Origin: Thioalkalivibrio sp.
Lineage (GTDB): Bacteria > Pseudomonadota > Gammaproteobacteria > Ectothiorhodospirales > Ectothiorhodospiraceae
NCBI GenBank assembly: GCA_007116035.1
Contig: SKJG01000059.1
Location: 1 to 48,656 of the forward strand
Direction of reading: 5' to 3'
DNA length: 48,656 nucleotides
Positions 1 through 48,656 of the stretch are shown piece by piece. The translations under genes were made by a program, and so were the position numbers. The notes under the pieces are model-generated. The model was not told the origin of the DNA. It saw only the letters and a list, made by a program, of their open reading frames with translations, and searched no databases. Every line of letters starts with the position of its first letter. Within the stretch, counting starts at the first letter, position 1.

Positions 1-312
1 GGCAACGAGTTGCCGCGACGTTCCCCCTTCAGCGCACGGGTGGACGTGGACCGTGCGCTGGGTGACTGGTCGCTCGGTGGCAGCCTGCTGGGGCAGGCAC
101 GCAGCTTCAATGACGCAGCGAACAATAGTCGGCTCTCGGGCTTCGCCACGCTCGATCTGCGAGCCGCCTATGCGATCGACAAGGCGTGGACCCTCGAGGC
201 CTCGGTACGCAACCTCTTCGACCGCGAGTATGCGACGGTGCGGGACTTCACGGGTGCCGACTACAACCAACCCGGACGCGGCGCCTTCGTGACTGTACGC
301 TATCAACAATAA
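1..312 (+). CDS. btuB: TonB-dependent receptor, BtuB-like (C-terminal part)
   Basis: The frame is open from the first base, so only the last 103 residues of an outer-membrane beta-barrel receptor are present. The segment begins with an LPRRSPF motif, followed by strands with alternating hydrophobic residues, the phrase VRNLFDREYATV, and a C-terminal strand ending in a short aromatic-containing tail. The NLFD.EY signature and a short final strand are typical of TonB-dependent receptors. BtuB proteins carry an LPRR motif at this position. The four following genes encode cobalamin adenosylation and ABC uptake, so vitamin B12 is the likely substrate. The plug, the TonB box and any upstream cobalamin riboswitch are outside the window, so specificity rests on the tail and the neighbours. 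Confidence 0.85.
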   Translation, partial: GNELPRRSPFSARVDVDRALGDWSLGGSLLGQARSFNDAANNSRLSGFATLDLRAAYAIDKAWTLEASVRNLFDREYATVRDFTGADYNQPGRGAFVTVRYQQ

Positions 313-369
313 TAGGATCGCTCCAGCCCGCTATCGGCAAGAGCGCGCGCCTACCGACGAAGACGCAGC

Positions 370-393
370 GTAGGAGCGCCCTCCGGGCGCGAA
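370..393. repeat. REP-like hairpin of the GTAGGAGCG...CGCGAA type
   Basis: The sequence GTAGGAGCG, then CCCTCCGGG, then CGCGAA forms a GCGCCC/GGGCGC hairpin preceded by GTAG. This is the layout of the REP elements well known from pseudomonads and relatives. It lies in the gap between the BtuB-like receptor gene and the adenosyltransferase gene, where it may stabilise or terminate the upstream transcript. Only one copy of this type was found in the window. Confidence 0.6.
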
Positions 394-461
394 AACCTCT
401 CACCACAGGCGCCCCCACTCATCCTGTTCCGAATGATGTTCACCCGATTGGAGATCTTGTA

Positions 462-1022
462 ATGGGCAACCGACTCACCCGCATCACCACCCGCACCGGG
501 GACGACGGCAGCACCGGGCTCGCGACCGGCGCGCGGCTGCCCAAGGACTCGGCGCGGATCGAGATCATGGGCGACGTCGATGAACTGAACAGTGTGCTCG
601 GCATGCTGCTGGCGAACGCGCTTCCGGCGCCACAGACGAAGTGGGTCCTCGAGATTCAGCATGACCTGTTCGACCTCGGGGGCGAACTGGCGCTTCCCGG
701 CGAGGCGCTACTACCGGCTGAGCGCGTGGCATGGCTGGAAGAGCGGTTGGAGGAAATGAATACCGGACTGCCGCCGCTGCAGGAGTTCATCCTCCCCGGG
801 GGTGGCCAGGCGGCCACCGTGTGTCACCTCGCGCGCGCCGTGACCCGCCGTGCGGAGCGGCACCTGGTTCATCTGGCGCGCGAGGAGAAGGTGACCGAGG
901 CGGCCCGGCAATACATGAACCGGTTGTCCGACCTGCTGTTCGTGATGGCCCGGGTATTGGCCCGGGAGGCCGGCGATGGCGAGCTGTTCTGGCGCAGCCG
1001 GCGGGTGCGGGAATCCGGATGA
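462..1022 (+). CDS. pduO: PduO-type cob(I)alamin adenosyltransferase
   Basis: This 186-residue protein transfers the adenosyl group of ATP to cob(I)alamin to make coenzyme B12 in the cytoplasm. The PduO-family N-terminal ATP-binding motif is visible as TRTGDDGSTGLA (residues 8-19), followed by EIMGDVDELNS (about residues 29-39). The helical-bundle signatures FILPGG and ARAVTRRAERH occur in the second half, and a NRLSDLLFVMAR helix lies near the end. The length fits the PduO family. The ATG at 462 is preceded by TTGGAGA with about 7 bases of spacing; the frame is open further upstream, but that part has no family similarity. The stop overlaps the next start (ATGA), so it is co-transcribed with the cobalamin uptake genes and would adenosylate the imported corrinoid. 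Confidence 0.93.
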   Translation: MGNRLTRITTRTGDDGSTGLATGARLPKDSARIEIMGDVDELNSVLGMLLANALPAPQTKWVLEIQHDLFDLGGELALPGEALLPAERVAWLEERLEEMNTGLPPLQEFILPGGGQAATVCHLARAVTRRAERHLVHLAREEKVTEAARQYMNRLSDLLFVMARVLAREAGDGELFWRSRRVRESG

Positions 1023-1981
1023 CGGCAGAAACGGGAGGGTCGGGGCCTGTGCCCGCCGGCGCGCGCTCGGCCCGCCGGTCCGTATCGTGGCTGGCGCTCA
1101 CCCTCTGGCTTTGCCTGCCTTTCGCGCAGGCTGGCGCCCTGGAACGCGGCATCGCCGTGGTCGACGATCGCGGCCGCACGGTGCAGCTGGCGGAGCCTGC
1201 CGAGCGCATCGTCAGCCTGACGCCCCACCTCACCGAGCTCCTGTTCGCGGTCGGGTCCGGAGAGCGCATCGTCGCGACCGTCGCGCATGCCGACTTCCCG
1301 GCGGCGGCACGGGAAATTCCCCGGGTCGGCACGGCCACGCAACTGGACCTGGAGCGGCTGCTGGCCGTGCGCCCCGATCTGATCATCGCCTGGGACAGCG
1401 GTAGCCCACGGGCACAGCTGGAACGGCTTGAGCGCCTCGGGCTGACCGTCTATTACAGCGAACCCAGCGACTTCCAGGGCATCGCCGACGACTTGCGCCG
1501 CCTTGGGCGACTTTCGGGCCACGAGGGTCTGGCCGAGCGAGCCGCGCAGGACTTCGAGGACGAGATCGACGCCCTTCGTGCCCGCTATTCCGACAGGCCG
1601 CCGGTGGATGTTTTCTACCAGGTCTGGGACCAGCCGCTGATGACGGTGAACGACGCACACCTGATCGGCAAGGTCATCCGCCTCTGCGGCGGTCGCAACA
1701 TATTTGGACAGCTGGAGACCCTGGTGCCACGCCCCGGTAAGGAGACGGTACTGGCGGCCGACCCGGAGGCCATCGTCAGCGGCGGACCGGGCGAGGACCG
1801 GCCCGACTGGCTCCAGCCATGGGAGAAGTGGACAGACCTCACAGCGGTGCGCCGGGGCAACCTATTCTTCATTCCGCCCTCGCTCATTCAGCGCCATACC
1901 CCACGTATCGCCGAGGGCACCCGGATGCTCTGCGAGGCCCTCGAAACGGCACGTGCAAGGCGTCCGGAAGCCCCGCAGTGA
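1019..1981 (+). CDS. btuF: Cobalamin ABC transporter periplasmic binding protein BtuF
   Basis: A 320-residue periplasmic substrate-binding protein of the BtuF/FecB class III fold, which would pass corrinoid from the outer-membrane receptor to the BtuCD permease. After a basic N-terminus comes a hydrophobic signal segment (about residues 22-40) ending near AQAGA. The mature part has PAERIVSLTPHLTELLFAVG, VGTATQLDLERLLAVRPDLIIAW and a long linker helix, all typical of this family. The start overlaps the adenosyltransferase stop by four bases, and the stop overlaps the permease start (GTGA). Family members also bind haem or siderophores; the pduO and BtuB-like neighbours make B12 the best call. 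Confidence 0.9.
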   Translation: MTAETGGSGPVPAGARSARRSVSWLALTLWLCLPFAQAGALERGIAVVDDRGRTVQLAEPAERIVSLTPHLTELLFAVGSGERIVATVAHADFPAAAREIPRVGTATQLDLERLLAVRPDLIIAWDSGSPRAQLERLERLGLTVYYSEPSDFQGIADDLRRLGRLSGHEGLAERAAQDFEDEIDALRARYSDRPPVDVFYQVWDQPLMTVNDAHLIGKVIRLCGGRNIFGQLETLVPRPGKETVLAADPEAIVSGGPGEDRPDWLQPWEKWTDLTAVRRGNLFFIPPSLIQRHTPRIAEGTRMLCEALETARARRPEAPQ

Positions 1982-2976
1982 GCCCAGCGCCACTGCCACC
2001 CCCCACGCGCAACCCCGTGGTGATCCTTGGGACGCTGGGTATTGCGGCGGCGCTCTCGGTGCTGGCATCCGTGATGCTGGGTAGCGTGCACCTGTCGCCA
2101 CGCGAGGTTGTCGCGGCCTTTCTTGGCGACGGCAGCGACCTCGCGCGCATGCTGGTTCTCGAACTGCGCCTGCCGCGCAGCCTCGCCGCGTTCGCCACCG
2201 GCGGCCTGCTGGCCGTCGCCGGGGCCCTGATGCAGGTGCTGCTGCGCAACCCGCTCGCGGACCCTTACGTGCTGGGGATCTCCGGTGGGGCCGCGGTCGG
2301 CGCATTGCTGGCGATGATCTCGGGGCTCGGGCTGGCCTGGATCTCCGGATCGGCCTTCACGGGAGCCCTGCTGTCCACGCTGATCGTATTCGGACTCGCG
2401 CACGGCACCGGGAGCTGGACGCCAACGCGGCTGCTGCTGACCGGCGTCGTGGTGGCGGCGGGCTGGGGCGCAGTGATCACCTTCCTGCTCGCGGTGCGGC
2501 CCAGCCCGGAGCTCCCGGGCATGCTGTACTGGCTGATGGGGGATCTGGCCCACGCCCGCGGCAACGCCCTGCCCTGGCTCACGCTGTTCGTGATCGTCGG
2601 GCTTGCGCTGCCTCTGGGGCGCAGCCTGAATGTGCTCGCGCGCGGACCCCTGCAGGCGGCGGTGCTCGGCGTGGCCGTCCGGCGACTGGAGTGGACCGTG
2701 TACCTGCTGGCAGCGCTGGTCACCGCGGTGGCCGTCACCACGGCCGGCACCATCGGCTTCGTGGGCCTGATCATCCCGCACATGCTGCGCCTGGTCATCG
2801 GCAACGATCAGCGCCTGCTGCTGCCCGCGTCGGCCCTGGCCGGCGGCATCCTGCTGACCCTGGCCGACACCCTGGCCCGCACGATCATCGCCCCCGAGCA
2901 GCTTCCGGTGGGTGTGATCACCGCCATGCTCGGGGTCCCGGTGTTCCTGTACCTGCTCTACCGGAGCCGGACATGA
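1978..2976 (+). CDS. btuC: Cobalamin ABC transporter permease BtuC (FecCD family)
   Basis: A 332-residue inner-membrane permease of the FecCD family with about ten hydrophobic segments. Recognisable signatures are LRLPRSLAAFATGGLLAVAG, the conserved LLRNPLADPYVLGISGGAA block (residues about 80-100), and the cytoplasmic coupling region near GTIGFVGLIIPHMLRL, which contacts the ATPase. The GTG start at 1978 overlaps the btuF TGA, giving a GTGA junction consistent with translational coupling. The frame is open upstream, but that part overlaps btuF and lacks family similarity. Together with BtuF and BtuD it would form the B12 importer. Confidence 0.92.
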   Translation: MSPAPLPPPTRNPVVILGTLGIAAALSVLASVMLGSVHLSPREVVAAFLGDGSDLARMLVLELRLPRSLAAFATGGLLAVAGALMQVLLRNPLADPYVLGISGGAAVGALLAMISGLGLAWISGSAFTGALLSTLIVFGLAHGTGSWTPTRLLLTGVVVAAGWGAVITFLLAVRPSPELPGMLYWLMGDLAHARGNALPWLTLFVIVGLALPLGRSLNVLARGPLQAAVLGVAVRRLEWTVYLLAALVTAVAVTTAGTIGFVGLIIPHMLRLVIGNDQRLLLPASALAGGILLTLADTLARTIIAPEQLPVGVITAMLGVPVFLYLLYRSRT

Positions 2977-3755
2977 CCGCAGCGCTGCTGGAGCTGGAGA
3001 ACCTGGTGATCGAGATCCCCGGGCGCGACGCGGGCATGGCGCTGGACTTCCCGGTGCTGCCAGGGCAGTGCTGGGGTCTTCTGGGCCCAAACGGGGCGGG
3101 CAAGACCACCTTGCTGCATACGCTGGCGGGGCTGCGGCGCCCGCACGCGGGTCGGGTTCTTTTGGATGGTCAGGACTTGCATGGCGTACCCCGGCGGCGT
3201 ATCGCGCAACGGCTGGGGCTGGTTTTCCAGGACCACTACGACGGCTTTCCGTCCACGGTGCTGGAGACGGCGCTGATCGGCCGGCACCCGTTTCTTCGCG
3301 CCTGGAACATGGAGACAGCGGAGGACCACGGCCTGGCCCTGCGCGCGTTGGCGCAGATGGATCTCGAGGACCTCGCCGACCGCCGGGTGCAGACCCTGTC
3401 CGGAGGCGAGCGCCAGCGCCTGGCGCTGGCGACGCTGCTGACGCAGGACCCGCCCCTCTGGCTACTGGATGAACCCACCAATCACCTCGACCTGCATCAC
3501 CAGGTCGCGGTGCTGGACCTGGTGCGCCGCGAAGTCGCGTCCGGGCGCCGGGGGGCGTTGCTCGCCCTGCACGATCTGAATCTCGCGGCCACCTATTGCA
3601 CCCACCTGGTCTTGATGTACCCGGACGGCGGCATGTGCTGGGGTTGTACCGAGGAGATTTTTCACGTGCGGGCACTGGAACGGCTGTTCCAGCAGAAGCT
3701 GGCGGTGATGGACACATCGGATGGGGTCTGGGTGCGGCCGGTGCCGGCGGCGTGA
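2973..3755 (+). CDS. btuD: Cobalamin ABC transporter ATP-binding protein BtuD
   Basis: A 260-residue ABC ATPase powering the BtuC permease. Walker A is GPNGAGKT (about residues 36-43), the signature is LSGGERQR, Walker B is LWLLDEPTNHLD, and the switch histidine lies in ALHDLNLA. The DEPTNHLD and HDLN forms are typical of FecE/BtuD/HmuV ATPases serving FecCD permeases. The ATG overlaps the permease stop (ATGA), so btuF, btuC and btuD form one coupled unit. The C-terminal segment contains an unusual MCWGCTEE stretch of unknown importance. It is the last gene of the operon; a palindromic REP pair follows directly. Confidence 0.92.
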   Translation: MTAALLELENLVIEIPGRDAGMALDFPVLPGQCWGLLGPNGAGKTTLLHTLAGLRRPHAGRVLLDGQDLHGVPRRRIAQRLGLVFQDHYDGFPSTVLETALIGRHPFLRAWNMETAEDHGLALRALAQMDLEDLADRRVQTLSGGERQRLALATLLTQDPPLWLLDEPTNHLDLHHQVAVLDLVRREVASGRRGALLALHDLNLAATYCTHLVLMYPDGGMCWGCTEEIFHVRALERLFQQKLAVMDTSDGVWVRPVPAA

Positions 3756-3768
3756 TTTGCGTCATCCT

Positions 3769-3864
3769 GTCGGGTTACGCTGCGCTAACACGACCTACGG
3801 CCGACGGTGTCGGGGGCGTCTTCCCGGATCTGTGGTAGGTCGGGTTAGCGCAGCGTAACCCGAC
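3769..3864. repeat. Inverted pair of 30-bp REP-like repeats (REPIN-like)
   Basis: The left arm (3769-3798) begins GTCGGGTTACGCTGCGCTAA and ends in CGACCTAC. The right arm (3835-3864) is its reverse complement with a single mismatch in 30 bases (ACACGA against ACCCGA). The arms are separated by 36 bases. The arrangement is that of a REP doublet (REPIN) and lies just after btuD, where such elements often sit. A partial forward copy, GTCGGGTTACGC, occurs again at about 4288, and a GGTTAG...CTAACC hairpin occurs at 5697-5718. Confidence 0.75.
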
Positions 3865-3961
3865 GGTCGAAGCCGCCGAGGTACCCCAAACCCGGATCCT
3901 GCTCCCACCCATCACGGGCTGCTACAATCGGCGACCCGACTCCACGACCACCGGCAAACCC

Positions 3962-4168
3962 ATGCAACCCCACGACGACGGTCCGCGGACCTACTTCATT
4001 CTCGGCAACGTGATCCTGGCGGCGGCGGCCGTGATGCTCCTCTTCTTCGGCACGCTGTGGGAACAATTCGGCATCTGGGCATTGCTGGTCTGGATGGTCA
4101 TGGCCGTACTGGGGGTCTACTTCATCTCCCGGAGCAGCGACCCCTCGCAGCCCGGCCCGCCGAACTGA
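3962..4168 (+). CDS. Small two-helix membrane protein, unknown function
   Basis: A 68-residue protein, MQPHDDGP at the N-terminus, followed by two hydrophobic segments (about residues 12-29 and 36-54) joined by a short loop with WEQFG. It ends in a polar SSDPSQPGPPN tail. The family is not recognised with certainty. A TACAAT hexamer at 3923-3928 could be a -10 box for this gene, but no good -35 element is visible. It stands alone between the REP pair and the DUF4399-like gene. No catalytic motif can be seen, so no function is proposed beyond inner-membrane location. Confidence 0.65.
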   Translation: MQPHDDGPRTYFILGNVILAAAAVMLLFFGTLWEQFGIWALLVWMVMAVLGVYFISRSSDPSQPGPPN

Positions 4169-4181
4169 CTCCACGCTGATG

Positions 4182-4197
4182 ATGGGCGCGCGCCCAT
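4182..4197. other. 16-bp perfect palindrome after small membrane gene
   Basis: ATGGGCGCGCGCCCAT is a perfect palindrome 14 bases after the stop of the small membrane gene. It could fold in the transcript or bind a protein. There is no T-run after it, so a classical Rho-independent terminator is not supported. Confidence 0.35.
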
Positions 4198-4408
4198 GAC
4201 TCTTGGCCAACTCTACCGGCCTGCACTTCAGCCTTGACCCTCTTGCACGGAAGCGGATCGTCCCGGGCGATGCGTCGTTCTCGTCACGTCGGGTTACGCC
4301 AAAGCCGGTTGGGGCGTGCGCCCAGACAGACGCTATGTCAGACTTCTCTACCCGGTTGCGAATGCGCCGGAAACCCAAAATAAGCAGAAAGTAAAGGAGG
4401 ATGTCCCC

Positions 4409-4837
4409 ATGTGGAAAGCTCTATTGCCTCTTCTCGCAGCACTCACCCTCATTCCCGCCCTGGCGATGGCCGCAGATCGGGTCGCGCCCCCGGAAGATGC
4501 GAAGGTCTACTTCATCTCGCCCGCTGATGGCGAAACCATCGAGGGTCCGGTGACCCTGCGCATGGGCCTGCGCGGCATGGGAGTAGCCCCAGCCGGCGTG
4601 GACGTCGACAACACCGGGCACCACCACCTGCTGATCAACAAGACCGTGGCCGATATCGATCTGGACGCTTCATTGCCGTTCACGGATGCCACCCGGCATT
4701 TCGGGGGTGGGCAAACCGAGGCCAGCCTCGATCTGCCGGCCGGCACCCACACACTGCAACTCCTGTTCATGGATTACCGGCACATCAGCTTCGATCCGCC
4801 GGTCGCGTCCGATGTGATCACGATCACCGTGGAGTGA
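4409..4837 (+). CDS. DUF4399-family periplasmic protein
   Basis: A 142-residue exported protein. The N-terminus MWKALLPLLAALTLIPALAMA is a clear signal peptide with an AMA cleavage site. The mature part has VYFISPADGETIEGPVTLRMGLRGMGVAPAG (split here for description only), then NTGHHHLLI and a beta-rich C-terminus including GTHTLQLLFMDYRH. These phrases match the DUF4399 family, whose role is not established. The start is fixed by AGGAGG at 4395-4400, eight bases before the ATG; the frame is open further upstream but that part lacks a signal sequence. The HHH cluster and a PCuAC-like gene downstream would suit a metal link, but that is only inference. Confidence 0.85.
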   Translation: MWKALLPLLAALTLIPALAMAADRVAPPEDAKVYFISPADGETIEGPVTLRMGLRGMGVAPAGVDVDNTGHHHLLINKTVADIDLDASLPFTDATRHFGGGQTEASLDLPAGTHTLQLLFMDYRHISFDPPVASDVITITVE

Positions 4838-4991
4838 ACGGCGGCTCCTGAGACCACGCGTCCGCTCTCGTCGGTGCCGCAGGACTCATGGAGTCACTGC
4901 GACACCGACCCGGGCCGCCAGATTTCGGGTCCCCGCCCAACCCACTCCGCCCTGTAGCAGAGATGGCGCACGCAACCACAGAAGATTCCTG

Positions 4992-5702
4992 GTGAGACGC
5001 ATCTGGAGGCAGGCCCTCGGGCTCGCAGCAATAACGCTGCTGGTGGCCGCCGTGGCCTGGGCCCGCCCGTCCATGGCGCATCATGCCGTCTCCCACGAGA
5101 TCCTCGTCATCCAGGCCCCCTGGGTGCATGCCGATCCCCTGGTGCCGGACGACGCCCGCGCGTTCGTGTCCCTGCGCAACCGGTCGCGGCATGACCATGC
5201 GCTCATCGGTGCAGAGTCTCCGGCAGCAGCCAGGGTCGAACTGCACGTGCTCCCGAACACCGCGCCCGATCCCGGCGACGAGGGTCCCGTCATCCCATTA
5301 CCCGCGCGAGCCGCGGTCCACCTCGGGCCGGACACTTCCCACATCCTGCTGCACGGCATCCAGCGAGAGCTGGTGACGGGTACTTCCATCCCGCTGCTCC
5401 TGCGCTTTCAGGACGACAGCGTGCTACGGCTGCAGGCCGAGGTCCGTATGGCCCATTCGCGTAAAAAACCATACAGCCGCGGAAGGACACGGACAGCACG
5501 GAAAATGAAGGGTATTCAACCTCTTTTTCGCGTCTTTCCGTGTGTTCCGTGGCACCCTTTTCATCGTCAGGGGGGGTCGCCGGCCATGACAGTAAGCGTG
5601 AAAGTCACGACCACGCACGCACCATGGCCCACGCCGGCAGCCGGGGTGCCGGGGGCGACGCTGCTTTGCGGCCATGGGTGGGTGCGAGACCCGTCAGGTT
5701 AG
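4992..5702 (+). CDS. Degenerate PCuAC-like (copper chaperone fold) protein, C-terminus run into repeat
   Basis: Residues 1-29 form a signal peptide (MRRIWRQALG, hydrophobic core, ending in SMA) from a GTG start. Residues 36-153 match the PCuAC fold: APWVHADPLVPDDARAFVSL, then RVELHVLP, then SHILLHGIQRELVTGTSIPL. In copper-binding PCuAC proteins the ligands follow an H(M)x10Mx21HxM pattern. Here His85 and His117 are kept, but the methionines are replaced (the segment after HVLP contains GDEGPVIPL, and HxM reads HIL). Copper binding in the usual way is therefore doubtful. After about residue 153 the frame runs on into a palindromic repeat at 5477-5553 and further non-family sequence until 5702, so the native stop seems lost. 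It could be a fading gene or an intact divergent one with a junk tail. Confidence 0.6.
   Translation: MRRIWRQALGLAAITLLVAAVAWARPSMAHHAVSHEILVIQAPWVHADPLVPDDARAFVSLRNRSRHDHALIGAESPAAARVELHVLPNTAPDPGDEGPVIPLPARAAVHLGPDTSHILLHGIQRELVTGTSIPLLLRFQDDSVLRLQAEVRMAHSRKKPYSRGRTRTARKMKGIQPLFRVFPCVPWHPFHRQGGSPAMTVSVKVTTTHAPWPTPAAGVPGATLLCGHGWVRDPSG
5477..5553. repeat. Imperfect palindromic repeat with CACGGA motifs
   Basis: The left part CCGCGGAAGGACACGGAC continues to AGCACGGAAAA. The right part, TTTTTCGCG through CTTTCCGTGTGTTCCGTGGC, is its approximate reverse complement. Such CACGGAA-rich hairpins are common intergenic debris in environmental proteobacteria. Here it lies inside the open frame of the PCuAC-like gene and supplies part of its tail. 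Confidence 0.55.
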
Positions 5703-5718
5703 GCCCTTTGGGCTAACC
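5697..5718. repeat. GGTTAG/CTAACC hairpin, REP-like
   Basis: GGTTAGGCCC, TTT, GGGCTAACC forms a stem with one bulged base. The GGTTAG and CTAACC ends resemble the ends of the REP pair at 3769-3864. It lies between the end of the PCuAC-like frame and the stop of the convergent DsrC-like gene, and may act as a shared transcription barrier. Confidence 0.4.
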
Positions 5719-5783
5719 CGAGCTGCAGTTTGCGGCTTTTCAGAGGCGGTACCGACCCGCAACATGCGGGACGGTACCGGGGA

Positions 5784-6155
5784 TCAGGATACGCTGCCGA
5801 AGCTCTGGCTTGACGCCTCGGGGGGCGGTTCGAGACCGGCCAGGCGGCAACCCTGCGCGACCGGACCGCCAGGCATGAGCTCGTACAGGTACTTTCGCCC
5901 CCCGGCGGCATGGAAGTGTTCCTCCAGCGCATCGTGCAATTCCCGCATGTTGATCCGCGGGGAGTCCTCGTGGCGATGGAAGAACTCCTGCAGGGCACGG
6001 ATGAGTTCCCAGTGTTCCGAGGTCAGTTCGAGGCCCTCCTTGCTGGCGACACGCTCGGCATCCTCGCGGCTCCAGTCGAACGGGGCATGGGGAAAGTCGG
6101 GATCGCGTTTGATCGCCCCCGGATTGAGGACTTCTTGCATCAGATCTTCGGCCAT
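5784..6155 (-). CDS. DsrC/TusE-family protein keeping only the internal cysteine (CysB)
   Basis: A 123-residue member of the DsrC/TusE/RspA family of sulfur-carrier or regulatory proteins. The conserved parts are GLELTSEHWELIRALQEFF (residues 41-59), SPRINMRELHDAL and the GPVAQGCRLAGL arm (97-108). DsrC proteins end in CRFAGLPKPTGCV, with CysB in the arm and CysA as the penultimate residue. Here CysB is present as Cys103, but the position of CysA (11 residues on) is Ala114. The protein also continues with a 15-residue PPPEASSQSFGSVS-type tail. It could not form the CysA-CysB disulfide of DsrC and differs from TusE, which keeps CysA. AGGAGGG lies about eight bases before the ATG. No dsr or tus genes are adjacent, so the role is open. 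Confidence 0.88.
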   Translation of the reverse strand: MAEDLMQEVLNPGAIKRDPDFPHAPFDWSREDAERVASKEGLELTSEHWELIRALQEFFHRHEDSPRINMRELHDALEEHFHAAGGRKYLYELMPGGPVAQGCRLAGLEPPPEASSQSFGSVS

Positions 6156-6279
6156 TATGGGTGCCCTCCTTCAGGCAAGTCGTTTGCGTGGAGACCCTCC
6201 AGCATGAGTATAGACAGCCAGCGATCAATACCCCGATCCACGCCGGCCGCGCTCCTTCATCGCAGCCGGCAGGGCCACG

Positions 6280-6729
6280 TCAGTACAGGAAATCGGGGAG
6301 ATAGGATCGCAGGCCCTCCGGGTCCTCGATCTTGACCACGTTCTTGGCTACCTCTGCCCGCACGCTTTGGGCGACGCTGCGATCCATCACATCGCGCAAC
6401 GCACCGAGGAAGGATGGCGATGCGACGATGACCAGATGCTTGAATATCCCCTCGTGATGAGCCGACTTCAGCCGCTCGGCGACCATGCGTGCGAAACGAT
6501 CGCGCTCGTGGTGAGCCGGATCCGTGGTTTCGTCGAAGGCATGGCGGGCGTCACCCTGGGCACTGGCCCAGCCCCGCCCCGGCCGATCGGAAACCAGATC
6601 CTGATTCTGAGCACGGGATTCGCTGTGCGACAGCGCCTCCACATCCGTGATTCCATGGCAGGCGCGCCCTTCGCAGCGCAGGATGCGCGCTCGGGCAGCG
6701 TCGGCAACCACAATCCAGACAGTGTCCAT
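6280..6729 (-). CDS. Host_attach-family protein (eRF1-like domain)
   Basis: A 149-residue protein beginning MDTVWIVVADAARARIL. This start, together with HHERDRFARMVAERL and HLVIVASPSFLGALRD in the second half, is typical of the family annotated 'protein required for attachment to host cells' (Host_attach, related to bacterial eRF1-like domains). Despite the family name, the molecular function is not established and members are widespread in free-living bacteria. The ATG is preceded by GGAGG with about seven bases of spacing. It stands between the DsrC-like gene and the rhomboid protease gene on the same strand; no operon partner is obvious. Confidence 0.85.
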   Translation of the reverse strand: MDTVWIVVADAARARILRCEGRACHGITDVEALSHSESRAQNQDLVSDRPGRGWASAQGDARHAFDETTDPAHHERDRFARMVAERLKSAHHEGIFKHLVIVASPSFLGALRDVMDRSVAQSVRAEVAKNVVKIEDPEGLRSYLPDFLY

Positions 6730-6908
6730 TCAGATCCTCCATGTCGAAAACAATGGATACCCTTGCGGGCCTGACGGGTCGAACGAGGGTGGCCGGCACG
6801 ACAGGTGCCGGCCGATTACTCTCGCTTTCCCCTCTTTAGAGTGTAGATGTTCGGGCGCGGACTCGGGCGATCGTCAGAGCGACCCGTTCCCGTCAGCCGA
6901 GCCCGTTG

Positions 6909-7592
6909 TCACCACCAGAAAACCCGTCGCCGCGGCCGTATCGGCAGCCGCCCGCGCCAGTACTGGATCAGCAACAGGCCAAACAGCATCCCACCCAGGT
7001 GCGCGAAGTGCGCCACGCCGGCAATCGTGCCGGTGATTCCCGCGAACAGCTCGAAGGCGCCGTAGCCGATCACGAAGTATTTCGCCTTGATCGGAATGGG
7101 CAGGAGAATGAAGATCAGGCGCTGGTTCGGAAACATCATGCCGAAGGCAAGCAGGATGCCGAAGACGCCACCGGAAGCGCCAATGGTCGGGTAGATTTCC
7201 TCGTTCAAAACGCCGTGCGAGGCCACCGCGAGCTGAATCAGACCAGCGCCGACGACGCACACGAAGAAATAGATCGCGAACAGGCGTGATCCCCAGGCAT
7301 TCTCCAGTTGCACACCCAGCATCCACATCGCGAACAGGTTCAGGAACAGGTGCAGCAGGCCGCCATGCAGGAAGCCATAGCTGACCAGTTGCCAGATCTG
7401 GAACTGGGGCACCCAGACCATCTCACCGTTCTGCTCGATGACCTCGGGTGTGCCGACCGGCCAAAGCGCGAAGTTCACCAGCAGGGGCTCGAAGGCAAAG
7501 AGTTGCAGGATGAACACGAGGCCGTTTGCGATCAGCAGAAAGCTGATCACCGGCGGAAACAGCACACGACGCGGTTCGAACGGTTCGTTCAT
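6909..7592 (-). CDS. Rhomboid-family intramembrane serine protease
   Basis: A 227-residue polytopic membrane protein with six hydrophobic segments. The rhomboid signatures are present: HLFLNLFAMW (Asn85 in the oxyanion region), GASGGVFG with nucleophile Ser140, and AHFAHLGGM, where His198 is the expected catalytic base. These cleave transmembrane substrates within the inner membrane. The N-terminus is cytoplasmic and short, and the C-terminus carries a basic RPRRRVFWW tail. The frame is open upstream to about 7655, but MNEPFEPRR at 7592 fits the family, and the upstream part overlaps a MITE relic. No strong ribosome-binding site is visible for the chosen start. Substrates cannot be guessed from the neighbours. 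Confidence 0.9.
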   Translation of the reverse strand: MNEPFEPRRVLFPPVISFLLIANGLVFILQLFAFEPLLVNFALWPVGTPEVIEQNGEMVWVPQFQIWQLVSYGFLHGGLLHLFLNLFAMWMLGVQLENAWGSRLFAIYFFVCVVGAGLIQLAVASHGVLNEEIYPTIGASGGVFGILLAFGMMFPNQRLIFILLPIPIKAKYFVIGYGAFELFAGITGTIAGVAHFAHLGGMLFGLLLIQYWRGRLPIRPRRRVFWW

Positions 7593-7642
7593 CGACAGGA
7601 GCCCTCGGGAAGCGGTTGCGTAAGCGAACAGCACTGGCTGCG

Positions 7643-7658
7643 CCGCATGGCCCACTAG
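7643..7658. repeat. MITE end relic (CCGCATGGCCCACTAG)
   Basis: This 16-base stretch is identical to the right terminal end of the MITE at 22855-23018, including the flanking CTAG. Just inside it, CACTGGCTG also matches the inner right part of that MITE, with the intervening bases missing. No left end is visible nearby, so this looks like an internally deleted remnant lying upstream of the rhomboid gene. Confidence 0.55.
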
Positions 7659-7661
7659 CGT

Positions 7662-7692
7662 CCGCCGGCTGATCGACGCTGCCAGCCGGCGG
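7662..7692. other. CCGCCGGCT/AGCCGGCGG hairpin after a gene end
   Basis: A perfect 9-bp stem with a 13-base loop lies just downstream of the stop of the minus-strand gene that ends at 7711. It may act as a transcription end or RNA-stability structure. It has no T-run, so intrinsic termination is unproven. Confidence 0.4.
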
Positions 7693-7710
7693 TGGCAGGC
7701 GGATGACCTG

Positions 7711-8418
7711 CTAGTTCACTGGCAGGCGGGTCCGAAGTTCGTCCCGATCGAACCACCAGTGGTCGCCCACGATCGCATCGAGCATCCGGCCCAGTCGCTT
7801 TAACAGGGTATCGGTATTGTTGAGCTCGTACATCTCGATCCAGGTGTCCAGCGTTTCCTGATCCTCGATTCCGCGGTGCCGCCGTGCGACCCTGGCGATG
7901 ATCTGCGTGGTCAGGAAGATCAGGCTGTCGCGCTCCCTGCCCTCCGTGCGCAAACCGGCAATGTAATGCGCCATCATCGCGGCGACGGCGGCGCCGTCGG
8001 ACTGCTCGGGCGTCTCATCCACGATGTGACCGAGCATCGCGACCGTGGTCTGCGCCTTCACCGGGTAGGTCACACTCAGCCACACACCCTGACCCAGGGC
8101 AAGGATGGAATCTTCCTGCTCGGCCCGGTACAGCACGTCGCAGGTCTCGACGGCCTCCTGCCAGTCGCCCGCGGCCACCAGCGGCTCCACCAGCGGACGC
8201 ACCGTATCCCAGGCCTCTTTCCCCCGCTCCAGACCGATCAGGGCTTCCCCCATGTCCAGCAGCACATGGGCGCGATGCACGAGAGCGGCGTTTTCGGGCA
8301 GCGCAGCCAGATGGGCCCGGTGCTCTGCGAGCTGCTGCTCCAGCACCGCCCGGCTCTCGGGACCGATGCTGCCGGAGAGGAAGCTTCCAGGAGTGGATGG
8401 TGGGGTATGGTCTGCCAT
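7711..8418 (-). CDS. Helical repeat-like cytoplasmic protein, unknown function
   Basis: A 235-residue protein, not recognised as a named family. It has no signal peptide or membrane segment. The sequence is rich in alanine/leucine helices with regular spacing (for example RAVLEQQLAEHRAHLAALP, AALVHRAHVLLDMGEALIGL, DWQEAVETCDVLYRAEQ), which resembles a TPR-like helical hairpin array. The C-terminal part includes TLDTWIEMYELNNTDTLLKRLGRMLDAI and an acidic-aromatic DHWWFDRDE. The start at MADHTPPS was chosen because the 21 extra upstream residues look unlike coding sequence; no clear Shine-Dalgarno is present at either. It probably serves as a scaffold or adaptor, but nothing here identifies a partner. 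Confidence 0.7.
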   Translation of the reverse strand: MADHTPPSTPGSFLSGSIGPESRAVLEQQLAEHRAHLAALPENAALVHRAHVLLDMGEALIGLERGKEAWDTVRPLVEPLVAAGDWQEAVETCDVLYRAEQEDSILALGQGVWLSVTYPVKAQTTVAMLGHIVDETPEQSDGAAVAAMMAHYIAGLRTEGRERDSLIFLTTQIIARVARRHRGIEDQETLDTWIEMYELNNTDTLLKRLGRMLDAIVGDHWWFDRDELRTRLPVN

Positions 8419-8484
8419 AGGAAGGATCTGCCTGACGCTCGAGCGAGCCTGCTTTGTACCGAAGCGGCTCGGGCTTGGCAATAT

Positions 8485-9171
8485 TCAGCGGTGGCCGTGC
8501 CCGGCATCGCCACCTATCAAGGGTACGAAGATCACGGACAGCGCCCTGCGCTTCTTCAGGCTGCCGTCTTCCTGCTTGACCCCAACGAACAGGTCCTGCC
8601 CCGTCCATTGCGCATCCACCGGAATCACCAGCCGGCCCCCGGTCCGGAGCTGTTCTACCAGGGCCGGGGGAATCTCGTCGGCGCCCGCGGTCACGATGAT
8701 GGCATCGAACGGCGCGGCCTCGGGCCAGCCGTCTCGGCCATTGCCCGCGCGCACGTGAACGTCGCGGTAACCCAGGCGCTCCAGGGTGGCCGACGCGGTC
8801 TCGGCGAGTTCGGGCACCACTTCGATACTGAAGACCTCGCCCGCCAGCTCCGCCAGGATCGCGGCCTGGTAACCCGAACCGGTACCGATCTCCAGGACCC
8901 GGCTCTCCGGCGTGAGCGCCAGCAGCTGCGTCATCAGGGCGACGACGAAGGGCTGCGAGATGGTCTGGCCCTGCCCGATCGGCAGGGCCCGGTTCTCCCA
9001 GGCGCTGCGGGCCGCCGCACCGGGAACAAATTCATTCCTGGGCACCCTGCGCAACGCCTCGACCAGGCGCTGATCCGGCGCACTGACCCCGGTCGTGTGC
9101 GCGGTCTCGCGAAAATCCCGTACAACGTCGTGGATCAGAGCCTCGATCCGGCGATCATCCTCGTCGCTCAT
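8485..9171 (-). CDS. pcm: Protein-L-isoaspartate O-methyltransferase
   Basis: A 228-residue enzyme that methylates L-isoaspartyl residues in damaged proteins using S-adenosylmethionine, starting their repair. The family signatures are VPRNEFVPG, GQTISQPFVVALMTQLL, the SAM-binding loop VLEIGTGSGYQAAIL, and DAIIVTAGADEIPPALVEQL. The start at 9171 is decided by GGGGGAG, which ends nine bases upstream; the ATG at 9180 would directly abut that sequence and the longer frame to 9240 is unlikely. The CBS-domain gene ends 65 bases upstream on the same strand, so the two may be co-transcribed. Length and motifs are normal. Confidence 0.95.
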   Translation of the reverse strand: MSDEDDRRIEALIHDVVRDFRETAHTTGVSAPDQRLVEALRRVPRNEFVPGAAARSAWENRALPIGQGQTISQPFVVALMTQLLALTPESRVLEIGTGSGYQAAILAELAGEVFSIEVVPELAETASATLERLGYRDVHVRAGNGRDGWPEAAPFDAIIVTAGADEIPPALVEQLRTGGRLVIPVDAQWTGQDLFVGVKQEDGSLKKRRALSVIFVPLIGGDAGHGHR

Positions 9172-9236
9172 GCCTGCCATCTCCCCCGCGCAGCTGCTTT
9201 CCTGCGCCGCTGCACGCAAGTGCAATGAAAGCTTGC

Positions 9237-9665
9237 TCAACTGGCGATGTAGAGCTCCAGCTGAGAAATGATGAACTGCTGTTCATCGATAATGGACTTG
9301 ACCAGGTCCCCGATCGAAACCAGGCCGACCAGTTGCCCGTCCTGCAGCACAGGCAGATGGCGCACCCGCTTGTCCGTCATCAGGGCCATGCATTCCTCGA
9401 CGGTCCGCGTGGGGCTCACGCAGGGCACCCGGGTCATCATGATGTCCCGCACCCGGGTTTCGCTCGAACTGCGATCGAGCAGGATCACCTTGCGGGCATA
9501 GTCACGCTCCGAGATCAGGCCGACCAGCCGCTCGCCGTCGACTACGGGCAAGGCACCGATCTCCTGTTCCGACATCAGACGGAGGGCGTCCAATACGCTG
9601 TGATCTGGACCGATCCTGTACAGATCGTGCCCCTTTTCGTTCAGGATTTCCTGGACGGTCTTCAT
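9237..9665 (-). CDS. CBS-domain pair protein
   Basis: A 142-residue cytoplasmic protein made of two CBS domains. The first (about residues 8-66) contains DALRLMSEQEIGALPVVDGERLVGLISERDYARK (described in parts), and the second (about 76-130) contains VEECMALMTDKRVRHLPVLQDGQLVGLVSIGDLVK. Stand-alone CBS pairs bind adenosine nucleotides such as AMP, ATP or SAM and act as energy sensors, but the target of this one cannot be told. GGGAGG lies about eight bases before the ATG. It is followed by pcm on the same strand. Confidence 0.9.
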   Translation of the reverse strand: MKTVQEILNEKGHDLYRIGPDHSVLDALRLMSEQEIGALPVVDGERLVGLISERDYARKVILLDRSSSETRVRDIMMTRVPCVSPTRTVEECMALMTDKRVRHLPVLQDGQLVGLVSIGDLVKSIIDEQQFIISQLELYIAS

Positions 9666-9755
9666 CGGCGGTCCTCCCGCTTTACTGTGCGTTACCCCTC
9701 AGTCTAGTCGTGATTTTCGCGAACGGGGCTTCGGGCGCCAGGGCCATCCACGCCG

Positions 9756-10640
9756 TCAGCGCCCGTGGCCATCCCAGTCGAAACCGGAAAGCTGTGCCAG
9801 TTCGCGCGGCTGCAGGACCTCCTCGAAACGCCGCCCATGGATCACCCAGGTCGGGTAGGTGGCGATTCCGGCCGCCACGCACACCTGGGCCATCGGCGTT
9901 CCGCGCCCACCCGGGCTGCATTCCACGTAGGGAAGGCGATCACTCGCGGCTCCGAACAGCCGCGCCTGATTCCGGCAACTCGGGCACCAGGACGCGCCGT
10001 AATACCGTACCCCGGACTCTTCCAGGTGCGTCGCCAACGCCGCCAACCGGGGATTTTCGGGCCGCGAGAGGAGATCGCTGGAGTAGAGATGCAGGGCGAC
10101 GACGACCGCCAGTCCGGTGCCGGCGCTGCGCAGCAGCCAAGGACTCCAGGCCATCCCCGGAGCCGAGGCGGGGCGCCGCAGGAAGAGCGCGATCAATAGC
10201 GCGCTGATGGTGGCCAGGGAAACGAGGCACCAGGGGCAGAAGGCGTCCAGGACCAACCAGCCGACGGCCGTCAGGTAGAGGCTGACGGAAACCCCGACGA
10301 AGGCCAGGAACCAGAGGCGGCGCCAACGCTTCAGCTTGGACGGCATGCGGAAGGCGATCAACCCCAGCAGCGCGTAGAGAAGGAGCCCCCACAGCGACAT
10401 GGGCAGACCCAGCAGGGTGGACCACTCACTCTGCTGGATCAGGTCGCAGCCCGATCCCTCCGCACAGAAGGCCGGCGCCGCGCTCAGCCAGGTTCCCGCG
10501 GTCAGGTACGCCGTGACCGCCACCCCGACCAGCGCCAGCCCGACGACCACCCAGTCGGGTTGCTTCCGGCCCGCTCCAACGGTTGCCGCGCCCTTTGCCG
10601 CCTGTGGCGAACCCTTGGCCTTGCGCCTTGCCTTTGCCAT
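9756..10640 (-). CDS. VKOR-thioredoxin fusion, periplasmic disulfide-forming protein
   Basis: A 294-residue membrane protein joining a vitamin K epoxide reductase domain to a thioredoxin-like domain. After a basic N-terminus (many Lys/Arg/Ala to residue 29), the VKOR part has about five membrane segments with the loop pair Cys59/Cys65 and the quinone-site CPWC (Cys135, Cys138). The C-terminal domain (about 205-294) has the CPSC active site (Cys219, Cys222), and a cis-proline region at ATYPTW. Such fusions replace the DsbA/DsbB pair by passing electrons from substrate thiols to quinone. AGGAGG about seven bases before the ATG at 10640 supports this start rather than the longer frame. Two further cysteines, 241 and 254, lie in the thioredoxin part. 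Confidence 0.92.
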   Translation of the reverse strand: MAKARRKAKGSPQAAKGAATVGAGRKQPDWVVVGLALVGVAVTAYLTAGTWLSAAPAFCAEGSGCDLIQQSEWSTLLGLPMSLWGLLLYALLGLIAFRMPSKLKRWRRLWFLAFVGVSVSLYLTAVGWLVLDAFCPWCLVSLATISALLIALFLRRPASAPGMAWSPWLLRSAGTGLAVVVALHLYSSDLLSRPENPRLAALATHLEESGVRYYGASWCPSCRNQARLFGAASDRLPYVECSPGGRGTPMAQVCVAAGIATYPTWVIHGRRFEEVLQPRELAQLSGFDWDGHGR

Positions 10641-10746
10641 CGATTTCCTCCTTGCTCCAGAACAGCCAGAGTAAACGATAAAACCCGGTTCGGAGGTAGA
10701 CCCGCGGCATGGGCCACTCGCAGCACCCGCCTGACAGCCCACTCGT

Positions 10747-11523
10747 TCAGCGCACGGGCTCTCCCAGTCTGCTGAGTTCATCCAGTTCCTGCTTGAGCTC
10801 GCCGATCGCGAAGGTCTCGATCATCTGTACTCCCCGACGGTGCAGATACAGGGCGAGCACTGCGCTGGCAACCTCATAGACCGCGATGCGGGCACCGGGA
10901 AACCGGATCTCCCCGGCGCGCGGCAATCCGTCGATCGCACAAAAGAGATATTCCGGCCGCAATTGCCGCAGTGCCGCGCGCTGACGCCAGCGGCTGATCA
11001 CCGCGCCGATCGCGTGCCAGCCCAGCGGCCCGGGCGCCCCCTCGAGACGCCCGCGCGCTGCCTCCAGAAGCGGGAGGGCGAAGGAAATCAGCACACAGCG
11101 TTCCGACACCGGCCGGAGTTCCACGCCGATCGCATCCAGAACCCGGACGATCCCGAAGTGCTTGATCGCGACCGCCTTCACTTCGACAAAGGCGATGATT
11201 TCAGGGTGGGTCTCGAGAAACCGTCGGAACTGCGCGAGACTTGCCAGACCCGTGCCGGCAAATCGCTCCCCGAAGCGGCGCGGTTCCGTCGCCGCAAGCT
11301 GCTCAAGGTCCCGAAACCGACGCCGGTGCACGGCGCCGGACACCGAACACATGCGCCGGAGGCCTCGGTCGTGAAACAGCACCGGCACGCCGTCCGCAGA
11401 GAGCTGCACGTCCACCTCGACGAAGCGCGCCCCGGCGTCCGCCGCAGCTTCCAGTGCCGGCAGGGTGTTCTCCGGGTACCGCGCGGCGTAGCCGCGGTGG
11501 GCAATCAATTCAGGGACGAGCAT
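10747..11523 (-). CDS. ugpQ: Glycerophosphodiester phosphodiesterase
   Basis: A 258-residue GDPD-family enzyme that hydrolyses glycerophosphodiesters to glycerol-3-phosphate and an alcohol. The N-terminal signature IAHRGYAARYPENTLPALEAA holds the catalytic His and Glu, and EVDVQLSADGVPVLFHDRGL holds the metal ligands and second His. FVEVKA further on is also conserved. No signal peptide is present, so a cytoplasmic UgpQ-like role is likely. GGAG lies about seven bases before the ATG at 11523. The glycerol kinase gene ends 80 bases upstream on the same strand, so both may feed glycerol-3-phosphate. Confidence 0.92.
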   Translation of the reverse strand: MLVPELIAHRGYAARYPENTLPALEAAADAGARFVEVDVQLSADGVPVLFHDRGLRRMCSVSGAVHRRRFRDLEQLAATEPRRFGERFAGTGLASLAQFRRFLETHPEIIAFVEVKAVAIKHFGIVRVLDAIGVELRPVSERCVLISFALPLLEAARGRLEGAPGPLGWHAIGAVISRWRQRAALRQLRPEYLFCAIDGLPRAGEIRFPGARIAVYEVASAVLALYLHRRGVQMIETFAIGELKQELDELSRLGEPVR

Positions 11524-11603
11524 GGCCAGACTCCAGCATCGACAGGCCGCGGCGCCCTCGGGATCCCGTTGGTGTTCATCTCCCCACGGACAGAAATCCC
11601 GGT

Positions 11604-13115
11604 TCAGTCCTCGTCGCGTGCCCAACCCCGGGACAGAGCTACGGCACGATGCCAACGCCGGAAAAGACGTTCCCGCCTGGGCTCAGCGAGCTGCGGAGTA
11701 TAGCGGTTGCGCACCCGCCACTTCTCGGCGAGCTCCGCACGGTCCTGCCAGAAACCCGTCGCCAGGCCCGCGAGGTAGGCGGCACCCAGCGCGGTGGTCT
11801 CGACAATCTCCGGGACCACCACCGCGCTGTCCAGGATATCCGCCTGGAACTGCATCAGCATCGGGTTCAAAGCGGCGCCACCGTCGCAGCGCAGTTCCGC
11901 CAGCCGAATGCCCGAGTCCCGCTGCATCGCCTCGAGCACGTCACGCGTCTGATAGGCAATACTCTCGAGCACCGCGCGGGCGACATGGGCCCGGGTGGTG
12001 CCCCGGGTAATGCCGATCAGCAGTCCGCGGGCATACGGATCCCAGTGCGGTGCGCCCAGGCCGGTGAGCGCGGGAACGAAATAGACCCCGTCATTATCGG
12101 TCACGGAGGCCGCCAGTTCGGCTGTCTCGGACGCGGATTCGATCATGCCCAGACCATCCCGCAACCACTGTACGGCCGACCCGGTGACGAAGATCGCCCC
12201 CTCCTGTGCATACTCCACCGGCTCGTCGCCAATGCCCCAGGCAATCGTCGTCAGCAGTCGCTGCTGGCTGGGTACGGCCTCTGTCCCGGTGTGCTGGAGC
12301 ACGAAAGAACCCGTTCCATAGGTGTTCTTGGCCATCCCCGGGCGATAACAGGCCTGCCCGAAAAGGGCCGCCTGCTGATCGCCGGCGATCCCGGCAATCG
12401 GGATGGGCCGCGTGCCCAGGAACAGCTCCGGGTCGGTCTGGGCGTAGATCCAGGACGACGGCATCACCTCGGGCAGCATCGCCTTCGGGATGTCGAGCAG
12501 TTCCAGCAGATCGTCATCCCAGCGCAGTTCGTGGATGTTGTACAACAGCGTACGCGAGGCGTTCGAGTAGTCGGTCACGTGCGTCCAGCGGCCACTCAGA
12601 CGGTAGACCAGCCAGGAGTCGATGGTGCCGAAGGCAATGCCGCCACTCCGTGCCCGCTCGCGCAGACCCGATTCGTGATCCAGCAGCCATCCGATCTTGG
12701 TGCCGGAGAAATAGGGATCCAGCAGCAATCCGGTCCTGTCCTGCACCCAGGCCTCGAGCCCTTGCTCGCGCAGTGCTTCACAGGCCGGTGCGGTGCGTCG
12801 ATCCTGCCAGACGATGGCCCGACCCACCGGCTTGCCGCTGGACTTGTCCCACAGCACCGCGGTTTCCCGCTGGTTGGTGATGCCAATCCCCAGGAGATCC
12901 GCGGCGCGCAGACCACCCTCGCGCAACGCCTCCTCGATCACCCGCAAGGCCACCATCAGGATCTCTTCGGCATCGTGCTCCACCCAGCCGGACCGAGGAT
13001 AGTACTGGGTGAACTCCGAATAGCCCCGGGCGCGAATCCGCCCTGCGTGATCGAACACCAGAGCGGTGATTCCGGTGGTGCCGGCATCGATCGCCAGGAT
13101 GTAGCGTTCCTTCAT
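11604..13115 (-). CDS. glpK: Glycerol kinase
   Basis: A 503-residue FGGY-family kinase making glycerol-3-phosphate from glycerol and ATP. The N-terminal phosphate loop [18 protein letters not shown], the block [16 protein letters not shown], the substrate-region WQDRRT, and the C-terminal FGGY-type [21 protein letters not shown] are all visible. The length matches GlpK. GAGAGG precedes the ATG at 13115, and that start gives the family N-terminus; the frame stays open for 18 further codons upstream without similarity. No glpF or glpD is adjacent; the downstream gene is a GDPD. Confidence 0.95.
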
Positions 13116-13341
13116 GTGGCCTCTCTCCCGGTCAAGCGCTGCATGCGGCATCCGTGCTCGATGGCGCATGAAACTACGCCCTTTTCATTGCCCAAATCCG
13201 TTGTGGTTTCGATTTTCCCCTCAACCCAGTACGGACGCCAGGGCTTCATGTCCTGACGGAAAGGCGTCAGTGGTCCGCTGCAAATCCCGACACGGAACAC
13301 CTGCAGTGTCGGACCTTTCGCGAATCCGGGACAATGGAGAA

Positions 13342-14205
13342 ATGCCCGGCGACGAACTCCAGCGTTATTACGACCGCAACACGGACCTGTTCCTGCGCAT
13401 CGGTAGCAGCGGGTCCGGGCACGCCATCCATCGCGGCCTCTGGGGTCCCGGAGTGCGCACTGGTAGGGAGGCCGCCGGGTACGTCAACGCCCTGATCGCC
13501 GAAGAGATCCGCAGCTTCCTGCCCAGAGAGCCCGTTGCGGTGCTCGACCTGGGCTGTGGTGTGGGCGGCACGCTGTTCAGCCTCGCGCAGACCTTCCCCA
13601 ACGCTCGCCTGCACGGCGTCACGATCAGTGCGCGACAGGTGTCGATTGCCCGCGAATTGGCACGGCGGCAGGGACTGGAGGAACGCTGCGGTTTCACTCA
13701 GGGCGATTTCGAAGATCTGCAGCTGGATCTGCGGGCCGACGCGGTCATCGCGGTCGAGTCCTTCATCCATTCCTCCAGGCCGGATCGTCTTCTGGCTACC
13801 TGTCGCGAGCACCTGGTCGAGGATGGGGTACTGGTCGTCGTCGATGACTTTCTGGCGCGCCCGGCGCCAACGGACGACCCGGCGCGACGCAAGACCATCG
13901 ATACCTTTCGTACAGGATGGCGCGTTCCTGGCCTTTGCACGCTGGCCGACTTCGATGCGGTGGCCCGGCGGGCGGGTTTCGAGCCTCTGAAACAACAGGA
14001 TCTGTCGGGTCTGATCCGCACCGGGCGTCCCAGGGATTGGCTGGTGTCCATCGTCAGTCCGGTCGCACAGGCGCTGGGACTGATGCGCCGCCCGTTCTGG
14101 GCCAATGTGGTCGGAGGCAATGCCCTGAACGCAGCGCTCCGCTCCGGACAGGTGCAATACCGCATGCTCGCCCTGCGGCCCTCGACCCGGGATCGCTCGC
14201 GCTGA
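13342..14205 (+). CDS. SAM-dependent class I methyltransferase, substrate unknown
   Basis: A 287-residue protein with the SAM-binding motif VLDLGCGVGGTLF (about residues 68-80), followed by ARLHGVTISARQVSIARELA and QGDFEDLQL. The last of these holds the acidic and post-motif residues of a Rossmann-like methyltransferase. The region ADAVIAVESFIHSSRP resembles enzymes methylating small molecules (the UbiE, tocopherol or glycine/sarcosine methyltransferase group). The C-terminal part, with RTGWRVPGLCTLADFDAVARRAGF, is also of that type. The ATG at 13342 follows GGAGA directly, which is close; a GTG 15 codons upstream (VSDLSRIRDNGEM) is an alternative start. The gene stands alone and no pathway is suggested. 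Confidence 0.8.
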   Translation: MPGDELQRYYDRNTDLFLRIGSSGSGHAIHRGLWGPGVRTGREAAGYVNALIAEEIRSFLPREPVAVLDLGCGVGGTLFSLAQTFPNARLHGVTISARQVSIARELARRQGLEERCGFTQGDFEDLQLDLRADAVIAVESFIHSSRPDRLLATCREHLVEDGVLVVVDDFLARPAPTDDPARRKTIDTFRTGWRVPGLCTLADFDAVARRAGFEPLKQQDLSGLIRTGRPRDWLVSIVSPVAQALGLMRRPFWANVVGGNALNAALRSGQVQYRMLALRPSTRDRSR

Positions 14206-14348
14206 GGAAAGCCGCCCGGGTGAGACGATCTCCCTGCGGGTCCCGGGATTTCCGGAATCTTGCCCACTTGACGCTGTCTGAGCCTCCGGATAGCTTCAGC
14301 GAATCCCAAACCACTTCCGGGAGACCAGCCATTACCATCTCGAACCGT

Positions 14349-14855
14349 ATGCGCAGCACCCTGGCCCGCATTGCTGCCCCCACCCTGCTGCTGATGGTGT
14401 TCGGCGCGGCGCCCGCGTCCGCCCAGTTCGGCAGCGAGGTTCGTCCGGGTCCCACCCACCAGGACTGGCAAGTGATCTGCGAGGATACGCCGACCGGCGA
14501 GAGCTGCTTCATTACGCAGGCCGCCGTCGACGAGGGCGGGGAGCCGGTGATGCAGATATCCGTCGGCGTCATCGAGGGCGACACCGTCATGGTGATCTAC
14601 CTGCCGCTGGGTCTCGACCTTCGACCCGGCATGCTGTTCCAGGTCGGTGAGACCCTCCAGCGCGAGTTCCCTTTTCAGACCTGCATGCCCAACGGTTGCC
14701 GAGTCGTCGCGCAGGTCGATTCGGAGATGATGACTGCGATGCGTGGCGGGACCACCTTCCGCGTCGGCGTGAAGATGCTCGATTCCGATCGCGTGGCGGT
14801 CGTCGAGGGATCACTGATGGGCTTCACGGCCGGTTTCCGGGCGATCTCGCAGTAA
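14349..14855 (+). CDS. Invasion-associated locus B (IalB)-family periplasmic protein
   Basis: A 168-residue exported protein. MRSTLARIAAPTLLLMVFGA followed by APASAQ is a signal peptide with a cleavage site near residue 26. The mature part begins with a W..xC block (DWQVICEDTPTGESCFITQ) and later has FPFQTCMPNGCRV. The two cysteine pairs and spacing are typical of the IalB family, which is common in non-pathogenic proteobacteria in spite of its name; the function is not established. The frame is open upstream, but the chosen ATG gives the signal peptide. It ends about 100 bases before the stop of a convergent DsrC/TusE gene. Confidence 0.85.
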   Translation: MRSTLARIAAPTLLLMVFGAAPASAQFGSEVRPGPTHQDWQVICEDTPTGESCFITQAAVDEGGEPVMQISVGVIEGDTVMVIYLPLGLDLRPGMLFQVGETLQREFPFQTCMPNGCRVVAQVDSEMMTAMRGGTTFRVGVKMLDSDRVAVVEGSLMGFTAGFRAISQ

Positions 14856-14958
14856 CAGAAGAACCGGGTCGATTCGCGGTGGTTTCACCACACCCGGGAA
14901 GCGCTTTCGGAACCGTCGATGCCTCTTGCGGGGGCGACCGCTTCCCGGGTGCAGGCCG

Positions 14959-15252
14959 CTAGACGCAGCCCGTGGGCTTCGGCAGGCCGCCGTACTTGGT
15001 GATCGGCTTCATCGGACCGGTCATCCAGGTCGTGAACATGCCCTTCTGATCGGCATTCATGAATTTGGCGAACTTGCGGATCGGCGGCACCACCGCATGG
15101 TCCTCGAAATACTCGCGGGCCTTCACGATGTGCTCCCACTTTTCGTCGTCGAGTTCGATGCCGTCGGCTTCGGCCATCGCACGCCCGATTTCCGGGGTCC
15201 AGCAATCCCTGTCGACAAGGTAGCCGTCGCCGTCGCGTTCTGGAAGATCCAT
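14959..15252 (-). CDS. DsrC/TusE-family protein keeping only the penultimate cysteine (CysA)
   Basis: A 97-residue DsrC/TusE-family protein, short at the N-terminus. DGDGYLVDRDCWTPEIGRAMAE and IELDDEKWEHIVKAREYFE match the family, and it ends in GGLPKPTGCV. The penultimate Cys96 is CysA. The CysB position, 11 residues earlier, is Thr85. This is the TusE-type pattern (single C-terminal cysteine), so a persulfide-carrier role is possible, but no tusA or tusBCD is adjacent. An extra cysteine is at residue 17. AGGAG about seven bases before the ATG supports the start. The other paralogue in the window (5784-6155) has the opposite pattern. Confidence 0.9.
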   Translation of the reverse strand: MDLPERDGDGYLVDRDCWTPEIGRAMAEADGIELDDEKWEHIVKAREYFEDHAVVPPIRKFAKFMNADQKGMFTTWMTGPMKPITKYGGLPKPTGCV

Positions 15253-15346
15253 GCATTTACTCCTGATCGTTGTTCAATTCGGGCAATAGTTTAGCACAAT
15301 GCTCGGGATTTCCGGCCAGGCCGAGCGACCTCAGCACTCTCCTTTG

Positions 15347-15409
15347 CCGTGTGGACACGGCCCCGAGACCTGCGCGCATGCGCACTGATGCCCTACAATC
15401 CGTAGGGAC
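15347..15409 (+). promoter_or_regulatory. Palindrome-rich upstream region of hsp20
   Basis: Three short perfect inverted repeats lie in the 86 bases before hsp20: CCGTGTGGACACGG (15347-15360), GCGCATGCGC (15374-15383) and CCCTAC-AATCC-GTAGGG (around 15392-15408). The last one contains TACAAT, a possible -10 box (15394-15399). No heat-shock sigma factor consensus was recognised. One or more of these may be an operator, but that is inference. Confidence 0.35.
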
Positions 15410-15432
15410 ACTACCGACACAGGAGACTCGCA

Positions 15433-15966
15433 ATGGACTGGAAAAAGCTTTCCCCGTGGAACTGGCTGAAGAAAGAGGAATCTCCCCCTGACCACGACTT
15501 GCCGGTCATTCGCCGCGGCGACGCGGCAGGCCACCCCCTGGTCGCACTGCATCACGAGATCGACCGGGTCTTCGCGCAGGCTCTGCGCGGATTCAACCTG
15601 CCCGCCTGGCCCTGGCAGACAGAGGCGCAAGAGAGCCTCTTCCGGCCCAGCCTGGATATCACCGAGAATGAGAAGGCCTATACCATCAAGGTAGAGATGC
15701 CGGGTGTGAGCAAAGATGACATCCAGGTTTCAGTCGAGGGAGACAGCCTGATCGTACGTGGCGAAAAGCGGGAAAAACGGGTGGAGGAAGAGGAACACTA
15801 CCACTACAGCGAACGCAGCTACGGAAGCTTCCAGCGGGTACTGGCCCTGCCCGGGGATGCCGACCCCGACGACCTGAAGGCGAGCTTTCGCGATGGCATC
15901 CTGACCGTTACCATCGGCCGCAAGCCGGATGGCGACAGTGGATCCCGGACGATCACCATCGAGTGA
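15433..15966 (+). CDS. Small heat shock protein Hsp20
   Basis: A 177-residue alpha-crystallin-domain chaperone. The N-terminal region (1-70) is variable and contains ALHHEIDRVFAQALRGF. The alpha-crystallin domain starts at FRPSLDITENEKAYTIKVEMPGV (about residue 72 onward) and includes DDIQVSVEGDSLIVRGEKREK and SFQRVLALP. Near the C-terminus, DGILTVTIGRKP carries the hydrophobic motif of the family. AGGAGA precedes the ATG. It would hold unfolding proteins in solution without ATP. The following gene starts 100 bases later and is unrelated. Confidence 0.94.
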   Translation: MDWKKLSPWNWLKKEESPPDHDLPVIRRGDAAGHPLVALHHEIDRVFAQALRGFNLPAWPWQTEAQESLFRPSLDITENEKAYTIKVEMPGVSKDDIQVSVEGDSLIVRGEKREKRVEEEEHYHYSERSYGSFQRVLALPGDADPDDLKASFRDGILTVTIGRKPDGDSGSRTITIE

Positions 15967-16068
15967 CCCCCCCTCCCGGTGGTCGGATGTGCCTTAAACC
16001 CGACCGCCGGTCAACGTTGGAAATCGATGACGCGCGGAGTGCCGCGCGCTGCACGAGGGAACGTGTTC

Positions 16069-17724
16069 ATGCATAGGCATACAGGGATGGTTGGCCTGCT
16101 CTTGGTCGTCCTCGGAGGATTCGTTCCGGGCACCGGACCGGCTGTTGCGGATTGCTCCGGCGCCCAGGTCACTCCGCTCGCGGAACTAAGGGCCGGCCGG
16201 GTGGCCGAGGGTCGCCACGTTACGATCGAAGGCGTTGTGACAGGCGTATTCACCGGCGCGGATCGCCTGGGTGGCTTCTTTCTCCAGGAGGGCGATACGC
16301 CCCCCGTCGGACTCTTCGTCTACGCGCCGACGCTGGAGGCCCGGGAACCGAAGCCCGGCGACCGGGTGCAGGTGGCCGGGCGATTCGCCCGTTTCCACGA
16401 GCGTCCCCAGGTCAGCCGAATCACGGACCTGAACGTCTGTTCCCACATCGGGTTACCCCTTCCCGTCGCGCTGCGCCTGCCCGAGGATGCGGCGCGCCTC
16501 GCAGACCTTCGGGACGTCAAGGTCCGCCTCGACCAAACGCTCACGGTCACCGGCAACGCGCAGCTCGGCCGCTACGGCAGCCTGCAGCTGGCCGCCGGCG
16601 GGCGGCTGTTCCACCCTGGTCAGGACGCTGTACCGGAGCGGGACTTGAACAGCGCCCGGCAGATCGTGCTCGACGACGGCAGCTATCGCGCGAACCCGCT
16701 GCCCATCCCCTACCTCGACGCCGACGGAACGCGGCGGGTCGGAGACCAGATCGCGGGGCTGACCGGCATCCTGACGTACGCCTTCGACGCACACCGCATC
16801 CATCCGACCCGGACCCCGGTGTTCCACTCCGCCAATCCACGACCGCCGCCGCCTACCGCGCCGGACGGAACCCTGCGCGTGGCGACGCTCAACGTGGAGA
16901 ACTACTTCCTCACGCTGGGGAGCCGGGGCGCATCCAACCGTGCGGAGTTGCGTCGTCAACGGCAGAAGCTGACCGCAGGGGTGCGCGGCGTCGACGCCGA
17001 CGTGCTCAGCCTGACCGAAGTGGAGAACCATGGCCGCGCACTCGACGATCTGGTGGCCACCCTCAATCGCGGGCTGCCCACTCGCCAGCGCTATCGCGCG
17101 GTGGCCAACCCGGACGCGGGAACGGACCCGATCCGCAACGCCCTGCTCTACCGGCCCGCCCGCGTATATCTGCTCGGCACCGATGCCGACCTCGATCCCG
17201 TGCATAACCGCGCGCCCCTGCTGGCCTGGTTCCGACCGACCGGCGACGGCGACCCCTTCGGCGTCGTCGCGGTGCATTTCAAGGCCAAGGTCGGCTGCCC
17301 GTCGGAAGGCGACGTCGACCGTGGGCAGGGCTGCTGGAACGAACTGAGAACGGCCCAGTCGCGCCGGCTGCTCGACTGGCTGGATCGCGTGCGCAGAAAC
17401 GGCGCACCGGTACTGATCGCCGGCGATGTCAACGCCTACGCCGCTGAGGATCCCGTCGTCACGCTGCTGGCCGCGGGCAAGCGAGACCTTACGGCGCCGC
17501 ACCTGTCCCCATCGCGCCGCTACACCTACGTCTTCCGCGGCGAGGCCGGGCAACTGGACTACCTGCTCGCGGGTCCCGCCCTCGCCGGGCGGGTTTCGCG
17601 CGCAGCCATCTGGCACATCAACGCCGACGAACCACCGTTCCTGGGGTTCAGCGGCCGGACCCCGGGCGCAGGTCCGTGGCGATCATCCGACCACGACCCC
17701 GTCTGGGCGGACATGGCTTATTAG
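16069..17724 (+). CDS. Secreted nuclease of the ExeM/NucH endonuclease/exonuclease/phosphatase type
   Basis: A 551-residue exported protein. A signal peptide (MHRHTGMVGLLLVVLGGFVPG to AVADC) is followed by an OB-fold-like region (about residues 35-125, with GRHVTIEGVVTGVF and GFFLQEGD). The catalytic endonuclease/exonuclease/phosphatase domain starts near TLRVATLNVENYFLT. Catalytic motifs include LNVENYF, SLTEVEN, ADPIRNALLYRP-like text, APVLIAGDVNAYAAEDP and the final SSDHDPVWADM. The architecture is that of ExeM/NucH extracellular DNases. GAGGGAA about eight bases before the ATG at 16069 and the signal peptide support this start rather than in-frame starts at 15979 or 16027. The stop ends at 17724 and the convergent gdhA stop starts at 17725, with no spacer. 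Confidence 0.88.
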   Translation: MHRHTGMVGLLLVVLGGFVPGTGPAVADCSGAQVTPLAELRAGRVAEGRHVTIEGVVTGVFTGADRLGGFFLQEGDTPPVGLFVYAPTLEAREPKPGDRVQVAGRFARFHERPQVSRITDLNVCSHIGLPLPVALRLPEDAARLADLRDVKVRLDQTLTVTGNAQLGRYGSLQLAAGGRLFHPGQDAVPERDLNSARQIVLDDGSYRANPLPIPYLDADGTRRVGDQIAGLTGILTYAFDAHRIHPTRTPVFHSANPRPPPPTAPDGTLRVATLNVENYFLTLGSRGASNRAELRRQRQKLTAGVRGVDADVLSLTEVENHGRALDDLVATLNRGLPTRQRYRAVANPDAGTDPIRNALLYRPARVYLLGTDADLDPVHNRAPLLAWFRPTGDGDPFGVVAVHFKAKVGCPSEGDVDRGQGCWNELRTAQSRRLLDWLDRVRRNGAPVLIAGDVNAYAAEDPVVTLLAAGKRDLTAPHLSPSRRYTYVFRGEAGQLDYLLAGPALAGRVSRAAIWHINADEPPFLGFSGRTPGAGPWRSSDHDPVWADMAY

Positions 17725-19260
<1,536 letters not shown>

Positions 19261-19998
19261 TCAGCCGTGCGCGAGCCCGTGGGCAACCAGCAGGTCGTGG
19301 TCCGGCGGACCTCCGGTGGCGCGGCTGTCGAATACGACCCGATGATCGTCAGACAGGATCACGATACGCTCGCCCAGTTGTGGCACCAGGGCCATCTGAT
19401 GCGTCGCGACCACGGAGGTGATGGGCCGCCCGCGCAGCCACTCCAGCAGCCAGCCAACGGTTCGCGGGTCGAGGTTCGCGGTCGGTTCATCCAGCAGCAG
19501 AACCTCTGGCTCGACGGCCAGGAGACACGCAAGGCACAGCCGCTGTTTCTCGCCGCCCGACAGTTCGAAGGGCGGAGCATCCAGGAAGTCCTGCAGTCGC
19601 AGCCGGTCGGCCCAGTGCCGGATCCGGTCCGCTCGCTCCGGTTCCGACAGATGCCGAAGGCCGAAGCCGATCTCGTCGCGGACCGTCGGATTGAACAGCA
19701 TCGACTCGGGGTGCTGGAACATCAGCACGACCCGCCGGCGGAAGTCGCGCTGCCAGTCGCGGTCCTTCAGCGTTTGCTGGTCGACCCTCCTCCCGCCAAA
19801 GCGGAATTCCCCGCTGGTGGGCACGATCAGCCCGTCGAGCACCCGCAGCAGGGTGCTCTTGCCGCAGCCGTTGGTGCCCAGGAGCACCACGCGCTCGCCC
19901 GGCTCGATGGCCAGGTCGATGCCCTCCAGCGCCCTGCGGCCATTCGGGTAGGCGACGGCAACCTGCTCCAGTTCCAGCAACGGAACCGGTTCAGTCAT
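19261..19998 (-). CDS. nikO: Nickel ECF transporter ATPase NikO (CbiO family)
   Basis: A 245-residue ABC ATPase of the energy-coupling-factor type. Walker A is GTNGCGKST, the signature is LSGGEKQR, Walker B is VLLLDEPTANLD, and the switch histidine is in VVATHQMALV. The segment MFQHPESMLFNPTVRDEIGFG is the characteristic Q-loop form of EcfA/CbiO proteins. The start lies inside the end of nikQ (8-base overlap), so translation is coupled. It is the last gene of the five-gene unit. Family membership alone does not separate nickel from cobalt; the NikK/NikL-like genes and the nearby nikR point to nickel. Confidence 0.9.
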   Translation of the reverse strand: MTEPVPLLELEQVAVAYPNGRRALEGIDLAIEPGERVVLLGTNGCGKSTLLRVLDGLIVPTSGEFRFGGRRVDQQTLKDRDWQRDFRRRVVLMFQHPESMLFNPTVRDEIGFGLRHLSEPERADRIRHWADRLRLQDFLDAPPFELSGGEKQRLCLACLLAVEPEVLLLDEPTANLDPRTVGWLLEWLRGRPITSVVATHQMALVPQLGERIVILSDDHRVVFDSRATGGPPDHDLLVAHGLAHG

Positions 19999-20548
19999 GC
20001 AGGGCACCGCGCGAGCGCATCGCCTGCGTCACCATCTCCGCGTTGTGCACACCCTTGTCCAGCGCGGCGAGGCCGATCGTCGCGCTGCCCTGATAGCGTT
20101 GCTGCAGCGTGGGCGCGACCACCGTACGGCTCTTCTGGGCAGCGCGGTAATCCTGGGCCAGCCGGCGGAAGAGCTGGATCTGACCGCGCACGATCACCAG
20201 CCAGCGACGGGCCCGTGGCCAGCGCACCAGCGCGAGGTCGAGATCGACGTCACGCACCATCCAGGCGGTCAGCAGCGCCAGGACCACGACCCTCAGGTTG
20301 ATCAGCAGCAGCGCGCCGAGCACTGGTTGCCCCGTCAGCCATCCCATGAACAGGATCCCCGACGAGAGCAGCAGCAGAATCCAGAGCACCGGCCGCCCCG
20401 CGCGAAGCAGGAGTGCGGGGCGGCCGGAACCGGAGAGCAGAAGAAGCCCGGCGAGCACGAGCAGCAGCACGCGCGGGTCATGGATCAGCGTGACCGCAAT
20501 CACCGCACTGAGGTAGAGAGCGAAGCGAACCGGATGCGACAGAAGCAT
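19991..20548 (-). CDS. nikQ: Nickel ECF transporter transmembrane component NikQ (CbiQ family)
   Basis: A 185-residue membrane protein of the EcfT/CbiQ type with about four or five hydrophobic segments, starting MLLSHPVRFALYLSAV. The coupling region near the C-terminus has QAMRSRG, a form of the EcfT x-R-x motif that docks on the ATPase. It is shorter than many CbiQ proteins, which are usually above 200 residues. GGGAGG lies about nine bases before the ATG at 20548, and the gap to the upstream nikM stop is four bases, so the start is well supported. It links the NikM substrate subunit to NikO. Confidence 0.85.
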   Translation of the reverse strand: MLLSHPVRFALYLSAVIAVTLIHDPRVLLLVLAGLLLLSGSGRPALLLRAGRPVLWILLLLSSGILFMGWLTGQPVLGALLLINLRVVVLALLTAWMVRDVDLDLALVRWPRARRWLVIVRGQIQLFRRLAQDYRAAQKSRTVVAPTLQQRYQGSATIGLAALDKGVHNAEMVTQAMRSRGALHD

Positions 20549-20552
20549 GACT

Positions 20553-21215
20553 TCAGGCCTCCCGCCCGCAGGCCGCGGGTATCCAGCAGCGTCTGCGTGC
20601 ATGCCGCCAGATCAACAGGGTCAGGACCGCCTCGGCCAGCCCGATGAACAGGTGCGGCAGCAGGATCGCCGGCAGGGTCACCGACCAGCCGAAGGGGAAG
20701 AAGCGCGGGCTGCCATCCGGACCCTGGGCGATCAGCGGTTGCAGACCCAGGACCAGTGCCACCAGCAGGGCGGAAAAGAGGATCGAGACGAACACGGCGG
20801 CAAGCACCGCAAAGTCGGCCTGGACATGCCGCAGGAGATGGAACAGCAGGTAGGCGGTCCAGGCGCCGATGAAACCCATGGCCAAAGCATTCACGGGCAG
20901 TGCGGTGATGCCGCCCGCGCCCATGACCAGCGCCTGCAGCACGAGAACGAGGGTGTAGGCAAGAAACGCAACCCAGGGCCCGAACACCAGCGCCAGCAGC
21001 CCCACGCCGATCGCGTGACCGGAGGTCCCGCCCGGGAGCGGCAGCATCAGACTCGACAGCACAAAGGCCAGTGCGGTGAACACCGCGAGCCGCGGCAGGG
21101 CCTCGTCCCCCACCTGCCGCGTGAACGCGCGCGCCGCCCACCACCACAAGGGTACGGCCACGGCCAGCGCGGGAAGGTAGGTCTGCGGCGAGATCAGTCC
21201 GTCAGGGATATGCAT
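20553..21215 (-). CDS. nikM: Nickel ECF transporter substrate-binding membrane subunit NikM (CbiM family)
   Basis: A 220-residue membrane protein that begins MHIPDG. In the CbiM/NikM family this N-terminal stretch enters the membrane and its first residues coordinate the metal, so the start at 21215 is fixed by chemistry although the frame is open upstream. Other family features are SSLMLPLPGGTSGHAIGVGL and LQALVMGAGGITALPVNALAMG, then six to seven membrane helices. CbiM and NikM cannot be separated by these motifs; the nickel assignment comes from NikK/NikL-like partners and nikR. The upstream gene stops one base before this start. Confidence 0.92.
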   Translation of the reverse strand: MHIPDGLISPQTYLPALAVAVPLWWWAARAFTRQVGDEALPRLAVFTALAFVLSSLMLPLPGGTSGHAIGVGLLALVFGPWVAFLAYTLVLVLQALVMGAGGITALPVNALAMGFIGAWTAYLLFHLLRHVQADFAVLAAVFVSILFSALLVALVLGLQPLIAQGPDGSPRFFPFGWSVTLPAILLPHLFIGLAEAVLTLLIWRHARRRCWIPAACGREA

Positions 21216-21216
21216 G

Positions 21217-21723
21217 TCAGGCGGGCCGGTGACGGGCGCGACGCCCGCGCCAGAGCGCGATGAGACCAAAGACCCCCAGCAGGTAACCGATCCCCGCCGT
21301 CAGGCGCGCGGGCTGCGAGAGCCCGGCGCCGGCCCCGCCGGCGCTCGCCGCCCCTTCCCGGCCGACGTCAACCCGCACTTCTGCGCCATGTCCGTCCTCG
21401 GTGGCGACGACGACCCGCCAAGTACCGGGTCGGTCCGGGCGAAAACTCACCTCGCCGACCGCATTGATCCGGCCGCTTTGAAACGGCCGCGTGTCGTCCG
21501 GGGCCATGACCCGGTAGGCCTCGAAGTAGGGTTTGTCGCCGTCGGGGAAAAGGAACTGCACGACGGCGGCTTCGCCCACAGAGGACTCATGCAGCAGGGC
21601 GTGCGCCAACGCACTCGAACCGGGCGGCAACAGCAGCAACCCGGCAAGCGCCGCGATCAGGCACGCTTCGCGCCTGCGCCGCTGGGCACCCGTACGCAAC
21701 CGTCGCCGCAGGGACACGCTCAA
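21217..21723 (-). CDS. nikL: NikL-like periplasmic/membrane-anchored accessory component
   Basis: A 168-residue protein with an N-terminal signal or anchor (about residues 22-40, AALAGLLLLPPGSSALAHA), a beta-sandwich domain and a C-terminal membrane helix (about 142-160) before a basic tail. The mature N-terminus, with HALLHESS, fits the small accessory proteins found with NikMQO. The domain resembles carboxypeptidase-regulatory-like folds: GEVSFRPDRPGTWRVVVATEDGHG. The start overlaps the upstream nikK stop by four bases and its stop lies one base before nikM. A role in presenting nickel to NikM is inferred from context. Confidence 0.75.
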   Translation of the reverse strand: MSVSLRRRLRTGAQRRRREACLIAALAGLLLLPPGSSALAHALLHESSVGEAAVVQFLFPDGDKPYFEAYRVMAPDDTRPFQSGRINAVGEVSFRPDRPGTWRVVVATEDGHGAEVRVDVGREGAASAGGAGAGLSQPARLTAGIGYLLGVFGLIALWRGRRARHRPA

Positions 21724-22550
21724 CGCACCACGAAGGTCAGGGTCGAGTGGTACGACCTGCGATCACAGATCGACGGATCGGGGAAGTCCTCTCCCGCGTG
21801 CGCCAGAACCAGCCACTGGCCGGCGACGGCCGGAACGAAACGGGCGACACCCTCGGCGTTCGTGGCCACACGGACCGCGTAGGCCTCCTCACCTTGCCCC
21901 TCGTATCCCGCGTAGGTCGCACGAATCTCGCCCGTCCAGGGCGCGCCGTGAAGCAGGACCCGGACCTCCAGCGGATCCCCGGTGCGCAGCACCGCCGGAT
22001 CGCTCAGCGGAAACAGTTCCAGGGCGTGGCCCTGTTCCCGTGCCCAGGCTTCGCCCGCGCCACCGCCCAAGACGGCCTTCATCACGTTTGCCGACTGGCT
22101 GCAACTGAATGCGTCCGGATACTGTTCGCGGGAGGCGCGCCGCCCGCCCTCGTGGGTGCGGCTCCAGAAGCTCAAGTTCTGTTCAACGACGAGCATATAA
22201 GTACCATCGCCGAGGGGCGGCAGCGGGTGAAGTTCGTCATCCGCCAGCGCCAACTCATGCGCTACCCCGCCGGGTGCGATCAGCCGGACCGCCTGCAACT
22301 GATGCGGCCCCAAGCGGCCCTCGGCGGGAAACCGGTGACCGAAATGAACCCGGAACGCCGGGCCGGCGTCTCCCTGCGCGACGGTGATCCAGGGGTAATG
22401 CGCCAGCACCGGGGCAGATATCGCAGCCAAGGCGAAGGCCGCAAGAGCCAGCAACACGGTGCGGAACAGGTGGAACAGGCGTCGAGATCCAGTCTTGAAC
22501 GGGCTCGCGCCGGGCCCTGTCGATGGCCACTTGTAGAGTTCTGCCTTCAT
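21720..22550 (-). CDS. nikK: NikK-like periplasmic protein (DUF4198)
   Basis: A 276-residue exported protein, the first gene of the unit. A basic N-terminal stretch is followed by a hydrophobic segment (about residues 30-50) ending in APVLAHYPWITV. Having a His directly after signal cleavage is typical of DUF4198 metal-uptake proteins. Later motifs include YMLVVEQNLSFWSRT, ELFPLSDPAVLRTGDPLEVRVLLHG, and a closing SICDRRSYHSTLTFVV. NikK-like proteins accompany nickel ECF transporters of the NikKLMQO type, probably as periplasmic metal-binding components. The start is 16 bases from a perfect inverted repeat (22566-22597) that is a candidate NikR site. Confidence 0.8.
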   Translation of the reverse strand: MKAELYKWPSTGPGASPFKTGSRRLFHLFRTVLLALAAFALAAISAPVLAHYPWITVAQGDAGPAFRVHFGHRFPAEGRLGPHQLQAVRLIAPGGVAHELALADDELHPLPPLGDGTYMLVVEQNLSFWSRTHEGGRRASREQYPDAFSCSQSANVMKAVLGGGAGEAWAREQGHALELFPLSDPAVLRTGDPLEVRVLLHGAPWTGEIRATYAGYEGQGEEAYAVRVATNAEGVARFVPAVAGQWLVLAHAGEDFPDPSICDRRSYHSTLTFVVR

Positions 22551-22565
22551 CGCCGTGACTCGCCA

Positions 22566-22597
22566 GTAAGATCAATTTCTCATAACGCTGATCTTAC
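22566..22597. promoter_or_regulatory. Candidate NikR operator, GTAAGATCA-N14-TGATCTTAC
   Basis: A perfect 9-base inverted repeat with a 14-base spacer lies 16 bases before the nikK start. NikR binds long dyads with spaced arms (E. coli type GTATGA-N16-TCATAC), and nikR itself lies 2 kb away. The spacer contains ATTTCTCATAACGC, more A+T-rich than its surroundings. Binding here would block the promoter or ribosome-binding region of nikKLMQO. The arms do not match the E. coli consensus exactly, so the assignment is inferred. Confidence 0.6.
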
Positions 22598-22690
22598 CCG
22601 GCCGGCCTTCTGCAGACCAGATCCACCTTCGAGAATCCTGCACCGAATCGGGATCAACCGGGTCCCAGCGCCGGTCAGGCGCCCGAGCCC

Positions 22691-22858
22691 CTAGCAGCCT
22701 GTCGGACTTGGGTGCCCGTAGCGAGCCGCGTGGGAGAGCGAGGGCAGTTTTTCATGATTTCGAGGCGCATAGTGGTTCTATGTAACGAGAAATCAGGGAA
22801 AAATGCACCGCTCTCCCACCGGCGCAGTAGGAGCAGCCCAAGTCCGACAGGCTGCTAG
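22691..22858. mobile_element. MITE 1, 168 bp, CTAG-bounded long palindrome
   Basis: The element has perfect terminal repeats of about 22 bases, starting CTAGCAGCCTGTCGGACTTG and ending in the reverse complement. The inner parts are also largely self-complementary: CGTGGGAGAGCG with GCAGTTTTTCATGATTTC on the left, and GATTTC-like, AAAAATGCACCGCTCTCCCACC on the right. There is no coding capacity. The ends lie at CTAG, which could be a four-base target duplication. The size and structure fit a miniature inverted-repeat element moved by an IS transposase in trans. Confidence 0.8.
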
Positions 22859-23018
22859 TGGGCCATGCGGAAAGTTCGGTACCAGATCGCTTCGCCAGAA
22901 GCACCGGCGCTGCGTTGGGCAAGTTTGAAATAGGCCCACTATTCCTGCACTTGCCCGCCTTGCTCCGGTGCCACTGGCTGTGCTCCTTAGGCACCGAACT
23001 TCCCGCATGGCCCACTAG
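22855..23018. mobile_element. MITE 2, 164 bp, different termini, abutting MITE 1
   Basis: The ends are CTAGTGGGCCATGCGG and CCGCATGGCCCACTAG, extended by AAGTTCGGT on the left and ACCGAACTT on the right. Internally GCCAGAAGCACCGG and CCGGTGCCACTGGC also pair imperfectly. It shares the CTAG at 22855-22858 with MITE 1. Its right end overlaps the 3' end of the ggt coding sequence and provides its last codons and stop. A shortened relic of the same end is at 7643-7658. Confidence 0.75.
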
Positions 23019-24609
23019 CCTCCGACGAAGGTCCCGGTGCCCTTTGGACGACGCCCCCACGCCGTGAATCGCCAGTGCCGAAGAACCCTTCGGGTCCGCG
23101 GGCCACCGCGTGCACACCACCGAAGAACAGGCTCCGATCCGCCCACAGGCGATGCTCGGGATGGCGGGCCAGGAAGGCGGAGAAATCGGCATCGAAGCCA
23201 AAGCCGGCCTCGACACTGAGGAGCTGGTTCTCGAAATGAATGCGCGGGGCATCGACCGCCTTGTCCAGGGGCATCCTGAAATCCAGCAGGTTCACCAGCA
23301 CCTGCAGGATCGCGGTGCGGATGCGGTTGGAGCCGCCGGAGCCCAGCGCGACCTCGCCGCCGTCGGCGCGCACCACCAGGGTCGGTGCCATCATCGAGGT
23401 CAGCCGCTCATCCTCCCGCCAGCGGAAGAAACCGCCGGGGTTGAGATCCTGCTCCCCGAGCATATTGTTCAACATGACGCCGGTATCCGGAATCAGCCTG
23501 CCGCAGCCCTCCCCGTTGCTGGCGGTCAGGCTGGCGACGTTGCCCTTGCCATCCATCACGCTGATTTGCGTGGTTCCCCGAAGCGCGGGGCTCAACCCCC
23601 GTAGTTCCCGCAGATACCGGTCCAAAAGAGCCGGCTCCAGCAGTGCCCAGGCATCGACGGATCCGTCGTCGTCGGACATCGCTTCCAGACGCGCCCGGTC
23701 GGTCAGGGCCATCACCCGCGACAACCTCTCGAGATGTCGCGTCGAGCCGAAAGGATCCTCGGGGATATCCATGGCCTCCAGCAGTTTCAAGGCAAAAGCG
23801 AGGAGGATTCCTCCCGACGAGGGGGGCGGATTGGTCCAGATCCGATGCCCCCGGTAATCCAGGGCCAGCGGCTCCCGGTACTCCGCACGGTACTCGCGGA
23901 GGTCTTCCAGTCGCAGCAGACCGCCGTCCCGCCGGCTCAGGTCTGCCAACAGATGCGCGAATTCACCCTCGTAGAACCACGGTTCGCCCTCACGAGCCAG
24001 ACGTTCGAGGACGTCGGCCAGGTCCGTCTGGCGGAGCAGGTCGCCTTCCACCACCAGCGAGCCGGGGCGGGTGGGACTCGCGAACAGGGCGCGCGAGTCC
24101 TCCGAATGGGCATAGATCGCCTCGACGATCCTAAAGGCATGGGCCTGCAGCGCATTGACGCGGACCCCGTCGCGCGCCAGCCGCACGGCGGGTTCCACCA
24201 GCACGTGCATCGGGAGGGATCCCAGGCTGCGATGCGCGGCAAAGAGGCCACGCACCATGCCGGGTGTGGCCACGGAGCCAAGGCCGATGTGGAACTCCTG
24301 CTGGGCGTCGCCGAAATCGGCGACGATCGGGAGAAACTCGATCTCGTCCACCGGCCGCTTGTACCGCGGGGTCTGCACGAAGAAGTCCAGTGCCTGCACG
24401 GGACCGCGCCCCTGCCTGGCCAGCAGAAACCCTCCGCCTCCAAGCGAACAGAGCACCGGTTCCGCGACGCAGGCAGCAAACTGTCCGGCGATCACCGCGT
24501 CGAAGGCGTTCCCCCCGGCGTCGAGGATCGTGGCAGCCGCCTCCGCGGTGGCGGGATGCCCGGCCGCTGCTACACCCCCTGCGCTCACCGTCCTGCCACC
24601 GTCTCCCAC
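22987..24609 (-). CDS. ggt: Gamma-glutamyltransferase family protein (cytoplasmic form), MITE-altered C-terminus
   Basis: A 540-residue N-terminal-nucleophile hydrolase of the gamma-glutamyltranspeptidase family. SAGGVAAAGHPATAEAAATILDAGGNAFDAV is the family start. The autocatalytic nucleophile is Thr346 in GTTQISVMD. NPPPSSGG, SNGEGCGRLIPDTGVMLNNML and PTLVVRADGGEVALGSGGSNRI are further signatures. No signal peptide is visible, unlike the periplasmic glutathione enzymes. The GTG at 24609 is 21 bases after the nikR stop; a second GTG (codon 8) is also possible. The last residues (about 532-540, SGPCGKFGA) and the stop are encoded by the MITE, so the native end was changed. The substrate is uncertain; the operon position with hypX and nikR is unusual. 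Confidence 0.88.
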   Translation of the reverse strand: MGDGGRTVSAGGVAAAGHPATAEAAATILDAGGNAFDAVIAGQFAACVAEPVLCSLGGGGFLLARQGRGPVQALDFFVQTPRYKRPVDEIEFLPIVADFGDAQQEFHIGLGSVATPGMVRGLFAAHRSLGSLPMHVLVEPAVRLARDGVRVNALQAHAFRIVEAIYAHSEDSRALFASPTRPGSLVVEGDLLRQTDLADVLERLAREGEPWFYEGEFAHLLADLSRRDGGLLRLEDLREYRAEYREPLALDYRGHRIWTNPPPSSGGILLAFALKLLEAMDIPEDPFGSTRHLERLSRVMALTDRARLEAMSDDDGSVDAWALLEPALLDRYLRELRGLSPALRGTTQISVMDGKGNVASLTASNGEGCGRLIPDTGVMLNNMLGEQDLNPGGFFRWREDERLTSMMAPTLVVRADGGEVALGSGGSNRIRTAILQVLVNLLDFRMPLDKAVDAPRIHFENQLLSVEAGFGFDADFSAFLARHPEHRLWADRSLFFGGVHAVARGPEGFFGTGDSRRGGVVQRAPGPSSEASGPCGKFGA

Positions 24610-24630
24610 TCCGGCAAGCCGCCACGCGGC

Positions 24631-25098
24631 TCACCGATCATGCTCGTGCCCGTGCCCGTGATGGGGGCCCGCCGCCGGCCGCTTCTCTGGCGCGTGTTCC
24701 AGGGGGATCCGGTGCAGCTGCCCGTGCCGTATGCCGGGTCGCGCCACGACCGATTCGGCAAAGGCCTGGACGTCGCTGGCCTTGCCCCTGAGCAGCACGG
24801 ATTCGACGCAGAGGTCGTGGTCCAGGTGCATATGCAGCGTGGTGACGGTCAGGTTGTAGTGGGCATGGTGTGCCTGGGTCAGGCGCTTGCTCAACTCGCG
24901 TTCGTGATGGTCATACATGTAGCTCAGCACGCCAACGCAGGCGCCGTCCTGATCGGGATCCAGGCGTTCGGTGGCCAACGCACCCCGGATCAGGTCACGG
25001 ACCGCCTCCGACCGGTTGCTGTACCCCTTGCGCTTCATGAAGGCGTCGAACTCCTGCGCCAGACCGGGTTCGACGGAGACCGTGAAACGTTCGCTCAT
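24631..25098 (-). CDS. nikR: Nickel-responsive transcriptional regulator NikR with His-rich tail
   Basis: A 155-residue ribbon-helix-helix repressor. The DNA-binding domain is MSERFTVSVEPGLAQEFDAF followed by MKRKGYSNRSEAVRDLIRGAL. The C-terminal ACT-like domain has all expected nickel ligands: a His in HHAHYNL, the HMH pair in TLHMHLDHDLC and the Cys of that motif, equal to His76, His87, His89 and Cys95 of E. coli NikR. It ends in HHGHGHEHDR, a histidine-rich extension not found in E. coli NikR. The ATG overlaps the hypX stop by four bases, so the regulator is co-translated with hypX. AAGGA about eight bases upstream supports the start. nikKLMQO is the likely target. Confidence 0.95.
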   Translation of the reverse strand: MSERFTVSVEPGLAQEFDAFMKRKGYSNRSEAVRDLIRGALATERLDPDQDGACVGVLSYMYDHHERELSKRLTQAHHAHYNLTVTTLHMHLDHDLCVESVLLRGKASDVQAFAESVVARPGIRHGQLHRIPLEHAPEKRPAAGPHHGHGHEHDR

Positions 25099-26840
25099 GT
25101 TCTGATCCTTGCGGTGGCGCCCGAGCCCCCGCCTGCGCCGATGCGTCGGTGCAGGGCGAGATGAAGCGGCGTACGGGATTGCGGCACGCGGTGCACGAAG
25201 TTGTATCGCGCCACATGATAACTGGGATCGAAGCCGAAGAAATTCAGCCGCATGTGCCGCATCTCCTCTTCCCGGTAGTCTGCGAGCGGCCGCCGGGCCT
25301 CGTCCTGCCGGCGCCGCGCCTGCTTGGCTTGGAGACGCTCCGGCAGATCGGGCGCCGACGCCAGGTCCTCGGCGCGCACGGCGACCCGCTCGGCGAAGTC
25401 GCTGGCATCGCTGCCGAACACCGCATCGAGCAACCCAGCCTGCATCGCCTCCGGGGCGCCCAGCGGCAGGCGGTTCCCCATGATGGTCCGCGCGCCGTCG
25501 ATGCCAGCCCGCCGGGGCAGCAGATAGGTCCAGTATTCGGAACCGTACAGGTTGCCCATGTTCTTGTAGTGGGGGTTCAACACCACGCCGGGCGCAGCCC
25601 AGACCTCGTCCGCAGCCAGCGCAAGAAAGACGCCGCCGGCCCCCGCGTTGCCGCGCAGGGCCGCAATCACCAGCCGGTCGTCGGTCTCGATGATCGCCCG
25701 GGTCAGGTCGTTCATCGCCTCGATGTTGTCCCAGGAGGCGTCGGCGGAATTGTCCTCGGCCTCGATCCGGTGCAGGTGGATGCCGTTCGACCAGAAGTCG
25801 CTCCCGCCCAGCAGCACCAGCACGCGGGCGGATGTCTGCCGCAATCGTTCCCAGGCCACCAGCAACCGGCGGCACTGCTCGGCCGACATCGCCCCGTTGT
25901 GGAATTCGAAGGAGAGGTAGCCGACACCGCCCGCGGTGCGGCACTCGATCTCACGCCAGGTATGCCCGCCCCCCGCGGCAAAGGGGTCCAGCGGAACCTC
26001 CGGCACGCCGCTCAGGCGGTCGGCACCCAGCACCTGTCGCGCGGGCAGCTTCAGATCACCCTGCTCGGACCCGACCGCGCGCAGGTGCGTGATCCACACC
26101 GCCGCATCCCGGGTGGCCCGGCAGATCGCGCCGTCGCGGGTCGCGATCACCGCGCCCGGTTCCCCACGTAGACTGGACTCCGGCCAGGCGTTGAACAGGC
26201 GCACCGGCAACCCCAAGATCTCGTCGCGGACACCGGGGAACCCGTCGGCGGCCCGTATCCTCCGCAATACACCGGCCGTGCTGTCGCTGCCCCAGCAGAT
26301 GCGCCGCTGCGCGGCCTTGATCGCGGGCCGCCACCTCCCGCGACTGCCGTCCGGGTTTTTGGGCAGCGCCGTAGGCCGGAAGCCTGGATCTTGGAGCCTT
26401 CCCAGGGCGAGCGTGACCGCGCGGACCGCAGCATCGGTGACTTCGCGACGGTACAGGCTGCTCTTGGACCCTGCCCGCATCGGAAACCCCGCCGAGGCCC
26501 AGACATCGCCGGCATCCATCTGGGCATCGGCCTGGAGCACGGTCACGCCCCACTGTGCGGCGTCCTCCTCGATGGCCCAATCCAGCGCCGCCGGCCCGCG
26601 ATCGCCCACTGGACCCGGGTGCACGATCCAGCAGAGTGTGTGGCGCCATACCGACTCCGGAATCGCGCGCTTCAGGAACGGCGCGATCACCAGGTCCGGC
26701 CGGTACCGTGCGACGGCCTCCTCGGTCACCCGGTCGTTGATGTCGAACTCGATAGAGATCTCATGCCCCAGGCGCCGCAGTTCCACGAACAGGCGCTGGC
26801 TGAGGCTGTTGAAACTGTGAGTCAGGAACAGGATACGCAT
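25095..26840 (-). CDS. hypX: Hydrogenase maturation factor HypX (HoxX)
   Basis: A 581-residue two-domain enzyme. The N-terminal half resembles formyltransferases (MRILFLTHSFNSLSQRL, then IVHPGPVGDRGPAALDWAI). The C-terminal half (about from residue 280) resembles enoyl-CoA hydratases, with RGNAGAGGVFLALAADEVWAAPGVVLNPHYKNMGNLYGSEYWTY described in parts. HypX makes CO from a formyl carrier for the Fe(CN)2CO site of [NiFe]-hydrogenases, and is linked to aerobic or oxygen-tolerant hydrogen oxidation. The start MRILFLTH at 26840 fits the family; an ATG 15 bases upstream is possible. No strong ribosome site is seen. nikR follows with a four-base overlap. No hydrogenase or other hyp genes are in the window. 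Confidence 0.93.
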   Translation of the reverse strand: MRILFLTHSFNSLSQRLFVELRRLGHEISIEFDINDRVTEEAVARYRPDLVIAPFLKRAIPESVWRHTLCWIVHPGPVGDRGPAALDWAIEEDAAQWGVTVLQADAQMDAGDVWASAGFPMRAGSKSSLYRREVTDAAVRAVTLALGRLQDPGFRPTALPKNPDGSRGRWRPAIKAAQRRICWGSDSTAGVLRRIRAADGFPGVRDEILGLPVRLFNAWPESSLRGEPGAVIATRDGAICRATRDAAVWITHLRAVGSEQGDLKLPARQVLGADRLSGVPEVPLDPFAAGGGHTWREIECRTAGGVGYLSFEFHNGAMSAEQCRRLLVAWERLRQTSARVLVLLGGSDFWSNGIHLHRIEAEDNSADASWDNIEAMNDLTRAIIETDDRLVIAALRGNAGAGGVFLALAADEVWAAPGVVLNPHYKNMGNLYGSEYWTYLLPRRAGIDGARTIMGNRLPLGAPEAMQAGLLDAVFGSDASDFAERVAVRAEDLASAPDLPERLQAKQARRRQDEARRPLADYREEEMRHMRLNFFGFDPSYHVARYNFVHRVPQSRTPLHLALHRRIGAGGGSGATARIRT

Positions 26841-26888
26841 GGCGGACGCCAGCATAGCAACCGCCGATCCGCCCCGCGAGGCGGCGCC

Positions 26889-27989
26889 CTACGCGTATTC
26901 GGCGAGGCGGACGGGTTGACGCCGGGAGCCCCAGTTGCCGGGGCGAGGTTCGAAGTGCCCGGCGAGTGGTGTCGCGCAGACGCTGCAGCAACCATCCCGG
27001 TCCAGATTCCAGCCGGTGATCTCGTAGCCGGAGCGCCCGATGAGGCGCTGACCGCAGGCATGACAGTACGTAGACTGCCCGGCCGGATCGTAGGCGTTGC
27101 CCGTGTAGGCATACCGAAGCCCCGCATCCAGCGCGATGCGCCGGGCGCGGCGCAGGGTCTGCACCGGCGTCGGCGGATGACCGGTCATCCGGAAGTCGGG
27201 GTGGAACGCACTGAAGTGCATGGGTACCTGCGGCCCAAGTCTGTCCACGACCCAGTCGCACATCTTTCGGATCTCGTCGTCGCTGTCGTTTTCCCCAGGA
27301 ATCAGCAGGGTGGTCAGTTCCACCCAGACCTTCGTTTCCCGGACCAGCCACTCGAGGTTGTCCAGCACGGGCTGCAGGTGGGCACCCGTCAGCCGGTGAT
27401 AGAAACGTTCGGTGAAGGCCTTCAGGTCCACGTTTGCTGCGTCCATGCCGGCGTAGAACTCGGCCCGCGCCTCCTCGCTGATGTAGTTCGCGGTGACCGC
27501 AACCGTGCGTACGCCAGCGTCGCGGCACGCGGCCGCGACATCCTGGGCGTACTCGTGAAAGATCACCGGATCGTTGTAGGTGAAGGCCACCGAGCGGCAA
27601 CCCGATGCCACGGCTGCGCGGGCGATCGTCGCCGGATCGGCGCGATCCATCAGGGTGTCGAGTTCGCGCGACTTGCTGATGTCCCAGTTCTGGCAGAATT
27701 TGCAGGCGAGATTGCAGCCGGCGGTACCGAAGGACAGCACCGGGGTACCCGGCAGGAAATGGTTCAGCGGTTTTTTCTCGATCGGGTCGATGCAGTAGCC
27801 GCTGGAACGCCCGTAGGTCGTCAAGACCACCGCGCCATCCAGGTTGGCTCGCACGAAGCAGGCACCCCGCTGACCGGGCTTCATCCGGCAAAGCCTGGGG
27901 CACAGATCGCACTGGACACGGCCATCCGCCAACGTCCGCCAGAAGCGGGTCGGAACGGTGAACTCATCCCTGCCGACAACCTCCGTCAT
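26889..27989 (-). CDS. amrS: AmmeMemoRadiSam system radical SAM enzyme
   Basis: A 366-residue radical SAM protein related to pyruvate formate-lyase activators. The [4Fe-4S] motif is CNLACKFC near residue 92, preceded by an N-terminal CDLCPRLCRMKPGQRGAC cluster (cysteines from about residue 27). IDPIEKKPLNHFLPG and SFGTAGCN are the family signatures. A C-terminal region with CHACGQRLIGRSGYEI and CSVCATPL forms a likely zinc ribbon. It is divergent from memo and ammecr1 across a 141-bp intergenic region. The three genes form the AmmeMemoRadiSam system; the reaction is unknown. GGAGAG precedes the ATG. Confidence 0.95.
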   Translation of the reverse strand: MTEVVGRDEFTVPTRFWRTLADGRVQCDLCPRLCRMKPGQRGACFVRANLDGAVVLTTYGRSSGYCIDPIEKKPLNHFLPGTPVLSFGTAGCNLACKFCQNWDISKSRELDTLMDRADPATIARAAVASGCRSVAFTYNDPVIFHEYAQDVAAACRDAGVRTVAVTANYISEEARAEFYAGMDAANVDLKAFTERFYHRLTGAHLQPVLDNLEWLVRETKVWVELTTLLIPGENDSDDEIRKMCDWVVDRLGPQVPMHFSAFHPDFRMTGHPPTPVQTLRRARRIALDAGLRYAYTGNAYDPAGQSTYCHACGQRLIGRSGYEITGWNLDRDGCCSVCATPLAGHFEPRPGNWGSRRQPVRLAEYA

Positions 27990-28130
27990 GTCTCTCCGTC
28001 ATTCTTGAAATATCTTCCTCCTTTCAGACACATGCCCCTTTGCGCAGTTCCGCGCGGGCATCCCGTCCCGGAGACGCAACCGTCGTCCACCGGGATGGTC
28101 CAAGCGTTTAGACGGAAATGAGAGAAGGTC

Positions 28131-28934
28131 ATGAATGCACAACCGAATATTCGCCAACCCGCGGTTGCCGGCCTGTTCTACCCGGAGGATGCGACCACGC
28201 TGAAGCAGCAGATCCTTGCCTTGATGGCGCAGGCGTCTCCGCGCGGCAAGCTGGACTGGCACCCCAAGGCACTGGTCGCCCCGCATGCGGGGCTCCCCTA
28301 CTCCGGGCCGGTGGCTGCCTCGGCCTACGCTGCACTGGGCACCGGCGCGGACCAGATCCGCAAGGTGGTCCTGCTCGGCCCCTCGCACCGGGTACCGTTC
28401 CGCGGCGTCGCAACCACGGCGGCGACCGCGTATCGGACGCCTCTCGGAGAGGTTCCGATCGACCGCACGGCGGTCGATGCCATCGGCGGGCTTCCCGGGG
28501 TGACCCGCCTTGACGAGGCGCATGGGCCGGAACACAGCCTGGAGGTCCATCTGCCGTTTCTGCAGGTGGTCCTGCATGACTTCACGTTGGTGCCTCTGGT
28601 GGTCGGAGAGGCCGGGCCGGAGACCGTTGCAGAGATTCTGGAGCGGCTCTGGGGCGGTCCCGAGACCCTGATCGTCGTCAGCTCGGACCTGTCGCACTAC
28701 CACGACTACCTGACCGCCCAGGCGCTCGACGCGGAAACCTCCCGGGCGATCGAATCCTGTGACGAGGGCCAGCTGGATCCATACACGGCCTGCGGCTACC
28801 AGCCACTGGCGGGTCTTTTGCGGGCGGCGCGCAGGCGCGGTCTGAGAATCGAGACGCTGGACCTGCGCAATTCCGGCGATACCGCCGGTCCGCGCAGGGA
28901 AGTGGTGGGTTATGGCGCCTGGGCGTTCCACTGA
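28131..28934 (+). CDS. amrB: AmmeMemoRadiSam system protein B (Memo family)
   Basis: A 267-residue MEMO1-family protein. The start NIRQPAVAGLFYPEDATTLK is characteristic, followed by ALVAPHAGLPYSGPVAASAYA, VVLLGPSHRVPFRGVA, EHSLEVHLPFLQVVL and VVSSDLSHYHDYLTA. The three conserved His (in PHAGL, EHSLEVH and SHYHDY) correspond to the metal-site histidines described for MEMO-type folds, which resemble class III extradiol dioxygenases. An AMMECR1-domain protein follows. The ATG is preceded by AGAAGG with close spacing. Chemistry is not established. Confidence 0.95.
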   Translation: MNAQPNIRQPAVAGLFYPEDATTLKQQILALMAQASPRGKLDWHPKALVAPHAGLPYSGPVAASAYAALGTGADQIRKVVLLGPSHRVPFRGVATTAATAYRTPLGEVPIDRTAVDAIGGLPGVTRLDEAHGPEHSLEVHLPFLQVVLHDFTLVPLVVGEAGPETVAEILERLWGGPETLIVVSSDLSHYHDYLTAQALDAETSRAIESCDEGQLDPYTACGYQPLAGLLRAARRRGLRIETLDLRNSGDTAGPRREVVGYGAWAFH

Positions 28935-29511
28935 GTCGATGGCCCCGGCCTGGGGCACGGGCGTGCGTGACCGGCTGCTGGAGATCGCCGCGCAGGGCGT
29001 GCGCCATGCGGCGGAACGGCTTCCGACCCCGGTCATCGACCCGCGCCGGGAAACCGGGTTGCTGCTGCATCCCGGCGCCAGCTTCGTCACCCTGAAGCGC
29101 GCGGGGACGCTGCGCGGCTGCATCGGCAGTCTGGAACCCACCCGTCCGCTCGCCGAGGACGTCGCGGAAAACGCCTATGCGGCCGCGCGGCGGGACCCCC
29201 GCTTCCCCGGACTCGAGGTCTGGGAGCTTGCCGGGCTGCAGCTGTCGGTCGCCACCCTCGGGCCCCATGAAACACTGCGCATCGAGACGCGCGACGCGCT
29301 GCTCGCGGCGCTGCGCCCGGGCATCGACGGCCTGGTCGTGCGTAGCGGCGCGCTGAGGGCCACATTCCTGCCCGCGGTGTGGGAGCAGTTGCCGGATCCG
29401 GCGGACTTCATCGACGCGCTGTGGCACAAGGCCCGGCTGACACCGGGCGCATGGCCGGAGCAACTCCAACTCAGCCGCTATCGCGTCGAAACCGTGGACA
29501 CCCGTCTGTGA
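28912..29511 (+). CDS. amrA: AmmeMemoRadiSam system protein A (AMMECR1 domain)
   Basis: A 199-residue AMMECR1-domain protein. The hallmark LRGCIGSLEPTRPLAEDVAENAYAAARRDPRF (in parts) is present, with GCIG giving a conserved Cys. ISVLG-type and DGLVVRSG-like segments follow, with FLPAVWEQLPDPADFIDALWHKA near the end. The ATG at 28912 overlaps the memo gene by 23 bases; a second in-frame ATG at 28939, five bases after the memo stop, is an alternative that gives 190 residues. It is the third part of the AmmeMemoRadiSam set. The function is unknown. Confidence 0.93.
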   Translation: MAPGRSTESMAPAWGTGVRDRLLEIAAQGVRHAAERLPTPVIDPRRETGLLLHPGASFVTLKRAGTLRGCIGSLEPTRPLAEDVAENAYAAARRDPRFPGLEVWELAGLQLSVATLGPHETLRIETRDALLAALRPGIDGLVVRSGALRATFLPAVWEQLPDPADFIDALWHKARLTPGAWPEQLQLSRYRVETVDTRL

Positions 29512-29672
29512 TCGCGACGCCGTCCAACGGCAGGCGGGCTGCCCGATCTCGAATCTGCTAAGCTCGAACCGATCCTCTGCTTCAGACAAACCGCGTTGAC
29601 CGCCGCCGGCAGCTCCGGCGTATCGGGTCAAGACGCGCCTCAATGACTCCAGATACGCGAGGTTTTCCACTC

Positions 29673-30311
29673 ATGACTTCACGACTCTCCGGCCCGTTGC
29701 TGGTCTCCCTCCTGGCCATGGCGCTTGTGGCCTGCTCCCCGGAACAAACCCCCGAGATGGACGCCGTGACCGACCCGGTAGTGCCAACCCAGCAGCCCCG
29801 ACCCATGGCGGAACAGGTGCCGCCCGCAGCCGCCCAGGGCGCGGTCGCCGGTCTGTCCTGGTCCGTGCCCGCGGCCTGGGTTACGCAGTCGCAACGCCCG
29901 ATGCGGGTGGCGACCTACCACACCAGCGCGGCCGAGGGGGATGGCGATCCGGGCGAGATTGCAGTGTTCTATTTCGGTCCCGGCGAAGGCGGCACGGTGG
30001 ACGCCAATGTCGACCGCTGGTTCCAGCAGTTCGACCAGGACGATGGCCGTCCAACGAGCGAAGTGGCCGAGCAGGAGACCATGGATGTCAATGGCACCCG
30101 CGTGACGCTGGTCCGGGCCAGTGGTACCTACAACGCCGCCGCCGGTCCCATGGCACCCAGGGCCGACCTGCGGCCGGGCTACCGGCTGATCGGCGCGATC
30201 GCGGAAGGTCCGGAAGGTGCGGTGTTCTTCAAGTTCACGGGGCCTGAGAACACGGTTCAAGAGGAAGAGTCACGCTTCATGAGCATGGTGGAATCCATCC
30301 GGCCGATGTGA
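29673..30311 (+). CDS. Lipoprotein of unknown function
   Basis: A 212-residue protein with a lipoprotein signal: MTSRLSGPLLVSLLAMALVAC, lipobox LVAC, Cys at residue 21. A proline- and glutamine-rich linker to about residue 52 is followed by a domain beginning GAVAGLSWSVPAAW. The domain continues with WVTQSQRPMRVATYHT, GEIAVFYFGPGEGGTVDANVDRWFQQF and a closing VQEEESRFMSMVESIRPM. This layout is seen in small periplasmic lipoproteins of unknown role in gammaproteobacteria. The ATG at 29673 was chosen for the signal peptide; an in-frame ATG lies ten codons upstream. No partner is nearby. Confidence 0.8.
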   Translation: MTSRLSGPLLVSLLAMALVACSPEQTPEMDAVTDPVVPTQQPRPMAEQVPPAAAQGAVAGLSWSVPAAWVTQSQRPMRVATYHTSAAEGDGDPGEIAVFYFGPGEGGTVDANVDRWFQQFDQDDGRPTSEVAEQETMDVNGTRVTLVRASGTYNAAAGPMAPRADLRPGYRLIGAIAEGPEGAVFFKFTGPENTVQEEESRFMSMVESIRPM

Positions 30312-30644
30312 TTACGCCGATGCGCACCCCTGCCGACGGCACGCATGGGCGTGCCCGGCGCGGGCGCGTGGCCTTGCTGTCGACGAGATCATGGCGCTGC
30401 CGCCCGCACCACCCGCTCGTACCGGCGTCGTGGTGCCACCAGCCCTGCGCTTCACGGACGTGACCGAAAAGGCGGGGCTGGGTCGGCGTAACCATTACCG
30501 CGGTCGGAAGGGCCCGCATACGCGACCGCGCAGGTTGCGGCGGTCGGGATCGGGGGCATGGCCCGCGGGGCGCCAAGTCGCCGCCCGCCGTTTGAGCGAG
30601 ATACCCGCATCTGATCAACCTTCGACAATCCTAGGGGTAAGAGC
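30312..30644. other. 333-bp gap with a possible FG-GAP-type remnant
   Basis: No clear gene is seen. The plus-strand frame at 30391-30669 would encode LRFTDVTEKAGLGRR. The phrase FTDVTEKAGL is the usual start of FG-GAP/CRTAC1-type beta-propeller repeats, but what follows is Arg/Gly-rich and lacks the expected GDYDNDGD motif. It may be a decayed fragment. The end of the gap supplies the gnd leader, with AGGGGTAAGAGC before the ATG. Confidence 0.4.
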
Positions 30645-32093
30645 ATGGCAAAGGCAGATATCGGCCTGATCGGACTCGCCGTCATGGGCCAGAACCTGGT
30701 TCTCAACATGGCCGATCACGGCTACCGGGTGGCGGTCTTCAACCGCACCACGAGCCGGGTGGACGAATTCATGGAGGGACCGGCAAGGGGCCACTCCATC
30801 ATCGGCTGCCACAGCATGGAGGAACTGGTGGAGAGCCTGGAGCGGCCCCGCAGGGTCATGCTGATGGTCAAGGCGGGGGCGGTCGTCGATCAGTTCATCG
30901 ACAGCCTGGTGCCGTTGCTGGACCCCGGCGACGTGATCATCGACGGTGGCAACTCGCACTATCCCGACTCCACGCGGCGCACCCGGGAGTTGCGGGAAAA
31001 AGGCCTGCGCTTCATCGGCACTGGCATCTCGGGCGGCGAGGAAGGTGCCCGCCACGGACCGTCGATCATGCCGGGCGGCGACCCGGAAGCCTGGCCCCTG
31101 GTCCAGGAGATCTTCCAGTCCATCGCCGCGCAGGTCGATGGCGAGCCCTGCTGCCGCTGGGTCGGCCCCGACGGCGCCGGGCACTTCGTCAAGATGGTGC
31201 ACAACGGCATCGAGTACGGCGACATGCAGCTGATCAGCGAGGCCTACGCGCTGATGGACCGAGCGCTGGACATGGACCATGACGCCATGGCCGCGGTATT
31301 TGCCGACTGGAACAAGGGCGTCCTGGATTCCTACCTGATCGAAATCACCGCCGAGATCCTGGCCACCAAGGACACCGACGGCGCCCCGCTGGTCACCCGT
31401 ATCCTGGACGCCGCCGGACAGAAGGGCACGGGCAAGTGGACCGGGATCAGCGCCCTGGAGCTCGGAGTGCCCCTGACCCTGATCGGCGAGGCCGTCTTCG
31501 CACGCGTGCTCTCGTCGCTGAAGGACGAACGCGTTCGAGCCGCGGAAATCCTGGGCTGCCCGGAACGGCAGGAGCCGGCTGCATCCGGCGACGATCTGGA
31601 GGCCCTGCACGACGCCCTGTACGCGTCCAAGATCATCTCCTACGCTCAGGGCTTCATGCTGATGCGCGAGGCCGCGCGGGTCGAGGGCTGGACGCTGGAC
31701 TACGGCGACATCGCCCTGATGTGGCGTGGCGGCTGCATCATCCGCAGCGCCTTCCTGAGCGACATCAAGGCCGCCTACGACCAGGACCCACAGTTGCAAA
31801 ACCTGGTACTCGACGGGTTCTTCACCCGCGCGCTAAAGGAGGCCGACGCCGGCTGGCGGCGCGCCGTGACGCTGGCGATCGGACACGGCGTCGCGACGCC
31901 GGCCTTCGCCTCGGCGCTCAGCTATTTCGATGGCTACCGCAGCGCGCGCCTGCCGGCCAGCCTGCTGCAGGCACAGCGCGACTACTTCGGCGCGCATCGC
32001 TATGAGCGGGTCGATCGCGACCGCGGCACCTTCTTCCACACGGACTGGACCGGGCGCGGCGGCGATGTGGCCTCGTCCACCTACGAGGCCTGA
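30645..32093 (+). CDS. gnd: 6-phosphogluconate dehydrogenase (decarboxylating)
   Basis: A 482-residue enzyme that oxidises 6-phosphogluconate to ribulose-5-phosphate, CO2 and NADPH. The N-terminal nucleotide-binding motif GLAVMGQNLVLNMADHGY and the NRTTSRVDEF segment are typical of the NADP enzyme. IDGGNSHYPDSTRRT, GISGGEEGARHGPSIMPGG and MVHNGIEYGDMQLISEAY hold catalytic residues, and GTGKWTGISALELGVPLTLIGEAVFAR follows. Full length for the family. zwf starts four bases after the stop, so the pair is an operon of the oxidative pentose phosphate route. Confidence 0.97.
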   Translation: MAKADIGLIGLAVMGQNLVLNMADHGYRVAVFNRTTSRVDEFMEGPARGHSIIGCHSMEELVESLERPRRVMLMVKAGAVVDQFIDSLVPLLDPGDVIIDGGNSHYPDSTRRTRELREKGLRFIGTGISGGEEGARHGPSIMPGGDPEAWPLVQEIFQSIAAQVDGEPCCRWVGPDGAGHFVKMVHNGIEYGDMQLISEAYALMDRALDMDHDAMAAVFADWNKGVLDSYLIEITAEILATKDTDGAPLVTRILDAAGQKGTGKWTGISALELGVPLTLIGEAVFARVLSSLKDERVRAAEILGCPERQEPAASGDDLEALHDALYASKIISYAQGFMLMREAARVEGWTLDYGDIALMWRGGCIIRSAFLSDIKAAYDQDPQLQNLVLDGFFTRALKEADAGWRRAVTLAIGHGVATPAFASALSYFDGYRSARLPASLLQAQRDYFGAHRYERVDRDRGTFFHTDWTGRGGDVASSTYEA

Positions 32094-32096
32094 GCC

Positions 32097-33590
32097 ATGG
32101 AGCATACCCTCTCCCCCTGCACCCTGATCATCTTCGGCTCCACCGGAGATCTGTCGCGGGTCAAGCTGATGCCGGCGCTGTACCACCTGGAAGCGGCTGG
32201 CCGCCTGCCCGAATCCTGCCGCATCGTCGCCACCGGGCGGCGCCCCTGGGACCGTGAACGCTGGCTCAAGGAGATGCGGGGCATGCTCGAGGGGCAGGTC
32301 CGTGGAACCATCGAACCCTCGATCCTGGAGCGACTGGAAGCCCGCCAGGACTATTTCCGCGGCGATATCACCGACCCCGAAATGTACACCGCGCTCGCGC
32401 GGTGGCTGGGCGAGCAAAGCGACCTTCCGAACAATCTCGCGATCTATCTGGCCATCCGCCCCGCAGAGTTCGGCGTGGTGACCGAAAATCTCAGCAAAAC
32501 CGGGTTGCTCACGCAGGACGGGAACTGGCGGCGGGTGGTGATCGAAAAGCCCTTCGGCTACGACCTGGAGAGCGCCCAGGCACTGCAGAAAAGGCTGGCC
32601 CGTTTCCTGGAAGAGGAACAGATCTACCGCATCGATCATTACCTGGGCAAGGAGATGGTGCGCAACCTCCTCGTGTTCCGCTTCGCCAACTCGATGCTCG
32701 AACCACTCTGGAACCGCAATTTCATCGACCACGTGCAGATCACCCAGGCCGAAACCCTCGGTGTGGGTACCCGCGCCGCTTACTACGACAGCGCCGGGGC
32801 GCTTCGCGACATGCTGCAAAGCCACCTGATGCAGCTGTTCACCCTGGTGGCGATGGAACCCCCCGCCTCCATGGCCGCCGAGGACCTCCGCGATGAGAAG
32901 GTCAAGGTGCTGAAATCGGTGCGTCCGATCACCCCCGGCGCGGTACACGCCCAGGCCTTTCGCGCGCAGTACGGTCCGGGAATCATCAACGGCGAGAGGG
33001 TCCGGGGTTATCTGCAAGAGGCTGACGTGCCTGCCGACAGCGTAACCGAGACCTACGCGGCCATGAAGCTCTACGTGGACAACTGGCGCTGGCGGGGCGT
33101 GCCCTTCTATCTGCGCACCGGCAAACGCATGGCCGAGGGTGCGTCGCACATCATGATCCGTTTCAAACAGCCGCCACAGCAGCTGTTTCGCGGCACCCAG
33201 GTCCAGAACGTCGAGCGGAACTGGCTGGCGATCGGGGTCCAGCCCTGCGAGTGCATCAGCCTGCAACTGACGGCCAAGCAGCTCGGGCTGGAAATGAAGA
33301 CCCGGCAAGTCAGCCTGGATACCGGCCTGAGCCCGGTCAAAGGCTCCGCGACCGGAGCCTACGAAGGGCTGCTCCTCGACATCATGGAAGGCGACCGTTC
33401 CCTGTTCCTGCGCTACGACGAGGTGGAATATGCCTGGCGCATCGTCGATGCCGTGCTGAAAACGTGGTCCGTGGAGCGGGACTTCATCCACACCTACCCA
33501 GCGGGAAGCTGGGGCCCAATGGAAAGCCGCCGCATGTTCGAAGAGGAGATCGACGAATGGCGGAACAGCATCAAGGTAGGCAGCGGTTGA
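32097..33590 (+). CDS. zwf: Glucose-6-phosphate 1-dehydrogenase
   Basis: A 497-residue enzyme oxidising glucose-6-phosphate to 6-phosphogluconolactone with NADP. The N-terminal [18 protein letters not shown] is the nucleotide motif; [15 protein letters not shown] carries the substrate-binding His. [12 protein letters not shown] and the C-terminal YPAGSWGP match the family. The start follows the gnd stop with a three-base gap. No 6-phosphogluconolactonase gene lies in this pair or elsewhere in the window. Confidence 0.97.
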
Positions 33591-33822
33591 CCTGGAAGCC
33601 ACGGTCTTGTTCCACCCCGGGTTACCGGTACCCGCGGCCTCGGGCGAGCTTCACCTTCCGGTGTACAGGTTCGGGGCGGCTGCGGCTGCCGTTTCGTGTG
33701 AAAACAGACCCGTCCCGCGCCTATTCACAATCCAGGGGCCCGGGGCGTATGATCGAGGCGGCAGGTGACCGCAGAGCGTGGCGAGACCGCAGCGAGGACT
33801 GCCGTCTTTGTTCATCCTAAGC

Positions 33823-36000
33823 ATGCCCGCGACCCACGACCGGGCGCATGGAGGCCGCGTGCCCCGCAAAGCCAAGACCCGTCCTCCCGACAACCCAGCC
33901 GTATTGCCCGGTGAGCCCTATCCTCTGGGTGCCAGCTTCGATGGCAAGGGCACCAACTTCTCACTGTTCTCCGAGGTGGCGGAACGTGTGGAACTCTGTC
34001 TCTTCGACGCCGAGGGCAGACAGACCGCATCCCACGACCTCACCGAGGTTACCGCCCTTTGCTGGCACGGCTACCTCCCTGACGTCGGTCCGGGCCAGCG
34101 CTACGGATACCGGGTGCACGGCCCCTGGGCTCCCGAGCACGGGCACCGCTGTAACCCCGCGAAGCTTCTGCTCGATCCCTATGCGAAAGCGGTGGACGGC
34201 GCCGTTGAATGGGATGAAGCCGTCTTCCCCCATCATTTCGATGATCCCGCTGGATCCTTCAACGACGCGGACAGCGCTCCCTTCGTGCCCAAATCAGTGG
34301 TCATCGACCCCGACTTCGACTGGGAAGACGACCGCCCTCCCCTAACCCCGTGGCACGAAACGGTGATCTACGAGACGCACGTCAAGGGTCTTACCGCGCG
34401 TCACCCCGCGATTCCGGAACATCTGCGCGGCACTTACGCCGGCCTCGCCCATCCCGAAGCGATCGGCTTCCTGACCGATCTCGGTGTCACCGCCGTCGAA
34501 CTGATGCCGGTCCACCAGTTCATCCACTACCAGTTTCTCGAAGAGCGTGGTCTGCGCAACTACTGGGGCTACAGCAGCATCGCCTACCTGGCCCCCCACA
34601 ACGGGTACGCGGCCGAAGGCTCCGACGGCGCCCAGGTGCGGGAATTCAAGGCCATGGTCAAGGCCCTGCACCGGGCTGGACTCGAGGTCATCCTGGACGT
34701 CGTCTACAACCACACCAGCGAGGGTAACCATCTGGGCCCCATGCTGAGCCTCAAGGGAATCGACAACAATGCCTATTACCGCACGGTCAACGATGACCCG
34801 CGCCATTACATGGACTACACGGGCACCGGCAACAGCCTGAACATGCGCCATCCCCACGTGCTGCAGTTGATCATGGATTCGCTGCGCTATTGGGTTCTGG
34901 AGATGCGCGTGGATGGCTTTCGCTTCGATCTGGCGTCCACGCTGGCCCGCGAACTCCACGAGGTCGACCGGCTCTCGGCGTTCTTCGACATCATTCAGCA
35001 GGATCCGGTCATCAGCCAGGTGAAACTGATTGCAGAACCCTGGGATATCGGAGAAGGTGGCTACCAGGTCGGCAACTTTCCACCGCTGTGGTCGGAGTGG
35101 AACGGCAAGTACCGGGATACCGTTCGTGATTTCTGGCGCGGCGAGGACCAGACACTCGGGGAATTCGCCTACCGGCTCACCGGCAGCTCCGATCTCTACG
35201 AATCCTCCTCGCGCCGGCCGCACGCAAGCATCAATTTCGTCACCGCCCATGACGGCTTCACCCTGCGCGACCTCGTCTCCTACAACGAGAAGCACAACGA
35301 GGCCAACGGTGAGGACAACCGCGACGGTGAGAGCCACAACCGTTCCTGGAACTGCGGCGCCGAGGGGCCGACCGACGACCCGGAGATCAACGCGCTGCGG
35401 CAACGCCAGCAGCGCAATTTCCTGGTGACGCTGATGCTGTCACAGGGCGTTCCCATGCTACTCGGCGGAGACGAAATCGGCCGCACGCAGAAGGGCAACA
35501 ACAACGTCTACTGCCAGGACAACGAAATCTCCTGGTACGACTGGGAAAACGTCGACGAGGATCTCCTGGCATTCACCCGCCGCCTGATCCGATTGCGTCT
35601 GGCCCACCCCGTGTTCCGGCGGCGGCGCTGGTTCCAGGGCCGTGCGATCCATGGGGATGAGATCAAGGACATCGCCTGGTTCACTCCCGACGGCGCACAG
35701 ATGGCGGAAGAACACTGGGGCGAGGGCTATGCCAAGTCGCTTGGGGTCTTCATCAACGGACGCTCGATCACCACCCCCGATCCCGAAGGCGAGCGCGTCA
35801 TCGACGACGGGTTCTACCTCATTTTCAACGCCCATCACGAAGCGCTCGACGCCTCGCTTCCCGGGCCGGAGTGGGCGGAGCAATGGATCCTGGAACTCGA
35901 TACGAATTCCGGCTGGGTCGATGCCGAGGAGAAAATGCAGGCGGGCAGCACCCTGCGCGTCGAGGCCCGTTCCATCGTGGTACTCCGCTGTGCCTGCTGA
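33823..36000 (+). CDS. glgX: Glycogen debranching enzyme GlgX/TreX
   Basis: A 725-residue alpha-1,6-glucosidase of family GH13 that trims branches from glycogen. [19 protein letters not shown] is the CBM48-type start, followed by [31 protein letters not shown]13 catalytic motifs are [10 protein letters not shown] (nucleophile Asp), AEPWDIG (acid Glu) and [25 protein letters not shown]. It is followed by treY and treZ, so it would act as TreX in the TreX-TreY-TreZ trehalose route. ATG at 33823 has no clear ribosome site; GTG at 33859 is preceded by GGAGG with four bases of spacing and is a real alternative start. Confidence 0.94.
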
Positions 36001-38647
36001 ACCGTTGGCCACCTACCGGCTGCAACTCCACCCCGGCTTCACGCTGGACGACGCATCCGCCGTCGTCCCCTATCTTGCGCAACTCGGCATCAGCCACGTC
36101 TACCTCTCCCCGTTCCTGCAGGCGGCGCAGGGGAGCACCCATGGCTACGATGTGGTCGATCCCTCCCGCGTGAACCGGGAACTGGGTGGAGAAGCCGCGC
36201 GCCAGCGACTTTCTGCTGCGCTGGACAGCGCCGGGATGGGCCAGGTGCTGGACATCGTGCCCAATCACATGGCGATTGCCGGAGACCAGAATCCCTGGTG
36301 GTGGGACGTCCTGGAGAACGGCCCCTCCAGCCGCTATGCACTCTACTTCGACGTCGACTGGGAATCGTCGGAGGAGCGCTGGCCGAACAAGGTCCTGCTG
36401 CCGGTGCTGGGCGACCACTACGGTCGGGTGCTTGAAGCAGGCGACCTGCAACTCCGTTTTGACGAGGGTCTGTTCACCCTGCACTATCACGAACACCGTT
36501 TCCCCGTCGACCCTTCCTCGCTCGGTGCCCTGCTGCAACGCGTTTACCGCCGCAGCGGCCTGGAACTGCTCGGTTTCCTGGCGGAGTCCTGCGCACGCCT
36601 GCCGCGCCCCCAGGTCACCGCACTTGAATTGATGGAAAGACGGCAACGCGATCAGCAGGTGATCCGCCGGCTCCTGGATGAATCCTGCCGGAAGGATGCC
36701 GAGGCCCTCGGCGCGGTCGAGAGTGAACTGGACTGGATCAACGGCGACGTCGATGCCTTGGATGAACTGATCGACAGGCAGAACTACCGGCTCGCCTGGT
36801 GGAAGACCGCCGCCCAGGATCTCGGCTATCGAAGGTTTTTCGATATCAATGACCTGGCCGGATTACGTGTGGAGCGACGCGAGGTTTTCGAGGCCATCCA
36901 CGCCCTGCCGATCCGCTGGGTCCGGGACGGAACGGTACAAGGCCTGCGCGTCGATCACCCCGATGGGCTGCGCGACCCGGCCGAGTATTTCCGTCGCCTG
37001 CGTGAGGCCTGCCCCGACGCCTGGATCGTCGCCGAGAAGATCCTCGAAACGGGCGAGCAGCTGCGGGAAGACTGGTCCATTGCGGGCAGCACGGGTTATG
37101 AGTTTTTGAACCGCTTGCAGGGAGTCTTCATCGACCCCTCCGGCGAGTTGCCGTTGACCTGGCTTTACGAAGAGATCTCGGGCGAATCCGCGAATTTTCA
37201 TGCCTTGGTTCTCGAGAGCAAGCACCAGGTGCTTCGCGAACTGCTGGGCAGCGAAGTGCAACGACTGGCCTCGCTGTTCGTCACGATCTGCGAACGGCAC
37301 CGTCGGCACCGCGACTACACGCGCGAACAGCTCTACCAGGCACTGCTGGAGGTCGCGACGTGTTTCCCCGTGTACCGGACCTACGTTGCGAATGGCAGCG
37401 ACGTTACCAAGGCCGACACGGACTATGTCTCCACGGCCATCGATCAGGCCCGGAGCCAATCGCAGCAGTTGGATGACGAGTTGCTGGAGTTCCTGCAGGC
37501 ACTCCTGCTACTGCGTGTGGAAGGGGACCTGGAGACGGAATTCGCGCTGCGCTTTCAGCAACTGACCGGCCCGGCCATGGCCAAGGGCGTGGAGGATACC
37601 GCTTTTTATCGCTTTCATCGCCTTGCCGCACTGAATGAGGTCGGGGGCGATCCTGAACGCTTCGGGATGTCTGTGGACGACTTTCACCAGGCCTGCCTGG
37701 ACTCCCTCGGTCGGCACCCCACGGCGATGCTCGCGAGCTCCACCCACGACACCAAGCGCAGTGAGGATGTGCGGGCACGCCTGCTGCTGCTGTCCGAAAT
37801 TCCCCAACGCTGGGGCCGGGCCGTGCGGGACTGGATTCACCACAATGCGCGCCACCGCTCGGGCGACTGGCCCGATCCTGCGACCGAGTACCTGCTGTAC
37901 CAGACGCTGGTGGGGGCCTGGCCGATCGCGACCGAGCGCGTGACCGCGTACCTGGAAAAAGCGCTGCGCGAGGCCAAGCGCCACACCAGCTGGACGCAAC
38001 CCAACTCCGAGTACGAACAGGCGGTTCAGGAGTTCGCGACGAACCTGCTCAGCGATGAAGAATTCCGGGAGAAGATGGACGCCTTCGTGACGCCGCTGGT
38101 CTCCGCCGGTCGCATCAACAGCCTCGCGCAGACCCTGATCAAGTGCACAGCACCGGGTGTACCCGACATCTATCAGGGGACGGAACTCTGGGATCTGAGT
38201 CTCGTGGACCCGGACAATCGCAGGCCGGTGGATTTCGAACGGCGGCACCACCTGCTCTCCGTACTCGATACGCTCTCGCCCGCTCAGATCCTGGCGCGCG
38301 CGGACGAGGGACTCCCGAAGTTATGGGTCCTCCGCGAAGCACTGGCCCTGCGCCGCAAGCGGCGGGAGGCATTCGGTCCCGAAGGCGCCTACGAGCCGAT
38401 CGCCCCGCACGGGGAAAAAGCCGCACATGCGGTGGCCTACCTGCGTGGTGGCAGCGTGCTGGTCCTGGTACCCCGGCTGGTCCTGGGACTGGACGATGAC
38501 TGGAAGGATACCGTGCTGCCGATCCCACCGGGGCGGTGGAACAACCGCCTCTCCGGCGCGTTGCTGGAGGGTGGAGACCGGTCGGTCGCCGAAATCCTTG
38601 CGCCGTTTCCCTTGGCGCTGTTGGAAAAAGTGGAGGAGACACCGTGA
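35990..38647 (+). CDS. treY: Maltooligosyl trehalose synthase TreY
   Basis: An 885-residue GH13 enzyme that isomerises the reducing end of a malto-oligosaccharide to a trehalosyl unit. [18 protein letters not shown] is the family start, followed by [22 protein letters not shown] and [10 protein letters not shown]. The catalytic nucleophile region is [12 protein letters not shown], and the acid Glu lies in WIVAEKILE. The C-terminal part has [31 protein letters not shown]. The GTG at 35990 lies 11 bases inside the end of glgX; a TTG at 36003 is possible. The stop overlaps treZ (GTGA), so translation is coupled. Confidence 0.95.
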
Positions 38648-40383
38648 CCCTGCTGAAGGTCTGGGCGCCAAAAGCCGAGAAGGTCGTACTGGAATGCGCC
38701 GGATCCCAAACGCCGATGCTGCGCCGGGAGGACGACTGGTGGACGGTCGAAACCGGTTCCCTGGCGCATGGCGTGGACTACGCGTTTCACGTCGACGGCG
38801 AGGGGCCCTTCCCCGATCCGCGTTCGCCATGGCAACCCCTGGGGGTGCACGGAGCCTCCCGCTGGGTAGAACACGACTCCTTCGAATGGAGCGATGCGGG
38901 CTGGCGCGCGCCGCCCCTTGCCGCGGCTGTGATCGCCGAGATTCATGTCGGCACCTTCACTGCCGAGGGCAGCTTCGACGCGGTGATCGACAAGCTGGAC
39001 CACCTGGTCGATCTGGGCATCACGCACCTGGAACTGATGCCCGTGCAGGAATTTCCCGGGGAGCGGGGCTGGGGTTACGACGGCGTCGACCTGTTCGCAC
39101 CCCACCACGCGTACGGGGGGCCGGATGCGCTGAAGCGACTCGTCGATGCCTGCCACCACCGCGGGTTGGCCGTACTGCTCGACGTGGTCTACAACCATCT
39201 CGGCCCCGACGGCAACTACCTCGGCCGTTTCGGCCCCTATTTCACGGACGCCTACAGCACGCCCTGGGGCGACGCGGTCAACCTCGACCGCGCCCACAGC
39301 AACGAGGTTCGTCGTTTTTTCATCGACAATGCCCTGATGTGGCTGCGGGATTATCATTTCGACGGGCTTCGCATCGATGCGGTCCATGCCATCGTCGATA
39401 CCTCGGCAGTGCATTTCCTCGAGGCGCTGTCCGACGAGGTGCGAAGGCTCGAAGCTCGTACCGGGCGACCCCTGGTGCTGATCGCCGAGAGTGACCTGAA
39501 CGATCCGCGGCTGGTACGCCCGGTCGAGGTCGGTGGCTACGGCCTGGACGCACAGTGGAACGAGGACTTCCACCACGCCCTGCATGCCGCCCTGACCGGC
39601 GAATCCGATGGCTACTACGCAGACTTCGGCCGCCTGGAACATCTCGCGAGGGTCCTGATGCGCGGATTCGCATACGGCGGAACCTACTCTTGCTACCGGC
39701 AGCGTACCCATGGCCGTCCGGCGACCGGGTTGACCGGCCGGCGCTTTGTCGCCTGCCTGCAAAATCACGACCAGATCGGCAATCGCGCCACCGGCGAGCG
39801 AAGCAGCCACCTCCTCTCTCAGGGGCTGCTCAAACTCGGCGCAGCGCTCGTTCTGACCTCTCCGTTCGTACCCCTGTTGTTCCAAGGCGAGGAATGGGGC
39901 GCGCGGAGCCCGTTCCTGTATTTCACCGACCACCACGATCCGGAACTGGCGGCGGCTGTGCGCGAAGGCCGTCGGGAGGAATTCGCCGCCTTCGGCTGGG
40001 ATCCCGAGCGCATTCCCGATCCCCAGTCCCAGGAAACCTACGAGCGCTCCCGGCTCGACTGGGATGAACGCTTGCAGGAACCGCATGCGGAAATCCTGGA
40101 TTGGCACCGTGCACTCATCGGTTTGCGCCGCAGCCACCCCGCCTTCGCCGACGACCGTCTTGAGCAGGTCAACGTCCGGTTTGACGAACAGCGTCGCTGG
40201 CTGATCCTGGTTCGCCCTGAAGTGACCATCGCCTGCAACCTTCACCCTGAGCCGCAATCGGTGGAGTGCCCTGAGGCCCGCTGGCAGCACCTGCTGTTGC
40301 GGTCCAGCCCCGGCATCGACTGGCAGGGCGACACCCTCGTACTTCCCGCCGAATCGGTCGCCGTACTGGGCGTCGGCCGCTAG
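38644..40383 (+). CDS. treZ: Maltooligosyl trehalose trehalohydrolase TreZ
   Basis: A 579-residue GH13 enzyme that releases free trehalose from the TreY product. The N-terminal CBM48-type region is [41 protein letters not shown] is a TreZ signature, and GWGYDGVDLFAPHHAYGGPDALKRLVDACH follows. The catalytic motifs are FDGLRIDAVHAI (nucleophile Asp), LIAESDLNDPR (acid Glu) and CLQNHDQIGNRATG. GGAGG six bases before GTG 38644 fixes the start, which overlaps the treY stop by four bases. Last gene of the trehalose unit; an A+T-rich gap and a hairpin follow. Confidence 0.95.
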   Translation: MTLLKVWAPKAEKVVLECAGSQTPMLRREDDWWTVETGSLAHGVDYAFHVDGEGPFPDPRSPWQPLGVHGASRWVEHDSFEWSDAGWRAPPLAAAVIAEIHVGTFTAEGSFDAVIDKLDHLVDLGITHLELMPVQEFPGERGWGYDGVDLFAPHHAYGGPDALKRLVDACHHRGLAVLLDVVYNHLGPDGNYLGRFGPYFTDAYSTPWGDAVNLDRAHSNEVRRFFIDNALMWLRDYHFDGLRIDAVHAIVDTSAVHFLEALSDEVRRLEARTGRPLVLIAESDLNDPRLVRPVEVGGYGLDAQWNEDFHHALHAALTGESDGYYADFGRLEHLARVLMRGFAYGGTYSCYRQRTHGRPATGLTGRRFVACLQNHDQIGNRATGERSSHLLSQGLLKLGAALVLTSPFVPLLFQGEEWGARSPFLYFTDHHDPELAAAVREGRREEFAAFGWDPERIPDPQSQETYERSRLDWDERLQEPHAEILDWHRALIGLRRSHPAFADDRLEQVNVRFDEQRRWLILVRPEVTIACNLHPEPQSVECPEARWQHLLLRSSPGIDWQGDTLVLPAESVAVLGVGR

Positions 40384-40481
40384 CCCATGACCATGTCTAC
40401 GTAATATCTATCAATAGGTTAGAGATGCTTTCTATCTTTAAATGAAAGCACTGACAACCGGGGTCCCACGGCTGTGCGGAC

Positions 40482-40500
40482 CACCCCGCCTTCCGGGGTG
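40482..40500. terminator. CACCCCG/CGGGGTG hairpin between convergent genes
   Basis: CACCCCG, CCTTC, CGGGGTG forms a seven-pair stem between the end of treZ and the stop of the minus-strand coiled-coil gene. A bidirectional termination role is plausible. There is no T-run, so the mechanism is not clear. Confidence 0.4.
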
Positions 40501-40523
40501 AATCCGCCCACCGCGTCATCCGT

Positions 40524-40811
40524 TTATCTGAAGCGATCCGAAGCGTCCCGAAACGCCTTCGTCATGTCATCCCATGCCGATTCCATCCCTTCACGCAACC
40601 GCTTCCAGGAGTCTCCACTCGCCTCCTGCAGTTCACGAAGCCGTTCCTCGGCCTCATTGCGCTGCTCACGCAGTTCTTCCATCTGCTTGTCGTATTTCAC
40701 CCGCATGTCGGCTTCCGCCTCCTTGGACTTCGCCTCCAGCTTGGCAAGATCCGCGTTCCACTCTTCGATTTTTGCCTGCATCTTTTTCACATACGCATCG
40801 CGATCACTCAT
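40524..40811 (-). CDS. Small coiled-coil protein
   Basis: A 95-residue, highly charged protein without signal peptide or membrane segment. Residues 5-70 form heptad-like helices (KKMQAKIEEWNADLAKLEAK, then AEADMRVKYDKQMEELREQR, then NEAEERLRELQEA), with a final amphipathic stretch ESAWDDMTKAFRDASDRF. Such proteins are widespread in gammaproteobacteria as 'coiled-coil domain-containing protein' without known function. GAGGAGA precedes the ATG. The gap upstream holds only a hairpin. Confidence 0.8.
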   Translation of the reverse strand: MSDRDAYVKKMQAKIEEWNADLAKLEAKSKEAEADMRVKYDKQMEELREQRNEAEERLRELQEASGDSWKRLREGMESAWDDMTKAFRDASDRFR

Positions 40812-41137
40812 TGTCGTCTCCTCTTTATCGCGGGGAAACCAGACCGTCGCAGCTGCGACGACCGATTAGGCATAGACCTGTCGCGGCGGATCCGCATAGG
40901 CCGGCATGCCGAGCCCGGCCCTGCGGATCGGCTTCGATGCTTTATGTATAGAGGCCCACACCGAAATCTTCAAAGCCTTTCGTGTTCCTGATTGCCCGGA
41001 GGAGGCGAGCCCTCTCGCCGATCTGGGGCCGGAAAACCCATCGGCCAGCGGCTGGCCTCCTACATCCATCCGCGCCCTTTCAACCAACACGCATCCGACC
41101 ACGGGCGGCCTGCACTCGGGCTGCTGATCGGAGCGCA
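40812..41137. other. 326-bp gap with a GC-rich hairpin
   Basis: No convincing gene is seen. A long hairpin at 40888-40930 pairs GGATCCGCATAGGCCGG with CCCGGCCCTGCGGATCGG with few mismatches. It lies downstream of the minus-strand GNAT gene and upstream of the coiled-coil gene, so it may be a terminator-like structure or an RNA-stability element. Short open frames across the gap lack features of real proteins. Confidence 0.5.
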
Positions 41138-41641
41138 TCATTTCGACTCAGGAAGCATTTTCTGCAGGATCACCAGATCGATCCAGCGACCGAACTTCCA
41201 CCCGGCCTGCGGAATCGTGCCGACCGTGGCAAACCCGAGATTCCGGTGGAATTTCAGGGCGACGCTGTTCTCGCCCGTCACACAGGCGATCAGGGAATGC
41301 ACGCCCCGCGCCCGCGCCTCGTGCTCGACGGCCTGCATCAGGAGCTCCCCCAGGCCATCCCCTCCAGCCTCCGGATCCAGAAAGATGGTGTGCTCCATCG
41401 TCCGGCCATAGCCATCGCCCTGGCGAAATGGCGCAAAACTGGCAAAGCCCGAAATGTGCCGCTCGTGCTCCACGACAACCCAGACATGGCCGGCAGCCTG
41501 ACGCTCCACGATCATGGCGGCGATGTCATCCACCGAGTAGACCCGGTGATCGAACGTGAACGCACTGTCGCGGATCTGAGGATTCCAGATGGCCGCGATC
41601 GCAGCCGCATCCCCGCCGTTCGCATAGCGGATCGTCGCCAT
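41138..41641 (-). CDS. GNAT-family N-acetyltransferase
   Basis: A 167-residue acetyl-CoA-dependent transferase. TIRYANGGDAAAIAAIWNPQIRDSAFTFD (in parts) resembles the start of phosphinothricin acetyltransferase-like enzymes. The acetyl-CoA motif region is GDGLGELLMQAVEHEARARGVHSLIACVTGENSVALKFHRNLGF (in parts). The motif normally reads Q/RxxGxG/A; here it reads DPEAGGDGLGELL, so the loop is slightly unusual. The substrate is not known. The DJ-1/PfpI gene stops seven bases upstream, so the two are probably co-transcribed, perhaps as a detoxification pair. Confidence 0.85.
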   Translation of the reverse strand: MATIRYANGGDAAAIAAIWNPQIRDSAFTFDHRVYSVDDIAAMIVERQAAGHVWVVVEHERHISGFASFAPFRQGDGYGRTMEHTIFLDPEAGGDGLGELLMQAVEHEARARGVHSLIACVTGENSVALKFHRNLGFATVGTIPQAGWKFGRWIDLVILQKMLPESK

Positions 41642-41648
41642 CGCCGGA

Positions 41649-42164
41649 TCAGCCCAACGCCGCGAGCAACGTGCGGCAGAAGGCGGGCAGATCGTCGGGG
41701 GTGCGGCTGCTGATCAGGTTGCCGTCGCGCACGACCTCCTCGTCACACCACTCGGCCCCCGCATTGACCATGTCATCGCGGATCGAGTGAAAGGACGTCG
41801 CCCGCTTTCCGCGCAGGATACCGGCCGACACCGCCATCCAACCACCGTGACAGATCCATGCCACCGGCTTGCCTTGCTCATGGATCGTCCGCACCAGATC
41901 GACCATCGCGCGGTGCCTGCGCATTTTGTCGGGTGCCATTCCGCCCGGGATGATCATCGCGTCGAAGTCGGCCGGATCGACATCATCGGCGCTGGCGTCC
42001 GCCGTCACCGTGTAACCCTTTGCACTGGCGTATCCGGGCTTGCCGGCGCCCACCACGGACACGCGCATCCCGGCTTCCAGCAAACGGAGGCGCGGGTAAT
42101 GCAGCTCAAGCTCCTGGTAATCGTCCTCCACCAGGATGGCGACGTGTTTGTCATCAAGGCTCAT
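41649..42164 (-). CDS. DJ-1/PfpI-family protein
   Basis: A 171-residue protein of the DJ-1/PfpI superfamily, close to the PfpI/YhbO group. The conserved nucleophile is Cys105 in WICHGGWM, with His106 beside it and Glu18 in DDYQELEL completing the usual pocket. DAMIIPGGMAPDKMRRH and DVVRDGNLISSRTPDDLPAF-like sequence match the group. Members act as glyoxalases, deglycases or stress proteins; the exact activity here is not known. The GNAT gene follows after seven bases. Confidence 0.92.
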   Translation of the reverse strand: MSLDDKHVAILVEDDYQELELHYPRLRLLEAGMRVSVVGAGKPGYASAKGYTVTADASADDVDPADFDAMIIPGGMAPDKMRRHRAMVDLVRTIHEQGKPVAWICHGGWMAVSAGILRGKRATSFHSIRDDMVNAGAEWCDEEVVRDGNLISSRTPDDLPAFCRTLLAALG

Positions 42165-42281
42165 GGCATCGTCTCCAAGAATTCGATTTCAGATGTACCC
42201 AATTCACGTCCCACTTGCGATCGCAGCGAGTCCAACGGGAAAGCATTCGGCCGACCACGCTGTGCAGAGGTCAGGAGGGGA

Positions 42282-44225
42282 TCAGGCCTTTTCCTGCCGC
42301 ACCTTTCCTTTCAGGATCTCCCGAATTTCCTCGACTTCGAGCGTTTCATGCTCCTCCAAGGCCTCCGCGAGCGTCTCCAGTGCATCGCGGTTTTCCTCCA
42401 GGGTCTCTCGCGCACGGCGTTCGATCGCAACGAGCAGCGTCCTGATCTCCTCGTCGATGGCGGTCGCAGTGGTCTCGCTGTGTTCCCGCTCCTGGCCTAG
42501 TTCCCGACCGAGGAAGACCTGTTGCTGACTCTGGGGAAAGGAAACCGGCCCAATCCGTTCACTCATCCCCCAGTGCGCGACCATTTTTCGCGCCAGGCGG
42601 GTCGCCTGCCGGAGATCGTTTTCCGCACCGCTGCTCACCTCATTGAAGATGATCGATTCCGCCAGCCGGCCGCCGAACATCACCGCAATCTTGTCGTGCA
42701 GATAGGCTTCGCTGAAGTTGTACCGATCCTCTTCCGGCACCTGGGCCGTCACGCCGAGGGCGCGTCCGCGCGGAACCACGGTCACCTTCTCGAGCGCATC
42801 GGCGTTGGGCAACAGATAAGCCAGTAACGCGTGCCCTGCCTCGTGGTAGGCGACGATATGGCGATCCTGATCCGACAGCCCCTGTTCCCGCGTCTCGCCC
42901 AGCATGATGCGGTCGCGGGCATCGGAAAAGCAGGCCGCGTCCACCCGTTCCAATCCACGGCGACCGGCAAACAGCGCGGCCTCGTTGGCCAGATTGCGCA
43001 GATCGGCACCGGAGAACCCGATGGTTCCGGCGGCGATGCGGTCGAGATCGACGTCATCCGCCAGCGGCATCGACTTGGTGTGTACTTTCAGGATGGCCCG
43101 CCGCGCCTCGCGATGGGGGTTCTCCAGGGTGATCTTGCGGTCGAATCGACCGGGCCGGAGCAACGCCTTGTCCAGTACGTCGGGTCGGTTGGTCGCGGCC
43201 AGCACCACCACGGACTCCTCTCCCTCGAAGCCATCCATCTCGGACAGGATCTGGTTCAGGGTCTGCTCCCGTTCGTCGTGACCACCCCCCATGCCGGCCC
43301 CACGGGAACGCCCGATCGCATCGAGTTCATCGATGAAGACCACTGAGGGGGCCTCCTCCTTGGCGCGTTTGAACATGTCGCGAACGCGGGAGGCCCCCAT
43401 ACCGACGAACATCTCGATGAATTCCGAACCGCTGATGCTGAAAAACGGCACATCTGCTTCGCCCGCCACCGCCCGTGCGAGCAGTGTCTTTCCGGTACCG
43501 GGCGGACCCATCATCAGGATACCGCGGGGGATGCGCGCACCGAGTTCCCGAAAGCGATCGGGGTCCTTCAGAAATTCCACCGTCTCCATGATCTCCTTCT
43601 TCGCATTCTCAGCCCCGGCGACGTCATCCATGCGCGTATCGCTGTCTTCGCTACGGATCCGCTTGGCGGTCGATTTGCCAAAACCGAATGCGCCCCCGCC
43701 CCCAGCCATCGTGCGCTGCTGCATGCGATACCAGACCCATACCAGCAGACCCAGCAACAGCAGAAAAGGCAACGCACGGATCAGCATCTGTTGCCACCAG
43801 GGCAGTTCGGCCGGTTCCGCGACGATCTCCACCTCAGACTCCTGTAGCTTCTGCAACAGGGATTCGCCGGCCAGCTCCGGGCGGACCGTCTCGAAGGACC
43901 CAGGCTCCTCGACGTCCAGCGCTTCGCGGCCGGCTTCCGTCAGGTTGCCCCTGACATCTTGCCCGCGCAGGACCACCTCGCGGACATGACCCTCCTCGAG
44001 CGCCCGCAGAAACTCGCTATAGGTCAGGACCGTATGCTGCGGCTGTTCCCGCTGCTCCATCAAATGAAATGCGAACAGAAGGGCGAGCGACAGCCAGACG
44101 AAGATCAGCCATTTCTCCCAGACACCGTCAGGCGCACCGCTCGAATCGCCGGTGCCTCTGTTCCACTCGAGTCCCGGCTTCTTCCTCGGTTCCTTGCCCG
44201 CGTCGCGCTTGCCTCCGTGTTTCAT
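42282..44225 (-). CDS. ftsH: FtsH-family ATP-dependent zinc metalloprotease (accessory type)
   Basis: A 647-residue membrane AAA protease. A polar N-terminal extension (residues 1-36) precedes the first membrane segment (about 38-56). A periplasmic domain and a second segment (about 146-167) follow. The AAA domain has Walker A GPPGTGKT (240-247), Walker B VVFIDE (295-300), and [21 protein letters not shown]. The protease site is HEAGH (461-465). The first segment lies close to the N-terminus in E. coli FtsH, so the extension and the Gly-rich linker ([12 protein letters not shown]) suggest an extra paralogue rather than the housekeeping copy. AGGAGG lies 13 bases before the ATG, which is long. 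ppsA lies upstream on the same strand. Confidence 0.94.
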
Positions 44226-44327
44226 CGTGATGGCTCTACCTCCTCGTCGTGTTGCCAACATGATCCCTGTACGGACATGCCCCGTGCCGCAATGGATCCT
44301 GCACCGCCATTGCATGCAACGCCATGA

Positions 44328-46754
44328 TCAGGAGGCACTCCCATCCGCGAGATCCCGCTCGCGCTCGGCCTGGGCAACGATCCGCTTCACGGCGATGAAA
44401 CTGTCGGGACTGACGGAAATGCTGTCGATTCCGTGCTCGACCAGAAATCCGGCAAACTCCGGGTAATCGCTGGGGGCCTGGCCGCACAGGCCGGTCTTCA
44501 CGCCGACATCGCGGGCCTTTTCCAGCAGCTCCGCGATCGACGCCTTGACCGCAGGATCGCGCGCGTCGAACTGCGATGAAAGAAGATCGTTGTCCCGATC
44601 GACACCCAGTACGAGTTGCGTCAGATCGTTGGTGCCGATGGAAAAGCCATCGACCCGTGCGCCGAAATCGCGCGCCAGGATCACGTTCGACGGGATCTCC
44701 ACCATCATGTAGATCTCCAGTCCCGCCTTGCCGCGGACCAGTCCATGCTCGGCCATCGTGGCCAGGACGCGGTCGGCCTCATCGACGGTCCGGCAGAACG
44801 GAATCATCACGCGGATGTTCTCCAGCCCGATTTCTTCCCGTGCCCGGCGCAGCGCGGCACATTCCAGCGCAAAGGCCTCGGCGTAGGGGCCGTCGACATA
44901 CCGGCTGGCACCGCGCCAACCGAGCATCGGATTGGCCTCCTCGGGCTCGAAACCCCGGCCCCCGATCAACCCGGCATATTCGTTGGTCTTGAAGTCAGAC
45001 AGCCGGACGATCGCGGGGTTTGGCCACTGCGCCGCCGCCAACCGCGCGATCCCGCGCGCCATTCGATCGACGAAAAACTCCGCGCCGTCCTTGTAGCCCT
45101 GGGTGAGGTCGTCAATGGCCTTCTTCGCCGCATCGTCGTCGACACGGTCCGGATGCATCAGGGCCAGCGGATGCACCTTGATGTCGTTGCCGATGATGAA
45201 CTCGATTCGTGCCAGACCGATCCCCTTGGCAGGCAGCCTCCACCAGCGGTACGCGGCCCCGGGGTTGGCGAGATTGATCATGATGTCGGTCTGCGTATCC
45301 TCGATCTCGTCGGGATCGGTTTCGCTGACTTCCACCTCGGCCTCGCCTTCGTAAACAAAGCCCCGCTGCCCCTCCGCACAGGACACCGTCACCTCCTGAC
45401 CGTCCTTCAATTCCGCGCTGGCGTTGCCCACTCCGACCACGGCCGTCACGCCCAATTCACGGGACACGATCGCCGCGTGACTGGTACGTCCACCGTGATC
45501 GGTCACGATGGCGGCGGCCTTTTTCATCACGGGCACCCAGTCGGGATCGGTCATGCCGGTGACCAGCACATCGCCTTCCTTCAGCTTGTCGCTCTCCTCA
45601 GGGCTTTCCAGCACGCGCACGATCCCGGTGGCGACGGCATCCCCAATGGCCGTCCCCTCGACCAGCTTCTTGCCCTTGGACAACAGCTTCCAGGACCGGA
45701 ATGGCTCGTTCGCCTTCTGGGAATGCACGGTCTCCGGACGCGCCTGGACGATGAACAGTTCACCGCTGTCGCCATCCTTCGCCCATTCGATGTCCATGGG
45801 TTTGCCGTAATGCGCCTCGATGACCTCACCCCAACGACCCAGCGTGAGGATTTCCTCATCGGAGAGCACGAAGGCGGCTTGTTCCTTTTTCGAGGTTTCA
45901 ACGGTGCGCGCAGTACCTTCGTCGCCTTTCTTCTTCGCATAGACCATCTTGATGTCCTTGCCCCCGCGGCGCTTCTCGATGATCGGGAGCAACGGACCGT
46001 CCGGCTGCGCCTTTGACAGGAGTGGCTTGAAGACGTGGTACTCGTCGGGATCGACACTGCCCTGGACGACTGTCTCGCCCAGCCCCCAGGCGGCATTGAT
46101 CAGCACGACGTCCGGATAGCCGGTTTCCGTGTCCAGCGAGAACATCACCCCGGATCCGGCCTTGTCGGAACGCACCATCCGCTGGACGCCGACCGACAGG
46201 GCCACCTGCAGATGATCGAAGCCCTGTCGCTCGCGGTAGGCGATGGCGCGGTTCGTGAACAGCGACGCGTAGCATTTGCGGCAGGCGTCGAGCAATGCAT
46301 CGTGCCCCCGGATGTTGAGAAATGTCTCGAGTTGGCCCGCGAAACTGGCCGTGGGCAGATCCTCCGCCGTGGCCGAGGAACGCACCGCTACATCCAGGTC
46401 CTTCATTCCGGTTTCACGGCGCATTTCGTCGTAGGCTTCGACGATGGCGTGCGCGAGATCTTCCGGCCAGTGCCCCCCCTCGATCATCCGCCGGACCTTG
46501 GCACCAACGGTCTTGAGATTGGACTGGTCGGACTTCAGTTCGCCCATGGCGCTTTCGATGCGGTCGCGCAGGTCGTTGTCGTCGATGAAGCGCCAGTAGG
46601 CCGCCGCCGTGGTGGCAAAACCACCCGGCACCCGGATGCCACGCGTTTCCAGTGTGGCGATCATCTCGCCCAGACTGGCGTTCTTCCCGCCGACCATGGC
46701 AGTGTCCGCATTGGTCAGTTCCGAGAGTCTCAGCGTCAACGGTTCCTTGCTCAT
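44328..46754 (-). CDS. ppsA: Phosphoenolpyruvate synthase
   Basis: An 808-residue enzyme making phosphoenolpyruvate from pyruvate and ATP, a gluconeogenic step. The N-terminal ATP-binding domain has VGGKNASLGEMIATL, FATTAAAYWRFI and DVAVRSSATAEDLPTASFAGQ. The phosphohistidine is in DHGGRTSHAAIVSRELGV. The C-terminal PEP-binding barrel ends with GLCGQAPSDYPEFAGFLVEHGIDSISVSPDSF. The full length fits the family. It feeds sugar phosphate synthesis for the glycogen and trehalose genes on the other side of the cluster. ftsH follows after about 100 bases. Confidence 0.97.
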   Translation of the reverse strand: MSKEPLTLRLSELTNADTAMVGGKNASLGEMIATLETRGIRVPGGFATTAAAYWRFIDDNDLRDRIESAMGELKSDQSNLKTVGAKVRRMIEGGHWPEDLAHAIVEAYDEMRRETGMKDLDVAVRSSATAEDLPTASFAGQLETFLNIRGHDALLDACRKCYASLFTNRAIAYRERQGFDHLQVALSVGVQRMVRSDKAGSGVMFSLDTETGYPDVVLINAAWGLGETVVQGSVDPDEYHVFKPLLSKAQPDGPLLPIIEKRRGGKDIKMVYAKKKGDEGTARTVETSKKEQAAFVLSDEEILTLGRWGEVIEAHYGKPMDIEWAKDGDSGELFIVQARPETVHSQKANEPFRSWKLLSKGKKLVEGTAIGDAVATGIVRVLESPEESDKLKEGDVLVTGMTDPDWVPVMKKAAAIVTDHGGRTSHAAIVSRELGVTAVVGVGNASAELKDGQEVTVSCAEGQRGFVYEGEAEVEVSETDPDEIEDTQTDIMINLANPGAAYRWWRLPAKGIGLARIEFIIGNDIKVHPLALMHPDRVDDDAAKKAIDDLTQGYKDGAEFFVDRMARGIARLAAAQWPNPAIVRLSDFKTNEYAGLIGGRGFEPEEANPMLGWRGASRYVDGPYAEAFALECAALRRAREEIGLENIRVMIPFCRTVDEADRVLATMAEHGLVRGKAGLEIYMMVEIPSNVILARDFGARVDGFSIGTNDLTQLVLGVDRDNDLLSSQFDARDPAVKASIAELLEKARDVGVKTGLCGQAPSDYPEFAGFLVEHGIDSISVSPDSFIAVKRIVAQAERERDLADGSAS

Positions 46755-46841
46755 TGTGCAGGTCCTCCTGTCGTTCTCCGATCGGCAGCGATCGCACCAG
46801 AAGCGGCGCGGACGCCCCGATGTTCACGGTTTATCGAATCT

Positions 46842-48656
46842 TCAGTCGCCTGACTTCGACGCCTGGCCCAGGTCCTCTAATCCGGATTGCAAGGTCTCGA
46901 CGATCTCCCGCTCATCCGTCCCGTAGGAATCGGGGGAAATCGGATCACCGATGATCAACCGCACCTTCCCCGGGCGCGGGAAGCGTTGTCCCGGCGGCAT
47001 CACTTCCCGTGTGCCGTCGATCCACACAGGAATCACCGGTACCCGCTGCGCCGCCAGGACCAGCCCGATACCGGGCCGCAGGCGCTGCAGCTTGCCGTCC
47101 GGGGAACGCTCACCTTCGGGAAACCAGATCAGACTGTGACCGCGCTCAAGGCAGGCCGCCGCAATGGCCAGGCTTCTTCGCGGTGCCGAACCCGGATCGA
47201 TCGGCAGGATACGGGCGGTGCGGCTGAATGCGCGGGTGAGACGGTTGGAAAACAGGTAGGCCTCGAGGCCGGCCCAGTAAAGCGATTCGAGCTGCTTTCT
47301 GCTGAGGGCGGGAAGCAGCGCCAAGGGATCGACGAAGCTCAGGTGGCGCGGCGCGATCAGATACGGCCCGTCGTCCGGAAACTGCCCCTGAATCTCGACA
47401 CGCAACAGCAACCGGCCCACGAGCCGGGCCGGCCCCAGCACGATCCGCCCAAGGATCCGGCGTACCGGTCCGGGCGGCTCCAGATCCTGCATCTGTTCAT
47501 CGTCGAGCAGTGATTCGGGTTCCTTGAGCTGTTTCTTCAACTCGCCACGCCCCTCCTTGGCCTCGGAGGCGCCCGCGGCCTCCTGCAACAGATCGCGCAC
47601 CGTCTCGACCCGCTCGATCGCCGAGTCGTCGAGGTCGATGCCGGCACGGTCCTGCAGCGCCAGCGTCAGGTCCACCCAACTGAGCGAATCGATTCCCAGT
47701 TCCTCCGCCAGGCTGCTGTCGGGGGTGAGACGCAGATCGTGAAAACGTTCCGCCAGGTATTTCCAGGTCTGCTCCGCGCCGGGGTCCGACAACAGTTGCT
47801 GGTCCTCGGGTGCCATGGATTCGGGTGATACGGGTTCGGGTTTCGCCTCGGAAACGGCGTCGCTTTCCCCCAGTTTTTCGAACAGCTCATCCAGTTTGTG
47901 CCGGCGCAGTTTGCCCAGGCGCGTTCGTGGCAGAGGATCCAGTGCAATACGGATGGTCCCCGGCCGATGGTGGCTGGGCAGTTCCTTGGCAGCCTCCTTC
48001 ACCGCATTCTTCACCCGCTTCTCGAGATCCTCACCGGTCACCTCGCGCAACAGCTTCGATTCCGGGACGACGACGGCTGCAAGACGATCGTCGTGTTCGA
48101 GAACGCCCACCTCCCGCAGCTCGTCGAGGGCCTGCAACGCATCCTCAACGCGTTCCGGATCGACGTTCTCGCCCCCGGAGAGAAGGATCATCGACGACTC
48201 GCGACCGTGCAGATGCAGATAGCCATCGTCGTCCAGCTCACCCGTGTCCCCGGTGCGGAACCAGCCGTCCTCGTCGAGGACCTCTTCGGTTTTCTCCGGG
48301 AGATTCAGGTAACCGGCGAAGACGTTCGGACCCCGGGCCATCACCTCGCCACGTCCGTCGGAGGAGTCGGAATCGTCGATGGCGAGTTCCACGCCGGGCA
48401 GAGCCAGACCCGCTGCCTCCAGCCGCAAACGGTCGGGCGGGTTGTAGGTCAGGATCGGAGAAGTCTCGCTGAGCCCGTAGCCGGTGGCCACTTCCCAGCC
48501 CAGCGCCTGCAGCTTGCGTCCCAGCTCAGGATCCAGCGCCGCACCGCCGGCGACGACCAGACGCAGGCGCGGGGCCAGACGGCTATGCAGACTGGCAAAC
48601 AGGCGCCGGCCCAAGCGCAGGCCGAGACGCCGGCGCGCAAGCTTCGAGACCCCCAA
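46842..48656 (-). CDS. AMP-dependent ligase / carrier domain / acyltransferase fusion (N-terminus cut by window)
   Basis: The visible 604 residues run from inside an adenylation domain to a phospholipid-type acyltransferase; the N-terminus is beyond the window edge. Adenylation motifs are VVAGGAALDPEL, GYGLSETSPILTYNPP, GWFRTGDTGELDDDGYL and LSGGENVDPERVEDAL, with a closing RTRLGKLRRHKLDELF. A carrier domain follows (about residues 300-360) with LGIDSLSWVDLTLALQ, the Ser being the likely phosphopantetheine site. The acyltransferase domain has the HxxxxD motif in APRHLSFVDPLALLPAL and FPEGERSPDGKL. This layout suggests activation and transfer of a fatty acid to a glycerophospholipid. A linker EAKEGRGELKKQLKEPES lies between the carrier and the acyltransferase. 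Confidence 0.88.
   Translation of the reverse strand: MGVSKLARRRLGLRLGRRLFASLHSRLAPRLRLVVAGGAALDPELGRKLQALGWEVATGYGLSETSPILTYNPPDRLRLEAAGLALPGVELAIDDSDSSDGRGEVMARGPNVFAGYLNLPEKTEEVLDEDGWFRTGDTGELDDDGYLHLHGRESSMILLSGGENVDPERVEDALQALDELREVGVLEHDDRLAAVVVPESKLLREVTGEDLEKRVKNAVKEAAKELPSHHRPGTIRIALDPLPRTRLGKLRRHKLDELFEKLGESDAVSEAKPEPVSPESMAPEDQQLLSDPGAEQTWKYLAERFHDLRLTPDSSLAEELGIDSLSWVDLTLALQDRAGIDLDDSAIERVETVRDLLQEAAGASEAKEGRGELKKQLKEPESLLDDEQMQDLEPPGPVRRILGRIVLGPARLVGRLLLRVEIQGQFPDDGPYLIAPRHLSFVDPLALLPALSRKQLESLYWAGLEAYLFSNRLTRAFSRTARILPIDPGSAPRRSLAIAAACLERGHSLIWFPEGERSPDGKLQRLRPGIGLVLAAQRVPVIPVWIDGTREVMPPGQRFPRPGKVRLIIGDPISPDSYGTDEREIVETLQSGLEDLGQASKSGD

Follow-up and report, generated by a model that had tools for sequence, protein, structure and literature searches.

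Does an AmmeMemoRadiSam gene trio that borders a hydrogenase maturation gene belong functionally to hydrogenase assembly? Memo and AMMECR1 proteins range from archaea to humans, and we know of no reaction common to both. A trio standing beside hypX, and elsewhere beside hypF, offers a concrete and cheap test bed for their function. Here we analysed a whole Thioalkalivibrio sp. contig of 48,656 nucleotides (the window). Taken as a whole, we consider it quite likely that the locus is an ordinary, complete AmmeMemoRadiSam system bordering a run of hypX, nikR, a gamma-glutamyltransferase gene and a nickel ECF transporter in one Thioalkalivibrio-like clade, and that it would act by the mechanism proposed below, separately from hydrogenase assembly.

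Table 1. Features of the trio and of the adjoining hypX-nickel run in the window.
Feature	Coordinates	Strand	Evidence or remark
amrS, AmmeMemoRadiSam radical SAM enzyme, 366 aa	26889..27989	-	TIGR04337 636.5 bits, cut-off 220
amrB, Memo-family protein, 267 aa	28131..28934	+	TIGR04336 257.4 bits, cut-off 26; PF01875
amrA, AMMECR1-domain protein, 199 aa	28912..29511	+	TIGR04335 171.8 bits, cut-off 99; PF01871
Divergent amrS/amrB intergenic region, 141 bp	27990..28130		
amrS-hypX intergenic stretch, 48 bp	26841..26888	-	
Extended -10-like element TGCTATGCT, predicted hypX promoter	26851..26859	-	10 nt before hypX ATG
hypX, CO-producing hydrogenase maturation protein, 581 aa	25095..26840	-	Solved HypX 6j0p, E 3.4e-177
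nikR, nickel-responsive regulator	24631..25098	-	NF002815 181 bits; 4-bp overlap with hypX end
Gamma-glutamyltransferase	22987..24609	-	TIGR00066 377 bits; kept in block among relatives
DUF4198 protein, nickel transporter block	21720..22550	-	PF10670
NikL-like ECF subunit	21217..21723	-	NF058648 49.5 bits, under cut-off 100
CbiM/NikM substrate-binding component	20553..21215	-	PF01891 186.5 bits; match from about residue 19 of longer ORF
Probable transmembrane T component	19991..20602	-	Position only
ECF transporter ATPase	19261..20007	-	TIGR04521 165 bits, TIGR01166 cbiO 144 bits, both under cut-off

The preliminary description had reported a complete trio very close to hypX, and both points are borne out. 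The three genes are intact and clustered, their products all exceed the NCBIfam cut-offs in a profile search, and hypX, on the same strand as amrS, has its ATG at 26840 after a gap of 48 bp. With its start at 28912, amrA overlaps amrB by 23 bp; an alternative in-frame ATG at 28939 would instead lie 4 bp from amrB. The divergence of amrS from amrB-amrA is also seen in most of the related loci in which amrB was found. The locus is unlike other AmmeMemoRadiSam systems in its flanks, which here hold hypX, nikR and a nickel-type transporter; among 80 AmrS loci in a separate collection, 1 has hypX in the available flank, and that locus is a member of the same clade.

Twelve cysteines of AmrS are invariant in 98 sequences, namely the window's own and those of 97 loci (three more of an initial 100, with most of amrS missing, were left out; the accompanying tree is a quick version). 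They include C92-C96-C99 (CxxxCxxC), an N-terminal Cys4 motif (27, 30, 34, 44) and a C-terminal one (309, 312, 335, 338). The structure nearest to the AF2 model, in a search covering mainly residues 58-360, is the pyruvate formate-lyase (PFL) activating enzyme (Z 20.9, 225 residues, 2.8 A), which suggests a shared core fold, although AmrS has the two extra Cys4 motifs. AmrS was rejected as a glycyl-radical enzyme activase, since its score with TIGR02493 (55.9 bits) is far under the cut-off of 231.75. In AmrB, H52, H86 and C221 are invariant and align with the His-His-Cys metal ligands of human MEMO1, an iron-binding protein according to an excerpt of PMC11081632. By these alignments the predicted metal-binding residues of the trio are intact. 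AmrB differs from MEMO1 in being bacterial and in sharing its gene cluster with genes for AMMECR1 and for a radical SAM enzyme. A LigB-type extradiol dioxygenase, with His-His-Glu, was rejected for AmrB because the third ligand position is Cys221, as the same excerpt gives for MEMO1.

These residues suggest how the trio may work. AmrS would bind a [4Fe-4S] cluster via C92-C96-C99, cleave S-adenosylmethionine with a low-potential electron and generate a substrate radical, while its terminal Cys4 motifs may coordinate additional metal or give the substrate site its shape. AmrB would use His-His-Cys to bind a single iron (or copper) and would carry out the second redox step on that substrate, and AmrA may act in close contact with AmrB. 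The two are joined in one fused ORF on an Ideonella plasmid.

One alternative concerns the substrate or product: the trio would synthesise or alter a nucleotide base or a product of isoprenoid type, which Burroughs et al. 2019 reportedly proposed for Memo-AMMECR1-radical SAM contexts. We regard this as rather unlikely. The AmrS model does appear similar to radical SAM enzymes working on peptides, RNA and cofactors, and an excerpt of PMC7694686 places the Memo domain in the protocatechuate dioxygenase superfamily. Rough ORF calls at 87 AmrS loci, however, revealed no recurrent neighbour beyond the trio, the next clusters occurring in at most 6.

The preliminary description had also suggested that hypX may be transcribed from the amrS promoter, so that AmrS and HypX would be co-regulated, at least in part, without a common reaction. 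The common strand, the gap of about 50 bp in the window and in its close relatives G394 and G401, and a terminator scan that came up empty in the gap of the window are all consistent with such read-through. Among clade relatives, though, the gap ranges from about 50 to 350 bp; outside those three it is about 110-350 bp, with palindromic repeats in two of the longer gaps, and in G381 amrS is inverted. Moreover, all 11 of the clade members have a TANNNT element within the 8-12 nt range upstream of the hypX ATG, at 9-10 nt in each; 8 of them carry a TGn extension, and the element is kept where amrS is inverted. The same element was found at 0 of 25 other window starts, at 1 of 48 other clade gene starts and, beyond the clade, before 2 of 20 hypX genes. 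No Shine-Dalgarno sequence was seen by eye before hypX, which has an alternative start at 26855 through an additional in-frame ATG. The variable gap, the conserved element and the inverted relative together weaken the idea of an amrS-hypX operon, and we hold read-through to be possible but doubtful. To judge from the conserved element, hypX probably has its own promoter, from which it would be transcribed directly before its start. General scans performed at about chance (sigma-70, 1 match against 1.0 expected; terminators, 7 against 4.9), and no Rfam match reached the gathering score. A short co-directional gap after amrS is in any case common: a rough ORF caller gave one in 21 of the 80 loci where an ORF lies downstream. 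If the hydrogenase link fails, the lesson would be that such a gap is weak evidence, and that ferredoxin-linked low-oxygen metabolism is the better correlate.

The identity of hypX itself is clear. Solved HypX 6j0p gives a full-length match, over residues 1-567, and a formyltransferase-like N-terminal and a crotonase-like C-terminal domain are present with all five proposed catalytic residues (H74, D80, D109, Y425, E435), corresponding to H74, D80, D109, Y416 and E426 of A. aeolicus HypX in an excerpt of PMC6802093; PF00551 alone scores 25.4 bits, just below its cut-off of 26.1. The gene stands first in a series that also includes nikR and a nickel-type ECF transporter, whose putative T component matched nothing in NCBIfam or Pfam at E 0.001. 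GTATGA-N16-TCATAC, which we take to be the NikR-type box consensus, gave 2 matches against 5.5 expected.

The trio had been placed beside hydrogenase maturation genes in the plural. This is right for hypX, but tblastn with HypB, C, D, E and F of the same genome found no further match in the window. In this assembly contig C103 carries HypD and HypC, while C161 carries HypF, HypB and the hydrogenase large subunit. Unlike here, hypX stands behind hypD, within 3.8 kb, in 18 of the 20 other class genomes that have hypX. The amrS-hypX neighbourhood is conserved within the clade: amrS adjoins hypX in all 10 genus genomes with both on one contig, the window included (9 co-directional, 1 divergent), with AmrS proteins 83-86% identical to that of the window. 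Beyond the clade our survey did not find it. For the 19 class genomes with both genes, the place of amrS is listed in 16: in the window beside hypX, in 3 at 145-770 kb and in 12 on another contig, where different contigs in draft assemblies do not prove distance. The neighbourhood appears mostly a local habit of one clade.

Across 369 genomes there is nevertheless a statistical association with hydrogenase; its absence would have counted against the preliminary description. AmrS occurs in 104 of 143 genomes with HypD and in 80 of 226 without, counted at E < 1e-65 from class presence lists transcribed by hand (184 genomes, equal to the over-cut-off tally, which may include second-type paralogs or fragments). 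At the stricter E < 1e-120, 175 genomes remain and hypX genomes with AmrS drop to 18 of 21. Taking one genome per family (G000-G157 minus G106, each treated as a separate family), the counts are 47 of 67 and 34 of 90. What the association lacks is specificity for hydrogenase. The EKR domain (PF10371), which we take to mark pyruvate:ferredoxin oxidoreductase (PFOR), accompanies AmrS in 55 of 60 genomes, with an odds ratio of 15-21 compared with 3.9-4.9 for HypD. PFOR is the stronger correlate of the two, and the trio would track ferredoxin-dependent metabolism under low oxygen. PMC13386939 lists EKR as an anaerobe marker and, as we read its table, AMMECR1 in 50.66% of anaerobes against 3.38% of aerobes. 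Anaerobic ribonucleotide reductase, a control present in 37 of the 369 genomes, is weakly associated (AmrS in 24 of 37, p 0.058).

HypD does not lose its association to EKR entirely. With EKR genomes removed, AmrS occurs in 61 of 97 genomes with HypD and 68 of 212 without (one per family, 25 of 44 and 27 of 82, p 0.013), and in a fit on all 369 genomes HypD is retained beside EKR (z 4.4 and 4.6). One per family, AmrS is present in 10 of 10 hypX genomes and, among the remaining HypD genomes, in 37 of 57 (p 0.027), although the hypX term was not estimable in the corresponding fit. Candidatus Thiodiazotropha has the order hypF-amrS-amrB, with hypF immediately upstream of amrS; the chance of two independent hyp adjacencies is P 0.013 to 0.098, with gene numbers assumed. 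The co-occurrence with HypD and this second adjacency keep a functional hydrogenase link alive, as weak hints.

Such a link could mean that [NiFe]-hydrogenase maturation uses the trio as an accessory, chiefly in oxygen-exposed cells that also have HypX. At the Fe(CN)2CO stage the trio might, for instance, deal with iron, a one-carbon unit or damage. Iron binding by the AmrB homolog MEMO1, as excerpted from PMC11081632, would suit this role, as would the two lineages and the co-occurrence with HypD and hypX. We judge it improbable. Within the genus, AmrS is found in 10 of 12 genomes with hydrogenase and 10 of 18 without, which is not significant (p 0.24 to 0.26, fragments counted evenly). The 23 genus genomes with a completeness of at least 90% include 7 in which AmrS occurs but a full hydrogenase does not, and one, G391 (completeness listed as 100%), with a full hydrogenase and no AmrS; G374 and G411 resemble G391 in this. 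A maturation factor would be expected wherever the hydrogenase occurs, but these three genomes and, more broadly, 39 of 143 HypD genomes are without AmrS. PFOR correlates more strongly, and amrS and hypD share a contig in 15 of the 90 class genomes with listed places, the nearest pair at 12 kb and the next at 84 kb. The trio as an assembly or repair helper, AmrB delivering or retaining iron (or dealing with a diatomic ligand) and AmrS contributing radical chemistry, would explain the hypX and hypF adjacencies and the HypD co-occurrence if dispensable to many hydrogenase bearers, and is very improbable.

A general role of AmrS as the hydrogenase CO-ligand source where HypX is missing was rejected, since 37 HypD genomes have neither. 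AmrS is also found on 6 plasmid records at E 1e-60; in five of these, two examined without a gene table, tblastn of 7-9 kb flanks turned up neither hypX nor hypB-F nor any subunit of a hydrogenase. In the openly licensed PMC literature we found no paper joining any two of hypX, nikR and Thioalkalivibrio and none on a hypX-nikR gene cluster; PMC6520446, a paper matched for AMMECR1 with hydrogenase, yielded no mention of AMMECR1 in its main text. The genome studied here carries a second AmrS, on contig C4, in which selenocysteine was considered and rejected because the in-frame TGA is a genuine stop.

The AmmeMemoRadiSam trio of the window, composed of amrS (radical SAM), amrB (Memo) and amrA (AMMECR1), is present and complete, and the observation made in the preliminary description is sound. 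The divergent amrS and amrB starts are 141 bp apart, and the hydrogenase maturation gene hypX starts on the amrS strand 48 bp past the amrS stop, where about 50 bases had been given. All five residues that have been proposed to be catalytic in A. aeolicus HypX (PMC6802093) are conserved in the window HypX. The 3' end of hypX is overlapped by nikR, followed by a gamma-glutamyltransferase gene and then a nickel-type ECF transporter. The description of the trio as lying beside hydrogenase maturation genes holds for hypX, but tblastn gave no match to HypB-F in the window; in the same assembly HypC and HypD are on contig C103, and HypB, HypF and a hydrogenase large subunit on contig C161. The trio is a known kind of system in a clade-specific setting, the clade being the Thioalkalivibrio-like members with amrS beside hypX. 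Elsewhere in the window (462-3755) a cobalamin adenosyltransferase gene (PF01923) precedes genes which by eye appear to serve B12 uptake.

Coordinates of the trio and flanking genes in the window
Feature	Position	Strand	Observation
gamma-glutamyltransferase	22987-24609		Between nikR and nickel transporter; position kept in the clade
hypX	25095-26840	-	Near full-length match to solved HypX
amrS	26889-27989	-	Intact; over NCBIfam cut-off and Pfam family
amrB	28131-28934	+	Intact; over NCBIfam cut-off and Pfam family
amrA	28912-29511	+	Intact; over NCBIfam cut-off and Pfam family

Among 47 family genomes AmrS is found over the cut-off in 30 and hypX in 12, all of the window's genus. All ten genomes carrying both genes on one contig (window counted) have them adjacent, nine co-directionally. 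The tenth, G381, has amrS inverted relative to hypX (locus L151, 1-1034 and 1213-2916), possibly through an assembly fault, as this contig stops inside amrS; it is identical with the contig of L033, from a Thioalkalivibrio paradoxus MAG. In G393 and G400 contig ends fall between the two genes. Four genomes (G401, G402, G379 and G380) share a block of amrA-amrB, amrS, hypX, nikR, ggt, DUF4198, nikL, cbiM, Q, O and gdh, and portions of this block are found in G396, G399, G400, G403, G394 and G393. In a quick tree the hypX-adjacent AmrS proteins form one clade (12 rows, two being the same gene; support 99), whose sister group is the seven AmrS of the genus without hypX. We read the adjacency as a single event passed on by descent.

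In the neighbourhood survey the amrS-hypX adjacency was seen within this clade only. The GTDB contig collection supplied 80 AmrS loci, many with flanks cut by contig ends: amrB lies within the flanks of 59 and amrA of 44, and hypX is found in one, a member of the same clade. Other than the trio, the most frequent gene clusters recur in 6 of 87 loci at most. In 18 of the 20 class genomes besides the window that carry it, hypX sits no more than 3.8 kb from hypD. Where amrS and hypD could both be placed (90 class genomes), they share a contig in 15, at 12 kb in the nearest case and 84 kb in the next, and fall on separate contigs in the other 75, although in draft assemblies this is no proof of distance. 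A second hyp adjacency occurs in Candidatus Thiodiazotropha, where hypF, amrS and amrB directly follow one another in the same orientation in four loci (L079, L094, L098 and L100; about 7550-11950), with hypF 36-81 bp 5' of amrS. HypF matches TIGR00143 in L100 and L079 (833 and 830 bits) and was identified by tblastn in L094 and L098; amrA lies apart in L100 (135-710) and was not found in the other three. These AmrS are placed apart from the hypX-adjacent clade in the quick tree. Under assumed gene numbers, two independent adjacencies to hyp genes would arise by chance with a probability of roughly 1-10%, and they are no more than suggestive.

It had been suggested that hypX may be transcribed from the amrS promoter. 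In the window, G394 and G401 some 50 bp separate amrS from hypX; the remaining relatives with both genes on one contig and strand have gaps of about 110 to 350 bp. A short co-directional gap is a weak cue because it is common: of 80 loci with an ORF behind amrS, 47 have it in the same direction, 21 of these at no more than 100 bp (by a rough ORF caller). The gaps of G396 and G402 contain palindromic repeats; the REP-like palindrome GTGCGGGAGCnTGnTCCCGC (L148 11398-11622, L147 5986-6005, L164 4768-4787) was seen in the amrS-hypX gap in two relatives and, in the genome to which the window belongs, between hypB and hypF. A -10-like TANNNT element lies 9-10 nt before the hypX ATG in all 11 clade members, which are kin and so not independent, including G381 with amrS pointing away; eight of the 11 have a TGn extension. 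At 8-12 nt the motif precedes none of the 25 other gene starts of the window, 1 of 48 clade starts of amrS, amrB, amrA, nikR, cbiM, gnd and zwf, and, beyond the clade, 2 of 20 hypX genes. No Shine-Dalgarno sequence is visible by eye before hypX. These sequence features suggest that hypX has its own predicted promoter, which would give a nearly leaderless transcript.

A lack of statistical association in other genomes, together with separate transcription in the window, had been named as grounds for rejecting a hydrogenase link. Across 369 class genomes we counted AmrS over the cut-off in 184, HypX (E 1e-40) in 21, HypD in 143, and EKR (PF10371), the PFOR marker, in 60. AmrS is associated with HypD (104/143 genomes vs 80/226 without; odds ratio 4.9), also with one genome per family (47/67 vs 34/90; odds ratio 3.9, p 9e-5), but more strongly with EKR (55/60 vs 129/309, odds ratio 15.4; one per family 29/31 vs 52/126, odds ratio 20.6). 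A logistic fit with both terms retains HypD and EKR across all genomes (z 4.4 and 4.6); on the one-per-family set it retains EKR (z 3.7), while the HypD term becomes marginal (z 1.9). AmrS is present in 19 of 21 hypX genomes, and the hypX effect inside HypD genomes is 19/21 vs 85/122 (p 0.062), or 10/10 vs 37/57 with one per family (p 0.027). AmrS presence tracks EKR very closely, more so than hydrogenase, possibly through a dependence on electron supply. A statistical link to hydrogenase thus exists, although more of it is accounted for by low-oxygen metabolism based on ferredoxin, in agreement with the enrichment of AMMECR1 in anaerobes reported in PMC13386939. In the genus, AmrS accompanies a full or near-full large subunit in 10 of 12 genomes vs 10 of 18 others (p 0.24). 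Exceptions run both ways: G391, G374, G411 and G395 (80% complete) of the family have a full-length hydrogenase without AmrS over the cut-off, and seven genus genomes of at least 90% completeness (G378, G383, G386, G387, G388, G392 and G405) have AmrS without a full hydrogenase. A functional link between the trio and hydrogenase maturation is possible, but we do not favour it.

The window's assembly also encodes a second AmrS-type protein over the cut-off (contig C4, L006 6781-7938; 325.5 bits), with a signal-like N-terminus by eye and no adjoining Memo or AMMECR1 gene noticed. The gene next to it (7940-9166, minus strand) encodes a further Cys-rich protein that resembles radical SAM enzymes and has no NCBIfam hit at E 1e-20.

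Twelve cysteines are invariant in an alignment of 98 AmrS sequences (the window and 97 of 100 loci), at positions 27, 30, 34, 44, 92, 96, 99, 155, 309, 312, 335 and 338, of which 92, 96 and 99 form the radical SAM motif. A sequence search of the PDB copy found no AmrS structure, its relatives at E 0.001 being PFL-activating enzymes only. A PFL-activating enzyme is also the nearest fold to the AlphaFold2 model (pLDDT 81.5; Z 20.9, 225 residues, 2.8 A), after which come NifB, RlmN, HydE and lipoyl synthase (Z about 15), a likeness that reflects the common radical SAM core. AmrB H52, H86 and C221 align with MEMO1 H49, H81 and C244, described in PMC11081632 as ligands for iron or copper. On an Ideonella dechloratans plasmid (L169, 7591-8955) AmrB and AmrA are one fused ORF beside amrS, which suggests that the two proteins cooperate directly.
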